Shown here one piece after another: positions 1 to 64,000 of a DNA stretch of 64,000 nucleotides. Position numbers and translations under genes: made by a program. The stretch lies in assembly GCA_018607135.1 (NCBI GenBank), contig JABBCA010000098.1, forward strand, positions 1 through 64,000. Direction: 5' to 3'. The notes below the pieces were generated by a model. It saw only the letters and a program-made list of their open reading frames with translations. It was not told the origin of the DNA and ran no database searches. The stretch's first letter is position 1. The number at the start of each line of letters is the position of its first letter. This DNA comes from Opitutales bacterium (lineage in GTDB: Bacteria > Verrucomicrobiota > Verrucomicrobiia > Opitutales > Coraliomargaritaceae).

Positions 1-119
1 GATTCCTAAGATAAGATTTCCCTTGAGAGTCCAGGAAGACCACCTGGTTGATAGGCCGCATGTGTAAGTTCAGTAATGGATTAAGCAGAGCGGTACTAAT
101 TACTCGATAGTGTTTGCAC
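1..119 (+). rRNA. 23S ribosomal RNA, 3' end (partial)
   Basis: The first ~119 bases match the conserved 3' end of bacterial 23S rRNA: the GTTGATAGGCCG helix, TGTGTAAG, and GGTACTAAT followed by the closing strand. The 5' part lies outside the window. The exact 3' end is estimated by comparison with known 23S ends. A 5S gene follows after a ~130-base spacer, as expected for an rRNA operon read left to right. Confidence 0.9.
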
Positions 120-251
120 TGCTAAGTTTCTCATTAAAGAGTATTCGTTGATGTAGTTTTTAGTTCTATATTACTCGCCGTGACGGTGACTGTAAATTTT
201 AGCCAACAATGGCATATGTTTGATAACCTCCATATGTTCTAGGCAACTCAC

Positions 252-369
252 TCTGGTGACCATAGGTGAAGGGAAACACACGTTCCCATCTCGAACACGC
301 TCGTTAAGCCTTCAACCGCCAATGGTAGTGCCACCCCGCTGTGGTGCGAGAGTAGGTTATCGCCAGTAT
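252..369 (+). rRNA. 5S ribosomal RNA
   Basis: The sequence shows the 5S landmarks in order: TCTGGTGACCATAG at the 5' end, GGGAAACACACGTTCCCATC, TCGAACACG, GTTAAGCC, GAGAGTAGG and the closing CGCCAG, which pairs with the CTGGTG near the start. Length is about 118 bases, normal for bacterial 5S. It lies downstream of 23S and is followed by a strong terminator. The ends are accurate to a few bases. Confidence 0.93.
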
Positions 370-372
370 TAT

Positions 373-407
373 GACCCTCAGTTCCCAAAAGGAGCTGAGG
401 GTCTTTT
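373..407 (+). terminator. Rho-independent terminator of the rRNA operon
   Basis: A 13-bp stem (GACCCTCAGTTCC with GGAGCTGAGGGTC, one G-T pair) with a short CAAAA loop is followed by TTTT. It begins a few bases after the 5S 3' end. Confidence 0.85.
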
Positions 408-776
408 GCTGCCTGTACTCCACACCCCATGCTCATTATTAGCTAATAGCCTAAATTTCTGGGAGCCTCATCTCAGTGTAGGGCTCTATAGCAACCGTTG
501 ACTTTATCTGACAGAATTAGGCTAAACGATCGTAAGTTCTAAAAATCACAGATAAACAGCGATAGATGTAGGAAATGAGTGATCTAAATTCGTAATTAAT
601 TGTGAGAATCCGCGTCAATCTCTAGTTAAATTAATGACCACTATCAATCGCAGGATGCTATTGAGCGCTCGATCCTTGAGCCATTTGGAGGTATTTAGTC
701 GATAGTTACGCAGTTTTTTTATACAAACAGAATACATAGTTCTGTGCGCTAGCGTCAGCATCTCGTGACTAGGTAC
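408..776. other. No gene recognised between rRNA operon and glgE
   Basis: This stretch is A+T-rich and has no convincing coding frame, RNA gene or repeat. The open frames here are short, have no recognisable product and overlap the rRNA or the terminator of glgE. Confidence 0.6.
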
Positions 777-806
777 ACAAAAGCCGCCCAAAATTGAGCG
801 GCTTAG
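777..806 (-). terminator. Terminator after glgM-glgE
   Basis: Read on the minus strand, AAGCCGCTC and GGCGGCTT form a stem around an AATTTTG loop, followed by TTTTG. It lies about 25 bases after the glgE stop codon and fits termination of the minus-strand operon. Confidence 0.7.
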
Positions 807-831
807 AAAATGAAACTTCCCTGAGGTCTTT

Positions 832-2796
832 TTAGCCAACTATCTGGAAGATGTGCGCTACACGCTTATTTGGATCTAACTCTAAGTAAGGACTGTTGCC
901 GTTCCAGATGTATTCCTTTTGACTGTCAAAGTGGTCGCGTAGAACAAGCGTGCCATTTTCTGGAAGTCCAAGTTCTGCCATCGGAAGGTTAAGTGTGCCG
1001 ACCTGTTTATTGAACCAATCCATATTCACAATGACGATGAAACGGTCGCTTTTGTCGAAGTTTTCTTTAATATAGGCGATGAAATTGGAGTTGGAGCATG
1101 GAATAAAGCGAATGTTGAATGTGCGCTGGAAGGCGGGATGCGTGTTTCGCATGCCGTTAATCAACGCGATTTCATTTTTGATGTTACCCGGCTGATCCCA
1201 GTCCCAAATTTTGAGTTCATACTTTTCGCTGTTGTTATTCTCTTCTTTGCCTGGAAAAGGCTCATTATCAAGAACTTCGTAGGATGGCCCATAGATGCCT
1301 ATATTTGAAGAGAGTGTTGCAGCCAGGAGATAACGACCGATGTAGGTCGCCCGATTTCCATTCTGTAAATCTTCGTGGAGAATATCTGGAGTATTTGGCC
1401 AGAAGTTTGGATAGAAGTATTCTTTAGTCTCACTTTGTGTCAGTTCTTCCACGTATTCTTGTAGCTCTGTTGCGTTATTCCGCCAAGTGAAATAAGTGTA
1501 ACCATGAGTGTAGCCACCTTTCGCCAAGTATTGCATGCGCTTTGGGCGAGTGAAGGCTTCAGCTAGAAAGATTACTTCGGGATGCTTCGCTTTGATATTA
1601 AGCACGCACCAACGCCAGAACTCCATCGATTTGGTGTGTGGGTTGTCTACTCTGAAGACTTTGACGCCATGCTCGATCCAATAGTCGAAGACGCTCTTTA
1701 ATTCTTCCCATAAGTTTTCCCAATCATCAGTTTCGAAATTAATTGGGAGAATGTCCTGATACTTTTTTGGTGGATTTTCGGCATACTGAACGGTGCCGTC
1801 TGGGCGCCAGCGAAACCATGATGGATGCTCTTTCACCCATGGGTGATCGGGAGCGCATTGAAATGCGATGTCCAGTGCGACTTCCATTCCATGTCGATCG
1901 GCTTCGCCGAGGAACCAATTGAAATCATCGAGTGTGCCGAGTTCTGGAAGGATCGATTTATGGCCACCTTCTGCAGCGCCAATCGCCCAAGGGCTACCCA
2001 CGTCCGTGGCGGATGGCGTCAGAGTGTTGTTCTTTCCCTTTCGGAATTCACGTCCAACAGGATTGATAGGGGGGAAGTAAATGATGTTGAACCCCATGCG
2101 TTGAATTTCAGGCAGACGCGTTGCGGCATCGTGGAATGTTCCGTGGGTAACTCCGTCATTGACGCATGAGCGGGGGAAGAATTCATACCAAGAGCTGAAA
2201 GCTGCACGGTCGCGTTCGACGAGCATCAATGAGCGTGCGCTCACAGTTTCCCATTCACGTGCTGGATATGCACGCGCGATGCCGAGCACATGCTTGCTGT
2301 AAGCTAGGGTAATGCGTTGGTGCATATCGGCTTCGGAATTTCCCAGGAAGCTGGCCCATTGTTTGAGCTGTTTCGCGTCCTTTTTGGAGGCGCGTTTGGC
2401 TGTTTGCTCCAGTAGTTCAGCTCCGATCTTACATTCGATATCCACTGGTTGGCCTTCGGCGTGTTTCTTTTTGAAACCTTCATACCAACTGCCGTAGTGA
2501 TCAATAACCCCCGCTACTTCATACTCGTAAAGGCCAATCTCACGTGTTTCGAAGTTGGCAGCAAATTCATCGTTACCGAGCGCTAGCATCGGAAGGTAGT
2601 CCCAGTTTTTTGTGCCCATTTTTCGAATACGCAGATCGACAGTGAGAAGATCATGGGAATCGGCAAAGGCGTGCGCTTTGAAGTTTATCCAATCACCTTG
2701 AATACGCTTAAAGGGATTACGTCCGCCATCAATTTGAGGAGAGAGGTGGTCGATGACCACTCGTGCCTGACCGTTTGATTTAGAGAGTAAAGACAT
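832..2796 (-). CDS. glgE: GlgE: alpha-1,4-glucan:maltose-1-phosphate maltosyltransferase
   Basis: GlgE moves maltose from alpha-maltose 1-phosphate to the non-reducing end of an alpha-1,4-glucan, releasing phosphate; it is a cytosolic GH13_3 enzyme. The 654-residue length is normal. An N-terminal beta-rich domain (about 1-200) leads into a GH13 barrel. The nucleophile is seen in FRVDNPHTK (Asp384) and the acid/base in FLAEAFTRP (Glu413), both in the form typical of GlgE rather than ordinary amylases. The conserved YEFFPRS segment is near residue 204. It starts 23 bases after the stop of the glycogen synthase gene (2820-4031), so the two form an operon, closed by the terminator at 777-806. The pairing with a GlgM-type synthase means the M1P donor can be made locally. 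Confidence 0.93.
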   Translation of the reverse strand: MSLLSKSNGQARVVIDHLSPQIDGGRNPFKRIQGDWINFKAHAFADSHDLLTVDLRIRKMGTKNWDYLPMLALGNDEFAANFETREIGLYEYEVAGVIDHYGSWYEGFKKKHAEGQPVDIECKIGAELLEQTAKRASKKDAKQLKQWASFLGNSEADMHQRITLAYSKHVLGIARAYPAREWETVSARSLMLVERDRAAFSSWYEFFPRSCVNDGVTHGTFHDAATRLPEIQRMGFNIIYFPPINPVGREFRKGKNNTLTPSATDVGSPWAIGAAEGGHKSILPELGTLDDFNWFLGEADRHGMEVALDIAFQCAPDHPWVKEHPSWFRWRPDGTVQYAENPPKKYQDILPINFETDDWENLWEELKSVFDYWIEHGVKVFRVDNPHTKSMEFWRWCVLNIKAKHPEVIFLAEAFTRPKRMQYLAKGGYTHGYTYFTWRNNATELQEYVEELTQSETKEYFYPNFWPNTPDILHEDLQNGNRATYIGRYLLAATLSSNIGIYGPSYEVLDNEPFPGKEENNNSEKYELKIWDWDQPGNIKNEIALINGMRNTHPAFQRTFNIRFIPCSNSNFIAYIKENFDKSDRFIVIVNMDWFNKQVGTLNLPMAELGLPENGTLVLRDHFDSQKEYIWNGNSPYLELDPNKRVAHIFQIVG

Positions 2797-2819
2797 CTAA
2801 AGAAATTAAAAATGAAGGA

Positions 2820-4031
2820 TTAGGAATTGTTCTTAATGAGAGACGCGTAAAGTTCGCGAGTTTGTTCGGCAATGCTTGTCCAGCTGAAGAGATCGACCGC
2901 GCGCTTGCGGCCGGCTTTAGCGAATCGTTCACGCTTTTCGGGATCTTCCATCAAGCGGTTGACGTTGTGGGCTAAGTCCTTCGCGAATGAAGTCGGGTGG
3001 AGTGGTGCGAATGGGCTTTCACTCTGTTGTGCGACGGGCACGAGGAAGCCAGTTTCGTCGTGGACGACTACTTCGGGGATGCCGCCGACTGCGGAGCCAA
3101 CGACTGGTGTTTCACAGGCCATCGCTTCGAGATTAATGATACCGAATGGTTCGTAAATGGATGGGCAACAAAAGACGGCCGCACCCGAATAGAGCTGGAT
3201 GATGTCGGTCTTATTAACCATTTCGTCGATCCAATAGACGCCTTCGCGTTCTTTTTGGACCGCATCAACGGCTGCTTTCATTTCGGCAGCAATTTCTGGG
3301 GTGTCTGGCGCTCCTGCGCAAAGCACGACATTATAACCTTCGTGCATATACTTGATCGCTTCAACGAGGTGGATAATGCCCTTTTGGCGTGTGATGCGGC
3401 CTACAAAGAGCACAAATGGTTGATCACTAGGCACTCCAAATTTAGTGAGTGCTGGAGTCGGGTCGACGTTTTTATATTCTTCGGTGTCAATGCCGTTGTA
3501 AATGACATGCACCTTATCAGGCGAGACGTTAAAGTGCTTTAGTATGTCCGTCTTGGTGCCTTCGGATACGGCGATCACCGCATCTGCCATTTCAAGCGCG
3601 GTCTTCTCGACCCAACAACTGAAGTCGTAGCCGCCTGAGAGCTGTTCGCGCTTCCATGGGCGAAGGGGTTCGAGTGAGTGACCTGTGATCACTAGAGGAA
3701 TGCCATAGTTGAGCTTAGTCATTATGCCAGCCATATGGGTATACCATGTGTGGCAGTGGACGACGTCAGCTTGATTGCCGTCAGCGTTAAAAGAGATCGC
3801 GCGTTGCGAGCTCGCCATAATCGAGTGTAAGTGCTTGGGTGCACCAAAGTCGTCAGTGCTGACAGGGTAGCCTTTTACGCTTAACGGCTTATTGTCGTCG
3901 CTTTGATCCCCGAAACAGCGAACATCCACATTAATGAGCTTTGCGAGCTCTCGGGTCAGGTATTCGACGTGCACGCCGGCACCGCCGTAGTTGTATGGTG
4001 GGTATTCGTTGGTGTAGATCAGAGAATTCAT
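2820..4031 (-). CDS. glgM: GT4 glycogen synthase of the GlgM type (maltose-1-phosphate-forming)
   Basis: This 403-residue GT4 glycosyltransferase resembles the actinobacterial-type GlgA/GlgM group, not the longer GT5 synthase of enterobacteria. Visible features are the N-terminal Gly-rich NYGGAGVHVEYLTREL, HCHTWYTHMAG, TGHSLEPLRPWK (His118), the donor-site GRITRQKG (Arg212, Lys217) and the GT4 E-x7-E signature EPFGIINLE (Glu294, Glu302). In mycobacteria GlgM condenses ADP-glucose with glucose 1-phosphate to give maltose 1-phosphate, the substrate of GlgE. The downstream glgE, 23 bases away, supports the same role here. A plain ADP-glucose glycogen synthase activity is the alternative and cannot be excluded by sequence alone. 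ATG start at 4031. Confidence 0.85.
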   Translation of the reverse strand: MNSLIYTNEYPPYNYGGAGVHVEYLTRELAKLINVDVRCFGDQSDDNKPLSVKGYPVSTDDFGAPKHLHSIMASSQRAISFNADGNQADVVHCHTWYTHMAGIMTKLNYGIPLVITGHSLEPLRPWKREQLSGGYDFSCWVEKTALEMADAVIAVSEGTKTDILKHFNVSPDKVHVIYNGIDTEEYKNVDPTPALTKFGVPSDQPFVLFVGRITRQKGIIHLVEAIKYMHEGYNVVLCAGAPDTPEIAAEMKAAVDAVQKEREGVYWIDEMVNKTDIIQLYSGAAVFCCPSIYEPFGIINLEAMACETPVVGSAVGGIPEVVVHDETGFLVPVAQQSESPFAPLHPTSFAKDLAHNVNRLMEDPEKRERFAKAGRKRAVDLFSWTSIAEQTRELYASLIKNNS

Positions 4032-4148
4032 ACGGGTCGTTGTTGGTAATGAGCGAGTCGAAGCCGCTATTATAGTTACAGAACCCTTCTTATAAATCGA
4101 GAGTCGCGATATGTCTCAAGGATTTTCGCACGGACGACTACGTGTCAT

Positions 4149-5120
4149 TCACGTATGATCTTGAACAAATTCGACCGCTCTTTGCTCCGCCCAGTATTCA
4201 TTTTCGTCTTGGAACTGTAGAAAGCCCATGTGTCCGCCTGTTGCTGGCGCTTCGAAGTGAAAATAAGGGTGGTCGGCTGCGACCTCTGCAGGAAAGCATT
4301 GGGGCGTTAAGAATGGGTCGTTTTTTGCATTCACCAGCAGGGTGGTCACCGAAATGTTATTGAGCACATTGCCACAGCTGCATTTCTGCCAATATTCTTC
4401 GGCACTTGCGAAGCCATTGAGTGGGGCAGTGTAGTGTCCGTCAAATTCTCGAAAGGTGCGCATTTGATCGAGCGCGTGATTCTCTATTTGATTCGGAAAC
4501 TGCTGTATTTTGAGGCGAACTTTCGTGGTGAGTGTATTGAGGAAGCGTCGCATGTAGATGCGGTTTGCAAAGCTTTCGAGTTGTTTTGCGCTACTGGCGA
4601 GGTCGGTCGCTACGGAAAATGCCACCGCACTCTTGATCTTTGGGGAGACATGATCACCGAGATCGCCGAGATACTTTAGCGTGATATTTCCGCCAAGGCT
4701 AAACCCGACCAGTGCGATCGTCTCGTAATGATCCAGTTGCATTGCATGGTGGATCACTGCGTCGAGATCATGACTTGAGCCGCTATGGTAAGAGGTGAGT
4801 AAGCGGTTTGGCTCACCGCTACAGCCACGAAGATTCCAGGCTAAGCTATGCCATCCTTTTCGTTGGAACGCGCGTGCCATTCCACGCACATATTTGCCAT
4901 TCGAGCTCCCCTCTAAGCCGTGTGTGATAATGACGAGCTGTTTTGAGCTTTCCTTGCGCTGCCAATCCAAATCTAGAAAGTCGCCGTCTGGCGTCTCAAT
5001 TCGTTCTCTCTCGTAGCTGACCACCGGTAATGGGCGAAAGAGCGTAGGGAAAATCGTTTGCACATGTCCATGGCTCAATGCAAATGGCGATCGATAGCTA
5101 GACTGCTCAATTAGTGGCAT
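4149..5120 (-). CDS. Alpha/beta-fold hydrolase, YheT family
   Basis: A 323-residue alpha/beta hydrolase of the YheT/EMB8-like family (COG0429), a cytosolic esterase-like group whose natural substrate is not established. It shows THGLEGSSNGKYVRG (oxyanion region), the nucleophile elbow GFSLGG (Ser141), the acid residue in KNDPFLTP (Asp268) and the catalytic histidine in GGHMGF (His297). The opening SPFALSHGHVQTIFP is typical of the family. It is transcribed in the same direction as glgM but about 120 bases upstream of it, so joint transcription is possible and not required. Confidence 0.88.
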   Translation of the reverse strand: MPLIEQSSYRSPFALSHGHVQTIFPTLFRPLPVVSYERERIETPDGDFLDLDWQRKESSKQLVIITHGLEGSSNGKYVRGMARAFQRKGWHSLAWNLRGCSGEPNRLLTSYHSGSSHDLDAVIHHAMQLDHYETIALVGFSLGGNITLKYLGDLGDHVSPKIKSAVAFSVATDLASSAKQLESFANRIYMRRFLNTLTTKVRLKIQQFPNQIENHALDQMRTFREFDGHYTAPLNGFASAEEYWQKCSCGNVLNNISVTTLLVNAKNDPFLTPQCFPAEVAADHPYFHFEAPATGGHMGFLQFQDENEYWAEQRAVEFVQDHT

Positions 5121-5173
5121 AGAAAGTCTTTCGTCGTTTGCATTGAGCTTAAAAATACTTGATCATTAGTGCC

Positions 5174-5590
5174 ATGAACAAGTCATTCATCCCAGTCTTA
5201 TTTACAATCACAGTTCTCGCTTTATTCACCGCATGTGAAAAGAAAAGCGATACGCAAACCAACGAGCCTGCTTCTGAAGAGGCTTCTAGAACTCAAAAGG
5301 TTGTTGACGAAGTCAAGGAGGACCTCAGAGAAGTGGCCGCAAAGGCGGAAGCTGAAGCGAAAGCAGTGGTTGAGTCGGTTAAGGACAAGGGTGCGGAGCA
5401 AATCGAGGTCGCAAAAGAAAAGTTGGTTGAAATTAAGGCTGATGCATCTAAGGAAATAACGGACTTGGTCGAAGTCGCGAATGAAGAAATCGAAGAGGCT
5501 GGCGCGGCGTTAAAGGCTGCTAAAGAAGATGCCTCACATTCTATAAATAATTTCTTAAATTCAGATAACACCAAAGAAAAGAATCAGTAG
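5174..5590 (+). CDS. Small Lys/Glu/Ala-rich lipoprotein
   Basis: The ATG at 5174 gives a 138-residue protein with a lipoprotein signal peptide: MNKSF, a hydrophobic stretch, then the lipobox LFTAC, with Cys about 21 as the lipidation site. A TTG five codons upstream is possible but unnecessary. The mature part is highly charged and alanine-rich (repeated KAEAEAKA, VEVANEEIEEAG type segments), predicted to be a long helix or coiled coil. No enzymatic domain is seen; similar proteins are usually annotated as hypothetical or apolipoprotein-like. It converges with the methyltransferase-like gene and the two coding regions overlap by 7 bases at their 3' ends. Confidence 0.75.
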   Translation: MNKSFIPVLFTITVLALFTACEKKSDTQTNEPASEEASRTQKVVDEVKEDLREVAAKAEAEAKAVVESVKDKGAEQIEVAKEKLVEIKADASKEITDLVEVANEEIEEAGAALKAAKEDASHSINNFLNSDNTKEKNQ

Positions 5591-6228
5591 TCGTCGTTTT
5601 CTTCTTCGATCTTTTGGTAAATGCAAATGTCTTGGTCGCCGTAGTAGGCGACTAAGATCGCCCCCTCACCCGCAACGGCATCAAAAAGTTTGAGCATCAT
5701 GTCTTGCTCTCCAGGCCATGGGTAAACGAAGAACAGGTCAATCTCTTCGATATCGATATCCATACCATCATAGCGCGTCGGGTAATCGCTGGAATAGCTG
5801 TCGTCGCGGACGATGTCGTGCCCGCTGAGTGCATCGTAGATGATGTAACCCTCAGGAATGTAGCTGATTGTTAAGAACTCTGCGTCGATTCCTTCGTCGG
5901 CCAAGAGTGCTTCTGCTTTTTCGACTAGTTGAGGTTCTATTTCAATCCCGCTTGCGTCGTAGCCTAAGAGCGCAGCAAATGCGGTGCCGACTCCGAATCC
6001 GCTGCCCCATTCTACGAAGTTGATCCCCTGTGGGAGCTGTTGCTTGGTTACGTATTTGAGAGCTGAATACACTTGCGCAGGTTCGCTCGGAACGTAGCGA
6101 GGGAAGCGCTTGTTTAATTTCTCGTCGTAGAACTCATCGCAGCGTCGGTCGGCTTCTGTGATAAATGCTTCGACTTGCTTCGGGAGGTCGCTGGCAACGG
6201 CTTCGTATGAGAGCTGAATGTAAGCCAT
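5584..6228 (-). CDS. Class I SAM-dependent methyltransferase-like protein
   Basis: Starting at the ATG at 6228 (MAYIQLSYEAV), the protein has 214 residues. It contains a Rossmann SAM-binding motif I, VEWGSGFGVGT, then GIEIEPQLVEKAE as the acidic motif after the next strand, so a methyltransferase fold is likely. Substrate is unknown. The C-terminal tail is very acidic (EEENDDY). The start lies 5 bases after the moeA stop, so it is probably co-transcribed with and translationally coupled to moeA; a longer upstream start would overlap moeA. A role linked to molybdopterin is only suggested by position. Confidence 0.65.
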   Translation of the reverse strand: MAYIQLSYEAVASDLPKQVEAFITEADRRCDEFYDEKLNKRFPRYVPSEPAQVYSALKYVTKQQLPQGINFVEWGSGFGVGTAFAALLGYDASGIEIEPQLVEKAEALLADEGIDAEFLTISYIPEGYIIYDALSGHDIVRDDSYSSDYPTRYDGMDIDIEEIDLFFVYPWPGEQDMMLKLFDAVAGEGAILVAYYGDQDICIYQKIEEENDDY

Positions 6229-6233
6229 AAGTT

Positions 6234-7439
<1,206 letters not shown>

Positions 7440-7486
7440 GTGGATTGTTCGTGCATAGCGTGGGCCGATACGTTTTTAAAGACTCA

Positions 7487-8491
7487 ATGGTAAAAGATCT
7501 TTTAGGGCGGGGGCTGACCGATTTGCGAATATCGCTGACGGATCGCTGCAATTTACGTTGCACCTATTGCATGCCAAAGGAAATCTTTGGTGCAGACTAC
7601 GTGTTTTTAAAGAAGAAAGAGTGGCTGCGATTTACTGAGTTGGATGATCTGGTTGAGGGTTTTGTAAAACTTGGAGTGCGTAAAGTTCGTTTAACTGGAG
7701 GTGAGCCTTTATTACGTCCAGGGCTCGCTAAGTATATTCATGGGTTGAAGTATTTGCATCAGATTGAGGATGTGGCTTTGACTACCAATGCTTTGCGACT
7801 TGCTGAAAAAGTGGGTGAGTTGAAAGAGGCGGGTTTAGATCGGGTCACCGTGAGTCTGGACGCACTCGATCCTGAGATCGCGGGGCGAATGAATGGCCGT
7901 GGTATTGCACCCAAGTCGGTGCTTGCCGGTATTGAAGCGGCGCAGAAGGAGGGCTTCCACGTGAAAGTGAACATGGTGGTCGAGCGAGGGGTGAATGATT
8001 GCGAGATCCTGCCGATGGCGCGTTATTTTAAAGAGCTCGGAGTGACTTTACGGTTTATTGAGTTTATGGATGTCGGAAATCATAATGCGTGGGCGATGGA
8101 ACGTGTGGTAAGTGGTCGAGAGATTTTGGAGCAGGTCCAGTCTAAGTTTGAAGTGGAGCCCGTAGATCTGACGTCGAATACGGAAGTGGCGAAACGCTAT
8201 CGCTATACGGATGGATCTGGTGAATTTGGTTTGATTACCTCGGTGACGCAGCCCTTTTGTGGCGGGTGCTCACGTGCACGTATTTCAGCGGATGGAAAGC
8301 TCTACACGTGTTTATTCGCGAGCCAGGGGCTGGATTTGAAAACGTTTATGCGAGCTAAAGGCTATCACAAATCAAAGCTCTTTGACTTACTCGCAGAGCA
8401 CTGGGGGCAACGCAAAGATCGTTACTCGGAATTAAGAACTGAACAGTCTGAGCCTCGCGAAAAGGTTGAGATGTCCTACATCGGTGGGTGA
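7487..8491 (+). CDS. moaA: GTP 3',8-cyclase MoaA (radical SAM)
   Basis: MoaA converts GTP to 3',8-cyclo-7,8-dihydro-GTP, the first committed step of molybdopterin synthesis. The ATG at 7487 gives 334 residues, the usual size; a TTG 14 codons upstream would extend it without conserved sequence and reach almost to moeA. The radical-SAM cluster motif is DRCNLRCTYCMP (Cys21, 25, 28), SAM-binding TGGEPLL follows, and the C-terminal cluster uses CGGCSRAR...YTC. It ends in YIGG, the C-terminal di-glycine that is functionally important in MoaA. It is divergent from moeA, so both may share a control region. Confidence 0.95.
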   Translation: MVKDLLGRGLTDLRISLTDRCNLRCTYCMPKEIFGADYVFLKKKEWLRFTELDDLVEGFVKLGVRKVRLTGGEPLLRPGLAKYIHGLKYLHQIEDVALTTNALRLAEKVGELKEAGLDRVTVSLDALDPEIAGRMNGRGIAPKSVLAGIEAAQKEGFHVKVNMVVERGVNDCEILPMARYFKELGVTLRFIEFMDVGNHNAWAMERVVSGREILEQVQSKFEVEPVDLTSNTEVAKRYRYTDGSGEFGLITSVTQPFCGGCSRARISADGKLYTCLFASQGLDLKTFMRAKGYHKSKLFDLLAEHWGQRKDRYSELRTEQSEPREKVEMSYIGG

Positions 8492-8494
8492 GCC

Positions 8495-8808
8495 ATGAAA
8501 GAGCCGTCCGATTCTATCGTATCTAGAGTAACCGCTTTGTTTTGGTTGAAGGCTGTAGGATCTACGCTAGTCATCGCTGTGTTTTTTGTCGCGTATTTTT
8601 ACGTGATGAACTACCCGCTGTGTGACGTATATGGGATGCCATTGCTTGCGCCAGATTTATGGACTCCTGTAGTGCCATGGACGGCTTGAGCGTATTTTTC
8701 GCTGTGGGTCTATATTTGTTGTGGTGCGTGTTGATCGTGCTCTCAGCGATGACCACTAAGCAGCATGTTTTGGTCGATGTGCTCTGCGGTGCTTGTTGGG
8801 TGTGGTAG
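8495..8808 (+). pseudogene. Remnant of a PAP2-family membrane phosphatase gene
   Basis: The first 64 codons (MKEPSDSIVSRV...) encode a hydrophobic segment and VYGMPLLAPDLWTPVVPW, resembling the N-terminal part of PAP2/inositolphosphotransferase-like membrane proteins. The frame then hits TGA at 8687-8689. In the same frame AYFSLWVYI continues the expected next helix, and after a further stop and a frameshift VLIVLSAMTTKQHVLVDVL follows, which matches the C-terminal PAP2 motif (S/T-T-K-Q-H-x-x-x-D-V). The ~100 or more residues expected between the two pieces are missing. So the gene carries stops and an internal deletion. It starts 3 bases after moaA. The family assignment rests on motif recall. 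Confidence 0.68.
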
Positions 8809-8853
8809 TCTTCTGGCTGAACGAATAGGTCGCTCGAAGGGCGAATTTTGGTA

Positions 8854-9306
8854 TCAGTCGCTAATTTGGTTCAAACGACAGACTCGCTTAAACAGGGTGT
8901 AGCGCCAACGGATGCCGAAAGTGAGTCTGATGTTAGCCGCGACGATGGCGTGGTCGAGTAGTAGTTTGTCGAAGCGCTGACGTTCTACTTGGTCGGTGTA
9001 GTCGAGGTGAGGGATGAGCCCTTTAGCAAAAAATATTGTGCACACTTTTAGAACCATCGGGAGTTCCGAACTCAGCTCCAAATTTTTGCACAAATCCTGC
9101 GGTTTCGATTTTTCCCAGACTTCACTGTCCTTAGACTGTCGAGTGCCATTCGGCAGAAGCGACTCGCCAATGCGCTATTTGGTAAAGTCCGAAGTTTCGA
9201 TGATTCGCACTTTGAGTTCCGTTTGTGCGAGTGCAGCGCTGGCACAACTGCCTGCGGGGCCGCCTCCTATGATGAGGGTATCGATGAGTGTTTCAGCTGG
9301 TGACAT
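8854..9306 (-). pseudogene. Remnant of a second FAD-dependent oxidoreductase (halogenase-like)
   Basis: From the ATG at 9306 on the minus strand the frame reads [20 protein letters not shown], an FAD-binding dinucleotide fold, then an in-frame TAG directly before RIGESLLPNGTRQ, a motif of flavin-dependent halogenase-like oxidoreductases. Downstream a frame change gives GFVQKFGAEFGTPDGSKS, then another returns to the original frame for GLIPHLDYTDQVERQRFDK, and the gene stops at 8854 after ~150 codons. Family members have roughly 400-550 residues. The stop, two frameshifts and the 3' loss mark it as decayed. The neighbouring intact gene belongs to the same broad family. Confidence 0.8.
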
Positions 9307-9351
9307 GCGTTTCTTGTTTGCCTATAATGGTGAGTTGCTCTGTGTAGAGGT

Positions 9352-10908
9352 ATGGCAGGTGAACCACAAGCGAATGTTTGGGACGTGATTGTGATCGGCG
9401 CTGGAATCGCGGGTGCCGCTACTGCTTATCGCTTACTGGAGCGTGATCCCGCATTAAGGATTCTGATTCTGGATCGAGCGAATCATTCGGATAAAAAGAT
9501 TGGCGAGTCTACGGTGGAGGTGAGCTCGTATTTCCTTGGGCGCACCTTGAACCTTAGCGGTTATTTGTCGACGCAGCATGTGACCAAGCAAGGGCTCCGC
9601 TTTTGGTTTTCGAATGAAGAGTGCGAGACTTTGGACGACTGCAGTGAGATTGGTCCCACATATCATGTGAATATTCCTGCATATCAAGTCGATCGTGCGG
9701 CGTTGGATGAAGAAGTATTGCATCGTGCGGAGTCTCTAGGAGCGACCGTCCTGCGGCCTGCGCGTGTCCGCTCTGTTGAGCTGAATCCCGGAGAGATGCA
9801 TGTTGTGCATGTGCAAACCGATTTCGAGGATACCAGTCATACTGCCCGTTGGGTCGTGGATGCGAGCGGCCCCGCATGTGTGTTGGCGCGTCAAGGATGC
9901 TGGATAGAGCCTTTGAGGCAGCATCGCACCAGTTCCATATGGTTGCGTTTTGAACATGTATTGAATTTTGATGACGCTCAGTTGCGAATGCGTTACCCGA
10001 AGTATTCGAAGCGCTGCCACGGTAGCCGTAATACCGCGACCAACCACATTACTGGGGACGGGTGGTGGTCTTGGTGGATATTGCTGAAGTCAGGAGAGAT
10101 GAGTGTTGGTGTCGTTTACGATGAGCGCATCGTGACGTTTCCTGAGAAGATTGGTAGTATGGAGGAGCGTTTGCTTTGGTTACTGAATTCCAATCCATTG
10201 GCTCGTGAGTTATTAAGCGATGCAAAAGTGGTTCGTGGCTCGAAAGCCTATCGAGGCAAGCTTCCGTATCTTTCCAGCTCATTGGCAGGGGATGGATATG
10301 TGCTGGTCGGTGATGCTGCGGGCTTTTTAGACCCTTTTTATAGCCCAAGGATGGATTGGATTGCCTATACCACGGGTGCTGCGGTCGATTTGATTGACCG
10401 TGAAGGTGAGCCTGGTGAGGCCATTAAGCGTATGAACAGTGTGTATACGCGAAGTTATTATCGATGGTTTGAGGCACTTTATGAGAATAAGTATCTCTAT
10501 TTGGGCGATTACGACCTCATGCGGATGGCGATGCTACTAGATATGGGCGGATACTACTTCGGCGTGCTGCGACCTCTCTATCAGAATGGCAGTCCAGAAT
10601 ATTTGAAACCTGTGTTCGGTCGGCTCTCTACGACCGTGCCATTTTGGATCATACGCTGCTATAATCGGCGTCTGGCAAAGATGGCAGCGTCGCGTCGTCG
10701 GCGCGGGGTGTTCGGCCTGAATAATAAGGGTAAGGCGGAGCAACTGATGAGCTATACTTTGAACTGGCGACTGCCTCTGCGTATCACTTGGAATTTACGC
10801 ATTTGGCTGTGGTTGGAAGTGAAAGAAGGCTGGCGGACGTGGTTCCGCGAAATGGGAAAAATCGTGCCCGCGAGGAATCTGAAGCCCAAGACCCCAGCGA
10901 GCGGCTAA
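9352..10908 (+). CDS. FAD-dependent oxidoreductase, tryptophan-halogenase-like
   Basis: A 518-residue flavoprotein. The N-terminal Rossmann motif VIVIGAGIAGAATAYRLL binds FAD, KIGESTVEVS is the conserved GES segment of the halogenase/geranylgeranyl-reductase-like superfamily, and YVLVGDAAGFLDPFYSPRMD is the second FAD motif. The characteristic W-x-W-x-I motif of true halogenases appears only in altered form (GWWSWWILL), so halogenation is uncertain; oxidation or desaturation of a lipid or aromatic substrate is equally possible. The C-terminus is basic and rich in Trp, suggesting membrane contact. It is the only intact member of a small group whose neighbours (PAP2 and a sister flavoprotein) are pseudogenes. 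The ATG is preceded by AGAGG very close to the start. Confidence 0.8.
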   Translation: MAGEPQANVWDVIVIGAGIAGAATAYRLLERDPALRILILDRANHSDKKIGESTVEVSSYFLGRTLNLSGYLSTQHVTKQGLRFWFSNEECETLDDCSEIGPTYHVNIPAYQVDRAALDEEVLHRAESLGATVLRPARVRSVELNPGEMHVVHVQTDFEDTSHTARWVVDASGPACVLARQGCWIEPLRQHRTSSIWLRFEHVLNFDDAQLRMRYPKYSKRCHGSRNTATNHITGDGWWSWWILLKSGEMSVGVVYDERIVTFPEKIGSMEERLLWLLNSNPLARELLSDAKVVRGSKAYRGKLPYLSSSLAGDGYVLVGDAAGFLDPFYSPRMDWIAYTTGAAVDLIDREGEPGEAIKRMNSVYTRSYYRWFEALYENKYLYLGDYDLMRMAMLLDMGGYYFGVLRPLYQNGSPEYLKPVFGRLSTTVPFWIIRCYNRRLAKMAASRRRRGVFGLNNKGKAEQLMSYTLNWRLPLRITWNLRIWLWLEVKEGWRTWFREMGKIVPARNLKPKTPASG

Positions 10909-10978
10909 CACTTTACGGTTATATTTCTCGCTCTTTACATTAAGTTACGAGCTCCATGAAGATGGAAATACAGCTGAC

Positions 10979-11932
10979 TTATTTCTTCGACGTCGTCGCT
11001 TTCTTTTTTTTGCTTTGCTTGTTATTCGGCCCCATTGCACTCGCAACCGATTCGCAAATCCCAAGAAAGGTTTCCTCGGTGATCGACAGCTTTTTATCTT
11101 TGCCGTGGCAGATGCTCCATTGGCGGGTCAGTTTACGATTTCCTGTGGGGAGATGCACTAGACTGCCTATATTGATTTCTTTTTCGACGATCCATGAAGC
11201 TAAAAAACTGACACCATAATTGATTTTCACGAGCTCCTTGATGGCCTCCATGCTACCCAGTTCGATGTAATTATGCAGACCTAACTTGTGGTGGCGAAAG
11301 AACGCTTCGATTTTTTCAAAGGTTTGGCTGCTTTTATTGTATAAAACGAGTCGTTGCTGAGCAATATTGTTCATTTTAACGGAACCTTTTTGCGCAAAAT
11401 CGTGAATCGGAGAACTGACTAAATAGAGCTCATCTGTAAAAAGAGGTTTAATTGCAACGTCGTTAATGTCGGATGGGTCCACTATGATGGCCAAATCAAT
11501 CTCATGACAGCGGATCATTTCGAGCAGTTCTGGAGTGTCTGCTGGAGCAATGCTGAGTATGCAGTCGGGGAAGCATTCGTTGAACTCTCGAAGCACAATC
11601 GGTAGGATGTATTGGCATGCTGTAGTGCTTGCTCCAATACGTAGTTTTCCGCGGCCCCAATTTGCCCGATCTTGGATGCGGCTGCGTGCCCCTTGCATTT
11701 GATTAAGAATGTGTTGCGCATCTTTGTAGAGGTCTTCGCCGTCTTCTGTGATGTTGATTTTTCGTCCCGTTCGGGTGACGAGCTGGCAGCGTAAATCAGA
11801 CTCCAGATTCTTGATCGAGTGGCTGATCGCCGATTGCGTGAGATTTAGAATCCGAGCGGTTTCGGTGAAGCTGCCTGTTTGAACAAGCGTGCAAAAGGCG
11901 AGTAATTGGCGACTGTCTATAGTTTCATTCAT
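10979..11932 (-). CDS. LysR-type transcriptional regulator of the nitrate transport locus
   Basis: A 317-residue LysR regulator. The N-terminal winged helix-turn-helix spans about residues 5-65 ([35 protein letters not shown], FGxR-like region [15 protein letters not shown]), followed by a substrate-sensing periplasmic-binding-like domain from about residue 90 (KLRIGAST...). Start is placed at the ATG 11932; a TTG two codons upstream is the alternative. It is divergent from the cytosolic NasS-like gene across an 82-base A+T-rich spacer, the usual arrangement for LysR control of the neighbouring operon. It probably activates nitrate uptake and assimilation, but the effector is unknown. The tail is a run of Lys and Thr. 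Confidence 0.9.
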
Positions 11933-12014
11933 GAGCAAAATTCATAAAAAAGATTAATGCATTTATTTCATTTATTTATCACATGGGTATGGTCAATGCT
12001 ATTTCTGGCATGAA

Positions 12015-13073
12015 ATGTTTAAACCAACGCCAGATTATGCCATTCGCACAAGACGTGCCACATCCATACGTCTTGGCTATGTTCGTCTTTTGGATGCGGC
12101 GCCCTTGATTGTGGCCGAGAGCTTGGGGCTGTTCGCAGATGCTGGTTTGGATGTCGAACTCAGTCGCGAGGTTGGTTGGGCAACGATTCGCGATAAACTG
12201 GCTTTTGGTGAGCTCGATGTGGCCCAGGCCTTAAGCCCGATGCCATTTGTCATGCAACTCGGAATCAATGTTGCGAAAACCGAAGTAATTACCGGTATGG
12301 TGCTGAATTCGAATGGCAATGCGATCACCCTTTCTTCCGAGCTTCGTGACGAGGGGGTCGATGACGGAGCAAGCTTGCGTCGCTACATTCAGAGTGGGTT
12401 TCATCCGCGTAAATTAGTGCTCGGTGTCGTATCGCTTTCATCTTCACACCACTTTATGCTCTGCCGCTGGCTGGAGCAGCACGGGATTGATCCGATTAAG
12501 GATGTGATTATTTCAGTTCTTCCGCCCGAGCAGATGGTGCGCAACATTGCATCGCATAATCTGGATGGTTTTTGCGTTGGAGAGCCTTGGAACTCGCTAG
12601 CGATTGAAGAGGGCTTGGGTTGGAGCGTAGCAACCAGTTCAGAAATTGCGAAGGGCTACCCTGAAAAAGTATTGGCGACCACCGAGCGCTTTTATTCGTA
12701 TCGGCCCGATGAGTATATCCGGATGGTGCAAGTATTGCGCGAGGCATGTGCACGTTGTTCAGACTCAGTTCAAATCCCCGCAATTTTAAAAATTCTCTCG
12801 AGTCCGCACTACTTAAACTGCCGCCCGGAGACATTGGCACATGCCTTTTCAGAAAGCTTTCCGATGGGGCATGGCAAGACGAGTGAGGGGGCATTCATTC
12901 AATTTAGTGCGAATGATGTGAACCGACCTGACGCTGAGCGTGCGCGTTTAGTTTACGAAGACCTCTGTCGTTTCTTGCCGCATCCAAACCTAAAGGCTGC
13001 GACGCCTAAATTAATTTCCCGGGTATTCCGCGAATCCCTTTACGAGCAGGCGATGAACCCTGCTGTGATCTAA
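12015..13073 (+). CDS. Cytosolic NrtA/NasS-like nitrate-binding protein
   Basis: A 352-residue protein of the NrtA/CmpA/NasS family: [51 protein letters not shown] split over residues 43-75, and FCVGEPWNS near residue 188. Unlike the transported binding protein downstream it has no signal peptide or Tat motif, so it should stay in the cytosol, as NasS does. NasS senses nitrate and holds the RNA antiterminator NasT; no NasT is seen nearby, while a LysR gene is divergent to it. It may therefore sense nitrate for that LysR protein (inference). It is the first gene of a run leading to the ABC transporter, 28 bases before nrtA. A paralog with the same position occurs at 50226-51308. Confidence 0.8.
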
Positions 13074-13101
13074 TACTGATAATCAACTAGAAAATAATAC
13101 C

Positions 13102-14448
13102 ATGATAAAACGCATACTCACCCTCGCTGCGATCACTGCATCGTCAGCTACCCTCCACGCGGAGCTCCTCGATATTGAGAAAGATACTCTCAAATTCGGT
13201 TTTATTAAATTGACCGACTGTGCTCCGATTGTGATCGCAAAGGAAATGGGCTACTTCGAAGAAGAGGGCTTACAGGTGGAGGTCATCGCGCAACCCAATT
13301 GGAAGCAACTTCTTGATAACGTGATCAATGGCGAGCTTGACGGCGCGCACATGCTATCGGGTCAGCCAATTGCGGCGACTATTGGATTTGGCACTAAGGC
13401 CCACATTATCACAGCCTACACACTTGATTTGAACGGTAATGGGATCACTGTTTCCAATGATATCTGGAAGCAAATGCAGGAAAACGATCCAGCATTGGAT
13501 ACCGACACTCCTCCGCATCCAATCACTGCAGATTCACTTAAGCCAATCGTGCAGCAAGCTAAGGATGAAGGTAAGCTCTTGCCCATGGGAATGGTGTTTC
13601 CCGTATCCACACACAACTACGAGATTCGTTATTGGCTAGCAGCTGCAGGTATCCACCCAGGTATGTATACTTCAACTGATATCAAGGGGTTCACAGGTGG
13701 TGACATCGAGCTTTCGACGACACCTCCACCGCAAATGCCTGCGACTCTTGAGTCCGGTAAGAATGTTGCGTATTGCGTGGGTGAGCCATGGAATCAGCAA
13801 GCGGTTGCCAAGGGTATCGGTGTGCCAGTGGTCACGAACTACGATATCTGGAAGAACAATCCAGAGAAGGTTTTTGGTGTGACTAAAAAATGGGCCGATG
13901 AAAATCCAAACACGCACACTGCGGTCGTTAAAGCACTGATTCGTGCGGGCAAATGGCTAGATGAGACAGATGCCGATGGCAATCTCGTGAATCGTGAAGA
14001 AGCCTGCCGTATTCTTTCTCAGAAGAACTATGTGGGTGCTGACTACGATGTCTTAAAAGCGTCCATGACTGGCTACTTCTTCTTCCAGAAAAGCGACAAG
14101 CGCGCGATGCCAGACTTCAACGTCTTCTTTAAGTATCAAGCGACTTATCCTTGGTATTCCGACGGTATCTGGTTCCTCACACAAATGCGTCGTTGGGGTC
14201 AAATCACAGAGCCAAAGTCGGCAGATTGGTATCACGAAACTGCTAAAGAAGTTTACAAGCCAGAGATATACCTAGCAGCGGCAAAGCACCTGCTAGAAGA
14301 GGGCCACATCGAGGAGTCTGATATTCCTTGGGACACTGATGGATATAAAGAGCCCACCAGTGATTTCATCGATGGCATTACTTATGACGGTAAAGATCCG
14401 ATCGGTTACTTGAACTCGCATACGATTGGTAACAAGGACGAAATCTAA
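13102..14448 (+). CDS. nrtA: Nitrate ABC transporter, periplasmic binding protein (NrtA-like)
   Basis: A 448-residue binding protein with a Sec signal peptide ([20 protein letters not shown]). The mature part begins with [23 protein letters not shown] and contains [25 protein letters not shown], given here as residues about 53-77, NGNGITVS, and [12 protein letters not shown], all hallmarks of the NrtA/CmpA family. The substrate is taken to be nitrate/nitrite because the operon lies next to nitrate reductase genes; bicarbonate or cyanate are family alternatives. It has no lipobox, so it should be a free periplasmic protein. It is followed by the permease after 115 bases, a spacer that contains short inverted repeats but no clear terminator. 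Confidence 0.88.
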
Positions 14449-14563
14449 GAGACAGATAACAAAACGAGTGGTCAACACTCGCCCAATTATTACAGCTCTC
14501 TCTCCATCCTTGGAGGGAGGGCTTCAGGGGTAGATTATACCCGCAACTGAATAGATTATCATT

Positions 14564-16192
14564 ATGGCTGAAAAAACAGCAGACGCTATTAAATATAAAA
14601 TCCTTCGCTTTTTGGATGTGACTGGTTTCACCGTGTTTGATCCGATGGTGCGCTTAGCATTTCGTGAAGAGCCGAAGAAGCAACTCGAGGCAATTGGGAA
14701 ATTTTTTGTCGCACCGATTGTATTCGTCACATTTTGTATCGCACTTTGGTGGTTTATTGCGCCAAAGCATAAGACAAAGTCTGGCGAAGTGCCGACTCCC
14801 GATGTGGTTTGGGAATCTGCTAAGATTAACGACCAATTCAGTGCGCGCGAAAAGATGAAGGAGTCTGACTTCTTGCTCGTAGATGAAGAGCGTGAAGCGA
14901 CACTCATCGAGGTGGAGTCTCAGATTGAAACTCAAGGAGCCTTGCTTGAAAGCTTGGAGACGGAGCTTGTAGCTCAAGAAGCTGCCTACTCAAAGCAACT
15001 CGAGCAGCGTATTGCACCGTTGCAGGCAGAGCTCGAAAAGTTAGGTGTTTTAAATGATCAGGCTAATGCTGCTGCCAAAGCAGTGGTAACTGAAACTGCA
15101 GCTTCGTATGAGAAGGATCTGGCCTCTTCTGAGGACTTACTCAATGCGCTTCGCGAAGAATCCATGATTAAAGATGCGGGTCGTGCGACTGAGTCTGAAA
15201 TAAAGGAGCAGATCGATGCCATTCGCTCAGATAAGTTTAAGCCACTAGAGCAAGCCCGTTTGGACGTGAATGCGGTCGCAGATGAAGTGCAATTTTTAAA
15301 GAAGCGTGTGGATTTTCTTACCAATTCGAATCGCAGTATAAAGGTTGCTGAAGCGAAGGAGGGGCTTGACGAAAATTTAGCCAAACTCGAAGAGGCCACC
15401 ACCGCGAAGGCAGCGCTCTCACAAGCCAAGCGTGTGCTTCGTGCTGAGAGCTCGATTGAGCGACTTGAGGAACAACAGTATGCCTCAGCAATGACTGTAT
15501 ATAAGCAAATTCAGCGCAGTCTCTTCACGGTGTTTGTTGGATTCATTCTTGCTGCTGTAATCGCGATTCCGATTGGTGTGCTCTGTGGCTTGAATCGTAT
15601 TGCGATGGCTTGTTTGACGCCAATTATCTCGATTTTTAAACCGGTTTCGCCCGTGGTTTATCTACTGATTTTTCAGATTGTGGTTGGAGCCTTCTTTCCG
15701 GATCCAGAGTCGCATCCATTCTTCCTGTTCTTTAATTCATTGCCTCTGATTGGTGGCCTCGGAATCAATCCAGCGTTGATATTCTCGGCGTGCACAGTTG
15801 CGGCGTGTGCGGTTTGGCCTGCACTGGTGAATACCGCGCTGGGTGTGGCATCGATCGATAAGGATCATATTAATGTCGCACGTGTTTTGAAGCTAGGCTT
15901 CTGGGATCGACTCACGAAGATCATTATTCCATCTGCGTTACCACTCGTGTTTGCGGGTCTGCGTATTTCTCTGGGTGTGGGCTGGATGGTCTTGATTGCA
16001 GCCGAAGCACTGTCCTCTTCCGATGGTCTAGGTAAGTTCGTTTGGGATGAATACCAGAACGGTTCGTCCTTCTCCTTTGCGAATATTCTCTACGCCTGCT
16101 TCGTGGTCGGTGGTATCGGATTTATGTTAGATCGTATGATGATTATACTACAGCGTCTCGTTTCCTTCGACGGAAATGGCACGTCACTTTAG
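14564..16192 (+). CDS. nrtB: Nitrate ABC transporter permease with a long coiled-coil insertion
   Basis: The C-terminal half (about residues 318-542) is a normal BPD-type permease: several hydrophobic helices and the ATPase-contact EAA-like loop [20 protein letters not shown]. The N-terminus is unusual. After one membrane segment (about 47-66) comes a highly charged, heptad-like region from about 105 to 305, rich in Glu, Ala, Leu and Lys, before the next membrane helix. Cyanobacterial and proteobacterial NrtB proteins are about 280 residues long, so this one is nearly double. If the N-terminus is cytosolic, the coiled coil lies in the periplasm, where it could contact the binding protein or span towards the envelope (inference). 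The related permease at 52859-53761 has only a short insert at the same place. Confidence 0.88.
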
Positions 16193-16202
16193 AGAATGAC
16201 TA

Positions 16203-16233
16203 ATGACCAATGGCTAATGGCTGATGGCTAAAT
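16203..16233. repeat. Short imperfect tandem repeat in the nrtB-nrtC spacer
   Basis: Four imperfect copies of a 7-8 base unit ATGGCTA occur in the A+T-rich spacer between permease and ATPase genes (ATGACCA, ATGGCTA, ATGGCTG, ATGGCTA). It has no evident coding or structural role. Confidence 0.5.
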
Positions 16234-16296
16234 GATTAGTAACCAGGCGCCGCTGCTGAATTCGCCATTATCGATTATAAATTAACTATTTAACAC

Positions 16297-17217
16297 ATGT
16301 CCTACTTAGAAATTAACAACGTCAGCATGGGCTTCGGCCCGCCAACCAATCGCACCGAAGTGCTCAAAGACGTGAACCTGTCGGTTCAGGAAAATGAGTT
16401 TGTCGCGGTTGTTGGGTTTTCTGGCGCGGGTAAATCGACGCTTATCTCACTTCTTGCGGGATTACTTCAACCGGATGTCGGTGAGATCAAAATCGCAGGA
16501 CAAAAGATTAAAGAGCCGTCGCCGCGGCTAGGTATTATGTTTCAGAATTATTCACTGCTTCCGTGGTTGAGTGTTTATGAGAACATAGAGTTGGCGGTGA
16601 AGCAGGTGTTTCCAAAAATGAAAGGTGAGGAGCTGGAGTCACATATTAAGCGCTATATCGGTATGGTGAGTTTATTGCCTGCGGTGGATAAGAAGCCTGG
16701 CGAACTTTCGGGTGGAATGCGTCAACGTGCATCGTTGGCGCGCACGCTGTCGATGCAGCCAGAGATTTTGTTACTCGATGAGCCGTTGAGTGCTCTCGAC
16801 GCGCTTACACGCGCGAATATTCAAGATGAGATCATACGTATTTGGGAAGATGACCGCCGCACGATTGTGATGATTACCAATGATGTCGATGAAGCGGTTC
16901 TCATGGCAGACCGAATCGTGCCGCTCACTATGGGGCCTGAAGCGACTTTAGATGCAGCGTTTCCAGTGAAGTTAGAACGTCCACGTAATCGCACGACACT
17001 CAATACGAATCCTGAATTTAGAAAGCTGCGCAGTAGTATTTCCAAGTTCATGGTCACGCTCAATGAAGAGTCTAAAACAGGCGAAACGACTACCTTGGTC
17101 GAATTGCCGAGTGTCATGCCGCTCGATTTCTCCGTGATCCCCCACATGCCTGCGAAGGGACGCCGTCGTCGTCAGCTAGTCCCTTCCATCAACCGAGAGA
17201 GAACTTTTTTTAAGTAG
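16297..17217 (+). CDS. nrtC: Nitrate ABC transporter ATPase (NrtC-type, single domain, altered H-loop)
   Basis: A 306-residue ABC ATPase: Walker [10 protein letters not shown] (residues 40-48), Q-loop Gln83 in [10 protein letters not shown], signature LSGGMRQR (137-144), Walker [13 protein letters not shown]. The switch histidine expected in the motif THDVDEA is replaced by Asn195 (ITNDVDEA), one base away from His. Cyanobacterial NrtC carries a C-terminal NrtA-like domain; this protein lacks it and has instead a ~60-residue basic tail. The cytosolic NasS-like protein at 12015-13073 may fill that regulatory role separately (inference). It works as a pair with the ATPase at 17265-18083. Confidence 0.88.
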
Positions 17218-17264
17218 GCTGTTATTGGCCATTACTAATTAGCTATTACTCATTTTTTTAAATC

Positions 17265-18083
17265 ATGCTAAATAAACGTTACGTTGAAATTTTTAACCTA
17301 GTTAAGGCCTATCCAAATCCATTTGGAGATGAAATTAAGGTCGTCGATGGCTTTGAGTTGATTGTGCCACAAGGGGATGTGATATCAATTATCGGTCACT
17401 CAGGTTGCGGTAAATCGACTGTGCTCAATATGGTCGCGGGGCTCATACCCTTTTCCAGTGGTGGTATCATTGTGGGTGGTAAGGAAATCGATGGCCCTGG
17501 CCCCGACCGTAGCGTGGTGTTTCAAGCGCCTTGTTTGCTGCCATGGGCAACATCGTTTCAAAATGTGATGCTTGGCGTAAAGCGCAGTTATCCGCATGCG
17601 TCAAAATCGGATCAACGTGATTTGGTGGAGAAGGCTTTGGAAATGGTGGGTCTGAAGGATGCCATGCATAAGTATCCGAGTGAAATGTCGGGCGGCATGC
17701 AGCAGCGTGTCGGTATCGCGCGGGCGATTGCAGTCAAGCCACGCATGCTTTTGCTTGATGAACCGCTTGGGCGACTCGATTCGTTGACGCGTATGGAGTT
17801 GCAAGACGTGATTCTACGCATTCTCGACAAAGAGAAAATCACGACGCTGTTGATTACGCACGATCCCGATGAGGCGGTATTTATGTCCGACCGGATTTGT
17901 ATGATGACCAATGGTCCGCATGCAAAGGTGGGTGAGGTGATGGAAATCGAATTCGAGCGGCCACGCAGTCGCGACATCTTTGAAACGGATCAATTTTATG
18001 AATACCGTCGTCGCTTACTCGCTTTTTTAGATGAGTGCGAAGCAGAGAAGGAAGAGCGTAAAAAGAAGAAAGTTTCTGCTTAA
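17265..18083 (+). CDS. nrtD: Nitrate ABC transporter ATPase (NrtD-type)
   Basis: A 272-residue ABC ATPase with complete motifs: Walker [10 protein letters not shown] (44-52), [11 protein letters not shown] (Q-loop), signature [14 protein letters not shown], Walker [13 protein letters not shown] and the H-loop histidine His199 in LITHDPDEA. It follows the NrtC-type ATPase by 47 bases and would form the heterodimeric motor with it. The motifs around QAPCLLPW are typical of the nitrate/sulfonate/taurine group. The C-terminus is a basic run (EERKKKK). It is the last gene of the transporter operon. Confidence 0.9.
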
Positions 18084-18234
18084 TCTTGTGTGTATTTTGT
18101 AGGATTCGTGGCAGTCCAAACTTGAGGGAATTGGCAAGGTTTGAAAACCATGCCAAAAATGTCCGCATTTTGATCTAATTCATTATTAGTCGCTTAGGGC
18201 TTAATCTTACGAATTTGGGCGTAGAGGTTGCATC

Positions 18235-18248
18235 TGTGGCATGCCACA
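18235..18248. promoter_or_regulatory. 14-bp perfect palindrome upstream of the glucosylglycerate operon
   Basis: TGTGGCATGCCACA is a perfect palindrome in the gene-poor stretch after nrtD. A TAATAT hexamer a few bases downstream could be a -10 element, and the small open frame at 18264 follows. A role as an operator is inferred from symmetry and position only. Confidence 0.35.
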
Positions 18249-18263
18249 TGCTGTAATATGGTT

Positions 18264-18392
18264 ATGTTTTCTCACTGCTTACAACTTTTGGAACAATGGC
18301 TACAAGCTTGGTTTTCGAGGTCTCGACCTCAAGAGCCAGTGCCGATACCTGTTACGGTAGAGGCAGTTCGAAAAGTTGACCTAGAGCATTGA
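18264..18392 (+). CDS. Candidate 42-residue small protein or leader peptide before gpgP
   Basis: ATG at 18264 opens a 42-codon frame ending in TGA at 18390-18392, five bases before the gpgP ATG at 18398. The peptide begins MFSHCLQLLEQWLQAWFSRS, an amphipathic, Trp-containing segment, followed by a proline-rich and charged tail (PQEPVPIPV...). The close spacing suggests translational coupling to gpgP, which has no strong ribosome site of its own other than GAGG inside the end of this frame. No homologous family is recognised. It may be a chance open frame; the position is the main support. Confidence 0.4.
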   Translation: MFSHCLQLLEQWLQAWFSRSRPQEPVPIPVTVEAVRKVDLEH

Positions 18393-18397
18393 GGTCA

Positions 18398-19225
18398 ATG
18401 GCTACGAAAACAAAACTATTGGTCGTCACCGATTTGGATGCGACGCTTTTGGATCACAGTTATTCATGGGCGGAGGCGAAACCGGCTTTGGATCGATTGC
18501 AGTCGGCGGGTTTCCCTTTGGTGCTCAATTCGAGTAAAACGGTTGCTGAAATGAAGCAGCTGGCTGAGGACTTGGGATTGGATTCGCCGATCGTTGCTGA
18601 GAATGGTGGGCTGCTTGCGATTCCTGCAGATTCTAGGCTTCTAGAGTCAGACGAGTGTTTGAATCGCTCCGATGATTATTGCATCGAGATCAATGGTCTC
18701 TCGCGCGATGTTATACTTTCAGTCGCGCATGGTCTTCGAGACCAAGAGGGCTATGATTTCGCCGGTTTTGCGGACTGGACCGTCGCTGACGTGGCGGATC
18801 GCACGGGTTTGGATTTATCCGCAGCGCGACGCTCGAAGTCTCGATTTGCGACCGAGCCAATTGTTTGGAGCGACACTCCATTCAAGCTCTCAAGCTTTAA
18901 AGAGGTGTTGGCGGGTGAAAACATTCGAATTTTAAAAGGAGGACGCTTCCTCCATTTGATGGGCCCAGCGGATAAGGCTGATGGCGCTGCTGCAGTCCTA
19001 AAGTTGTATCAAAAAGCGCAACCTGATGTGAATTGGGTGGTGGTGACTCTAGGGGATAGTGCCAACGACCAAGCGATGTTGGAAGCTGCTGACATCGCGG
19101 TTGTGATCCCTCACCAAGATGGGCCACATCTTGACCCCAAAGCACCTAGAGTGGTGCACGCTCCGTTTCCTGCGTCTAAGGGCTGGAACGAGGCGATCTT
19201 ATCTATCTTAGACGAATACTGTTAA
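18398..19225 (+). CDS. gpgP: Glucosyl-/mannosyl-3-phosphoglycerate phosphatase (HAD-IIB)
   Basis: A 275-residue HAD phosphatase of the MPGP group. Motif I is VVTDLDATLLD (nucleophile Asp near residue 12), motif II includes LNSSKT, the ENGG segment typical of IIB members is present (IVAENGGLLAIP), and motif IV is GDSANDQAMLE. The family removes phosphate from glucosyl- or mannosyl-3-phosphoglycerate. The next gene, 6 bases downstream, carries a glucosyl-3-phosphoglycerate synthase domain, so glucosyl-3-phosphoglycerate is the likely substrate and glucosylglycerate the product. The ATG at 18398 is chosen over a TTG three codons upstream. Confidence 0.85.
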   Translation: MATKTKLLVVTDLDATLLDHSYSWAEAKPALDRLQSAGFPLVLNSSKTVAEMKQLAEDLGLDSPIVAENGGLLAIPADSRLLESDECLNRSDDYCIEINGLSRDVILSVAHGLRDQEGYDFAGFADWTVADVADRTGLDLSAARRSKSRFATEPIVWSDTPFKLSSFKEVLAGENIRILKGGRFLHLMGPADKADGAAAVLKLYQKAQPDVNWVVVTLGDSANDQAMLEAADIAVVIPHQDGPHLDPKAPRVVHAPFPASKGWNEAILSILDEYC

Positions 19226-19231
19226 ACTACC

Positions 19232-22216
19232 ATGGGAGATTTTCATCAACACGGACTCATTACTACACTGCATCAGCTAAACAATCGGCCGCTCGAAAAA
19301 CTCGAGGCGGATTTGATGCAGTTTCGTAAGCACCGCCCAATGGCTTTGGTGTTGCCTTCACTGTATTCAGAACTGCAAGGCCCTGCACTATCATCCATTT
19401 TAGATGAGATCGCAGAGGTGCCTTATCTGGATCAAATCGTGGTTGGGCTTGATCGCGCGAACGAGCAAGAGTATCGTCATGCCTTGGAGTTTTTCGGGCG
19501 TTTACCGCAACAGCCTCAAGTGCTTTGGAATGATGGCCCTCGTTTGCGTAAAATTGATGCACTTCTTGCTGAGAAAGGGCTCGCTCCTAAAGAGCCAGGT
19601 AAGGGCCGCAATGTTTGGTATATGTTCGGGTATGTAATTGCGTCGGGCAAGGCGCAGGCCGTGGCGCTTCACGATTGCGATATCACGACTTACAAGCGCG
19701 ATATGCTGGCGCGGCTGATCTATCCAGTCGCGAATCCATCCTTTAGTTATAAGTTCTGCAAAGGCTATTATGCACGAGTCGCTAAGGGCTCGATGAATGG
19801 ACGTGTCTGCCGCTTGCTGGTTACGCCTCTGATTCGTGCACTTAAAAAAGTCTGTGGACCAAACGACTACCTCGATTATTTAGATAGCTTTCACTATCCT
19901 TTGGCGGGCGAGTTCTCCATGCAGAAGGACGTGATCGAAGACATTCGCATTCCATCGGATTGGGGGCTGGAAATGGGTGTGCTTTCTGAAACCCAGCGTA
20001 ATTACGCGACGAATCAAATTTGTCAGGTCGACGTGGCCGATACCTATGATCACAAGCACCAAGACTTATCATTGGAAGATCGCACTAAAGGTCTATCAAA
20101 GATGAGTTGCGATATCACCAAGTCGTTGTATCGAAAAATGGCGACACAGGGCCAGGTGTTTTCACACGAGACTGTGCGCACGATTAAGGCAGCTTACTAC
20201 CGTATCGCGCTCGATTTGGTGGAGAGTTATCACAGTGACGCCTCGATCAATGGATTGAAGTATGATCGACACACGGAAGGTTCAGCGGTCGAAGTCTTTG
20301 CGGAGAATATTCTCAATGCGGGTGAAGAGTTCTTGGATCCGAGCAAGTCGATGGACGTGCCATTCATGCCGAGTTGGAAGCGAGTGATCTCGGCGGTGCC
20401 TGATATTTTACATCAGCTTCGTGTCGCGGTGGAAGAAGATCGTGAGGAGTTTGGTTCCGACATTGTAGTGAACCCTTCGCTGCGCCAAGGACAACGTGTT
20501 CGCCAAAGAGTGGCACTGCATGTGAACGAAATTTATGGGCCAGAAGATGCCGATGAAATTACTGATGACATCATGCAAGCCGCAGGGATGTCTGAGACTT
20601 CTACACCAGTCGCATTTGGAACCAGTAAATGGGACGAGTCCGATGTTATGATGATCACTTATGGCGATTCGATTCAGAAGGAAGGCCGTGCGCCGCTACG
20701 TGAGCTGAATCACTTCATGATGAGCGAACTCAAAGACACTTTGAGTGGTGTGCACATTTTGCCATTCAATCCGTATAGCTCGGATGATGGTTTTTCTGTG
20801 ATCGATTACACGGTGGTCAATCAAGAGCTGGGCACGTGGGACGATATCACCGAGCTCACGCAGGAGTTTAAGGTGATGGCTGATTTGGTGATCAATCACT
20901 GCTCGCGTGAATCACAGTGGTTTAAGAACTACATCAAGAACAAAGCTCCTGGTCGTGGTTACTTTATCAACGGCATGGATTATGAGGACCATTCCCAAGT
21001 AGTGCGTCCGCGTAGTTCGCCACTGATGACCGAGGTGAAATGTGTGGATGGAGTGAAACAAGTTTGGTGCACCTTTGGTGAAGATCAGGTCGACTTGAAC
21101 TATCGCAACCCCGACGTCCTTCTCGAAATTGTGCGGATCGTCCGTCAATATGTGGAGCAGGGGATACTGTATTTCCGCTTAGATGCGATCGCTTTCCTTT
21201 GGAAGGAGTCAGGCTCAAGTTGTGTGCACCTGCCGCAGACACACGAGATTATTAAGTTACTTCGCTTGGTGATTGAAAATCTCGAGCCATCAGCGGTGAT
21301 CATCACTGAGACGAATGTGCCAAATCGAGAGAACCTTAGCTACTTCGGTAACGACAATGAGGCGCACTTGATCTATAACTTCTCTCTGCCTCCATTGCTT
21401 TTACAGGCGATCCTCAATGGCAACTGTCAGCACTTGAAGACATGGATGATGTCGATGCCACCAGCGCGTCGCGGTCGTGCATATTTGAACTTCATTGCAT
21501 CTCACGATGGTATTGGTCTGCGCCCAGCCGAAGGCTTGCTCTCTGATGACGAGCTTGAAGGTCTGATCGAGAATATTCGCAGCTCGGGCGGTGAAATTTC
21601 CATGCGCAGAACACCGGACGGTGAGCTGAAGCCTTACGAGGCAAACATCTCACTTTACAGTGCGATGGCAAAGCCGATCGGTGGCGATGTGGATGGTTTC
21701 CAGCAGGCTCGATTTATCTGCGCCCACACAATCATGCTTGCGCTCGAAGGACTGCCTGCAATTTACATCCACAGCATGCTCGGCACTGAAAATGATCGTG
21801 CGGGCATGGTGCGCACAGGGCGCGCACGAAGCATCAACCGCTACCAATGGCAAGCTGATGATCTCTATGCTGCACTGGAAGATGATTCGCGACATCACAA
21901 AGCAGTCTTTAGCGAGATGAAGCGATTGATTGAGATTCGTCGTAAACAAGAGGCGTTCAATCCGAATTCGACTCAATACACGTTGCACTTCTCGGATCAA
22001 ATTTTCGCCTTCTGGCGCGAGAGTTTAAATCGAGATCAAAGTGTCTTCGCGCTACACAATGTGTCCGCAGAGCCTCAGACGATTCCCTTGGTTGAGCTCA
22101 ATCTCTACGCCACCGAATCCTGGACCGACCTCATTAGCGGTAAGAAATATACTGACCTTGAAAAAGTAATCGAGTTGAAGCCTTACGGTTGTGTCTGGAT
22201 TACGAACAAGGGGTAG
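19232..22216 (+). CDS. Fusion: glucosyl-3-phosphoglycerate synthase + GH13_18 phosphorylase
   Basis: A 994-residue two-enzyme protein. Residues 1 to about 400 match bacterial glucosyl-3-phosphoglycerate synthase: LVLPSLYSELQGPAL, WNDGPR, GKGRNVWYMFGY, the metal-binding LHDCD (147-150), GPNDYLDYLDSF and DWGLEMGVL. Residues about 455-994 form a GH13 subfamily 18 (sucrose-phosphorylase-like) domain: LPFNPYSSDDGFSVIDY, nucleophile Asp651 in FRLDAIAF, acid/base Glu693 in ITETNVP, and Asp759 in ASHDGIGLRP. Known GH13_18 members include sucrose, sucrose-6-phosphate and glucosylglycerate phosphorylases. Given its partner domain and gpgP, phosphorolysis of glucosylglycerate is the best guess. The protein would thus hold both the building and the recycling enzyme for one osmolyte. 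Sucrose phosphorylase activity is the alternative. Confidence 0.85.
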   Translation: MGDFHQHGLITTLHQLNNRPLEKLEADLMQFRKHRPMALVLPSLYSELQGPALSSILDEIAEVPYLDQIVVGLDRANEQEYRHALEFFGRLPQQPQVLWNDGPRLRKIDALLAEKGLAPKEPGKGRNVWYMFGYVIASGKAQAVALHDCDITTYKRDMLARLIYPVANPSFSYKFCKGYYARVAKGSMNGRVCRLLVTPLIRALKKVCGPNDYLDYLDSFHYPLAGEFSMQKDVIEDIRIPSDWGLEMGVLSETQRNYATNQICQVDVADTYDHKHQDLSLEDRTKGLSKMSCDITKSLYRKMATQGQVFSHETVRTIKAAYYRIALDLVESYHSDASINGLKYDRHTEGSAVEVFAENILNAGEEFLDPSKSMDVPFMPSWKRVISAVPDILHQLRVAVEEDREEFGSDIVVNPSLRQGQRVRQRVALHVNEIYGPEDADEITDDIMQAAGMSETSTPVAFGTSKWDESDVMMITYGDSIQKEGRAPLRELNHFMMSELKDTLSGVHILPFNPYSSDDGFSVIDYTVVNQELGTWDDITELTQEFKVMADLVINHCSRESQWFKNYIKNKAPGRGYFINGMDYEDHSQVVRPRSSPLMTEVKCVDGVKQVWCTFGEDQVDLNYRNPDVLLEIVRIVRQYVEQGILYFRLDAIAFLWKESGSSCVHLPQTHEIIKLLRLVIENLEPSAVIITETNVPNRENLSYFGNDNEAHLIYNFSLPPLLLQAILNGNCQHLKTWMMSMPPARRGRAYLNFIASHDGIGLRPAEGLLSDDELEGLIENIRSSGGEISMRRTPDGELKPYEANISLYSAMAKPIGGDVDGFQQARFICAHTIMLALEGLPAIYIHSMLGTENDRAGMVRTGRARSINRYQWQADDLYAALEDDSRHHKAVFSEMKRLIEIRRKQEAFNPNSTQYTLHFSDQIFAFWRESLNRDQSVFALHNVSAEPQTIPLVELNLYATESWTDLISGKKYTDLEKVIELKPYGCVWITNKG

Positions 22217-22222
22217 GCGTTT

Positions 22223-22864
22223 CTAGCCTTCGTCATGGCCTGAAATGCGTTCTCTAAATACGAACCCGATTAATCGACCCGTGAAGAGAATTCCATAAGC
22301 GCCGATTAGACCTTCTAAAATCCATGATGCGGGAAATGCGCCATCTAAAAAAAAGCTGAGGAGGCTGAAGGCCATGAATGCAACGATCATAATAACATAG
22401 CTGCTGCCAGCGGAGCGTATTGCTTGAATTAACACTACTGGGTTGAATGCTTTACTGTAGTCGTCCATCGCTGCGATCATCAAGCCGAGGGGGATGTATA
22501 GGAAGGCGGTAAGCATTAATGATATAGCAGCTGTTTCACTGACATCAGTTTGCCAGATAATGAGAATTGCTGGTAACATACCCGCGATCCACACGCCTGC
22601 TACTTTTAGGAGGGGGATGGCAATGTTGTCGAAGATGTCGCCGAAATCAGGGAAGTCGGGAGCATCTTTGTAGCCGTTCCCGGTGGTGAAGATGATTTTT
22701 AAATGTGTCGCATATATGTATCCGATCAATGCATAGCTGGCTAAGCTAATGATGGGCGCATAGTTTATGAAATGCTGTAGTATAAAGAGTCCTACCAAGC
22801 AGAAGAACATTTTTAGGTTCTTGTTTTGCAGGGGGAAGAAAATGGATTCACTGAGTATATTCAT
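22223..22864 (-). CDS. Integral membrane protein, DUF4013-like
   Basis: A 213-residue protein with about six hydrophobic segments (for example FFCLVGLFILQHFI, VAGVWIAGMLPAILIIW, YVIMIVAFMAFSLLSFFL). Its order of segments, the DAPDFPDFGDIF loop and the late GRLIGFVFRERI resemble DUF4013 family proteins, of unknown function. It converges with the glucosylglycerate fusion gene, 6 bases apart. There are no catalytic motifs. Confidence 0.65.
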   Translation of the reverse strand: MNILSESIFFPLQNKNLKMFFCLVGLFILQHFINYAPIISLASYALIGYIYATHLKIIFTTGNGYKDAPDFPDFGDIFDNIAIPLLKVAGVWIAGMLPAILIIWQTDVSETAAISLMLTAFLYIPLGLMIAAMDDYSKAFNPVVLIQAIRSAGSSYVIMIVAFMAFSLLSFFLDGAFPASWILEGLIGAYGILFTGRLIGFVFRERISGHDEG

Positions 22865-23027
22865 TCGGACCGATTGAAATTTGGTATATTGTAAATGTAA
22901 AGAGCGTTACTTATGGTGTGTGGCATCTTGGTGGGGAATTATCGTTTTCAGGGCCTCACTATAGCATGCTGTGGACTCAAATTATTGCGCGTCTTCAGCC
23001 TGATCTGTAGTTTTCGAATTACTATTA

Positions 23028-23044
23028 TTCATAAATTCAATGAA
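23028..23044. promoter_or_regulatory. Candidate regulator site upstream of nirA
   Basis: TTCAT and ATGAA flank a 7-base centre (T-N11-A spacing is contained), about 70 bases upstream of nirA. The half-site context ATTCATAAA also occurs at 11939-11947 between the LysR gene and the NasS-like gene. This could be the operator of the LysR protein; support is weak. Confidence 0.25.
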
Positions 23045-23110
23045 AACCTTGAAATGAACTAATCTAAACATTTACTGAGATTGGCATGGCTTGCGCTCTT
23101 TCCGGGTATA

Positions 23111-24853
23111 ATGAGCGCAAGTTTTTCGAATAATCAGAAACAATACCTAGAAGGCTTTTTTGCAGGGGTGAATCAACGTCCCGGGATGCCTTTTATGGGG
23201 CAAAATGCTGCTGGGCAGTTCACCGATAGTCCAGCGGAGTCTGTGGAGCAGTCTGTTTACGGCACCCCGATTGATGATCTGTGCAAGGAGGAGACGATCA
23301 AGCACGAGCGCAACGGGCTCGATGTGTGGGACACGATTGTCGCTGACTCCGAGATTGGACAATTTCCGCAAGGTGGGGACTTATTTCGCTACAAGTTTTA
23401 TGGCTTATTCCATGTCACACCTGCGCAAGACTCTTTCATGCTCCGCTGTCGCATTCCTGGCTGTGTGCTGAAATCGCATCAATTGGAAGGGCTGGCGGAA
23501 ATTGCTGAAGACTGGGGAGGCGGTTACGCTGACATTACCACGCGCGGGAATTTTCAAGTGCGAGAGATCATGCCGCCAAATACGGTTTCTGTTTTGAACA
23601 AGGTGGTCGATATTGGACTGACTTCACGAGGCGCGGGCGCGGACAATGTTCGCAATGTGACCGCGACGCCTACGACTGGGTTTGATCCTCAAGAGTTGAT
23701 CGACGTGCTTCCTTATGCCAAGGCGATGCATCACTACATTTTGAACAATCGCGATCTGTATGGCATGCCGCGTAAGTTTAATATCGCCTTTGATAGCGGT
23801 GGTAAAATTTCCGCCTGTGCGGACACCAACGACATCGCTTTCTATGCGGTGAAGGTAGGCGAAGGGCAAAGTGTTGAGCTTGGTGTTTATTTCCGTGTGC
23901 AGCTTTGTGGGATCACGGGACACAAGCAATTTGCTTCAGACTGTGGGCTGATGGTGAAGCCCTCGCAAGCAGTGCCGCTTGCCGCTGCAATGTTGCGCGT
24001 CTTTATTGAAAATGGTGATCGCACCAATCGTAAGAAGGCGCGGTTGAAATATCTCGTGGATGATTGGGGTGTGGCAAAGTATCTTGAAGAGACGAAGAAG
24101 AAACTGGCTTTCGAAGTGACCGAGCTTCCCTTGGAGCAGTGCGAGCCGCGTCAACCGACTCTTCAACATGGTCACATCGGTGTTTATAAAGAAAAGACTG
24201 AAGGGCTCAACTATATCGGTGTCGTTGTTCCAGTTGGACGTATGTTGCCCGAGCAAATGAAGGCGATTGCGAAAATCGCAACTGATTTGGGGCGCGGTGA
24301 TATTCGTTTAACTGCGTGGCAGAATTTGATTATCTCTGGAGTGAGTGACGCGAATTTAGATGCGGCTAAACTGGCGATTCGGGAAGCTGGTTTTGATTAC
24401 AAATCGACGACGATCTCTGGAGGGCTGGTTGCGTGCACGGGTAATGCTGGGTGTAAATTCGCAGCAAGTAATACCAAGGGGCATGCGTTGCAGCTGGGTG
24501 AGTATTTGGAATCTCAGATTGAACTCGATCAACCGATCAACATACATCTGACCGGTTGCCATCACTCTTGCGCTCAACACTACATCGGCGACATCGGTTT
24601 GATAGGTGCGAAAGTGAAAGTCGGCGAAGAGAGCGTCGAGGGCTACGCCGTGGTTCTCGGTGGCGGCGTCGAAGAGCGTCAGACCATCGCTCATGAGATC
24701 TTCCCTGGAACTGCTTTTGAAGAGTTAAAGCCACTGCTACTCAAGGTGCTGAAGACGTATCTACATCAACGCGATGGGCAGGAGACCTTCTGGGAGTTTA
24801 CCAGTCGCCACACCGCCGACGAATTGAAAGCACTCTTCGCAGTCGCTGCTTAA
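23111..24853 (+). CDS. nirA: Assimilatory ferredoxin-type nitrite reductase NirA
   Basis: A 580-residue siroheme/[4Fe-4S] reductase that takes nitrite to ammonium with six electrons. Cluster ligands are Cys442 and Cys448 in [11 protein letters not shown] and Cys483 and Cys487 in [10 protein letters not shown]. Other family segments: [29 protein letters not shown] (residues 169-187), and [14 protein letters not shown] at 23111 is preferred over an ATG ten codons earlier because [19 protein letters not shown] is the conserved beginning. The N-terminal [15 protein letters not shown] resembles the N-terminus of the diflavin reductase at 28818-30554. A sulfite reductase role is the family alternative, but the nitrate reductase gene downstream favours nitrite. 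Confidence 0.9.
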
Positions 24854-24967
24854 TATTACCAATTCTATTCATGAGCTGAACCCTAGAGGATTACGATTAG
24901 GATGAAGACTTACTAGGGATTATTCATTATTAACCATTCACTCACAGTTGAAGATTCGCCGATCGAA

Positions 24968-26517
24968 ATGCTCTTGAAAGAGCAGGGGACTTTGCAGACT
25001 CCTGTTGGTGTATTTTCTGCGCAGCATGAGACGGTTGCTGCGGAGCCCGAACAAGCTCAATTTTATAAGCAGCTGATTCCTTTGAGTAAGCCCAGCGTGG
25101 GCGAGCAATATGCATTCAAAGTCGATCTCGATCGTTGCACAGGTTGTAAAGGCTGTGTCTCTGCATGTCATAGTCTAAACGGTCTCGACGACCACGAAAC
25201 GTGGCGCGATGTGGGCGTGATTCACGGCGGAGGATTGGCGGAAGCCTCATTTACTCAGACGGTGACGACGGCTTGCCATCATTGTGCGGATCCAGCTTGT
25301 CTGAATGGCTGCCCAGTGCTGGCCTACGAGAAAGACCCGGAGACAGGGATTGTTCGTCATTTGGATGATCAATGCATCGGGTGTCAGTATTGTGCTTTGA
25401 AGTGCCCTTACGATGTGCCGAAGTATTCGAAGCAGCTAGGTATCGTGCGAAAGTGTGACATGTGTCACGATCGGCTCGCTGAGGGTGAAGCACCTGCCTG
25501 TGTTCAAGCGTGCCCAACAGAGGCAATTAGTATTACCATTGTGAATACGCATGAAGTTACCGTTGCTGCAAAAGGCGGTGTGGACTTTTTACCGACAGCA
25601 CCAGCTGCCGAATATACCGTGCCGACTACTCAATATGTGACTACACGTGAGATTCCAAAGGACGTCGTTGCGGGTGATTTGTATTCATTAAAAACAGAAC
25701 ATGCGCACCTGCCATTGGTGCTAATGTTAGTGCTCACTCAACTGTCTGTGGGTCTGTATGCTGCTGCTCTGTATACTGGAGAGGGTTTGTTGTCGGTCGT
25801 GACGCGAGTGGCTGCGTTCATTTCAATGGGCCTAGGCTTAGCGGCTTCGACCTCTCATTTGGGGCGTCCTCTAGGCGCTTGGCGTGCATTCTTGGGGCTG
25901 CGTCGTTCGTGGCTGAGCCGTGAAATTGTGATTTTTGGAGCATTCTCTGGAGTTGCGTTTGGATATACTGCGAGTGCTTTTATCGAGGTCGTGCCTGCTG
26001 GTTTGGAGGACTTGCTGGCTTGGAGCACGGTGTTGAGCGGCGCGTTGGGCGTCTTTTGTTCAGTGATGATTTACCATGATACACGTCGACCATTTTGGAG
26101 ATTCTCTATCAGCGGATTTAAGTTTTTTGCCACCACTGTGGGGCTCGGTATCGCGGGTTACTTGACGGCGAGCGTCTATGCGGGATTGGAAACGATGACG
26201 CTGCTTTACCCACTGTTAGCCACATTCATCTTTAAGCTCGTGCTTGAGGTGGCACAGCTTGGCGACGCCACTGCAGGCGATATGTCGCCCTCTAAGAAGT
26301 CTGCCATGTTGATGCTCTATCCTTTGCGAACGGTATTGGTTGCACGTTTTGTTTTATGCGCCATTGGACTCCTTAGTTTTGGATTCCTATTCGTGGAGCC
26401 GTCAAATTTTGCTTTAGTAGTGGTTGGGTTCAGCAGTCTTCTGGCGAGTGAGCTGCTGGAGCGGGTGCTCTTTTTTAAGGCAGTAGCTGCGCCTAAGATG
26501 CCAGGGGGTGTGATCTC

Positions 26518-26521
<4 letters not shown>
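24968..26521 (+). CDS. DmsB-DmsC fusion: iron-sulfur and membrane-anchor subunit for nitrate reductase
   Basis: A 517-residue fusion. The N-terminal part (about 55-190) is a DmsB/NarH-like ferredoxin with four Cys groups: [35 protein letters not shown] and CDMCHDRL...CVQAC, ligands for four [4Fe-4S] clusters. From about residue 240 the protein is a DmsC-like anchor with roughly eight membrane helices, including [19 protein letters not shown], a DmsC signature. DmsC proteins oxidise quinol and pass electrons to DmsB and the molybdenum subunit. There is no Tat signal on it or on the next gene, so the active site should face the cytosol. The stop overlaps the ATG of nasA (ATGA), so the two are translationally coupled. 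Confidence 0.88.
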
Positions 26522-28752
<2,231 letters not shown>

Positions 28753-28817
28753 TCCTAATCTTACTCGCAATCTTAACCTAAGACCTGTGAGGAGTATGAG
28801 TAAGACATATCATTATT

Positions 28818-30554
28818 ATGACAACTGCACCTTTCATTCCTGAAACTGCGCCTTTCAGCGAAGATCAACGCGCATGGCTTAATGGCTTTCTTGCTGGGCT
28901 CTATTCGTCGGACGACGTAAGTGGAAGTGCGGCCTCAGCCGCGGCGACACCCGTTACGATTCTATTCGGATCTCAAACAGGCACCGCTGAAACGCTCTGT
29001 AAAAAGGCCTCGAAGCAGCTGATAGCGGCAAATTGTGATCCTAAGGTGGTCGATTTGTCTGAAGTGACACCTGAGGATCTAAAGACACTGGAGCACGTGC
29101 TACTCATCACCAGCACTTACGGTGAGGGCGAGCCACCTGACAATGCGCAGTCTTTTCACTCCGCACTCATGGCTGAGGGAGCGCCGACACTTGAGGGGCT
29201 TAATTTCTCGGTGCTTGGGCTGGGGGATTCGTCGTATCCCGACTATTGTCAGTGCAGTAAAGAAATGGATGCGCGTCTTGAAGCACTCGGCGCAAAACGT
29301 ATGGCTCCGATGGTGGAGTGCGACGGAGATCCTGATGAAGGCTTTGCAGAATGGATGGCTTCCGTGCAATCGGTTCTAGGTGAAGCGGGCGCGAGTCCAG
29401 CTGTAGCGGTCGAAGAGGATGTGGATAGCGATGAGCCAGAGTTCACGAAAAAGAACCCCTACGCAGCCAAGCTTCTGAAGACTGAGAATTTGAATAAGGA
29501 AGGTTCTTCCAAAGCGACGCATCACATCGAGATTTCACTGGAAGGTTCTGGGATTGAATACGAAGTAGGGGATGCGCTCGGGGTGTTTCCTGAAAACAAT
29601 GCGAAATTAGTCGATGAGATCATCCAAGCGGCAGGCTTTGAACCGCATGAACTGGCACCCGTTCCGCATGGCGAGGATCAGCAATTGTTTGAGGCGCTAC
29701 GCTTTCACTATGATGTCAGTGTGTTAACGGAGCCCTTCTTGTTGGCTTGCGGGCGACTCACTAAGAACGAGGAACTGAGGGCCATCCTCGCAGACGATGA
29801 ACAGCGTAAGGCCTATCTGTCAGGTCGTGGTTTAGTAGATCCTATAGTTGATTTTGATGTGAAATTTCCGACGACTGAATATTTGGTCGCTCCGTTGAAG
29901 GCGTTGAACCCACGACTGTATTCAATATCATCTAGCCCGAATGCGCATCCGGATGAAGTGCATCTGACGGTTGGTAAGGTGACCTATGATTTACATGGAC
30001 GTAAGCGTATGGGGGTCTGTTCCACATATCTGTCGGACCATCAACTGGATCGTCCAGTCAAGGTGTATATGCACTCCAACAAGGCCTTCCGTTTGACTGA
30101 AAACAACGACGCGCCCGCGATCATGGTTGGCCCCGGCACAGGGATCGCGCCATTCCGCGCCTTCCTTGAAGAACGTGAAGTGCGTGGCGCAAAGGGGAAG
30201 AACTGGTTACTCTTTGGTGATCAACATCAAGCAACTGATTTTCTCTATGAAGAGCAGATCACCGCATGGATGAAAAATGGCTTACTCACTCGATTCGACA
30301 CTGCGTTCTCCCGTGATCAAGAAGAGAAGATCTATGTGCAGAACCGTATCGTAGAGCACGCTGAGGAATTCTACGCATGGCTCGAAGAGGGCGGTTTCAT
30401 TTACATCTGTGGTGATGCTTCACGCATGGCGAAGGATGTTGACGCTGCAATTCACAAGGCAGTCGAAATCGCTGGCGGTAAAACCGAAGACGAAGCCAAG
30501 GCCTATGTGGAAGCATTGAAGAAGACGAAGCGCTACTTGCGCGACGTGTATTAG
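28818..30554 (+). CDS. CysJ-like diflavin reductase (NADPH-FMN-FAD)
   Basis: A 578-residue protein with the CysJ layout: flavodoxin domain (FGSQTGTAETL near 53, TSTYGEGEPPDNA, LGLGDSSYPDYC), FAD domain (PRLYSISSSP) and NADPH domain (GPGTGIAPFRAF, YICGDASRMAKDV, and the C-terminal RYLRDVY with the aromatic end residue). CysJ feeds NADPH electrons to sulfite reductase; here the partner may be NirA, since the gene lies at the end of the nitrate cluster and no cysI is present. Residues 13-27, FSEDQRAWLNGFLAG, resemble NirA residues 5-19. Sulfite assimilation with a distant cysI remains possible. Confidence 0.87.
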   Translation: MTTAPFIPETAPFSEDQRAWLNGFLAGLYSSDDVSGSAASAAATPVTILFGSQTGTAETLCKKASKQLIAANCDPKVVDLSEVTPEDLKTLEHVLLITSTYGEGEPPDNAQSFHSALMAEGAPTLEGLNFSVLGLGDSSYPDYCQCSKEMDARLEALGAKRMAPMVECDGDPDEGFAEWMASVQSVLGEAGASPAVAVEEDVDSDEPEFTKKNPYAAKLLKTENLNKEGSSKATHHIEISLEGSGIEYEVGDALGVFPENNAKLVDEIIQAAGFEPHELAPVPHGEDQQLFEALRFHYDVSVLTEPFLLACGRLTKNEELRAILADDEQRKAYLSGRGLVDPIVDFDVKFPTTEYLVAPLKALNPRLYSISSSPNAHPDEVHLTVGKVTYDLHGRKRMGVCSTYLSDHQLDRPVKVYMHSNKAFRLTENNDAPAIMVGPGTGIAPFRAFLEEREVRGAKGKNWLLFGDQHQATDFLYEEQITAWMKNGLLTRFDTAFSRDQEEKIYVQNRIVEHAEEFYAWLEEGGFIYICGDASRMAKDVDAAIHKAVEIAGGKTEDEAKAYVEALKKTKRYLRDVY

Positions 30555-30624
30555 AGGATAGGGTAGCTATTGGTGGTGGGTTCCTAAAGATTTAAAAAAA
30601 AAAATTTCAGGGGTTTAATTGAAT

Positions 30625-30654
30625 TCGCAGGCTTCATAAATGAAGCCCCTGTGG
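30625..30654. repeat. REP element (core GCTTCATAAATGAAGC, degenerate outer end)
   Basis: CGCAGG-CTTCATAAATGAAG-CCCCTGTGG forms a 7-8 bp hairpin and has the same organisation as the other REP elements, in the orientation that ends with the altered GTAGGGG complement. It lies 8 bases from the stop codon of the first caspase gene. Confidence 0.75.
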
Positions 30655-30662
30655 ATGATGTC

Positions 30663-33600
30663 CTAGGGAATTGCTAGAGGGAAGTCCTGACCGTAGCCGT
30701 AGCTGGCGGGGTATTGGGCTTCGCCTTTATACTGCTCGGTGACTTCGGGGACTTTGGCTTCGATGTAGGCTTTGAGCTCGTTGACGCTGACGATGCCGTC
30801 GCCGCTGTCGGCGGCTCCTTTGAGCGCTTCCAAAAGAGTGTAGGTGAAGGCGCCATGGCCGAGCTGGTCGAATTCGGTCGCGAATTGCTCGCTGCCGGTG
30901 GCGGTCAGCCAGTGCGTGCCGGTGCTGCGAGCGAGTTGGGCGATGGCTTTTTCTTCGCTTGCTCCGCGCACGGCTACGGTCTTGAGCGCTCCGGCCGATT
31001 GGCAGGCGTCGAGGATGAAGAGCTGTTTCTGCGCAAGTATGTCGCGTGAGTATTTCAGTAGCTCGTCACTGGAGACGGCGGCTTCCCGCAGGGAATTGCG
31101 GTCGCCGTATAATTGAGTGGTTTCGTAGGGGGCTAGATAAAACTGCGGTTCATTGTCATCCGACATGATGCCGTGGCCGGCGTAGTAAAAAATGAAGACA
31201 TCACGTGGGCCGGCCTCTTGTTTAATCAATTCGAGGGTCGCGATGATGTTTTCCCGAGTCGCTTCGGCATCGAAGAGCTGGTAGCGCTCCACTCGAGTGA
31301 AGATCGAATCGTAGTTCTTGGATAGCGTCGCTTCGACTGCTTTGGCGTCGGCTAGGGCATAGTTCAGATTGTAGTCGGGGTTTCGGTATTTATTGATCCC
31401 GATTGTTAGCATGTGCATGGCGATGCCACCTTCGGCGACTTCAGGGGCATTGATGGAGGAGACGGCGAGTTCATCGGGGATCGATTCCGTGCCTTGTTCA
31501 TTGATCGCGATGACGCGGAAGCGATTTTTGCCGGGTGTTAGTTCAAAAGTCTCCCGACTATTTTTAGTAAAGATTTCTTCATCACTCTGATCCCATTCAT
31601 CATCGTCCTCGACGAAGAGTCCGCGAGCAGCACCGGAGACCAGCTTTCCATTATGGTAGATACGAATGTCCTCAATCGGGCTGCCTTCGCCGGTTGCCGT
31701 AATCTCTAAAGTGACTTTGGAATCTTCTATTTCAAAGCTTTCAAATTCGTCTTCGACGGAGAGCCCACGCTGAGAGACGCCGGCGATTGCCATATTAACA
31801 CGAGGAGCTCGCTTCAGGTCGGCGAGATCGATGGGGGACTCTAGAGTGAGCCCTTTGATCAGGCTGCCGAGGAGCCGAGGGCGATAGAAATCATCAAAGT
31901 AGGCGGCAAGTGGCGAGACCTGCTTGCCTTGCACGAAATAGAGGTGCTCTTGACTGGTTTGATCCGAGGCAAACAAGCCTGTTTGCGGGTCGCGCACTAG
32001 CCATCGGTTGGGGTCGTCAAATAAATACATTTGAGCGATTTTCTTACCTTCTTTGATGCTAAATAGGCTGATGCTTGCGAGGTTGCGGTCAGAGCCGATT
32101 AGAAAATTATCGTTTCCGATAAACTGTAATTGATCATACAGGTGATCATTTGGCAGGTCTGCCAGTGTCTCTCCACTTGGTAGCGCAATAATTCTAATCG
32201 AGTTTCGCCTCCATGTGACGGCTAGTGTGCCAGCCTTATTGTAGTGGTAGAGTCCGTATTCTGAGAGATCATAATTTCGAAAAACTTCTCCGGTCATCGC
32301 AAATAGTGCGTAGAGTCCGGCCTTGCGTTTGATATAGAGTAAATTTCCGTCTTCACTAAATTTGAGATGATCAATGACTTCATTTTCAATTGAATACGGG
32401 TTGGTCCAGAGCGTCTTACCGGTAGAAATCTCCTGACAGACGAGATGCCAAGTGTTCTCTTTGGGGGAATTATTTTGATAAACGTAGGCGAGGTTTCGGC
32501 CTTCTGGTGAGATAGCGATCATCTGCGCTTTTCCGAATGCATAGCCCCCGCTCGTTTCAAGTTTAGTGCCGAGGCGCGTGCTCTGATTGATCGGATCATA
32601 AACGGCCACACCCGTTCGACCATGAAAGGCAAGTAGTGTGCCATCGCTTGTTTGGTCGAAGAATTGGATTTGTGAGAAAAAGGAATCAGTGTTTGTTTCA
32701 ACAGATTCCAAGGTATCAAATTTACTATCGGGGTTAAATTCAAGATACTTCGAATCCTTATAGTCTCCCAGCATCCAGCGGTTTTTGTTCGTGTTATAAT
32801 AGGCTCTTCCTAGATAAAAGCCTTTTGGAGTCGGAACTACCTCAGAGCTGAGGCTGTTGTCGGTAATCTTAACTCGTCGTGTTTCATATTCGTGCTGGAT
32901 TAAAAATTCAAACGCATCTGAGCGAGGGTAGAGCGATCGAGGGATAAACCCAGCCGCTCCCCAACTTCTTACAAGTGCTCCATCTTTTGCGGTATACTGA
33001 TTCAAACTGATGTGGCTGTCGCCGAAATTGCCAGTGAGGGATTGCCCCATGATCACCGTATTAGAGCCTTCAAGAGGAAACGCTGCGGTGGTGAGTTCGG
33101 CTGGTTTGCTTTGGGTGATGATTTGATTGGTTCGTGGGTCCAATATGGCGGTGGTTTCGAATCCTCGGACGATAAGCATATTTCCGACGTTGTGGGGCAT
33201 GTATACGGTGGCGTTGTCGTATTTGGAAGAGAGGGGAAAGCGTGCGACTGTATTCAATTCGTGGGTAACCGGATTGATGTAGCTGATCAGCATATCCTTA
33301 GGGCTTTTCGTCACTGAAAGTAATTCACCATTTGGTAAAAACCCGTAAGGCTGTTTAGCTTGGGGAATGTCGGATAGCGCTTCGCCCGTGCGTAGGTCGA
33401 TTAGTTTAAATACGCCTCGATAAGCAAAATTGAGCGCAAGCATTTTATATTTCGCAGAGTAGGTAATCCGTCGAACGTGATCATCGTAGCGGTTCGGATT
33501 CTTGTGAATGAGGAATTCTCGGAAGTCGCTTTTGTAAATATTTTTGCTAGTCTTCGCGGCGATATCATAGCTGGTGACTTGCGCATACGTGTCGGAGGTT

Positions 33601-34091
33601 TCTTGCGCCAAATAGATGATTTGGTTCTCCGCATCATACGCGGCGTCGGCAATTCCCGAAAGTTTGACCTGCTCCGTCGATTCTTTGGACCCAAATTCGA
33701 AGTCCGTGTAGAAACTCAAGCCCGATTCCGTGACGATACAAACGGTGTTCTCATCATTGATGAAATGAGCTTTTAGTATGTCTGTCTCTGGCGAGTAGTT
33801 TTTGATAACCACCCGCCGCTTCGTATCCCAGATTTTAAGGCTCAGAGAATCGTAAGAGAGGAAAAACTCATCGTCGCTGGATACTTCCATACCTCGCACC
33901 CAACGAGTATGTGGTGCTGGGGTGCTCAATGTGCGCGACTCCGGTGGCTTCTCCTTCGTGACAAAACCTCCGTTGTCGACGACAGCTTTCAAAGCCTCTG
34001 GATCGTTGACGAGTTGTTCGTATTGCCCGTGTGCGATGCAACCGAATAACAAACCGATGGCGGTAGTGAAGAGTCTGATTTGGTTTTGCAT
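30663..34091 (-). CDS. Secreted caspase-like (C14) protein with propeller-like repeats, copy 1
   Basis: A 1142-residue protein. It starts with a Sec signal peptide (MQNQIRLFTTAIGLLFGCIAHG). Residues about 60-790 are WD40/PQQ-like beta-repeats (segments such as DSLSLKIWDTKRRVVIKNY). Two copies of an acidic motif, RGLSVEDEF and RGLFVEDDD, precede the C-terminal caspase domain (about 895-1142). Catalytic residues are His973 in FYYAGHGIM and Cys1030 in LFILDACQSAGAL, followed by the conserved IAQLARSTGTHWL and a Ca-site-like DSGDGIVSVNEL. C14 enzymes are cysteine peptidases; bacterial orthocaspase/metacaspase-like members usually cut after Arg or Lys. Its substrate is unknown. It is the last of a run of protease genes read on the minus strand, and a REP lies just after its stop. 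Confidence 0.85.
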   Translation of the reverse strand: MQNQIRLFTTAIGLLFGCIAHGQYEQLVNDPEALKAVVDNGGFVTKEKPPESRTLSTPAPHTRWVRGMEVSSDDEFFLSYDSLSLKIWDTKRRVVIKNYSPETDILKAHFINDENTVCIVTESGLSFYTDFEFGSKESTEQVKLSGIADAAYDAENQIIYLAQETSDTYAQVTSYDIAAKTSKNIYKSDFREFLIHKNPNRYDDHVRRITYSAKYKMLALNFAYRGVFKLIDLRTGEALSDIPQAKQPYGFLPNGELLSVTKSPKDMLISYINPVTHELNTVARFPLSSKYDNATVYMPHNVGNMLIVRGFETTAILDPRTNQIITQSKPAELTTAAFPLEGSNTVIMGQSLTGNFGDSHISLNQYTAKDGALVRSWGAAGFIPRSLYPRSDAFEFLIQHEYETRRVKITDNSLSSEVVPTPKGFYLGRAYYNTNKNRWMLGDYKDSKYLEFNPDSKFDTLESVETNTDSFFSQIQFFDQTSDGTLLAFHGRTGVAVYDPINQSTRLGTKLETSGGYAFGKAQMIAISPEGRNLAYVYQNNSPKENTWHLVCQEISTGKTLWTNPYSIENEVIDHLKFSEDGNLLYIKRKAGLYALFAMTGEVFRNYDLSEYGLYHYNKAGTLAVTWRRNSIRIIALPSGETLADLPNDHLYDQLQFIGNDNFLIGSDRNLASISLFSIKEGKKIAQMYLFDDPNRWLVRDPQTGLFASDQTSQEHLYFVQGKQVSPLAAYFDDFYRPRLLGSLIKGLTLESPIDLADLKRAPRVNMAIAGVSQRGLSVEDEFESFEIEDSKVTLEITATGEGSPIEDIRIYHNGKLVSGAARGLFVEDDDEWDQSDEEIFTKNSRETFELTPGKNRFRVIAINEQGTESIPDELAVSSINAPEVAEGGIAMHMLTIGINKYRNPDYNLNYALADAKAVEATLSKNYDSIFTRVERYQLFDAEATRENIIATLELIKQEAGPRDVFIFYYAGHGIMSDDNEPQFYLAPYETTQLYGDRNSLREAAVSSDELLKYSRDILAQKQLFILDACQSAGALKTVAVRGASEEKAIAQLARSTGTHWLTATGSEQFATEFDQLGHGAFTYTLLEALKGAADSGDGIVSVNELKAYIEAKVPEVTEQYKGEAQYPASYGYGQDFPLAIP

Positions 34092-34105
34092 AGGTTGTGT
34101 TTTTT

Positions 34106-34135
34106 CGTAGGGGTGGTCACCTGTGCCACCGACGA
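34106..34135. repeat. REP element upstream of caspase copy 1
   Basis: CGTAGGGG-TGGTCACCTGTGCCA-CCGACGA has the GTAGGGG end, a short dyad (GGTGG/CCACC) and a decayed CCCGCG end. It lies 14 bases before the ATG of the gene ending at 30663. Confidence 0.75.
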
Positions 34136-34171
34136 CTTTGAATGGAAGAGATGAAGGATTTTAGGTAGGGC

Positions 34172-34199
34172 GTGGGCTCCACAAGTGATAGCCCCTACG
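34172..34199. repeat. REP element overlapping the stop codon of caspase copy 2
   Basis: GTGGGCTCCACAAGTGATAGCCCCTAC is a REP in reverse orientation; its GTAGGGG end (read on the minus strand) contains the TAG stop codon at 34195-34197 of the adjoining caspase gene. With the element at 34106-34135 it forms an inverted pair. Confidence 0.75.
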
Positions 34200-37100
34200 G
34201 AAGGAGTGCGATCGGGAAGTCCTGCCCGTAGCCGTAGCTAGCCGGGTATTGCGGACGGCCCTTATGCTCTTTCGTGACTTCCGGGAGCATGCTTTCGACG
34301 TAGGCTTTGATCTCATTGATCGTGATCCGCTTATCGCCTGTGTCGGCTCCGCCGTTGAGGCCTTTAAGTAGGGTGTAGGTGAATGCACCGTGGCCGAGCG
34401 AAGCAAACTCTGTCGCGAACTGATCGCCGCTTGAGGCTGCAATCCAGTGGGTGCCGGTGCTTCGAGCGAGCTGCGCAATGGCTTTTTCTTGAGAGGCGCC
34501 ACGCTGTTTAAAGGCGAGTAGGGCACCTGCTGAATTACAAGCATCGAGGATGAAGAGTTGTTTGCGCGCTTGGATTTGAGAAGACTGTTCTCGTAGCTGC
34601 TGACTGGAGATCCCGCTTTTTGCTAAGCCAGAACCTTCACCGTAAATCTGTAAAGCGTCCTGGGGAACGAGATAGAAGTTTTGATCGTCCAGTGAGAGCA
34701 CACCGTGCCCGGCAAAGTAAAAAACAAAGGTATCCTGTGGAGTCGCCTCGGCACTGATTTGAGCAAATGCTCTCAGAATTCCATTTTTATCTGCCTCGGA
34801 ATTAGTCATCAGTGTCGTCCGCACAGAATCAAAGATTCCAGCGTTTAGTTGCTGTAATTTTTCGAGCACGGCCGATGCATCAGCCACTGCGTAATTGAGC
34901 TTATGCTGTGGGTTTGTGTAGTCGTCTATCCCGATTGCGAGAATATACAATTTCCGTTCAGTCGTCCGTTTCTGCTGCTCTAGAATATAGCCTTCTGGTG
35001 GGCGGGCGGTAATGATGGCGGGTGCCGAAGTGACCCCCTTTACATCGACAGCTACGAGCTTGAACTCATTCGTCTCCGGTAGGAGGTCGACGATCACTTT
35101 TTCTTTATAAGTCGGGGTGTAGTTGGTCCTGATCAATTTGTCGTTCACGAAAAGGTCGTAGCGTTCGATTCTATTCTGAGGCGCGTAAACATCAATCGTT
35201 AGCTCGATTTGCGTCGATACTTTCGTGTTGCGGCTACTCATAGTGGCGACTGGTGGGATGATAACTGCTTCAAGCTGTTCATCAGCTCCGGCAAGCTCAA
35301 TTCCCGAAAAGCTGTTTAAGAAAAGTCCGGGTTGGTAGCTTTGTTCAAAAATTTGATTTAGTGGTTGAAAGGTAAACGCTTTCTTTATCGAGACCCCATC
35401 AATGACCGGTTGGGTGGCATCAAACCGCCCATTGGACGCGGCAAATAAGTAATCATCGCCCTCGTTGTAGAAAGTAAGTTCGCCAACATACGTTGCCTCA
35501 CCAGCAGCATCGTTCTGGTAAATACTTAGTGCTGCTTTCGAATCCGACACGCGAGCTACGTAACCGGATGCTGGTTTTTTGACCGCCAATTCTAGAGGAA
35601 TCTTTTGGGTTTTTGCTAGGTTGCCATCGGAAGTCTTGTAGGTGGTGAGCTCGCCTGAGCTGTGGTTGAATACTTGAATGCCAGTGCCATCTTCTGTGAA
35701 GCCGAGCAAGCCATGCTCTTCACTTGTTAAGACGACTGACCAATCGGCCTCTGGGAAATCTTTGATCGTATCCGTAATCGCCGTGTAGCTCAATCGCGTG
35801 ACGCTTGATGATTCTCTCGTCTCCATCGAATACTCATCATCTGTCTGCAAACTAACGAAGGCAGAGTCATCAGGTGCGAGTGCTAGCGCAATCGGGTGGC
35901 TGATCATACCGGAGCTGTAGTCGCCTCGTCCGTGCTCCTCTAGCTTAGCAATGAATTTTCCGGTCTCGTAGTCGTGCAGATAGCTGTAAAATGAATCGAC
36001 TTGAATGAGATATTTCGCGGTATCTGTATAGATATTATCCAAGCTGTAGTTAGGCAGAACACTGTTGGGGTAGGGTGCTTGGTATTCAATATACTCGCCT
36101 CTCGGAAAGGATTTTAGGTCTGAACGACGAAGCCAACCTTCTGAGTTGGGCAGAAAGAAAACGGTCTCACCATCCTTATCGATGCTGAACGATTCAGGAC
36201 CTTTACCAAGATTTGCGCGACTGAGCCCGATTTCTGTCATTCGGTATCGGTGGATATTGCCTTCTGGGTCGATCCCGTAAAATTCAGGTTCCGTTGGGTG
36301 GAAGGATAGGTTGGAGAGTTTAAATGGCTGTGGGCCTTTATCTAAGAGTTCGCCGTGTTGAGTCTCTAAGTTGTAGTTGTAAAAATCACCGTCTTTAAGG
36401 AAAATCAAATCACCGGGCTTAGTGGGTGAATAACCAATGATTACAGGCCAAGAGACAGGAATATTGTATGTGTTTATAGCTGTCCAACTCTCCACGTCGA
36501 CTTGAGTAAGTGTTTTGAAATCATTAAACCATGCGTGTTCAGGTGATTGACCGTCAAAGGTCACAGGACGTTTCCATTTTCGGTCGGGCGGTGGATTTTG
36601 TGGAATATTGCGTAGCGTTTTTAAGGTGCCGCTGACGACGATATCGAGAAAGTGCGTCTGCACCCCAAGTTCAGTCACCGTTCTTTTTGCTTCCACTTCT
36701 CCGACGGCTCCCAGATGGAAATTAACATTCGGTATACTGATCGTTCGTGTAATTTCGCCGGTTTTTGGCTTAAACAGCACATAGCTGCCTTCTGAGGTAT
36801 ATTCATAGATGTCCGATCCAGCTGCGATCGGGCGTGGCTCGCTGCTCTTTAGTTCAGCGGGCCATTCCACGACAAGCTTGAGTTCTTTCGTGCGAATGTT
36901 CAGCTCGTATATTTTGCGCGGACCGTAAGTGCCATCACCCATCGGCGTGGTCGGACGGGAGTATTCCTGAACTTCTAATACAACGATATCTTTGTCTGGA
37001 TGGGATTCGATTTCAATTGGATTGAGCTCTTCGAGTGACTCAGCTTGAAAGCTAGCCAGCTGCACGAGTGGCTCACCATCCAACTTTGCGTAAATCGAAA

Positions 37101-37491
37101 CCTGCTCCTTGCCGTTAGTTTCCGAGACTTCACCCGTCACAAATAGAAAAGAGTGGGTATCGAGCGATCGATAGACATATTGGATGTTTTCTAGATCGAC
37201 CAATGACTCGTCCTTGCCAGTCGCAAAGGTGAATCTTCGAAGTCCTCTATCATGGTAAACATACTGCGAGCCGTCCTGGCTGAAATAGCCCTCTCTGGCG
37301 CCGTCAAAATGATAGCGAGGTTCTAGGGATACTGCATCGTAGAGAAGGCTGGCACTTCCATAAATGAAGCGCTTATCCGGGCTGACATCGCCCGGTTGCG
37401 CCCAAAATGTGTGGAAATCAAAAACGGCAGCATGACCACAGCTCATAAATGCGATGAGGAGGGAAAGGGTGTGAAGGAATATACGTAACAT
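34195..37491 (-). CDS. Secreted caspase-like (C14) protein with propeller-like repeats, copy 2
   Basis: A 1098-residue protein with a Sec signal peptide (MLRIFLHTLSLLIAFMSCGHA). The long middle part is beta-rich and propeller-like, but WD signatures are weaker than in copies 1 and 3 and the RGLxVEDD motif is missing. The C-terminal domain retains His929 in FYFAGHGVL and Cys985 in LFILDACNSAGAL, then the shared IAQLARSTGTHWIA segment and DTGDKRITINEI. Asn replaces the Gln after the active Cys found in the other three. The stop codon TAG is part of a REP element. It lies between the RAYT gene and copy 1. Function beyond peptidase fold is unknown. Confidence 0.83.
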   Translation of the reverse strand: MLRIFLHTLSLLIAFMSCGHAAVFDFHTFWAQPGDVSPDKRFIYGSASLLYDAVSLEPRYHFDGAREGYFSQDGSQYVYHDRGLRRFTFATGKDESLVDLENIQYVYRSLDTHSFLFVTGEVSETNGKEQVSIYAKLDGEPLVQLASFQAESLEELNPIEIESHPDKDIVVLEVQEYSRPTTPMGDGTYGPRKIYELNIRTKELKLVVEWPAELKSSEPRPIAAGSDIYEYTSEGSYVLFKPKTGEITRTISIPNVNFHLGAVGEVEAKRTVTELGVQTHFLDIVVSGTLKTLRNIPQNPPPDRKWKRPVTFDGQSPEHAWFNDFKTLTQVDVESWTAINTYNIPVSWPVIIGYSPTKPGDLIFLKDGDFYNYNLETQHGELLDKGPQPFKLSNLSFHPTEPEFYGIDPEGNIHRYRMTEIGLSRANLGKGPESFSIDKDGETVFFLPNSEGWLRRSDLKSFPRGEYIEYQAPYPNSVLPNYSLDNIYTDTAKYLIQVDSFYSYLHDYETGKFIAKLEEHGRGDYSSGMISHPIALALAPDDSAFVSLQTDDEYSMETRESSSVTRLSYTAITDTIKDFPEADWSVVLTSEEHGLLGFTEDGTGIQVFNHSSGELTTYKTSDGNLAKTQKIPLELAVKKPASGYVARVSDSKAALSIYQNDAAGEATYVGELTFYNEGDDYLFAASNGRFDATQPVIDGVSIKKAFTFQPLNQIFEQSYQPGLFLNSFSGIELAGADEQLEAVIIPPVATMSSRNTKVSTQIELTIDVYAPQNRIERYDLFVNDKLIRTNYTPTYKEKVIVDLLPETNEFKLVAVDVKGVTSAPAIITARPPEGYILEQQKRTTERKLYILAIGIDDYTNPQHKLNYAVADASAVLEKLQQLNAGIFDSVRTTLMTNSEADKNGILRAFAQISAEATPQDTFVFYFAGHGVLSLDDQNFYLVPQDALQIYGEGSGLAKSGISSQQLREQSSQIQARKQLFILDACNSAGALLAFKQRGASQEKAIAQLARSTGTHWIAASSGDQFATEFASLGHGAFTYTLLKGLNGGADTGDKRITINEIKAYVESMLPEVTKEHKGRPQYPASYGYGQDFPIALLP

Positions 37492-37588
37492 CTGATTCTT
37501 GGATTAGGAAAAGCTAAAATTGTTTGGAGAAATGGCAGTGCTAATGACTCGGGTGAATAGGAATTTGATGAGCGTGTGGTATGTAGTT

Positions 37589-37643
37589 CGTAGGTTGTCA
37601 CTTGCCGAAGGCTCTGAGCTTGTCGAAGGAGTGGCACTCGGGA
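37589..37643. repeat. REP element with an enlarged loop carrying a second palindrome
   Basis: CGTAGG-TTGTCACTT at one side and AGTGGCACTCGGG at the other pair as a REP-like stem, but the loop is enlarged by a 25-base sequence that is itself palindromic (CCGAAGGCTCTGAGCTTGTC and following bases). It lies between the RAYT gene end and the start of caspase copy 2. Confidence 0.5.
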
Positions 37644-37648
37644 AGGTT

Positions 37649-38266
37649 TTAAGGTTTAGTCAGTTCGGTAGATTCTTGCGGGTTCGCGGGCTTCATAAAT
37701 GAAGCCCCTACGTCGTTCTCTATAACTTCGGTGAGTTGAATGCTTTGTTGAATCCATGCTGGTGGGGGACCACTCGCAGAGTTCAAATGTTGCAGAAATT
37801 CAGATGCATAGGCTCGGTTGAGATGCCAGTGCGGATAGGTTTCGTTCACATTTATGAGCCCTTTACGATATGAATTCAGATAAATATACTTTGAAAATGT
37901 TTCCAAGGCTGTATCCGCCCGTAGTCGATGATCGTAGAAGTTTCGCTGCCAAGAAAGATTGGATTCACTGAGTGCAGATTTGGTCAGCGCTTTGAATTTA
38001 ATAATCATTTTCGAGAGTTCCAATCGAGAGCCTAAACGAAACAAAATATGCACATGGTTCGGCATGATTGTGCCGCAATAAAAATAGATACCTTTGTCTG
38101 CGTGCAAGCGACGCCATGTATTGAGAATGGCCTCACTGATTTGTTGATTACCGGTTAATCCATCGACCTTATCCTTTGTGCAGATTGTAATGAAATAGCG
38201 CACATCCGTCACGGAAAGACCCCCGACTAGAAGTTTGTCCGTTTTTCGTTGTGGTCGCTCGTTCAT
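37649..38266 (-). mobile_element. REP-associated tyrosine transposase (RAYT, Y1/HUH family)
   Basis: A 205-residue Y1 transposase-like protein. The HUH motif is MPNHVHIL (His71, His73) and the probable catalytic Tyr127 sits in KYIYLNSYRKGL, the usual RAYT form. RAYTs nick and join single-stranded REP palindromes and are normally single-copy, host-domesticated genes. The ATG is 2 bases from a REP element (38269-38299), and another REP (37685-37712) is inside the 3' coding region, encoding SFMKPAN, so the last ~20 residues are REP-derived. It interrupts the run of caspase genes and is read in the same direction. Confidence 0.88.
37685..37712. repeat. REP element inside the 3' end of the RAYT gene
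   Basis: CGCGGGCTTCATAAATGAAG followed by CCCCTACG is a near-ideal REP: complete CCCGCG and GTAGGGG ends (reverse orientation) and a perfect GCTTCAT-type stem. Confidence 0.85.
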
Positions 38267-38268
38267 GG

Positions 38269-38299
38269 CGTAGGGGTGCCACTTGTGGCACCCGCGAAG
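38269..38299. repeat. REP element directly upstream of the RAYT gene
   Basis: CGTAGGGGTGCCACTTGTGG followed by CACCCGCGAAG has both conserved ends and a perfect GGTGCCAC/GTGGCACC stem. It forms an inverted pair with the element at 38331-38357. Confidence 0.88.
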
Positions 38300-38330
38300 G
38301 TCAGGTTAGTTTGATATGTTTCGACATTGT

Positions 38331-38357
38331 CGCGGGTGTCACAAGTGACACCCCTAG
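38331..38357. repeat. REP element overlapping the stop codon of caspase copy 3
   Basis: CGCGGGTGTCACAAGTGACA followed by CCCCTAG is the reverse partner of the element at 38269-38299. Its CTAGGGG end supplies the TAG stop (38354-38356) of caspase copy 3. Confidence 0.88.
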
Positions 38358-41300
38358 GGAAGGGTGATCGGAAAGTCCTGCCCATAGCCGTAGCTGGCGG
38401 GGTATTGGGCAGTGCCTTTGTATTTTGAAGTGACAACTGGGACTTCGCTTTCTAAGTAGGCTTTGAGCTCGTTGACGGTGACGCGACCATCGCCGCTGTC
38501 GGCTTTGCCTTCGAGGCCTCTGAGTAGGGTGTAGGTAAATGCGCCGTGCCCGAGCTCGGAAAACTCGGTGGCAAACTGTTGACTGCCTGATGCAGTCAGC
38601 CAGTGCGTCCCTGTGCTACGAGCCAGCTGGGCGATGGCTTTTTCTTCGGCTGCGCCTCGCTGCGACAATCCGGTGAGTGCCCCAGCGGACTGGCAGGCGT
38701 CGAGGATGAAGAGCTGCTTCTGCGCGGGGATGTCGCGAGAGGCGGCGAAAAGTAACTCGCTTGGAATCCCTTTTTGTGTAAGGGCTTCATCGGCACCGTA
38801 GAGTTGGGTGACTTCGGTTGGCACCAGATAGAAAGTGGCGTCTTCGCTGACGACTCCGTGCCCTGCGTAGTAAAAAATGAAGGTGTCGCGCGGGCCGCTG
38901 GCTGATTTCACTTTGTCTATCAGGTCGAGTATTTTATCCTTTGTGGCCTCCTTGTTCGTGAGGGTATGCACGTGGGTTTTGGTGTAGATATGCTTGCTGC
39001 TGTTCTGTAGCAGATTAGAAACGGCCTTCGCATCGGCGACGGCGTAGTTGAGGTTGTATTTTGGGTTTTTGTATTCATTGATACCGACTAAGAGCATATG
39101 TAGGTTGATGCCTGTAATGTCGTCGAAATTTGGCTTGTAAGTGAGGGAAATTTTTTCCGCCTTGGACTCAGAGCGTGCTGCGTTGTAGGCGATGGCCTTA
39201 AATGTGTTCACGCCTGGTAAGAGTTGCACGTTGAAGCCTTCTGACCGTGCGGTGGTGGCGTCATCGTCTTCTACGAAAAGACCGCGAGTCTTATTGCTTA
39301 TGAGTTTTTCGTTATGGTAGAGGCGAATTTCTGAGATCGTTGCTGCGTTTGATTCGGCATATACACGTAGTGCGAGCGTATCGGTTTTGATTTCGACTGA
39401 TGGGTCTAAGCGGTTGCCTTTGGCGTCAGCTACTTCGATCCGATCAATGCTCGGAGGTGTGTTGAACTGGCTCATTGCACTTTCGGGCGCTGGGGGGCGG
39501 TAGCCTTGAATCATGCGCCAAGCGAGCTTTGGGGAGTGAAAGACTTCGAAAAATGCGGCGGTGGGGACGAGTGTTTTGCCGATAATGAAAGAAGCTTTGT
39601 GCAGGCCCCCGGGTGAGCTTTCGAAGTAGCCTTGTTTAGTGGCAAAGATCCATTCATTGGAGGCGGTGTTGAGCACGAGGGTGCCGAGTTGTTCGCTCGA
39701 CTGAATGTCCCAAATCGTGAGGCTTCCTTCGGTGTTGAGTGCCGCGCACAGGGTGCCTTGGTTGAAGAGCGTGATGTCTTCGACATTCGTATTATCGAGC
39801 GCTAATTCAGCACTTTGCTTGCCTTGCTCTGCTGGCTTAAAGATGTGGATGGCTTTTGCGCCACGTATTGCGACGAGGTCTCCGTCATTCGCCCAGTCAA
39901 CAACGAGTGGACGAGGAGGTGCGTTTACGAGGGGCTGGACGCTGTAGTCGACTAGGACATTCGTGCGCGCTTGTGATGTTTTTAAGTCGATGCCACGGAC
40001 TTCTGCGTAGTCCGGTTCCCGCTCATTTATAACTGGATGCAAGTGCGTATATTTTGCACTGTCGATGACACGTGCGAAATCTAGATCAAAATTGATATCA
40101 ATCAGCCCAGCCTTGGTCGTGATATAAAGTGTATCATTTTGGCCATTAAACGCGGCGCTCTGCATCGTGGTATTTTCAGCATATAGATATTGCTCGAATT
40201 GACGCTGATGGAGCAGGTCGCCGCTAGCTGTATCAAAGACATTAGCGCGGCTAGCTGAAACGGCGGCTAGATGTGTGCCATCGGCGGACAGTGCTAATTG
40301 TATTTGAACTGTATGATTATCTAAAACGTAACCGACTTCGACTGGAATTTGTTTTGTCGGAGTTTTGGCACCTATCTCGGAGAAGCAAAGTGTGGCTTGA
40401 TCATTCGTATAGCTGATGTAGGCGACTTGATTTGTTTCATTGAGCGATACAATGTCTTTAAATCCAGCAATTGCATGATACTGGACGCGCAGTTCGCCTA
40501 TCGTCATGCGCACACTATAGTAACCGTCGTCACTCAACACCAGGAAGCCGCTGCCGTCGCGTAGCGATCTCAAGCTTGACGCTTGAAAGGTATCGCTTTG
40601 CCAAGCTTGTAATGTTTGACTCGCAGTAGAATACTCCGCAACAAGACGCTCTTTAGGGGTCTTTTGGGCGATGACAAGATGACGGTCACTTCCGGGTAGA
40701 GGTGCGCTAGCGATGATGTTGGATCCTAGTGCTGCCTTGGCTGTGTCTGGTGTCTCGAAATCGCTTTGGGGTGCGTCGTCAGGTAGCGGCCAGTTTGAGC
40801 GTAGATCGTAGAGATGGACACTGCCTTCGGGCTCAAGCACGATTCGTGCTTTACTTCCATTTGGACTAATTTCGAGTGTCGAGATTGTCGATTTACGGCT
40901 TAGTTTAAAATGACTGTCTTCAGGCTTGTGGCTTATGAGTTCGGAGACTTTCCCTGTTTGGACGCGGACTGATTTGATGATGACTTTACCAAACTGAGTC
41001 GCCGCATAGTAGATCGTCGCTCGGTCTTCCGATACGGCGCTAGCACTGAGCCCTCGCTGTGGGGTGTTTTTAACTGCTTCAGGATTGGCAGTATCCATAA
41101 AGTAGATGCCGCTCGTCGTAATAAAGGCGATAGAATGATCATTCGAGCCGACAAACTGTATGTCTTGCACCACGGGGCGTTTTGCAGTGATTGGTGTGGC
41201 GCTGTAGAGTTTTTGTTGGGTTGCGATATCCCATAGCGTCACTTTGCCGTCAATCGAGGCGGTGGCCGCGAGAGTCCCTGAGCGACTCGTCGCTATTAAA

Positions 41301-41422
41301 TCGAGCTCGCCTTCGTGGCCAGACTGAATGGCTAGTCTCGGTGAAACTGCTGATGCGGATACGACAATCGCAGCCCAAAATAAGCAAAGGGCTAGTCGTT
41401 TAAGTGCTGAGTTGAGGGGCAT
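38354..41422 (-). CDS. Secreted caspase-like (C14) protein with WD40-like repeats, copy 3
   Basis: The ATG at 41422 gives 1022 residues and a clear signal peptide (MPLNSALKRLALCLFWAAIV). WD40-like repeats are seen early (GHEGELDLIATSRSGTLAATASIDGKVTLWD, residues about 34-64, quoted in two runs) and late (LTIWDIQSSEQLGTLVL). One RGLFVEDDD motif precedes the C14 domain. His855 in FYYAGHGVV and Cys910 in LFILDACQSAGAL are the catalytic pair; IAQLARSTGTHWL and DSGDGRVTVNEL follow. The start is 8 bases after the stop of copy 4, so the two are likely co-transcribed. A GTG four codons upstream would overlap copy 4. The stop lies in a REP. Confidence 0.86.
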   Translation of the reverse strand: MPLNSALKRLALCLFWAAIVVSASAVSPRLAIQSGHEGELDLIATSRSGTLAATASIDGKVTLWDIATQQKLYSATPITAKRPVVQDIQFVGSNDHSIAFITTSGIYFMDTANPEAVKNTPQRGLSASAVSEDRATIYYAATQFGKVIIKSVRVQTGKVSELISHKPEDSHFKLSRKSTISTLEISPNGSKARIVLEPEGSVHLYDLRSNWPLPDDAPQSDFETPDTAKAALGSNIIASAPLPGSDRHLVIAQKTPKERLVAEYSTASQTLQAWQSDTFQASSLRSLRDGSGFLVLSDDGYYSVRMTIGELRVQYHAIAGFKDIVSLNETNQVAYISYTNDQATLCFSEIGAKTPTKQIPVEVGYVLDNHTVQIQLALSADGTHLAAVSASRANVFDTASGDLLHQRQFEQYLYAENTTMQSAAFNGQNDTLYITTKAGLIDINFDLDFARVIDSAKYTHLHPVINEREPDYAEVRGIDLKTSQARTNVLVDYSVQPLVNAPPRPLVVDWANDGDLVAIRGAKAIHIFKPAEQGKQSAELALDNTNVEDITLFNQGTLCAALNTEGSLTIWDIQSSEQLGTLVLNTASNEWIFATKQGYFESSPGGLHKASFIIGKTLVPTAAFFEVFHSPKLAWRMIQGYRPPAPESAMSQFNTPPSIDRIEVADAKGNRLDPSVEIKTDTLALRVYAESNAATISEIRLYHNEKLISNKTRGLFVEDDDATTARSEGFNVQLLPGVNTFKAIAYNAARSESKAEKISLTYKPNFDDITGINLHMLLVGINEYKNPKYNLNYAVADAKAVSNLLQNSSKHIYTKTHVHTLTNKEATKDKILDLIDKVKSASGPRDTFIFYYAGHGVVSEDATFYLVPTEVTQLYGADEALTQKGIPSELLFAASRDIPAQKQLFILDACQSAGALTGLSQRGAAEEKAIAQLARSTGTHWLTASGSQQFATEFSELGHGAFTYTLLRGLEGKADSGDGRVTVNELKAYLESEVPVVTSKYKGTAQYPASYGYGQDFPITLP

Positions 41423-41430
41423 GGTAGGTA

Positions 41431-44400
41431 TCACTGAGCGAGTGCGCCGATGGGGAAGTCGTTGCCGTAGCCGTAGCTGGATGGATATTGTGGGGTGCCT
41501 TTATGTTTTGCGGTGACTTCTGGCACTTCGCTCTCTAGGTAAGCCTTAAGTTCATTGACGGAAATACGCTTGTCGCCTGTGTCTGCAGAACCTTCAAGGC
41601 CTTGGAGGAGGGTATAAGTAAATGCACCATGGCCTAGCTCGCTGAATTCTGTCGCGAATTGTTCGCTGCCTGATGCGGTCAACCAGTGTGTGCCGGTGCT
41701 GCGTGCGAGTTGCGCGATGGCTTTTTCTTCGGCTGCGCCGCGCATAGCTATACCTTCTAGAGCGCCTGCGGATTGGCAGGCATCTAAGATGAATAACTGC
41801 TTTTGAGCTGGAATGTCCTTTGAGAGTTCAAGTAATTGTTGGCTGCTGATTGCTTTCTCTTCGAGTTGCCTATCATCGCCATAGAGCTGGGTGACATCGG
41901 TCGGCACTAGGTAGAATTGTTTATTCTCTGACTGCGTCATGACACCATGCCCCGCGTAGTAGAAAATGAATACATCTCGTGCGGTGGAATTCTGTTTCAC
42001 CGTCTCGAATGCCTTGAGGATACTTTGGCTCGTAGCTCCGTGGTTACTGATGAAATACGGAGTGATGGTGGTGAATAAATTTTGGTTAATACCTTCGATC
42101 TTTTTCAAAAATGCAGTCGCATCCGTTACCGCGTAGTTGAGGTCGTATTTGCTATTGGTATAGCTGTCGATGCCGACAGCTAAGACGTGTAAGTTTAGCC
42201 CGCCTTTTTGCTTCGTTGGCACGCTTGATTCCGCTGCTTTGATCGTGAAGGCTTTGGAACGACCTTCGAGCCGATTGGTGTCGAATGCACGAGCGACGAA
42301 AGTGTTTTCACCTGGGAGAAGGTTGACGGTGTATTCTTTGGTTTTCGCTTGGTTTTCTGCAAGGATATCATCCTCGACGAAGAGCCCGCGTGTCGCGGTG
42401 GTGATCAGCTTTTCATTATGATAGAGACGAATCTCGCTGATTGTGGAGTTCATTGAAAAGGCCTCCGCTTTGAGGCGCACTGTGGCGACGTCGGATTCAG
42501 TTAGCGCTTCGTCGTCCTCAACGTAGAGTCCGCGGCTACCTGCCGCCAAGCCGAGTTTGACGGCAGGAGGCACGGTGCGATTGTTTATCTCTGGGACGGG
42601 TTCGAGCGTCGATCCAGAAAGTAAAGTCGGGAGTAGTTTTGGTGTGTAGTAAGCTTCAAATAGTGCATCTGTCTCTAAGAGTTCTTTACCTGCGACGAAG
42701 TAAATGAGGTCATTCGCAGTCGGTGCGGTGTCGAAACGATTATCAGCCGTAGCAATGGCCCAGTCGGCATCATTTTCAAAGAGAGCGACTTTTGTCATCA
42801 GTTTCTCCTTGGAGAGGTCCCAAATACGGATAAAACCGTCGCGATCAGTCGCTGCAAGAAAGTTTGAATCGGCTAGGAATGCGAGGGCGTTGATGGATGC
42901 GCCATCATTTTTAAGCATGAGTCGATTGGTGAGCTGGACTTGATTATTATTGTTCTTAATTACATGACTCGACTGCGTGCCGACGATGATCGTATCCGTT
43001 CCATTAGAGGTGGCTAGTCGTGCGCCATCTGTCGTGGCTGTGGCCCACGTGCGCGTGGTGGAGTTCCGGTTAGTGCCAGTGCTGCCGACTCCCTTGCCTG
43101 TTTTGATATCGATCACTTTGTGCGCCGTGCCGCGACTGATGAATGCTTTGGTGCCTGTTGAATCAAGACCTGCGAAATTACCGCCTCGAGCAGATGACTC
43201 CCAAAGTTCGTCGCCTGTCTCTGTGTCGAAAGCGATCCACTTTTCGATATCATACCCTTTGTCGAATGAACTGGCTTTGTATTGTGAGATGACGGTGATG
43301 CTGCCGTCTGGACTAAAGAAGCCTGGGTTTTGAGCGACCAGTCCGTGCGCTTGGGTGAAGGTCATTTCAAAGACGACTTCACCTGAGTCTACCGATAGCG
43401 CATAAAACTTTTGTGGTGTTCGAATGCCTAGCATGGAGCCGTCTTGTGAGAAAAAGAGTGAATCGATTGTGCTACGCGGAGCAGTGCTATCGATGGGTAG
43501 CTCATCTTGGCCATCGAGTATGCTGTCTCGATCTGTGAGCATGACTGTATTTTGCCCGTGATTTGCATAGGCGATGAGCCCTGATTCATCGTTGATCGCA
43601 AATGCGCTGACTGCGGACTGCACCGTTTTAATCGTGAACCCGTTTGGATTGACCCGCACACGTTTGAGTGTCCCCACTTTATTAAGCGTGTAGAGGTCGG
43701 ACTGCTGCGAGTCGGCGAAGAGTTGATTTGGGTAGTGAGCAGGTTTACCGATGTCGGCGATGTGCTTACCCGAAGCAATGTCGAATCGCGCGAAATGACT
43801 CCGTTTTATCGCATCTTGCCCAGTAGAGTTGTAGCTGAGCAGCACGTTGTTGACATCCTCGATCCATACAGCGCCTGTGCTTACATTGGAGCCTAAGGAG
43901 CTGTCTGGAATCATTCCATTCACAGCTCCTGTCTCATAATTGATAATCGCAATCAGATTGACGTCGGCAATGGCGATTTGCTTTGTTTGGGCGTTGGTCG
44001 CAAAGTGTAGCTGCGTGGCATACTTGGCGTGATGGTAGGGCAGTTTTACTGTAACTGTTTTTTCAATTCTGAGGCTAGGGTCGTTTGCTAGGTGGTTGAT
44101 CTCGACAGTGGTGTAGGTAATGCCTTTTCCATTGCTACGAACTTCGGTGTCTTTGATTGCAAGGAGTGTGCCATCTTCGATTGAGACCAAGCGCCCTAGG
44201 TCTGTTTTTACCTCTTGTAGCTTTGTGTCTTTACTCGCATCAAAGGTGCCGATGAACGCAGACATGAGTTGGCGGTCATGGTATTGCACCACTATTTGTT
44301 TTGGGTTAAATTCATGAATGAGCGCCGGGTAGTGCTTCTTTTTATTACTTACTGGTATGACGTATTCTGGCGAAACTTTAGGGCTAGGGTTAAAGCGTGA

Positions 44401-46275
44401 AAACGATAAGTTGGAAAATGGGCTGCCGTAAATTTCGGCTAGTGAGTAGGACGCTTTTGAACTTTTAGAGTAGTAGGCAAGGGGCTTACCGCTCGTGCCT
44501 GTCGTGTCGACGATTCTGCGAATATCTAAATCGAAAGTGGCGATGCTACTTGCGAGTGGTAGGAGGACTCGATTCGCGTGGGCTTGATAAATGGGGCTAT
44601 TGGATAGGTAGATGGGTTTATCCTTAGAGTCTTTGATTGTCTGGAGGCGTAGCATGCTTCTGGCATCATAGAGATAGGTGCCATCGCTGTCGCAAGTAAT
44701 CATGTATTCTCCGTCTGGGCTTTTCCAGATGCTGGTGGTCAATGTGCTAGGGCCGGAGTCAATACGTGTCTCGACTAATGCGGTTGCCTGCAGCTCAGCT
44801 GCACGTTTAGCTTCGATGAGTTCAGAGAGTTTTCCGATAGTGATCATCGGTAGCCCGGAGTCTTGAATGGCTCTAACGACCTCAACATCAAATTCGTCTA
44901 ATTTCTGACTGATCGCATCAAATGCCATCGCTCTGATCGATGCATGGGCCGCCTTATGATCGTATGGAAAGCGAAGATTACGAATCTCGTATTCGATCTT
45001 ACTAATGGACTTCGAGAATCCTTTGGCGGTGACTTCAATACTCGAATCGTTTGGCCATTCAATGATGTTTGTCTGTATCAAGCTATGGACATTTGCCAGC
45101 ATCTTGCCTTCAGCGGCTTTGTTGAGCGGGTCACGGGCGTCAGGGCTGACAAACTGAGTATAATAAGCATGATCCAGCCGATAAGCATTAGTCTCTGGAT
45201 GTGGAGGAAGCTTTTTGATCAAAGCACTGGTCGCATCTGCACCGAACGTTGCTTCAAACTGTTTTATCTCAGTTTGAATCGCTGGGTCGGCCGCAAAGTC
45301 GGTCGGGCCATATTCGATGTCTTCAATTAGCCCATTGACATACTGTATGAGTGCTCGGGTTACGTTTTTTTGCTCTTTATCTTTACTAATCGATTTCTGA
45401 TAAGCGCGTGCTAGCTCACGGCGCTTGGGTTCCATCTTAGCTAGGAACTCAGCGTTTTCTCCTGGCCCACCATAGTTCGGTCGAGGCATTCCATAATTGG
45501 CCTCTTCTTCCATGATCTTAACGATTTCTGGAGTGGGGCCGTCTGGGCGGGCTCCTTCATAATAGACGACCTTGTCGTTCGGAATGCCCGCGTTCGTCAA
45601 ATTTACCCGTGAAAGATTGCCTGTGATCTGAGCCAGCTTCTTTGCTTCCAATGGTGAAAACGTAACATTGCTTAGCTCCACTTGACTACTGCCCTGAACC
45701 CAAAGAGGTGTTTCTATAGCATAACCAGTATTCGCAATCTTGAGCTCTAGGTCGTCAATCGTTGAGCCTTGGATCAGTGTATTGAGATTCAACGCAGGGC
45801 TCTCACCGCTGGTAATATTGACGTTCTTAGCCTGTAATAAACTTTGATCAATATAGACTGCTCCCGTAATCGGGCTGTTATCTACGCGAACGTTTTGAAG
45901 TATGAACGGTGATGCTTTAACGACTGAAAGTAGACCTCCGTAGGATTGATTCTCTTTTTCGCGACGAATCGTCAGATCTTTTAAAACGAAGCCAGCATTA
46001 TCTGCAGGGGGCAGTAAGAAAGAGATCACATTCGAACGGCTTGGAACTGTAGTCAGAATGGTTTCATCCATACCGACTCCTTGAATAGTGAGCGGCTTCG
46101 TAATCGTGACCGCTACGGCATGAGTGCCTGCTGCGATTTGAATCGTGTCTCCAGGTGCAGCCGCGTTAACCGCTAGTTGTAGATTATGGTAATCTTCAGG
46201 GTATTGAATAATCGCCGCAGTCAAAAGAGGGGAAGCCAAAGCGAGTAACAGAAATATGGATAGAGAGCGTTTCAT
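41431..46275 (-). CDS. Secreted beta-helix/propeller/caspase-like (C14) protein, copy 4
   Basis: The largest of the four, 1614 residues from the ATG at 46275 (signal peptide MKRSLSIFLLLALASPLLTA). An upstream in-frame extension of 37 codons is read mostly from REP sequence and is rejected. Residues about 22-220 look like a right-handed parallel beta-helix (VNAAAPGDTIQIAAGTHAV, TITKPLTIQG), a pectin-lyase-like fold used for carbohydrate or surface binding. Then come a helical segment, propeller-like repeats with one clear WD unit (DRDGFIRIWDLSKEKLM), two acidic motifs (RGLYVEDDE, RGLFVEDDI), and the C14 domain with His1443 (YYAGHGVM) and Cys1500 (DACQSAGAL). It is followed 8 bases later by copy 3. 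Confidence 0.85.
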   Translation of the reverse strand: MKRSLSIFLLLALASPLLTAAIIQYPEDYHNLQLAVNAAAPGDTIQIAAGTHAVAVTITKPLTIQGVGMDETILTTVPSRSNVISFLLPPADNAGFVLKDLTIRREKENQSYGGLLSVVKASPFILQNVRVDNSPITGAVYIDQSLLQAKNVNITSGESPALNLNTLIQGSTIDDLELKIANTGYAIETPLWVQGSSQVELSNVTFSPLEAKKLAQITGNLSRVNLTNAGIPNDKVVYYEGARPDGPTPEIVKIMEEEANYGMPRPNYGGPGENAEFLAKMEPKRRELARAYQKSISKDKEQKNVTRALIQYVNGLIEDIEYGPTDFAADPAIQTEIKQFEATFGADATSALIKKLPPHPETNAYRLDHAYYTQFVSPDARDPLNKAAEGKMLANVHSLIQTNIIEWPNDSSIEVTAKGFSKSISKIEYEIRNLRFPYDHKAAHASIRAMAFDAISQKLDEFDVEVVRAIQDSGLPMITIGKLSELIEAKRAAELQATALVETRIDSGPSTLTTSIWKSPDGEYMITCDSDGTYLYDARSMLRLQTIKDSKDKPIYLSNSPIYQAHANRVLLPLASSIATFDLDIRRIVDTTGTSGKPLAYYSKSSKASYSLAEIYGSPFSNLSFSRFNPSPKVSPEYVIPVSNKKKHYPALIHEFNPKQIVVQYHDRQLMSAFIGTFDASKDTKLQEVKTDLGRLVSIEDGTLLAIKDTEVRSNGKGITYTTVEINHLANDPSLRIEKTVTVKLPYHHAKYATQLHFATNAQTKQIAIADVNLIAIINYETGAVNGMIPDSSLGSNVSTGAVWIEDVNNVLLSYNSTGQDAIKRSHFARFDIASGKHIADIGKPAHYPNQLFADSQQSDLYTLNKVGTLKRVRVNPNGFTIKTVQSAVSAFAINDESGLIAYANHGQNTVMLTDRDSILDGQDELPIDSTAPRSTIDSLFFSQDGSMLGIRTPQKFYALSVDSGEVVFEMTFTQAHGLVAQNPGFFSPDGSITVISQYKASSFDKGYDIEKWIAFDTETGDELWESSARGGNFAGLDSTGTKAFISRGTAHKVIDIKTGKGVGSTGTNRNSTTRTWATATTDGARLATSNGTDTIIVGTQSSHVIKNNNNQVQLTNRLMLKNDGASINALAFLADSNFLAATDRDGFIRIWDLSKEKLMTKVALFENDADWAIATADNRFDTAPTANDLIYFVAGKELLETDALFEAYYTPKLLPTLLSGSTLEPVPEINNRTVPPAVKLGLAAGSRGLYVEDDEALTESDVATVRLKAEAFSMNSTISEIRLYHNEKLITTATRGLFVEDDILAENQAKTKEYTVNLLPGENTFVARAFDTNRLEGRSKAFTIKAAESSVPTKQKGGLNLHVLAVGIDSYTNSKYDLNYAVTDATAFLKKIEGINQNLFTTITPYFISNHGATSQSILKAFETVKQNSTARDVFIFYYAGHGVMTQSENKQFYLVPTDVTQLYGDDRQLEEKAISSQQLLELSKDIPAQKQLFILDACQSAGALEGIAMRGAAEEKAIAQLARSTGTHWLTASGSEQFATEFSELGHGAFTYTLLQGLEGSADTGDKRISVNELKAYLESEVPEVTAKHKGTPQYPSSYGYGNDFPIGALAQ

Positions 46276-46279
46276 GGAT

Positions 46280-46309
46280 CGTAGGGGTGCCACTTGTGGC
46301 ACCGGCGAG
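46280..46309. repeat. REP element upstream of caspase copy 4
   Basis: CGTAGGGGTGCCACTTGTGG followed by CACCGGCGAG is almost identical to the element at 38269-38299, 8 kb away. It lies 4 bases before the start codon of copy 4. Confidence 0.88.
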
Positions 46310-46350
46310 CGGTTTTGAAGATTTGAGCAGTTTGAAGCGTTCGGGCGTTT

Positions 46351-46378
46351 CGCAGGCTTCATAAAATGAAGCCCTACG
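46351..46378. repeat. REP element next to the stop of the papain-like gene
   Basis: CGCAGGCTTCATAAAATGAA followed by GCCCTACG is in reverse orientation and pairs with 46280-46309. It ends one base before the papain gene stop codon (46379-46381). Confidence 0.85.
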
Positions 46379-47887
46379 CTAGTCATGCACGATTTCGATC
46401 ATCAGCGGCACGACGTGACCGGAGGTGTTCTCCTGCACCGCGAAGCCGATGCCGTCGTTGTCGTATTTAATAAACTTCTGGTCGATGAGCCGAGAGCCTA
46501 GGGCTTGATTCACTTTTACGGAGAGTGTGCCAGTTTTCGACTCCATGGATTCGATGAGCGAGGCTACGTTGAGCGGCTCGTCGGAGTAGAGCATGAGCAA
46601 ATAATCAGTGCCAGGCTGTTTATCCATGCGCACGACTTTACGTTCGGAAGGGAATGCGATGGTGCTGTCGCGGCCGATCATCGGTGACATGTTGTCATCG
46701 AAGGGCAGAATCTTGGTAATCTTACCTGTGAGGTCTGTCGCGAAGGCGTATAGATAGGCGCGGGAGTTGGTCGACACGAAGAAACGGAAGCGTGTTCCAG
46801 ATGCGTAAGACTGGGCTAAGCGATAGCCTTGGTAGCGATTGCCTACAGCGGATGCGCCGTCTTCGATTAGTTTAATCGCTGGCATCGGTGTGCCGTCGCG
46901 CTCTTGGAAGCTGACTTTACCTGCGAGTAGTAGTGGAATTTCGGGCGGGCGATAGGTGTTCTTTTGGTAAGGCAGGGCTTTCGGTTGCTTGCCGTATGCT
47001 TGAAGCGCCATGAAGCAGTCTCTTGCGAACTCTTCGTAGGTGGTCCAGTAAAAGCCGCCGTCGCCCCAGCCAGTGCCCCAACTGTTGACGATTCGAAAGG
47101 CACCGCCGTATTTGTTGTCGTCATACCCGACTACCGTCATCGCGTGTGCTCCGTGTTGTGCTGCGGTGGATGAGTCGGATGCTTGTCGCTTCCAAAGTGG
47201 TGTGCGTAGGCGACTGAGCGAAGGGTAGGTATATGCGCCGATGACTACGGGACTGCCTTCGGAGAGTGCCTTTTTGACTGCGAGGATTTTGATCGAACTT
47301 GCTAACTCCTGCGTCGGATCGTTAAGCGGGTAGAAGAGTGCTTGGTAGTCAACTAGTGGGAATTCAGTGGCCTTCAGCATGTCGTTGGAGTCGATACCAA
47401 TTGAGCACTGATAGGGCACGTCTTTGATCTTCGGCGTGCCGACGGTGAGCATGATCTCGAGTGCTTTGTGAATGTGAGAACCTTGTTGGCAGTCTGGGTC
47501 GGCTGCGACGTCGCGTATCTTCTCGTAAACAAATGAAGGTGAGAAAATGTGTTTGTCGATCACTGCACGCGATGTGATCTGTTTTTCTATCGCATACAGT
47601 ATGGTGCGCATGTGATACGCGGTGGCAAACCCGGTGCAGCTCATCATCTGGCCTTGGTCACCTGGAGTTGGACAGTATTTCTCAAGTGAGGCCTTTGCTG
47701 GGAGTCCCGCATACGTGGCTTCAGTGACTGGCGCTTTGTAAGGAATGTTCCGATAGCTCAGCTGGTCTATGAGTAGGCCAGTGGGACGCTGAGAGGGAGC
47801 TGCATCGTCTTGCGCGAACAGATTCGATGTCAGTAGCAGTGTGCAGACTATTACTGAACACTTAAAGAGGTCGTAGAGTTTAGGCAT
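46379..47887 (-). CDS. Secreted papain-like (C1A) cysteine peptidase with DUF4384-like domain
   Basis: A 502-residue secreted protein (signal peptide to about residue 25, ending NLFAQ). Residues about 65-300 are a papain-fold peptidase: oxyanion Gln78 and catalytic Cys84 in GDQGQMMSCTGFA, His248 in GAHAMTVVGYDD and Asn268 in IVNSWGTGWGDGG, so the triad is complete. No long propeptide is evident. Residues about 345-470 (GTRFRFFVSTNSRAYLYAF, ILPFDDNM) resemble DUF4384, a beta domain often attached to caspase-like or serine/threonine kinase-linked proteins. It is upstream of, and in line with, the caspase array; it could process or be processed by the caspases, or act on the same target (inference). 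Confidence 0.88.
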   Translation of the reverse strand: MPKLYDLFKCSVIVCTLLLTSNLFAQDDAAPSQRPTGLLIDQLSYRNIPYKAPVTEATYAGLPAKASLEKYCPTPGDQGQMMSCTGFATAYHMRTILYAIEKQITSRAVIDKHIFSPSFVYEKIRDVAADPDCQQGSHIHKALEIMLTVGTPKIKDVPYQCSIGIDSNDMLKATEFPLVDYQALFYPLNDPTQELASSIKILAVKKALSEGSPVVIGAYTYPSLSRLRTPLWKRQASDSSTAAQHGAHAMTVVGYDDNKYGGAFRIVNSWGTGWGDGGFYWTTYEEFARDCFMALQAYGKQPKALPYQKNTYRPPEIPLLLAGKVSFQERDGTPMPAIKLIEDGASAVGNRYQGYRLAQSYASGTRFRFFVSTNSRAYLYAFATDLTGKITKILPFDDNMSPMIGRDSTIAFPSERKVVRMDKQPGTDYLLMLYSDEPLNVASLIESMESKTGTLSVKVNQALGSRLIDQKFIKYDNDGIGFAVQENTSGHVVPLMIEIVHD

Positions 47888-47944
47888 ATTGATAGATGGG
47901 TAAGACGGATCAGAGCTCAGGTTTATTAGGGCGAGTTTCGGGAT

Positions 47945-48418
47945 TTATTCAGAGAGCGCTTGGAAGATCGCTTCCCAAGTCTTGCTATCTGCTTTTTCGG
48001 CTGGGATATGCGCAATTGATTTAGCTGCGACCAATTCACTGATGCCAACACCGACAAGCCTTGGCGGCAGTTTTGTATTCTGTGGCTGAATCAGTGAAAA
48101 TTTCACCGTGCCATTGAAAAGCTGCAGGTTGACGCCTTTCTTAAAGGAATACCACGGGAACTTGTAGCCCGAGAATTCGTTGGGTGCTGCTGAAAACACT
48201 GTGGTCGGCTCCTCGTTGATGAGACCTTTCGCGCCCGCTGCAGGTTGCCCGTAGCTTTCGAGTAATTTGCCGAGGCCTTTTTCAGTATGCATCGCGCTAC
48301 CGAAGCCAATAAATTCGAGGTGTTCGCCAGTCCATTGGAGAACGCCTGATAGACTGCAAATCGGGCCATCTAAGAGCCAAGCTCTGGAGGCGTAGGGTTC
48401 GGGGAGTGGATTGCTCAT
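47945..48418 (-). CDS. Unrecognised protein upstream of the papain-like gene
   Basis: The ATG at 48418 gives 157 residues (MSNPLPEPYASRAWLLDG...). An ATG 9 codons upstream lies in REP-derived sequence and is not favoured. The protein is soluble, without a signal peptide or membrane segment, and appears to be alpha/beta with alternating strands (ICSLSGVLQWTGEHLEFIGF, VNLQLFNGTVKFSLIQ), slightly like a PH-type barrel. No family is recognised. It is in line with the protease genes 57 bases upstream of the papain gene, so joint transcription is possible. Confidence 0.6.
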   Translation of the reverse strand: MSNPLPEPYASRAWLLDGPICSLSGVLQWTGEHLEFIGFGSAMHTEKGLGKLLESYGQPAAGAKGLINEEPTTVFSAAPNEFSGYKFPWYSFKKGVNLQLFNGTVKFSLIQPQNTKLPPRLVGVGISELVAAKSIAHIPAEKADSKTWEAIFQALSE

Positions 48419-48432
48419 CGTTGTTTCCTGTC

Positions 48433-48460
48433 GTCGGGGTGTCACTTATGAAACCCGCGT
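48433..48460. repeat. Degenerate REP element
   Basis: GTCGGGGTGTCACTTATGAA followed by ACCCGCGT keeps the CCCGCG end and a partial stem, with GTAGGGG changed to GTCGGGG. It marks the left flank of the protease region. Confidence 0.55.
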
Positions 48461-48686
48461 GCTGATCTTGAGAGTTAAGGAGTTGTGGCAGGTTTTTGGC
48501 GTTTTTCGTTCGATTAACTTGGTTTGAGGGGCGTGGCTTAAAGCATTAAGCAATTTATGTTCTCGTTTGCCATCCGTGACGATAAAGGCGCGATGTCTTA
48601 GGTTGAAGTCATTCCAGAACAGTGCGAAAAACTAAGGGAAATGCGACTGGTGTGACCCGCTTGCGTGGAATGATGAGTGCATCTCG

Positions 48687-48848
48687 ATGGTGAAGGATTT
48701 TAGCTTCTTAAGCAGTATAATAATCTCTGGTTGGTGCGTCGGATTCATCTTAAATTCATATGTTTTTCAGAAAACCTTCAAACTCAAGCCTGAAGCCCAT
48801 TTAGCGTGTGCCTTAAAGTCAGTGATTGCCTTTGTGGCGATTCTCTAG
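48687..48848 (+). CDS. Candidate 53-residue small membrane protein
   Basis: ATG at 48687 opens a 53-codon frame ending at TAG 48846-48848, 13 bases before the DUF6172 gene. The peptide starts MVKDFSFLSSIIISGWCVGF, continues with a charged loop (QKTFKLKPEAH) and ends in a second hydrophobic stretch (ALKSVIAFVAIL), so a two-helix membrane hairpin is likely. No ribosome site is clear and no homolog is recognised. The rest of the 400-base stretch between 48461 and 48862 shows nothing else. Confidence 0.42.
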   Translation: MVKDFSFLSSIIISGWCVGFILNSYVFQKTFKLKPEAHLACALKSVIAFVAIL

Positions 48849-48861
48849 ACCCTGCGGGCTT

Positions 48862-49158
48862 ATGAAGAAGACATTCCCGCTGACACACCCGAAGAAGAAA
48901 CCCGAACGTTTGGTCGAGGCGATTCGCGCGGACGTGAACAAATACCTAAAGCGCGAGCGCAATAAGAAGCGCCCCGATGGGGTCGATTTCTGGGACTTTG
49001 ATTGCAAGGTCGGTGTCACGATGGACGCTGCAAAGACGCTACACGTGACGGAGGTTTCTAAGGCGGTCGGCGATGTCCTCGCCGATGGTGGGGAGACTTG
49101 CTACGTCGAGTTGACCACCATACTTGGTAAGCGAAGCAAAAAGCCTCAGGCTGATTGA
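48862..49158 (+). CDS. DUF6172-like small protein
   Basis: The ATG at 48862 gives 98 residues, starting MKKTFPLTHPKKKPERLVEA, a conserved opening of the DUF6172 family. It is highly basic, and the middle (KRPDGVDFWDFDCKVG) and the end segment (CYVELTTILGKRSKK) also fit the family. Function unknown; nucleic-acid contact is conceivable from charge only. It converges with the LysR gene at 49171-50106, 12 bases apart. Confidence 0.72.
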   Translation: MKKTFPLTHPKKKPERLVEAIRADVNKYLKRERNKKRPDGVDFWDFDCKVGVTMDAAKTLHVTEVSKAVGDVLADGGETCYVELTTILGKRSKKPQAD

Positions 49159-49170
49159 ATTAGTATGCCG

Positions 49171-50106
49171 CTATGATAGTGTAACTTTGTGGATGATGTT
49201 TTTCGCGATCGCCTTGCAAGTGCCGATAAAGAGAAACTCTGAGAGATTACGTGGCACACTTGAGCTGTGTGAAATTGTCCAACGACGACGCAGTGGGCGT
49301 TTGGGTGTCTGAAAGGCGCGAAGCCGACCTCGTTGTATTTCTTCCTTGGCGATCCAGCTAGGGATGATTCCTGTTCCCATATTTAACGATACAAGCTGTT
49401 TGATCGCGTCTTCATTGTTTAATTCAATAAAAGGTTCGAGTGGGAGTCTGATTTCTCGATAGCGTGCATCGATTAAATTATATGTGTTTGAGCTAACCGC
49501 TGGAATAATCAGCTGTTGATTACCAAGTGAGTTGCGATCTAGTTTTGAAGCGATGGCCCAAGGGTGTGAGGGGTGCACAATATAAACCAGTTCATCTTCT
49601 CCAATCTGTGTTTGCACAATGTCGTTGTATTCACGCTGAATGGGTGCAATTGCGATATCAATGGACCGCTCGTTGAGGCGTTCAATGAGGTAATCCGTGT
49701 CGCCTACTTCTAATTTAAGCGAAATATGTGGGCAGCTTTCGCGGAACTCGCGAACGATTGCGGGTAATAAGTAACTGCAACCCGTATTCGTTAAGCCAAT
49801 ATGAAGCTGTTGCACTTGATTGTTGCCTTCGCCTGAAAAGCGATCGGTTGCGCTATCAAGTCGGTTTAAGATATCTAGAGCCTCGTTGAAAAAACGTTTT
49901 CCTATTTCGGTGGGACTTGCATTCGGGCCTTTGCGATTTAGCAATTTTGTGCCGAGTGAATCCTCCAGCGCCTTGATTCCATGGCTCAAGGCAGAGGGAG
50001 TGACAAAAAGGTGGCTGCTCGCCTTGCGCATACTTCCCTCTTTGATGGTAGTTACAAACATGCGAAGCTTCTTTGTGTCGATTATATCGTTCATTTCGAT
50101 ATACAT
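49171..50106 (-). CDS. LysR-type regulator of the cyanate locus
   Basis: A 311-residue LysR protein. The DNA-binding helix-turn-helix is at about residues 14-70 (LRMFVTTIKEGSMRKASSHL, FVTPSALSHGIKALED), and the effector domain starts near residue 100 (QLHIGLTNTGCSYLLPAIV), similar in length and layout to the LysR at 10979-11932. Start ATG 50106; ATG 50094 is equally possible. Divergent from the second NasS-like gene with a 119-base spacer that holds a TTGAA/TTCAA dyad and a TATAAT box. By position it should control cyanate uptake and breakdown, as CynR does in E. coli, but CynR-like effector use is not shown. Confidence 0.9.
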   Translation of the reverse strand: MYIEMNDIIDTKKLRMFVTTIKEGSMRKASSHLFVTPSALSHGIKALEDSLGTKLLNRKGPNASPTEIGKRFFNEALDILNRLDSATDRFSGEGNNQVQQLHIGLTNTGCSYLLPAIVREFRESCPHISLKLEVGDTDYLIERLNERSIDIAIAPIQREYNDIVQTQIGEDELVYIVHPSHPWAIASKLDRNSLGNQQLIIPAVSSNTYNLIDARYREIRLPLEPFIELNNEDAIKQLVSLNMGTGIIPSWIAKEEIQRGRLRAFQTPKRPLRRRWTISHSSSVPRNLSEFLFIGTCKAIAKNIIHKVTLS

Positions 50107-50142
50107 GCATGTTGAGTATAAATTATCAAACTATCTCGCGTG

Positions 50143-50157
50143 TTGAAATATATTCAA
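50143..50157. promoter_or_regulatory. TTGAA-N5-TTCAA dyad between the LysR gene and NasS-like gene
   Basis: TTGAAATATATTCAA is an inverted repeat with the T-N11-A spacing typical of LysR binding sites, 35 bases upstream of the TATAAT box. It is a candidate operator for the divergent LysR protein. Confidence 0.45.
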
Positions 50158-50192
50158 CTGATTGGTGAGTTTTTATCTCGCGCAAATTAGTC

Positions 50193-50198
50193 TATAAT
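50193..50198 (+). promoter_or_regulatory. Candidate sigma-70 -10 box for the cyanate operon
   Basis: A perfect TATAAT lies about 28 bases before the start codon at 50226, placing transcription start near 50205. No strong -35 is seen, consistent with a promoter needing activation by the LysR protein. Confidence 0.45.
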
Positions 50199-50225
50199 CA
50201 CTCTAGGTGGCACTTGGCATGCTAA

Positions 50226-51308
50226 ATGTCAATTATGTCAAATTTGTTGCAAAGTAATCCAGTTTACAGGCGTGCCCCTGCGCGATCGGTTAAATTGGGC
50301 TTTGTGCCGATGACGGATTGTGCGCCTTTAGTCGTGGCTAAAGAGCTTGGCTATTTTGAAGAGCAGGGGGTTGACGTGGAATTATCCCGTGAGCCGGGAT
50401 GGGCTACTATCAGAGAAAAGGTTTATCACGGAGAATTAGACGCAGCTCAAGCTCCTGGAAGTATGGTCTTTGAGTTATCTTGGGGCTATGGAGGTATGTA
50501 TCGTCAGTGTATTACTGCTTTTGTCACAGCGTTGAACGGTAATGCAATTACACTATCGAATGAGCTGTGGGAGCTGGGTGTTCGAGATGGGTATACATTG
50601 CGCAATGTAATTAAAAAGAATCCATCGCGCCGCTTCACCTTTGCTGGGGTGCTCAAGTATTCTTCACAGAATTATCTAATGCGACATTGGTTGATGTCAC
50701 ATGATATCGATCCCGACCATGATGTTGACATGGTCATTGTCGCGCCGCCTCAAGTGCATGACTGTTTAAAGCATGGTTACTTAGATGGTTATTGTGTGGC
50801 TGAGCCGTGGAGCTCTATCGGTCTATTGCAAGGGATCGGCTGGTGCGCCGCACTTACTTCAGATTTTTCACCAATGCATTTAGAAAAGGTATTTATGGTG
50901 ACTCAGGATTTTCATGACGAAGATCCCGAGCGTCATTATGCATTACTGCGTGCGCTTGAACAGGCATCGCGCTACTGCGATGATCCCGAGAATCGCGTTG
51001 ATCTGTGCGAGATGCTTTCGAAAGATCAGTATGTTGGGGTTTTACCGAAGGTTATTCATAATGCACTGGTAGGGCCTTTTGTAATGGGCAACGGACGCGA
51101 GGTTTCCGCTGGTAATGCCATCGTCTTTCACCGTGACGAAGCAAATCGACCTACTGAAAAAAAGGCACGGTGGGTGTTGGATGAAATCGGCCTGCATCAA
51201 CTGCAGCCTGCGGCGACCGAATTCTCAATCGAAGGGATCAGTAAGTGCTTTCGTGAAGATATTTATGAAGACGTAATTAGCAAAACTGCACTGACTTACT
51301 GTAATTAA
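50226..51308 (+). CDS. Cytosolic NrtA/NasS-like binding protein, cyanate locus
   Basis: A 360-residue NrtA-family protein without signal peptide or Tat motif, clearly paralogous to 12015-13073: VKLGFVPMTDCAPLVVAKEL, then [47 protein letters not shown] and YCVAEPWSS. The same order of LysR gene, cytosolic binding protein and exported binding protein is found at both loci. It may sense the transported ligand (cyanate or nitrate) inside the cell and signal to the LysR protein; NasS/NasT is the nearest known precedent, but no NasT is seen. Start at ATG 50226; ATG 50235 is close by. Confidence 0.78.
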   Translation: MSIMSNLLQSNPVYRRAPARSVKLGFVPMTDCAPLVVAKELGYFEEQGVDVELSREPGWATIREKVYHGELDAAQAPGSMVFELSWGYGGMYRQCITAFVTALNGNAITLSNELWELGVRDGYTLRNVIKKNPSRRFTFAGVLKYSSQNYLMRHWLMSHDIDPDHDVDMVIVAPPQVHDCLKHGYLDGYCVAEPWSSIGLLQGIGWCAALTSDFSPMHLEKVFMVTQDFHDEDPERHYALLRALEQASRYCDDPENRVDLCEMLSKDQYVGVLPKVIHNALVGPFVMGNGREVSAGNAIVFHRDEANRPTEKKARWVLDEIGLHQLQPAATEFSIEGISKCFREDIYEDVISKTALTYCN

Positions 51309-51340
51309 CTTTCCGCTAATCATCACAAAATAACGAAGCT

Positions 51341-52822
51341 ATGAAGAAAAATAAAACAATGAATGATCCTTACGATCCAAACAAACCATTGGCCAATGGC
51401 CACACCCATACGGGTGCCCCGCTTGACGAAGCGGGCAGTGAGTTTGTTCAAAATACCGCGACCGAATTTCGTCAGGTTGCTGCGTCGAGTGCGAAACCAT
51501 GTAACCACAAAGGGGCTTGCGATTGCCAATCGCAAAGCACTGCACCAGTTGTCGATGGTCATGAGAGCATGGTTGAAAATTTGGTTGAAGAGGCAGTCGT
51601 GCGGTCTGTGTTTCCAAACGACATACAGCGCAGAGAGTTCATACGTCGGGTAGGTAAGGGAGCTGCTGCCGCCTTGGTAGCCTCATTCATACCTATGGGC
51701 GACATGAAAGCTTGGGCAGCTGACCCAGTTAAAAAAGGTGACCTCGAAAAGACGGACCTCAGTATCGGCTTTATTCCGATCACCTGTGCGACACCCATTA
51801 TTATGGCAGAGCCTATGGGTTTCTATGCTAAGCATGGACTGAATGCCAAGGTGCGTCGCGCCTCTGGTTGGGCAATGGTTCGCGATTGGGGTATTAACAA
51901 AGAGGTCGACGCTGCGCACATGCTCAGCCCAATGCCACTTTCCATTTCTATGGGAGCAGGTTCGCCACAGGTGCCTTACCTAATGCCAGCCATTGAAAAC
52001 ATCAATGGTCAGGCGATTACTATCGCGAACAAGTATAAGGATACAGTTAAGGGGCCTCAGGATATGAAAGGTTTCCGTTTCTGTGTGCCGTTTGAATATT
52101 CGATGCACAATTATTTACTTCGCTACTATCTTGCAGAAGGTGGAGTCGATCCAGATAAAGATGTTGAAATCCGCGTGGTTCCACCGCCAGAGATGGTGGC
52201 TAACTTGAAAGCTGGAAATGTGGATGCGTATCTCGCGCCAGATCCCTTCAATCAACGTGCCGTGTATGAAAAATGTGGCTACCTCTTCAAGCTGACTAAA
52301 GAGCTCTGGCAAGGTCACCCATGTTGCGCGTTTGCGATCTCCCAAGAGTTTGCGACTACAAATCCAAACACTTACAAGGCCTTGTTTAAGTCGATTGTGG
52401 ATGCTACTTACTATTCTTCTGAGGCTGCCAATCGTAAGGAGATTGCAAAAGCCATTGCTCCGAAGAATTACTTGAATCAGCCAGTAACTGTTATTGAGCA
52501 AGTTTTGACAGGTAAGTATCTGGATGGCTTGGGTGGTCTTCAAAATGTGCCTGACCGTATTGATTTTGATCCGATGCCTTGGCAATCAATGGGCAAGTGG
52601 ATCCTCTCTCAAATGGTGCGCTGGGGACAGATTGGACCTGAAGTGGACTTCGATGCAATTGCGAAGAAGGTCTACTTAGAAGCAGAATGTAGTGATATGA
52701 TCACCGAGTTGGGTTATACACGCAAGAAGGCTAATTACGACGAGTTCTCAGTTATGGGTAAACCGTTTACGCCGAACGATCCACTAGGGTATGCGAAGAG
52801 CTTCGCTATCTCACGTGTTTAA
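51341..52822 (+). CDS. Tat-exported NrtA/CynA-like ABC binding protein
   Basis: A 493-residue binding protein. A ~95-residue N-terminal extension (with CNHKGACDC at 54-62 and HTHTG) precedes a twin-arginine signal, QRREFIRRVGKGAAAALVAS (Arg97, Arg98), so export is via Tat, with cofactor or prefolding implied. The mature domain shows LSIGFIPITCATPIIMAEPM, ASGWAMVRDWGINKEVDAAHM (about 175-195, in two parts), and YLAPDPFNQRAV. The operon contains cyanase, so cyanate is the likely ligand; nitrate is possible because of family overlap. A tatA gene closes the same operon. Why the extension sits before the signal peptide is not clear. Confidence 0.83.
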   Translation: MKKNKTMNDPYDPNKPLANGHTHTGAPLDEAGSEFVQNTATEFRQVAASSAKPCNHKGACDCQSQSTAPVVDGHESMVENLVEEAVVRSVFPNDIQRREFIRRVGKGAAAALVASFIPMGDMKAWAADPVKKGDLEKTDLSIGFIPITCATPIIMAEPMGFYAKHGLNAKVRRASGWAMVRDWGINKEVDAAHMLSPMPLSISMGAGSPQVPYLMPAIENINGQAITIANKYKDTVKGPQDMKGFRFCVPFEYSMHNYLLRYYLAEGGVDPDKDVEIRVVPPPEMVANLKAGNVDAYLAPDPFNQRAVYEKCGYLFKLTKELWQGHPCCAFAISQEFATTNPNTYKALFKSIVDATYYSSEAANRKEIAKAIAPKNYLNQPVTVIEQVLTGKYLDGLGGLQNVPDRIDFDPMPWQSMGKWILSQMVRWGQIGPEVDFDAIAKKVYLEAECSDMITELGYTRKKANYDEFSVMGKPFTPNDPLGYAKSFAISRV

Positions 52823-52858
52823 TTAGGTCAATGACTCAACCGACTCATCTTGAATATT

Positions 52859-53761
52859 ATGGCGCTTAATCAATTCAACTTAAAATTAGGTAAATACGCA
52901 CCTTATTTATTATCAATTATCATTCTAGGGGTCTTACTGCTGATCTGGTCAGGGATGACTGGGATTCCAAAGTTCGATCCTTCTGGTCTCAGTGAAGATG
53001 ACCTGATGATGCAAGAAATGAATGGCGACATTATTCGAGATGAGTCGGGAGAGTATATTAACAACCCCGATAAACTAAGTGCGATTCCAGGCCCCGGAAG
53101 GGTTTACGATAAAGCAGTTACGGAGCTATCTGCGCCGTTCGAAAAGATGGGGACGAACGATCACGGAATTGGGTGGCTTGTAGTGTATACCTTAAAGCGA
53201 TTTCTAGTAGGATTTCTTTTGGCTACGGTCGTTGCTGTTTTTCTGGGCATGCTGATTGGTATGTCCAAAACGTTGCTAATGGCATTGAATCCTTTTATAC
53301 AAGTGCTCAAACCTGTCTCTCCCTTGGCGTGGATGCCCTTATTGCTCTATTCAGTCAAGGATCCATATATTACCTCAGTTCTAGTCGTATTCATGGCCTC
53401 ACTCTGGCCGACAATGGCCAATACTGCATTTGGCGTCTCGAATATTAAAAAGGATTACATACGCGTCTCCGAAATGGTTGAGATGAGTTGGTTTCGTAGA
53501 TTTTATTCTGTTGTGCTACCAGCCTCTGCACCTGCCATTTTCGCGGGATTAAGAATTTCTTTCGGCAGTGCGTTGGTTGCCGTGGTTCCCGCAGAGATGC
53601 TCCTGGGTGAATTAGGCGTCGGTTATCTTAGCTGGATCGAATGGAACAATCTGGATATCGCGGGCGTGATCTTTGCTATTATTGTAGTCGGAGTGGTCGG
53701 CTTCTTACTGGACTACGGCTTGTCGAAACTTGCTCAGCGATTCACCTACGTCGAAGCCTAG
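52859..53761 (+). CDS. ABC transporter permease, cyanate locus (CynB/NrtB-like)
   Basis: From the ATG at 52859 the protein has 300 residues; a TTG three codons upstream is the alternative. One N-terminal membrane helix (YLLSIIILGVLLLIW) is followed by a ~65-residue polar insert (35-100), then a permease core with helices and the EAA-like loop VSEMVEMSWFRRFYSVVLPA. The insert occupies the same position as the long coiled-coil insertion of the nitrate permease at 14564-16192. The core motif KPVSPLAWMPLLL is typical of the NrtB/SsuC group. The gene is 37 bases after the binding-protein gene. Confidence 0.87.
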   Translation: MALNQFNLKLGKYAPYLLSIIILGVLLLIWSGMTGIPKFDPSGLSEDDLMMQEMNGDIIRDESGEYINNPDKLSAIPGPGRVYDKAVTELSAPFEKMGTNDHGIGWLVVYTLKRFLVGFLLATVVAVFLGMLIGMSKTLLMALNPFIQVLKPVSPLAWMPLLLYSVKDPYITSVLVVFMASLWPTMANTAFGVSNIKKDYIRVSEMVEMSWFRRFYSVVLPASAPAIFAGLRISFGSALVAVVPAEMLLGELGVGYLSWIEWNNLDIAGVIFAIIVVGVVGFLLDYGLSKLAQRFTYVEA

Positions 53762-53800
53762 ACCTGTATCGTCGCTTTTGAAAATCACAAATTATATACT

Positions 53801-54640
53801 ATGTCATATTTAGCTGTAGATCACGTTACTAAAATTTATCCATCATTAGAACCGGATGCGAAAAAAGGCGATGAATTCGTCGTTTTTGATGAAATCAATT
53901 TCACTATAGAAAAAGGGGAATTTGTTTCCATGATTGGGCACTCTGGGTGCGGTAAGAGCACCTTGCTGAACATAATGGCGGGCTTTGACCAAGCGACCAA
54001 AGGCGGTATCATTCTCGATGGTAGGGAAACCTCAAAACCAGGACTCGATCGTATGGTGGTGTTTCAGAATTTTGCGCTCATGCCTTGGAAGACTGCCTAT
54101 GAGAATGTTGCGCTTGCGGTGCGGCAAAGTCACAAAGAGTGGAGTAAGGCTGAAGTCAAAGAGTGGACGATGAAGTATCTTCAGATGATGAATCTGGAGT
54201 CAGCTGCGAACCGTCGTCCCTCCATGTTGTCCGGCGGTATGCGCCAACGCGTGGGTCTTGCGCGTGCGTTTGCCGCTGAACCTAAAATCCTGCTATTGGA
54301 CGAGCCGTTCGCGCAGATCGATGCGCTGACTCGTGGCTCTATTCAAGAAGAATTGTTACGTATGTGGGAGGCGACAAAGAGCACGGTGTTTATGGTAACC
54401 CACGATGTGGATGAAGCGATTCTTCTTTCCAATCGAATCGCCATGATGAGCAGTGGCCCACACGCCAAACTGGCTGAAATGGTTAACATTGATATTCCTA
54501 GGCCACGTGTGCGTTCTGAATTGATTGACGATCCTAAGTATATGCAGATCCGAAATCATATTATTAAGTTTCTCGTCAGCGGAGAAACAGGAGTGGGGGA
54601 TAAAGCATCCAATAATGTTGCTGAACTTAAAGCCGTTTAA
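53801..54640 (+). CDS. ABC transporter ATPase, cyanate locus (CynD-like)
   Basis: A 279-residue ABC ATPase with intact motifs: Walker [21 protein letters not shown], signature [14 protein letters not shown], Walker B LLLDEPFAQIDAL and the H-loop VTHDVDEA. This locus has one ATPase gene, so the motor is a homodimer, unlike the two-ATPase nitrate operon. The next gene, cyanase, starts 41 bases after its stop. Confidence 0.9.
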   Translation: MSYLAVDHVTKIYPSLEPDAKKGDEFVVFDEINFTIEKGEFVSMIGHSGCGKSTLLNIMAGFDQATKGGIILDGRETSKPGLDRMVVFQNFALMPWKTAYENVALAVRQSHKEWSKAEVKEWTMKYLQMMNLESAANRRPSMLSGGMRQRVGLARAFAAEPKILLLDEPFAQIDALTRGSIQEELLRMWEATKSTVFMVTHDVDEAILLSNRIAMMSSGPHAKLAEMVNIDIPRPRVRSELIDDPKYMQIRNHIIKFLVSGETGVGDKASNNVAELKAV

Positions 54641-54680
54641 TTTTTTCAATCCAAATAAAACAGATATAAATAGATACATT

Positions 54681-55124
54681 ATGAATAAAATAGAAATGAC
54701 CGAAGCTATCGTTGCCGCTAAAATTGCCAAAGGAGTCACTTGGTTGGAGATCGCTGAATCAATTGGCCTATCTGACGTTTTTACGACTTCTGTTGCCCTC
54801 GGGCAAAACAGTCTAGTGCCCGAAGATGCGGCCAAGATGGCTGCTTTTCTGGGGCTTGCTCCTGAGGTGGAGGCTCAATTGTCCGTTTGTCCAATGAAAG
54901 CGACAGACACGGATTTGGTTGCGAAAGACCCTTTAATCTATCGTTTCTATGAAATCGCGTATGTCTACGGTGGAGCGATGAAAGAAGTCATCCATGAGAA
55001 ATTTGGCGATGGTATCATGAGTGCGATCGATTTCACTGTGGATATTGAGAAAGAGGAAGATCCAAAAGGGGACCGCGTGGTGGTGACAATGAATGGTAAA
55101 TTTCTGCCCTATAAAAAATGGTAG
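54681..55124 (+). CDS. cynS: Cyanate hydratase (cyanase) CynS
   Basis: CynS turns cyanate and bicarbonate into ammonia and carbon dioxide (through carbamate). The ATG at 54681 gives 147 residues, the normal size; earlier in-frame starts lie inside the ATPase gene. The catalytic residues fall in their usual surroundings: Arg88 and Glu91 in IYRFYEIA, and Ser114 in GIMSAID. The ending KFLPYKKW is also typical. The enzyme is a cytosolic decamer in characterised species. With the ABC transporter upstream it defines the locus as cyanate scavenging for nitrogen and detoxification. Confidence 0.95.
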   Translation: MNKIEMTEAIVAAKIAKGVTWLEIAESIGLSDVFTTSVALGQNSLVPEDAAKMAAFLGLAPEVEAQLSVCPMKATDTDLVAKDPLIYRFYEIAYVYGGAMKEVIHEKFGDGIMSAIDFTVDIEKEEDPKGDRVVVTMNGKFLPYKKW

Positions 55125-55168
55125 GGCTCTTTCAGTCTTAGAACTCTGCGCATTCGACTTTGAATCAT

Positions 55169-55648
55169 ATGGTAATTGAAGCCCAAGTCCGTCCTCCGCT
55201 GCCGCCTTTTAATGCGGAAACCGCTGCACAAAAAGTGAGAATGGCGGAGGATGGTTGGAATGGGCGCAACCCCGAAAAGGTGGCATTGGCCTATACGCCT
55301 AACAGTGTGTGGCGCAATCGCTCTGCATTCCTTAAAGGGCGCCCTGCAATCATTGAGTTTCTAACTGAGAAATGGGCAACTGAGTTAGAGTATCGTTTAA
55401 TTAAAGAGCTCTGGGCATATGAGCAAAACCGCATTGCTGTGCGCTTTGCGTATGAGTGGCACAATCTGTCGGGTCAATGGTTTCGATCCTATGGGAATGA
55501 GAACTGGGAATTCGATGAAAATGGGCTTATGGCACGCCGTGTCGCGAGCATCAATGATTTGGCGATAGACGAGTCTGATCGCTTATTTTATTGGCCACTC
55601 GGGCGTCGTCCGGATGATCACTCCTGTCTCTCGGATCTAGACCTCTAA
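55169..55648 (+). CDS. NTF2-like protein, DUF1348 family
   Basis: From the ATG at 55169 ([14 protein letters not shown]) the protein has 159 residues of the NTF2/SnoaL fold. Family segments include [56 protein letters not shown] and [14 protein letters not shown]1348 proteins are of unknown activity and occur beside various nitrogen and sulfur operons. It follows cynS by 44 bases and is followed by tatA 25 bases later, so it belongs to the cyanate operon; a role in handling cyanate or its products is inferred from that only. Confidence 0.8.
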
Positions 55649-55673
55649 CCTGTAAACAACTAGAAATGATAAA

Positions 55674-55862
55674 ATGACTTATTCTTACGCGTTCATTCAG
55701 AACATTTCGATGACTGAAATCATAGTCTTACTGGCGATTATCGCGCTCTTTTTTGGTGCGAAGCGATTGCCAGCTTTAGTCCGCTCAGTGGGGGTGTCTA
55801 TTGGTGAGTTTAAGCGCGGAATGGCAGCGGATGCGGACTCATCGATTGATCGAGAACCTTAA
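55674..55862 (+). CDS. tatA: Sec-independent translocase subunit TatA
   Basis: A 62-residue protein with the TatA layout: N-terminal hydrophobic helix (TEIIVLLAIIALFFGAKRLP, with the FG-x-x-R/K-L-P hinge), then an amphipathic helix (ALVRSVGVSIGEFKRGM) and a short polar tail. TatA forms the export pore for folded Tat substrates. It lies at the end of the cyanate operon, which itself encodes a Tat substrate (51341-52822). The N-terminus is a little longer than usual (about 12 residues before the helix), so MTEII is a possible alternative start. Confidence 0.88.
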   Translation: MTYSYAFIQNISMTEIIVLLAIIALFFGAKRLPALVRSVGVSIGEFKRGMAADADSSIDREP

Positions 55863-55891
55863 GCAGTGTTGATGGCTCGATTCGACGTGAT

Positions 55892-57580
55892 TTATTCGTC
55901 TCCTTCGAGTTCGGCGAAGCGCATGACTTCTTCGAAGGTGGTCGTGCCGTTTTTGATGTGTTCCCAGCCGCTTTGTTGGAGGGAGCGCATGCCTTGCTGA
56001 ATCGCGGTTTGGCGAATGAGGCGGGCGGAGTCGCGTTTCACGATGTGCTCGTGGATTTCTTCGGTGACTCGTAAAATTTCAAAGATAGCAACACGTCCGC
56101 GGAAGCCGAGCTTGCGGCAACGTTCACAGCCGACTGCTACTTTGGCGAGGTGGCCGAATTGGGCTTCGCTTTGATCGATGCGCATCGCGGTTAAGCAACT
56201 CGCTACGTGTGTTGGATCGTAATTACCAGGTTGCGCACAGTTTGGGCAGAGGCGACGCACCAGTCGTTGCGCGATGATCATCTCTACCGATGAAGCGATC
56301 AGGAATGGCTCGATGTCCATATCCACCAGACGTGTGAGTGCGCCGGGCGCGTCGTTGGTGTGCAGAGTGCTGAGCACGAGGTGACCGGTGAGCGAGGCAC
56401 GGATCGCGATGTCGGCGGTTTCGCGGTCGCGAATTTCCCCGACCATGATCACGTCGGGGTCTTGGCGAAGCACGGCGCGAAGCGAAGTGGCAAAAGTGAG
56501 GCCGATGTCGGAGTGCACTTGTGTCTGATTTACACCTGGGACCTCATACTCGACGGGGTCTTCTACGGTGATGATGCGGCGTTCGGGCTTGTTGATGAGG
56601 CGGATGAACGCCGTCAACGAAGTGGATTTGCCGGAACCGGTAGGACCAGTCACTAGAATGATGCCGTGTGGTGAGGCAAGGTGGCGTTCGACGTGTTTCT
56701 CCTCGTCGGGTGCGAGACCGAGTTCACGCATGGAAAGTGGCTTCGACTTTTGATTGAGGAGACGCAGGCTGACGCTTTCCCCATACATGGTCGGGAAAGT
56801 GGAAATACGAATGTCGAGCTCGTTGCCACCAGCTCCGAAGGTGATACGGCCATCCTGAGGGCGACGCTTCTCGGAAATGTTGAGCTTCGCCATGATCTTT
56901 AGGCGGGAGATGATTGCGCCTTGGAATTTGATCAAATTGTCGGGCACACGCACGGCGACCAGTTCGCCATCGATGCGGTAGCGTATCTGCAGGGTGTCGC
57001 GGTGCGGCTCAAAGTGAATATCCGTTGCGCGGTCGGTGACGGCTTTGTGGACCACTTCGTTGACGAAGCGAATGACTGCTGCGTCCTCATCTTCGGCTTC
57101 TGCCTCTTCGGCTTCGTCGTTGACGATGTCGGATTCATCTAGGCTGCCAGAACCGACACCAAAACGTTGCGTGATAGTATTGGTCACTTGCTCGGGGTTA
57201 CCGAGGTGCCATTCAGGTTTGCGGCCACTGACTGCATAAATCCAGCGATCCATCTTACTGTCGGGGGGCCAGAGGGTGACGAGTGGTATTGGCGAATCTT
57301 CATCGATGACCTCGTCTTCGTCACTGTCAGAGGGTTTGCGCACAGGCACGCACTGATATTCGTGTATCAAGCGAAGCGGTAGGGTGCTCGTTGGGTTCTC
57401 GACGAGTTCAATCTCATCGAGAACGGGTAGGCCAGCGGTTTCGGCAACTGCTTTAACCAGTTCGCGGGTTGGTAAATTACGTAGTAGGGCAATCTGTAAA
57501 ATTCGCTCGGAACGGGGGAGTGCTTCGATTTCTTGGCGTTGCTCGTCACTGAGATCGCTGTAAATACTGTTGAGGTTCAT
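55892..57580 (-). CDS. Type II secretion / type IV pilus assembly ATPase (GspE/PilB family)
   Basis: A 562-residue hexameric ATPase powering pseudopilus or pilus assembly at the inner membrane. N-terminal domain about 1-150; ATPase with [20 protein letters not shown] (184-203), Walker A GPTGSGKS (312-319), Asp box [14 protein letters not shown], Walker [13 protein letters not shown] and His box [11 protein letters not shown] zinc site is formed by Cys445/Cys448 and Cys485/Cys488. An acidic low-complexity stretch ([19 protein letters not shown]) lies in the N-terminal region. No other secretion genes are adjacent. GspE or PilB cannot be told apart from this sequence. Confidence 0.92.
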
Positions 57581-57680
57581 TGGTTCTGAAAAGCTGAAAT
57601 GGCTGAAATGGGCAAAGGGGTAAGGTTATCAGTGCGCAATTTGTTTCAAGTGTTCCGCACTATCAATGGCGTATCGGTAT

Positions 57681-58082
57681 CTAGCAACCTTCTTCCTCAT
57701 CTTCCCAGTAGTCGTCGCCGTAGTTAAAAAAGAGCTCTTCGCCGGGCTGAATGGTGCGCAGGGCTTCAATTCGGGCGGTTTTCCAGCGAGTGGAGGTGAC
57801 AAGGAAGGCGTTGGGCTCGTCGCTGTGATTGATGTAGCGTGTATAATTGGCCAGTGGCCCTTCGCCGACGATAATATGCTTGCTAGAGACCCACATCACA
57901 TAGGGTGAAAAAGGGCGGTCGGGGTTATTGAACTCTTTTTCGTCAATGATGTAGCCCGTGTAATAGCCGATGGTGTCGTCTACTTCGATCCGCTGCTTGG
58001 CGAACAGGCCATTGCCTGCGTCTTCAATGGTGGAAGGTCTGATCTCAAAGTCGTCCTCGGTCCAGGTCTTTGGCTTTGGCAT
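57681..58082 (-). CDS. SET-domain protein (putative protein lysine methyltransferase)
   Basis: A 133-residue protein that is almost only a SET domain. SAM-binding and substrate motifs are seen: IEDAGNGLFAKQRIEVDDTI, YTRYINHSDEPNAFL (the NHS-x-x-PN box) and GEELFFNYGDDYW with the catalytic-site Tyr. It lacks pre-SET and post-SET cysteines, although the C-terminus carries a single Cys in EDEEEGC. Bacterial SET proteins methylate lysines in host or own proteins; the target here is unknown. It lies between gspE and mutY on the same strand. Confidence 0.85.
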   Translation of the reverse strand: MPKPKTWTEDDFEIRPSTIEDAGNGLFAKQRIEVDDTIGYYTGYIIDEKEFNNPDRPFSPYVMWVSSKHIIVGEGPLANYTRYINHSDEPNAFLVTSTRWKTARIEALRTIQPGEELFFNYGDDYWEDEEEGC

Positions 58083-58129
58083 AGTTGGTTGCGTTCAATG
58101 ATGTGGTGGGTGGTTTCTTAAAATACTGG

Positions 58130-59164
58130 CTACGACTCAGTGACTTTCAAGAGTTCATGCACCCATTTGCGGTGTGGCCCTGAAAGCGTGATTTGATTCA
58201 GCTCGCCGATGGCTGTCCAGTTTAGTAAGGGCGTGGATTCCACAAATTTTGCGAGTGCCTCGTCAGTATCCAAAGCATGAATACTTTCCGTAATACGACG
58301 ATTGGTGATGCCTCGTTTCTTGATGACTAAAGGGCTTGTTTTCGGGTCTGCTCGCTTGAGCTGTTCAAAGCTTGGGAGCTCGAATTGCCCTGCGAGTTGC
58401 TTGGCGTCAGCATCGTTTCGATAGAGCAGGAGATGTTTGTCGTTGAGCACCCATGCGCGTGAAATTTCGACTTTGATCGCGGTTTTGCGTTGAATCTTTG
58501 GGAGCGTATTTGGAGCGCCGTTGGCAGCGCCATGGCAGAACTGAATCACGGGGCACAGGGTGCAGAGTGGTTTATGCTTGGTGCACACAGTGGCCCCGAG
58601 TTCCATCATCGCTTGGTTGTGATCTCCTGGGTGGTGATGGTTTAAGAGATCCTTCGCGAGTTGGGTGAATTGTTTGACGGCGTCGCCGTTGTTTTTAAAT
58701 TCACGGGTATCATTAGTGAGTCGTGCACAGATGCGGACGACGTTGCCATCGACCACAGCGGCGGGGAAGTTTTGCGCGATCGAGCTGATTGCTGCGGAAG
58801 TGTAGGGACCGATGCCAGGTAGTGCTTGCCACTCGCTCGCGGTGCTCGGCTTGGGATCCATGCCAATATAAACTTGTGCGAGTTTGTGTAGATTTCGGGC
58901 ACGGCTGTAATAGCCAAGACCTTCCCAATGCTTGAGCACATCGCTGTTGGGTGCTTTGGCTAGTGCGTCGAAATCGGGAAACCGCTGCATCCAACGCTCA
59001 AAGTAGGGGAGCATGGTTTTGATCTGTGTTTGTTGCGCCATTAGCTCGGAGACCACGGTGCGATAGAGTGAGGGCTCCGTGCGCCATGGGAGCGGCCTTT
59101 TTGAGTGGGCATACCAGTCTTTTAGGGCGGCTTGAAAGGCTTTTTTGTTGTTGAGCAACGACAT
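58130..59164 (-). CDS. mutY: A/G-specific adenine DNA glycosylase MutY
   Basis: MutY removes adenine mispaired with 8-oxoguanine. The ATG at 59164 gives 344 residues; the 31 residues encoded upstream do not resemble the family. Catalytic Glu40 (VVSELMAQQTQ) and Asp139 (VVDGNVVRI) flank the helix-hairpin-helix LPGIGPYTSAAI. The [4Fe-4S] ligands are Cys194, Cys201, Cys204 and Cys210 (CTKHKPLCTLCPVIQFC). The C-terminal domain is a NUDIX-like module used to recognise 8-oxoG. It is divergent from the LolA-like gene at 59300. Confidence 0.94.
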   Translation of the reverse strand: MSLLNNKKAFQAALKDWYAHSKRPLPWRTEPSLYRTVVSELMAQQTQIKTMLPYFERWMQRFPDFDALAKAPNSDVLKHWEGLGYYSRARNLHKLAQVYIGMDPKPSTASEWQALPGIGPYTSAAISSIAQNFPAAVVDGNVVRICARLTNDTREFKNNGDAVKQFTQLAKDLLNHHHPGDHNQAMMELGATVCTKHKPLCTLCPVIQFCHGAANGAPNTLPKIQRKTAIKVEISRAWVLNDKHLLLYRNDADAKQLAGQFELPSFEQLKRADPKTSPLVIKKRGITNRRITESIHALDTDEALAKFVESTPLLNWTAIGELNQITLSGPHRKWVHELLKVTES

Positions 59165-59299
59165 CGCTTGGCAAGTTCTATCATTCATTCCTAAAGGTCG
59201 AACTTCGAATGCGATGTCGCGTCCGAATTTGCAGGTATTCGCGCGTGGCGCCCTCAACTAGGCTTGCTAGTTTTTCAAAACTGAGGCTATTCTCTACAC

Positions 59300-60025
59300 A
59301 TGCGTATCGGTCTTATTTCGATTTTTTTATTCTTGGCAGTGGGGGAGACCCTAGTTGCTCAGTCGGATGCGTATGTAATGCAGCGAGCACTACAGCGTTT
59401 TACCGAAGCTTATGGTGGTGGGAGAGATGCGGATGCGTTGACCTCAATTAGCATTGAAGGGGTGCAGGAACAAGAGGGTAAGGTCTATGACTTCTTGTTG
59501 CGTAAGAAACGGCCAAATTCGATTCGCTATCGTATGACGTATGCAGGGCATTCTGTGGTGGCTGCATATGATGGCACTACGGGTTGGATGCAAAGTGAGG
59601 AAGATGGGAAATTGATTACGCGCAAGTTAAGCCGAGTCGAGGTCAAGCAGTTGAAGCAAGAAGCTGCGTTTGAAGGCCCACTGTTTAGACACTTAGAGCG
59701 GCGCAGTAACAGCGTCGAAATGACAGGGCGAGAAAGGATTGATGGTAAGGATACTTTTGTCTTCACCACCGAAGATTCCGACGGAAACCAAGCTCGCTAT
59801 TATTTGGGTTCAAGAGATTCTTTGATCTTGAAAATGGAGCGTCTTGCTGCGGATGGTTCAGTAACCATGACGACACTCTATAGAGACTACCGCGAGGTTG
59901 AGGGATACCCCTTTGCATTTGAAATCGAATCGAGTATCGCGAATAAGGTGGTTTCGTCGGTCAAGATTCACTCCATTAGTGTCAATTCTGGCTTATTGAG
60001 CTTTTATTTCCGCATGCCCAAATAG
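59300..60025 (+). CDS. LolA-like outer-membrane lipoprotein carrier-type protein
   Basis: A 241-residue protein with a signal peptide ([20 protein letters not shown]). The mature part has the LolA/LppX curved-sheet pattern: alternating strands, [43 protein letters not shown] and PFAFEIESS near the end. Such proteins carry lipid moieties across the periplasm; which lipid is unknown, and DUF4292-like families are close in appearance. It is 38 bases before the flavoprotein gene, in the same direction. Confidence 0.72.
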
Positions 60026-60063
60026 GCACTGTAATTCATAGTAGATTAGGGAATCGTGCGTCA

Positions 60064-61254
60064 GTGAAGTCAGTGGCTATAATTGGAGGCGGGCCTGCGG
60101 GTTTGAGAGCTGCTGAGGTCGCTGTCGGGCGTGGGGCGAATGTCACCGTTTATGAGCAAAAGCGTTCGGTGGGGCGTAAATTTTTGGTTGCTGGTAAAAG
60201 TGGATTGAATCTCACCAATGATGCGGATTTTGAGTCGTTTTTATCGAACTACTCAGGCACCCACTTTCCAACGGCACTATGGGAGCAGTTTCTGGTAGAT
60301 TTTGATAAAGTAGCTCTGAGGCAGTGGGCCGCGGATCTTGATGTGGAAACCTTTGTGGCCGGAGGCGGGAAGGTGTTTCCTGTTTCAAAAAAGGCCGCGC
60401 CGCTGCTCAGGCGTTGGGTGCTGCGCCTAAAGGCAACTGGAGTCGGCTTTAAAGTGAATCATTCATTACGGGATATTCAGCATGAGGACGATGGAATTGT
60501 CTTGAACTTCGAGAGTTCCAGCGGGTTAACCTCAAACTACCATGATGCGGTGGTGTTGGCGCTTGGCGGAGGGTCTTGGCCACAGACTGGCTCGGATGGG
60601 TATTGGGTGCCACTCTTGAAGCAAAAGGGTGTTGAAGTATTGCCTCTACAGGCCGCAAATTGTGGTTGGGAGTTTGATTGGACCGATGCCACACGCGCAA
60701 TTGCAGAGGGTCAGCCCTTGCATCATTTACAGATATCGGCCGGCTCGCAGTCGATACGAGGTGAGCTGATGGTGACGCGCTATGGCTTTGAAGGCACACC
60801 GATGTATCAACTTGGGCGTGAACTGCATTCGATGGCGCAGCCCGAGATCGTGATTGATTTTAAGCCAATGTTTACCATCGAGCATATGGTGAAGAAAATG
60901 GAATCGGCGCGTCGTGATTTTTATAAAGAGGCGCGGCTGCGTTGGAAATTTACCGATGCGATGTGCGCGATCCTAAGGCAATTGTATGGTGAATTTGATT
61001 CGGCTGAGTCGTTGGCGAAGGCAGCTAAGGCCTGTCGCATATCCTTTAAAGGGCCAAGGCCATTGGCGGAGGCGATCTCTACTAGTGGTGGAGTCGCTTG
61101 GGCTGCCTTGAATGATCAACTTATGCTGAAAGCGCTGCCAAATGTGTATTGCGCTGGGGAAATGATCGATTGGGAGGCGCCGACGGGGGGCTTTCTAATG
61201 CAAGGATGCTTCGCCACGGGCACAGTTGCCGGACGTGCGGCGGCGGAATCGTAG
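60064..61254 (+). CDS. BaiN/HI0933-type flavoprotein (TIGR03862-like)
   Basis: A 396-residue FAD protein, starting at GTG 60064. The Rossmann motif [20 protein letters not shown] is at the N-terminus, followed by [20 protein letters not shown], a strong signature of this family. Late motifs are [15 protein letters not shown] and [20 protein letters not shown], the second FAD segment. Family members include BaiN and uncharacterised oxidoreductases; the substrate is not known. The TAG stop (61252-61254) lies in the GTAGGGG end of a REP element, so translation ends exactly at the repeat. Confidence 0.87.
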
Positions 61255-61277
61255 GGGCGTGATTGGACGCGCCCGCA
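61250..61277. repeat. REP element overlapping the flavoprotein stop codon
   Basis: CGTAGGGGCGTGATTGGACG followed by CGCCCGCA has the conserved outer ends but a new stem (GGGCG/CGCCC type). Its GTAGGGG supplies the TAG stop of the gene at 60064-61254. It pairs with 61302-61328. Confidence 0.83.
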
Positions 61278-61301
61278 TTTTGTATTCCGGTCTGGTCGGT
61301 G

Positions 61302-61328
61302 ACGGGCGCATCAAGTTGCGCCCCTACG
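61302..61328. repeat. REP element, inverted partner
   Basis: ACGGGCGCATCAAGTTGCGC followed by CCCTACG is in reverse orientation relative to 61250-61277 and keeps the GTAGGGG end, with yet another stem sequence (GGCGCA/TGCGCC). Confidence 0.8.
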
Positions 61329-61333
61329 GACAT

Positions 61334-61367
61334 AAAAAAAGCCCGCAAACGCGAACGCTTACGAGCT
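61334..61367 (-). terminator. Terminator downstream of tRNA-Lys
   Basis: On the minus strand AGCTCGTAAGCG pairs with CGTTTGCGGGCT around a TTCG loop, followed by a run of seven T. It begins 9 bases after the tRNA 3' end. Confidence 0.85.
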
Positions 61368-61375
61368 TTCAAAAG

Positions 61376-61451
61376 TGGTAGGCTGTCGGGGACTTGAACC
61401 CCGAACCAATTGATTAAAAGTCAACTGCTCTACCGATTGAGCTAACAACCC
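61376..61451 (-). tRNA. tRNA-Lys (anticodon TTT)
   Basis: The minus strand begins GGGTTGTTAGCTCAATCGG, contains the anticodon arm TTGACTTTTAATCAA (anticodon TTT), the T arm GGGGTTCAAGTCCCC and ends in CAGCCTACCA, so CCA is encoded. All four arms fold and the length is 76 bases. Confidence 0.95.
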
Positions 61452-61572
61452 TTTTGGAAGCGCAGGATGGAAGTGCCGAAGGTCTTTCTTGTCAAGTATA
61501 GGAAAAAGATATTTTTTTTAATTTGAACGTCTTTTCTTGGAACAAATCTAAGGTTTCAACGATCTAGCTTAC

Positions 61573-62187
61573 ATGAACCCCACAATGACTGCAAAGACTG
61601 ACACTTTAAATCCCGACGAGCTCCTCATTGAACGTATTAAAAACGGCGATGCGGCGGCTTACAATGATATCGTTGCGCGTTACTACGACCGCATTTATGC
61701 ACGTGTTTCGCAACTGCTTAAAAATAAACAAGATGCGGAAGAAGTGACGCAGGATGCGTTCATCCGAGCACACCGCGGCTTAGACAAATTTCGCGGCGAT
61801 GCGGCGTTTTCTACCTGGCTCTATCAGATCGCAACCAACTTAGCGCACAATCGCTACTGGTATTGGTTCCGTCGTAAGCGTGACTACTCGATCTCATTGG
61901 ATCAGCCACTCTCTGCGGAAGGCGATTTGACGCTTGAAAATGTGATGCCTTCTGAGGGTGAAAATCCAGCAGAAGCTGCTGTTACCCAAGAGTTTGTGGA
62001 CCGAGTGTCAGAGTGTATGAGCGGCTTAAATGAGAAACACAAGGAAGTGTTGATTCTCCGTAATGTTAAAAATCTTTCCTATGAAGAGATCGCCCAACAG
62101 CTCGAAATAAGTGTGGGCACTGTCAAAAGTAGAATTGCGCGCGGGCGTGAAAGCCTACGCGATTTGATGGGTAGTGATTTTTCATGA
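61573..62187 (+). CDS. ECF-type RNA polymerase sigma factor
   Basis: A 204-residue group 4 sigma factor. Region 2 spans about 20-95 (VARYYDRIYARVSQLLKNKQ, DAEEVTQDAFIRAHRGLDKF, FSTWLYQIATNLAHNRYW) and region 4 about 145-200 (LNEKHKEVLILRNVKNLSYE, EIAQQLEISVGTVKSRIARG). It overlaps the next gene by 4 bases (ATGA), typical of a sigma/anti-sigma pair. The genes it controls cannot be read from the window. Confidence 0.92.
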   Translation: MNPTMTAKTDTLNPDELLIERIKNGDAAAYNDIVARYYDRIYARVSQLLKNKQDAEEVTQDAFIRAHRGLDKFRGDAAFSTWLYQIATNLAHNRYWYWFRRKRDYSISLDQPLSAEGDLTLENVMPSEGENPAEAAVTQEFVDRVSECMSGLNEKHKEVLILRNVKNLSYEEIAQQLEISVGTVKSRIARGRESLRDLMGSDFS

Positions 62188-63029
62188 CCGAAGAACGATT
62201 CAGTGAGCTAGTTAACCTCTATCTCGATAAAGAAATTTCCGCTGAAGACCTCGACTTGCTGAAAGCGGAGCTTGCCGAGAACTCTGAGCGTAAAAGCGAA
62301 TTTCAAGAACGTTGCCGATTGCATCAAGCGATGCGACTGGCCATGGGGGCGCCGACTTCCAAGCGAAGTAGTCGATCATCAAAGAGCGCTTCGTCTCGCA
62401 GAAGTCGTTCTCAGGTAGCTTCACGAGGTGGCATCCGTCGCTCGCGCGCCACAACGGGCAGCACAGTCAACTCTCGTGGTCAGCGTTCTGCCGCTTCAAG
62501 TCGCAAAGCGGCAAAGCCGTCAGCTAGGGCAGATTTAGTTTTGCCTGTGAGTCATTTTCCTCGATGGATACTGGCGCTTGGACTTGCTGCATGTCTAGCG
62601 TTGGGCGTGGTTTTATTATTTCCAGTTTTCACAGATACGACTCATATCTCAAAGCAGAGCTTAGAAGGTCTTGATGAAGACGAGCTCAAAGAGAGTGTGG
62701 ATCCCTTGGATGCTGTGGAACGTTCGGATCTGCGCCGTTTTGTAACGATTCAGGAAAGTCGAAATCGTCGCAGCGCTAGCTTAGCTGCCGAACTTCGCTT
62801 ATTGGGCCTACATCCTGAGGTGATGGATGAGGAGGCCGCTTTGAGTGAAGTGAGTCTGGCGAGTATTCAGCCACGCAACAATAGAGAACGTCGCTTAGAG
62901 ATGCTGAATCATCTGAAAGAGTATACGCCGATCCCTGAGCCACGTATCTTGCACAGTAGTGAAGCTCGCTCTGAGCGATCCTACACTTGGCCTGCGGGTT
63001 TTAAGACCTCCTTGGCTAATTTTAAGTAG
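62184..63029 (+). CDS. Probable anti-sigma factor, membrane anchored
   Basis: A 281-residue protein translationally coupled to the sigma factor. The N-terminal ~50 residues (RFSELVNLYLDKEISAEDLD, LLKAELAENSE) look like an anti-sigma domain, but the zinc motif H-x3-C-x2-C is absent. A very Ser/Arg-rich linker (about 58-120) leads to one membrane helix (WILALGLAACLALGVVLLF, about 129-147) and a periplasmic C-terminal part with no known fold. It probably holds the ECF factor until an envelope signal is received. Confidence 0.75.
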   Translation: MTEERFSELVNLYLDKEISAEDLDLLKAELAENSERKSEFQERCRLHQAMRLAMGAPTSKRSSRSSKSASSRRSRSQVASRGGIRRSRATTGSTVNSRGQRSAASSRKAAKPSARADLVLPVSHFPRWILALGLAACLALGVVLLFPVFTDTTHISKQSLEGLDEDELKESVDPLDAVERSDLRRFVTIQESRNRRSASLAAELRLLGLHPEVMDEEAALSEVSLASIQPRNNRERRLEMLNHLKEYTPIPEPRILHSSEARSERSYTWPAGFKTSLANFK

Positions 63030-63099
63030 TTTCCTTGGAAGTCATTTTACTGCGCCTCAAAGGTGGACAAATGAAAGGTCCATGCTTTGAATCTAATCT

Positions 63100-64000
63100 A
63101 TGAAACTTCAGCGCGTAGTGATGGCGATGATCGCCATCTTTCTTATTTTTTATGTTTTGCATATTGGTCAGGCGTTGTTGTTGCCCTTGGTAATTGCTGG
63201 GGCGGTCGCCTATTTGATCAGCATCTTAGCGCGCACCATTCGCTCGATTCGTATGGGGCGTTTCCGCGTGCCGAATCCTGTCGCGATGTTTCTCGCGCTG
63301 GCAATTATCTTAGCGGGTCTCAGTTTTATTGTCCAGCTGATCACGGTGAACATTACTAGCGTGGTCAAAGTCGCTCCTGAGTATCAAACGAACTTAGAAG
63401 CTTGGATTGTTCGAGGGTATACTTTGTTTGGAGTCGAGGATGCACCCAACTTAAATGAGGTGCTCAGCCAAATCGATTTTAGAGGCTATCTGCAGGACTT
63501 CGGCGGCACGGTTCGCTCATTGGTCAGTAGCACCGGGATTATTATAGTGTATTTGATCTTCCTCTTGCTTGAGCAACGCACCTTTGCCAGTAAGATCAAA
63601 GCGTTGGTTCGTGATCCAGACCGCCAAGAAGATGCCTTTGAACTGCTGGAAAAGATGGGGAGTGACATTCGTTCCTACATCGGCATCAAAGTCTTGACCA
63701 GTGCAGCGACGGGCATCTTGAGTTATATTGTTTTGAGAGTTGTCGGTGTCGACTTTGCAAGTTTTTGGGCGGTGCTGATTTTTTTGCTCAACTTTATTCC
63801 TACTATCGGCTCTATCATCGCTACGGCCTTCCCCTCGATTTTAACCTTGGTGCAGTTTGATACGATCGGACCTTTTATTATCACAGCCTCAGTCTTAACT
63901 GGCCTGCAGTTCTGCATCGGTAGTTTGCTGGAGCCGAAGCTTATGGGGAATCGTCTAAACTTGAGCCCGATTGTCATCTTACTATCCTTGGGCCTGTGGG
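63100..64000 (+). CDS. AI-2E family (PerM-like) membrane transporter, partial
   Basis: An open frame from ATG 63100 runs off the right edge with no stop (300 codons visible). The protein starts MKLQRVVMAMIAIFLIFYVL and alternates hydrophobic segments with the family pattern: an early two-helix unit, a soluble part (residues about 80-150), IIIVYLIFLLLEQ, GIKVLTSAATGILSYIVL, FWAVLIFLLNFIPTIGSIIA and GSLLEPKLMGNRLNLSP, the last two being signatures of the AI-2E/PerM family. Substrates vary and many members are uncharacterised. The C-terminal end is missing. Confidence 0.9.
   Translation, partial: MKLQRVVMAMIAIFLIFYVLHIGQALLLPLVIAGAVAYLISILARTIRSIRMGRFRVPNPVAMFLALAIILAGLSFIVQLITVNITSVVKVAPEYQTNLEAWIVRGYTLFGVEDAPNLNEVLSQIDFRGYLQDFGGTVRSLVSSTGIIIVYLIFLLLEQRTFASKIKALVRDPDRQEDAFELLEKMGSDIRSYIGIKVLTSAATGILSYIVLRVVGVDFASFWAVLIFLLNFIPTIGSIIATAFPSILTLVQFDTIGPFIITASVLTGLQFCIGSLLEPKLMGNRLNLSPIVILLSLGLW

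Follow-up and report, generated by a model that had tools for sequence, protein, structure and literature searches.

A conserved gene array pairs a papain-like protease with diversified caspase homologs in an Opitutales bacterium

In the window (the whole 64,000-nucleotide stretch of Opitutales DNA analysed here), four genes for large caspase homologs with C14 domains lie behind a gene for a papain-like (C1A) protease fused to DUF4384, and this array is real, conserved and beyond chance clustering. Full-length C1A-DUF4384 genes occur in 7 of the 273 genomes of the order, and these are the identical set of genomes that hold giant C14 frames (>1000 aa; 19 copies, 2-4 in each). The two kinds of gene are adjacent in all seven, and the probability of so exact a coincidence by chance is 5e-14 when shared ancestry is ignored. 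From this co-occurrence and adjacency, we conclude that the pair is a conserved two-protease module and that the array is an expansion of its caspase half. The five genes named in the preliminary description (A-E) are all on the minus strand, and the ORF listing reproduced their limits and lengths. Its account of four large C14 proteins running co-directionally behind a C1A-DUF4384 protease was borne out by the ORFs and by Pfam. Gene F ahead of E and a RAYT-like gene between C and B had been overlooked. We set the start of gene D at 46275 instead of the previous 46386 (37 codons fewer), because the extra 37 codons cross a REP palindrome (46349-46375). The order of transcription on the minus strand is F, E, D, C, the RAYT-like gene, B and A:

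47945..48418, minus strand: gene F, 157 aa, upstream accessory gene with a predicted PH-like fold, without a signal peptide
46379..47887, minus strand: gene E, 502 aa, predicted exported papain-like (C1A) protease fused to DUF4384 (Pfam)
41431..46275, minus strand: gene D, 1614 aa, signal peptide, beta-helix, propeller, Ig-like domain, C14
38354..41422, minus strand: gene C, 1022 aa, signal peptide, WD40 propeller, Ig-like domain, C14
37649..38266, minus strand: RAYT-like Y1 transposase between C and B, outside the conserved module
34195..37491, minus strand: gene B, 1098 aa, signal peptide, two tandem beta-propellers, Ig-like domain without the VEDD motif, C14
30663..34091, minus strand: gene A, 1142 aa, signal peptide, WD40 propeller(s), Ig-like domain, C14

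The host is a marine bacterium with a genome of 3.53 Mb. A whole-genome search located all four of its C14 genes and its sole DUF4384 gene in the array, and within its family C14 occurs in three genomes only. In another genus (L014), the cluster reads F-E-D-C-B-A in the same order and direction as in the window, and a further cluster (L015) reads F-E-B-A; the position of the cluster in the genome differs in both. The search for the neighbourhood in relatives, which the preliminary description had proposed, recovered it from seven genomes within the order; in the Flavobacteriaceae, which belong to another phylum, it takes the form of a two-gene unit. There, close homologs of E (40-43% identity) have one giant C14 gene directly downstream, and all eight with enough downstream DNA adjoin a single such gene. 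Full-length or near full-length E was found in 12 of 299 flavobacterial genomes, four of them with divergent versions. Three of these four have no C14 nearby, and thus E can work without a caspase; L086 alone has an adjoining C14, whose front end is unrelated. Genes lying singly and unrelated in position, which had been named as evidence against a joint system, are therefore not what we found: the genes are linked, and the flavobacterial caspase is single yet sits beside E. Linkage and co-occurrence in two phyla are established. Since both related bacteria and an unrelated phylum show the pairing, it is very probable that these genes act jointly.

Presence of the cluster is patchy, however. 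Besides its restriction to 7 of 273 genomes of the order, it is missing from two genomes of the same genus, which argues against a core envelope function. In G010, a genome of the same genus, the window gene that precedes the array (28818-30554) has a broken homolog, which adjoins a 93% homolog of the window gene at 55892-57580; the stretch from 30.6 to 55.8 kb is missing there, having been either lost or never gained. Carriage by a mobile element was considered and rejected: there was no phage match, the plasmid matches were distant (26-29%), and the one inspected had no annotated C14 adjoining.

All four C14 domains exceed the Pfam cut-off of 21.4 bits, with scores of 54-62 bits, and are located as follows:

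41482..42186, minus strand: C14 domain of D (His1443, Cys1500)
38426..39094, minus strand: C14 domain of C (His855, Cys910)
34246..34941, minus strand: C14 domain of B (His929, Cys985)
30705..31409, minus strand: C14 domain of A (His973, Cys1030)

The His-Cys dyad is intact in A-D, and AGHG and DAC are kept in 23 of 23 homologs; together with C84/H248/N268 in E, this confirms that the catalytic residues of all five proteases are intact. "Nearly identical", as the C14 domains had been called, was too strong a description, since the paralogs share 53-66% identity (68-84% over the Cys-bearing half, 38-49% over the first half) and the wording fits only the motifs around the Cys. Two acidic residues, D915 and D1028 in the numbering of A, are invariant in the alignment of all 23 homologs. 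D915 pairs with Asp95 of Trypanosoma brucei MCA2 (TbMCA2) in the profile match, while D1028 sits two residues before the Cys, at the same position as Asp211 of TbMCA2, and the proposed metacaspase S1 pocket includes both Asp95 and Asp211 (PMC4357240). With both acidic residues of this pocket matched, cleavage after Arg or Lys would be expected, and a basic P1 specificity is predicted by homology for the array C14 domains. Membership of the array proteases in the C14 and C1A families is secure at the sequence level. More specific labels were rejected: the EACC1-associated caspase model NF047832 scored 85-104 bits, below its curated cut-off of 140, and the match to the PADLOC defence caspase PDLC02987 spans at most model positions 3-178 of 453 rather than the full length.

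The bodies that precede these domains are far less uniform. Pfam detected WD40/propeller repeats in A, C and D and gave no hit of any kind outside C14 in B, and weak NosD/beta_helix_1 HMM matches point to a beta-helix at the N-terminus of D. The AF2 model of B (pLDDT 76.5, pTM 0.49) has a long beta-rich body, followed by an Ig-like domain and then C14. In Foldseek its front end, predicted to form tandem propellers, matched Apaf-1 and other tandem-propeller proteins (E about 1e-16); at 8-12% identity and a low whole-chain TM, this is a resemblance of fold and implies neither kinship nor a common function. A and B form orthologous groups across six genomes, recovered alike by a tree of the C14 part and by one of the front ends. 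A of the window and its L014 counterpart are 31% identical over the front end and 72% over C14; for the closest pair of duplicates within one genome (G149_1 and G149_3), the figures are 31% and 93-94%. Fourfold-degenerate sites of the latter pair agree at 56% in the front end and 63-67% in C14, and because the two parts are so nearly equally diverged at these sites, constraint rather than recent gene conversion keeps the C14 ends alike. Older conversion among them is possible; the C14 domain of D in the window is 66% identical to that of its neighbour C and 59% to that of its own positional ortholog, which is weak evidence of such an event. The earlier suggestion of a constrained catalytic end with variable front ends thus held up in the trees, the identities and the fourfold sites, with the front ends diverging far faster.

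Gene E scored 37.7 bits against Pfam Peptidase_C1 (cut-off 20.7; E-value 3e-9) and 38.6 bits against Pfam DUF4384 (cut-off 27; E-value 1e-9), and its C84/H248/N268 and Q78 are invariant in an alignment of 12 homologs. It is like other bacterial C1A papain-like proteases in its catalytic Cys/His/Asn and oxyanion Gln, its closest solved sequence match being 3ois, but differs in its C-terminal DUF4384, its strict linkage to giant C14 genes and the lack of any classical long propeptide that we could see. Gene F gave zero matches in Pfam, NCBIfam and PADLOC. Its AF2 model (pLDDT 77) points to a putative PH-like fold: VIA matched it to PH domains at Z 11.2 (rmsd 2.4 across 86 residues) and at about 10, with a best Foldseek E of just 0.012. 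F is present in 6 of the 273 genomes of the order, five of which hold the cluster (p 1e-8), and is missing from two of the seven cluster neighbourhoods of the order and from every flavobacterial one. The gene between C and B passes the Pfam Y1_Tnp cut-off (39 bits against 23) and has REP hairpins adjacent, but we call it no more than RAYT-like because it falls short of the curated cut-off of the NCBIfam RAYT model NF047646 (70.8 bits against 80). It was not found in the related clusters L014 and L015 and is therefore probably a later insertion. REP palindromes (GGGGNNNCAYNNRTGNNNCCNGCG) stand at most gene borders of the array, and six of the seven exact matches in the host genome fall within it.

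The array proteases also look exported. Their signal peptides have a hydrophobic core and small residues at -3/-1, and by these heuristics the Sec signals originally ascribed to them are plausible. In 9 of 9 flavobacterial proteins checked, Gln directly follows the predicted cleavage site, a pattern of exported Bacteroidetes proteins that are signal peptidase I substrates (PMC5837995). The joint secreted system envisaged in the preliminary description is therefore supported in its linkage, which is conserved, and in its secretion to the extent of an exported appearance. Its premise that bacterial caspases are usually cytosolic and single is not supported by a 2012 survey, in which 98 of 671 caspase-homolog sequences fell in a membrane category (mostly with an N-terminal helix, possibly a signal peptide), 30 sequences had extracellular domains, operons held up to three metacaspases, and a single Haliscomenobacter genome held 28 (PMC3501461). 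Neither secretion nor multiple copies are new for bacterial caspase homologs.

The closest known relatives are the WD40 orthocaspases and other prokaryotic caspase homologs, which share with the array a C14 domain with the His-Cys dyad and the acidic pocket residues; the additional domain found most often in orthocaspases is WD40, and some members have signal peptides and some are encoded in multi-copy operons (PMC3501461, PMC8283722). In contrast to these, the array proteins carry C14 at the C-terminus, preceded by a large front end and then an Ig-like domain, their genes have a fixed pairing with an exported-type C1A-DUF4384 protease, and four of them stand together, whereas the maximum per operon in the 2012 survey was three (PMC3501461). 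In cyanobacteria, DUF4384 is fused to C14 in 23 orthocaspases, so that both domains are tied together as in the array, though within one protein (PMC8283722); in the array, DUF4384 is on a separate papain-like protease next door. The C1A-DUF4384/C14 pair, the arrays and the sequence motif considered below are not described in the literature searched, a coverage that leaves out most subscription journals.

This motif, [TS]R[GN]LxVED[DE], lies about 110 and about 60 residues ahead of C14 in A-type, D-type and flavobacterial caspases, has one copy in C, likewise one in each of two of the three G149 caspases, and none in B-type proteins. The copies in the window are:

42512..42534, minus strand: RGLxVEDD motif, first copy in D
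42368..42390, minus strand: TRGLxVEDD motif, second copy in D
39264..39286, minus strand: TRGLxVEDD motif in C
31747..31769, minus strand: RGLxVED motif, first copy in A
31603..31625, minus strand: RGLxVEDD motif, second copy in A

Flavobacterial E carries the motif between its C1A and DUF4384 domains. Its occurrence in the pre-C14 loops and in this papain-like partner is new here. The full motif is not present in Opitutales E, and since B-type caspases also have none, processing at the motif is not universal. In the alignment it sits in segments missing from B-type Ig domains, and hence in dispensable, probably exposed loops. A structural role in the Ig core was rejected, as B-type and some G149 Ig domains are without the motif and the fold can therefore spare it. 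So was a role as a general substrate tag, because 32 of the 36 matches to its DNA pattern across 11 genomes lie within clusters, with four outside, and in the host genome the pattern is confined to the array. In the simplest functional reading, the motif could be a processing site for the predicted Arg-specific caspase, with docking or calcium binding as possible alternatives. Another candidate processing site is an invariant Arg-Gly that follows the catalytic Cys (R1042-G1043 of A), in a loop that the model of B renders at a pLDDT below 50.

From these results, we tentatively favor, at somewhat less than even confidence, an exported two-protease module with a multiplied caspase half, varied front ends, one catalytic output and processing at loops. 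It would consist of the papain-like C1A-DUF4384 enzyme and one or more orthocaspase-type proteases, each running from a signal peptide through a large recognition body, made of propellers or of a beta-helix with a propeller, and an Ig-like domain to C14. The caspase half would have multiplied in the lineage of the window, with the copies retaining their catalytic output while their front ends drifted apart. The proteins would reach the periplasm or cell surface via Sec, where the front ends may bind differing protein or glycan ligands and C14 would cut after Arg or Lys. E and the caspases may then act on each other or on common substrates, with processing probably at exposed loops such as TR[GN]LxVEDD.

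An unlikely alternative is extracellular digestion, in which surface or secreted proteases degrade environmental protein or proteoglycan, with the front ends serving to bind substrate and without any regulatory cascade. Beta-helices and propellers are frequently polymer binders, and the divergent partner C14 of L086 bears a Glucodextran_B Ig-like domain; however, C14 enzymes are usually site-specific rather than digestive, and the genes conserved around the cluster across the phyla include no glycanase, sulfatase or transporter. Envelope housekeeping, with the proteases trimming or shedding the cell's own surface proteins and the propeller bodies docking particular clients, would agree with the export signals and the single conserved output, and the PH-like, probably cytosolic F could link the system to membrane state. 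The patchy presence in the order and the neighbourhoods without F, in both phyla, make this reading rather more doubtful. Fast divergence of the front ends, the patchy distribution and the stretch missing from G010 would all suit interbacterial antagonism or predation, in which exported proteases attack neighbouring cells and the diversified front ends recognise targets, and a fratricidal role has been suggested for extracellular metacaspases (PMC3501461). Yet the conserved genes of the cluster include neither an immunity gene nor a secretion apparatus or toxin delivery marker, and we consider antagonism quite improbable. Intracellular defence, with C14 as the effector of an anti-phage or cell-death system, is the most improbable by far, as the PADLOC caspase model does match the C14 domain but only in part, the EACC1-type score is under its cut-off, the proteins have signal peptides, and the conserved module has no NTPase, TIR or adaptor gene.

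The two-protease module may also be read more specifically as an exported cascade, in which propeller and beta-helix sensors would drive Arg-specific caspases that process one another and the papain-like protease at TR[GN]LxVEDD, with the invariant Arg-Gly after the catalytic Cys possibly a further shared site. As a whole this is an unlikely, speculative proposal; if true, bacteria would have a system whose logic parallels that of extracellular zymogen cascades. The conserved partner, the flavobacterial two-gene version, the strong co-occurrence and a precise candidate motif turn a vague family of caspase homologs into a testable system.

The same-genus genome G010 lacks the stretch of the window that holds the array, and the genes flanking this stretch adjoin each other there, and the nitrite/sulfite-reductase-type flavoprotein gene upstream of it is broken in that genome.

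30600-55800, the array, a LysR gene and nitrate-uptake genes

REP palindromes lie at the borders of the array genes, by the RAYT-like transposase gene.

30626-30649, REP palindrome
37685-37708, REP palindrome
38273-38296, REP palindrome
38331-38354, REP palindrome
46284-46307, REP palindrome
48436-48459, REP palindrome

The pair at 38271-38356 gives a strong hairpin (z -8.6). Six of the seven exact matches found by a whole-genome search fall in this region, so the spread of this REP family appears to have been purely local.

Two related clusters carry an additional gene ahead of F, the gene for a protein with a predicted PH-like fold.

L015:7254-7799, small predicted membrane protein
L027:4289-4852, small predicted membrane protein

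Small C14 genes were also found in genome G025; their products look cytosolic and the TIR likeness of the neighboring protein was judged by eye, and this is probably an unrelated defence-type locus.

L017:7108-9376, small C14 genes beside a TIR-like protein

In three Flavobacteriaceae loci (L087, L088, and L089), divergent homologs of E, the C1A-DUF4384 protease, are encoded close to CHASE2 and ion-channel protein genes and to an M48 peptidase gene, whose product in L088 also carries Sel1 repeats, rather than to caspase genes, and these loci are possibly a sister system. At a fourth locus, a divergent E adjoins a C14 protein having an unrelated front end; this pair has the same layout with a different recognition body.

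L086:5740-9162, C14 protein with a Glucodextran_B domain
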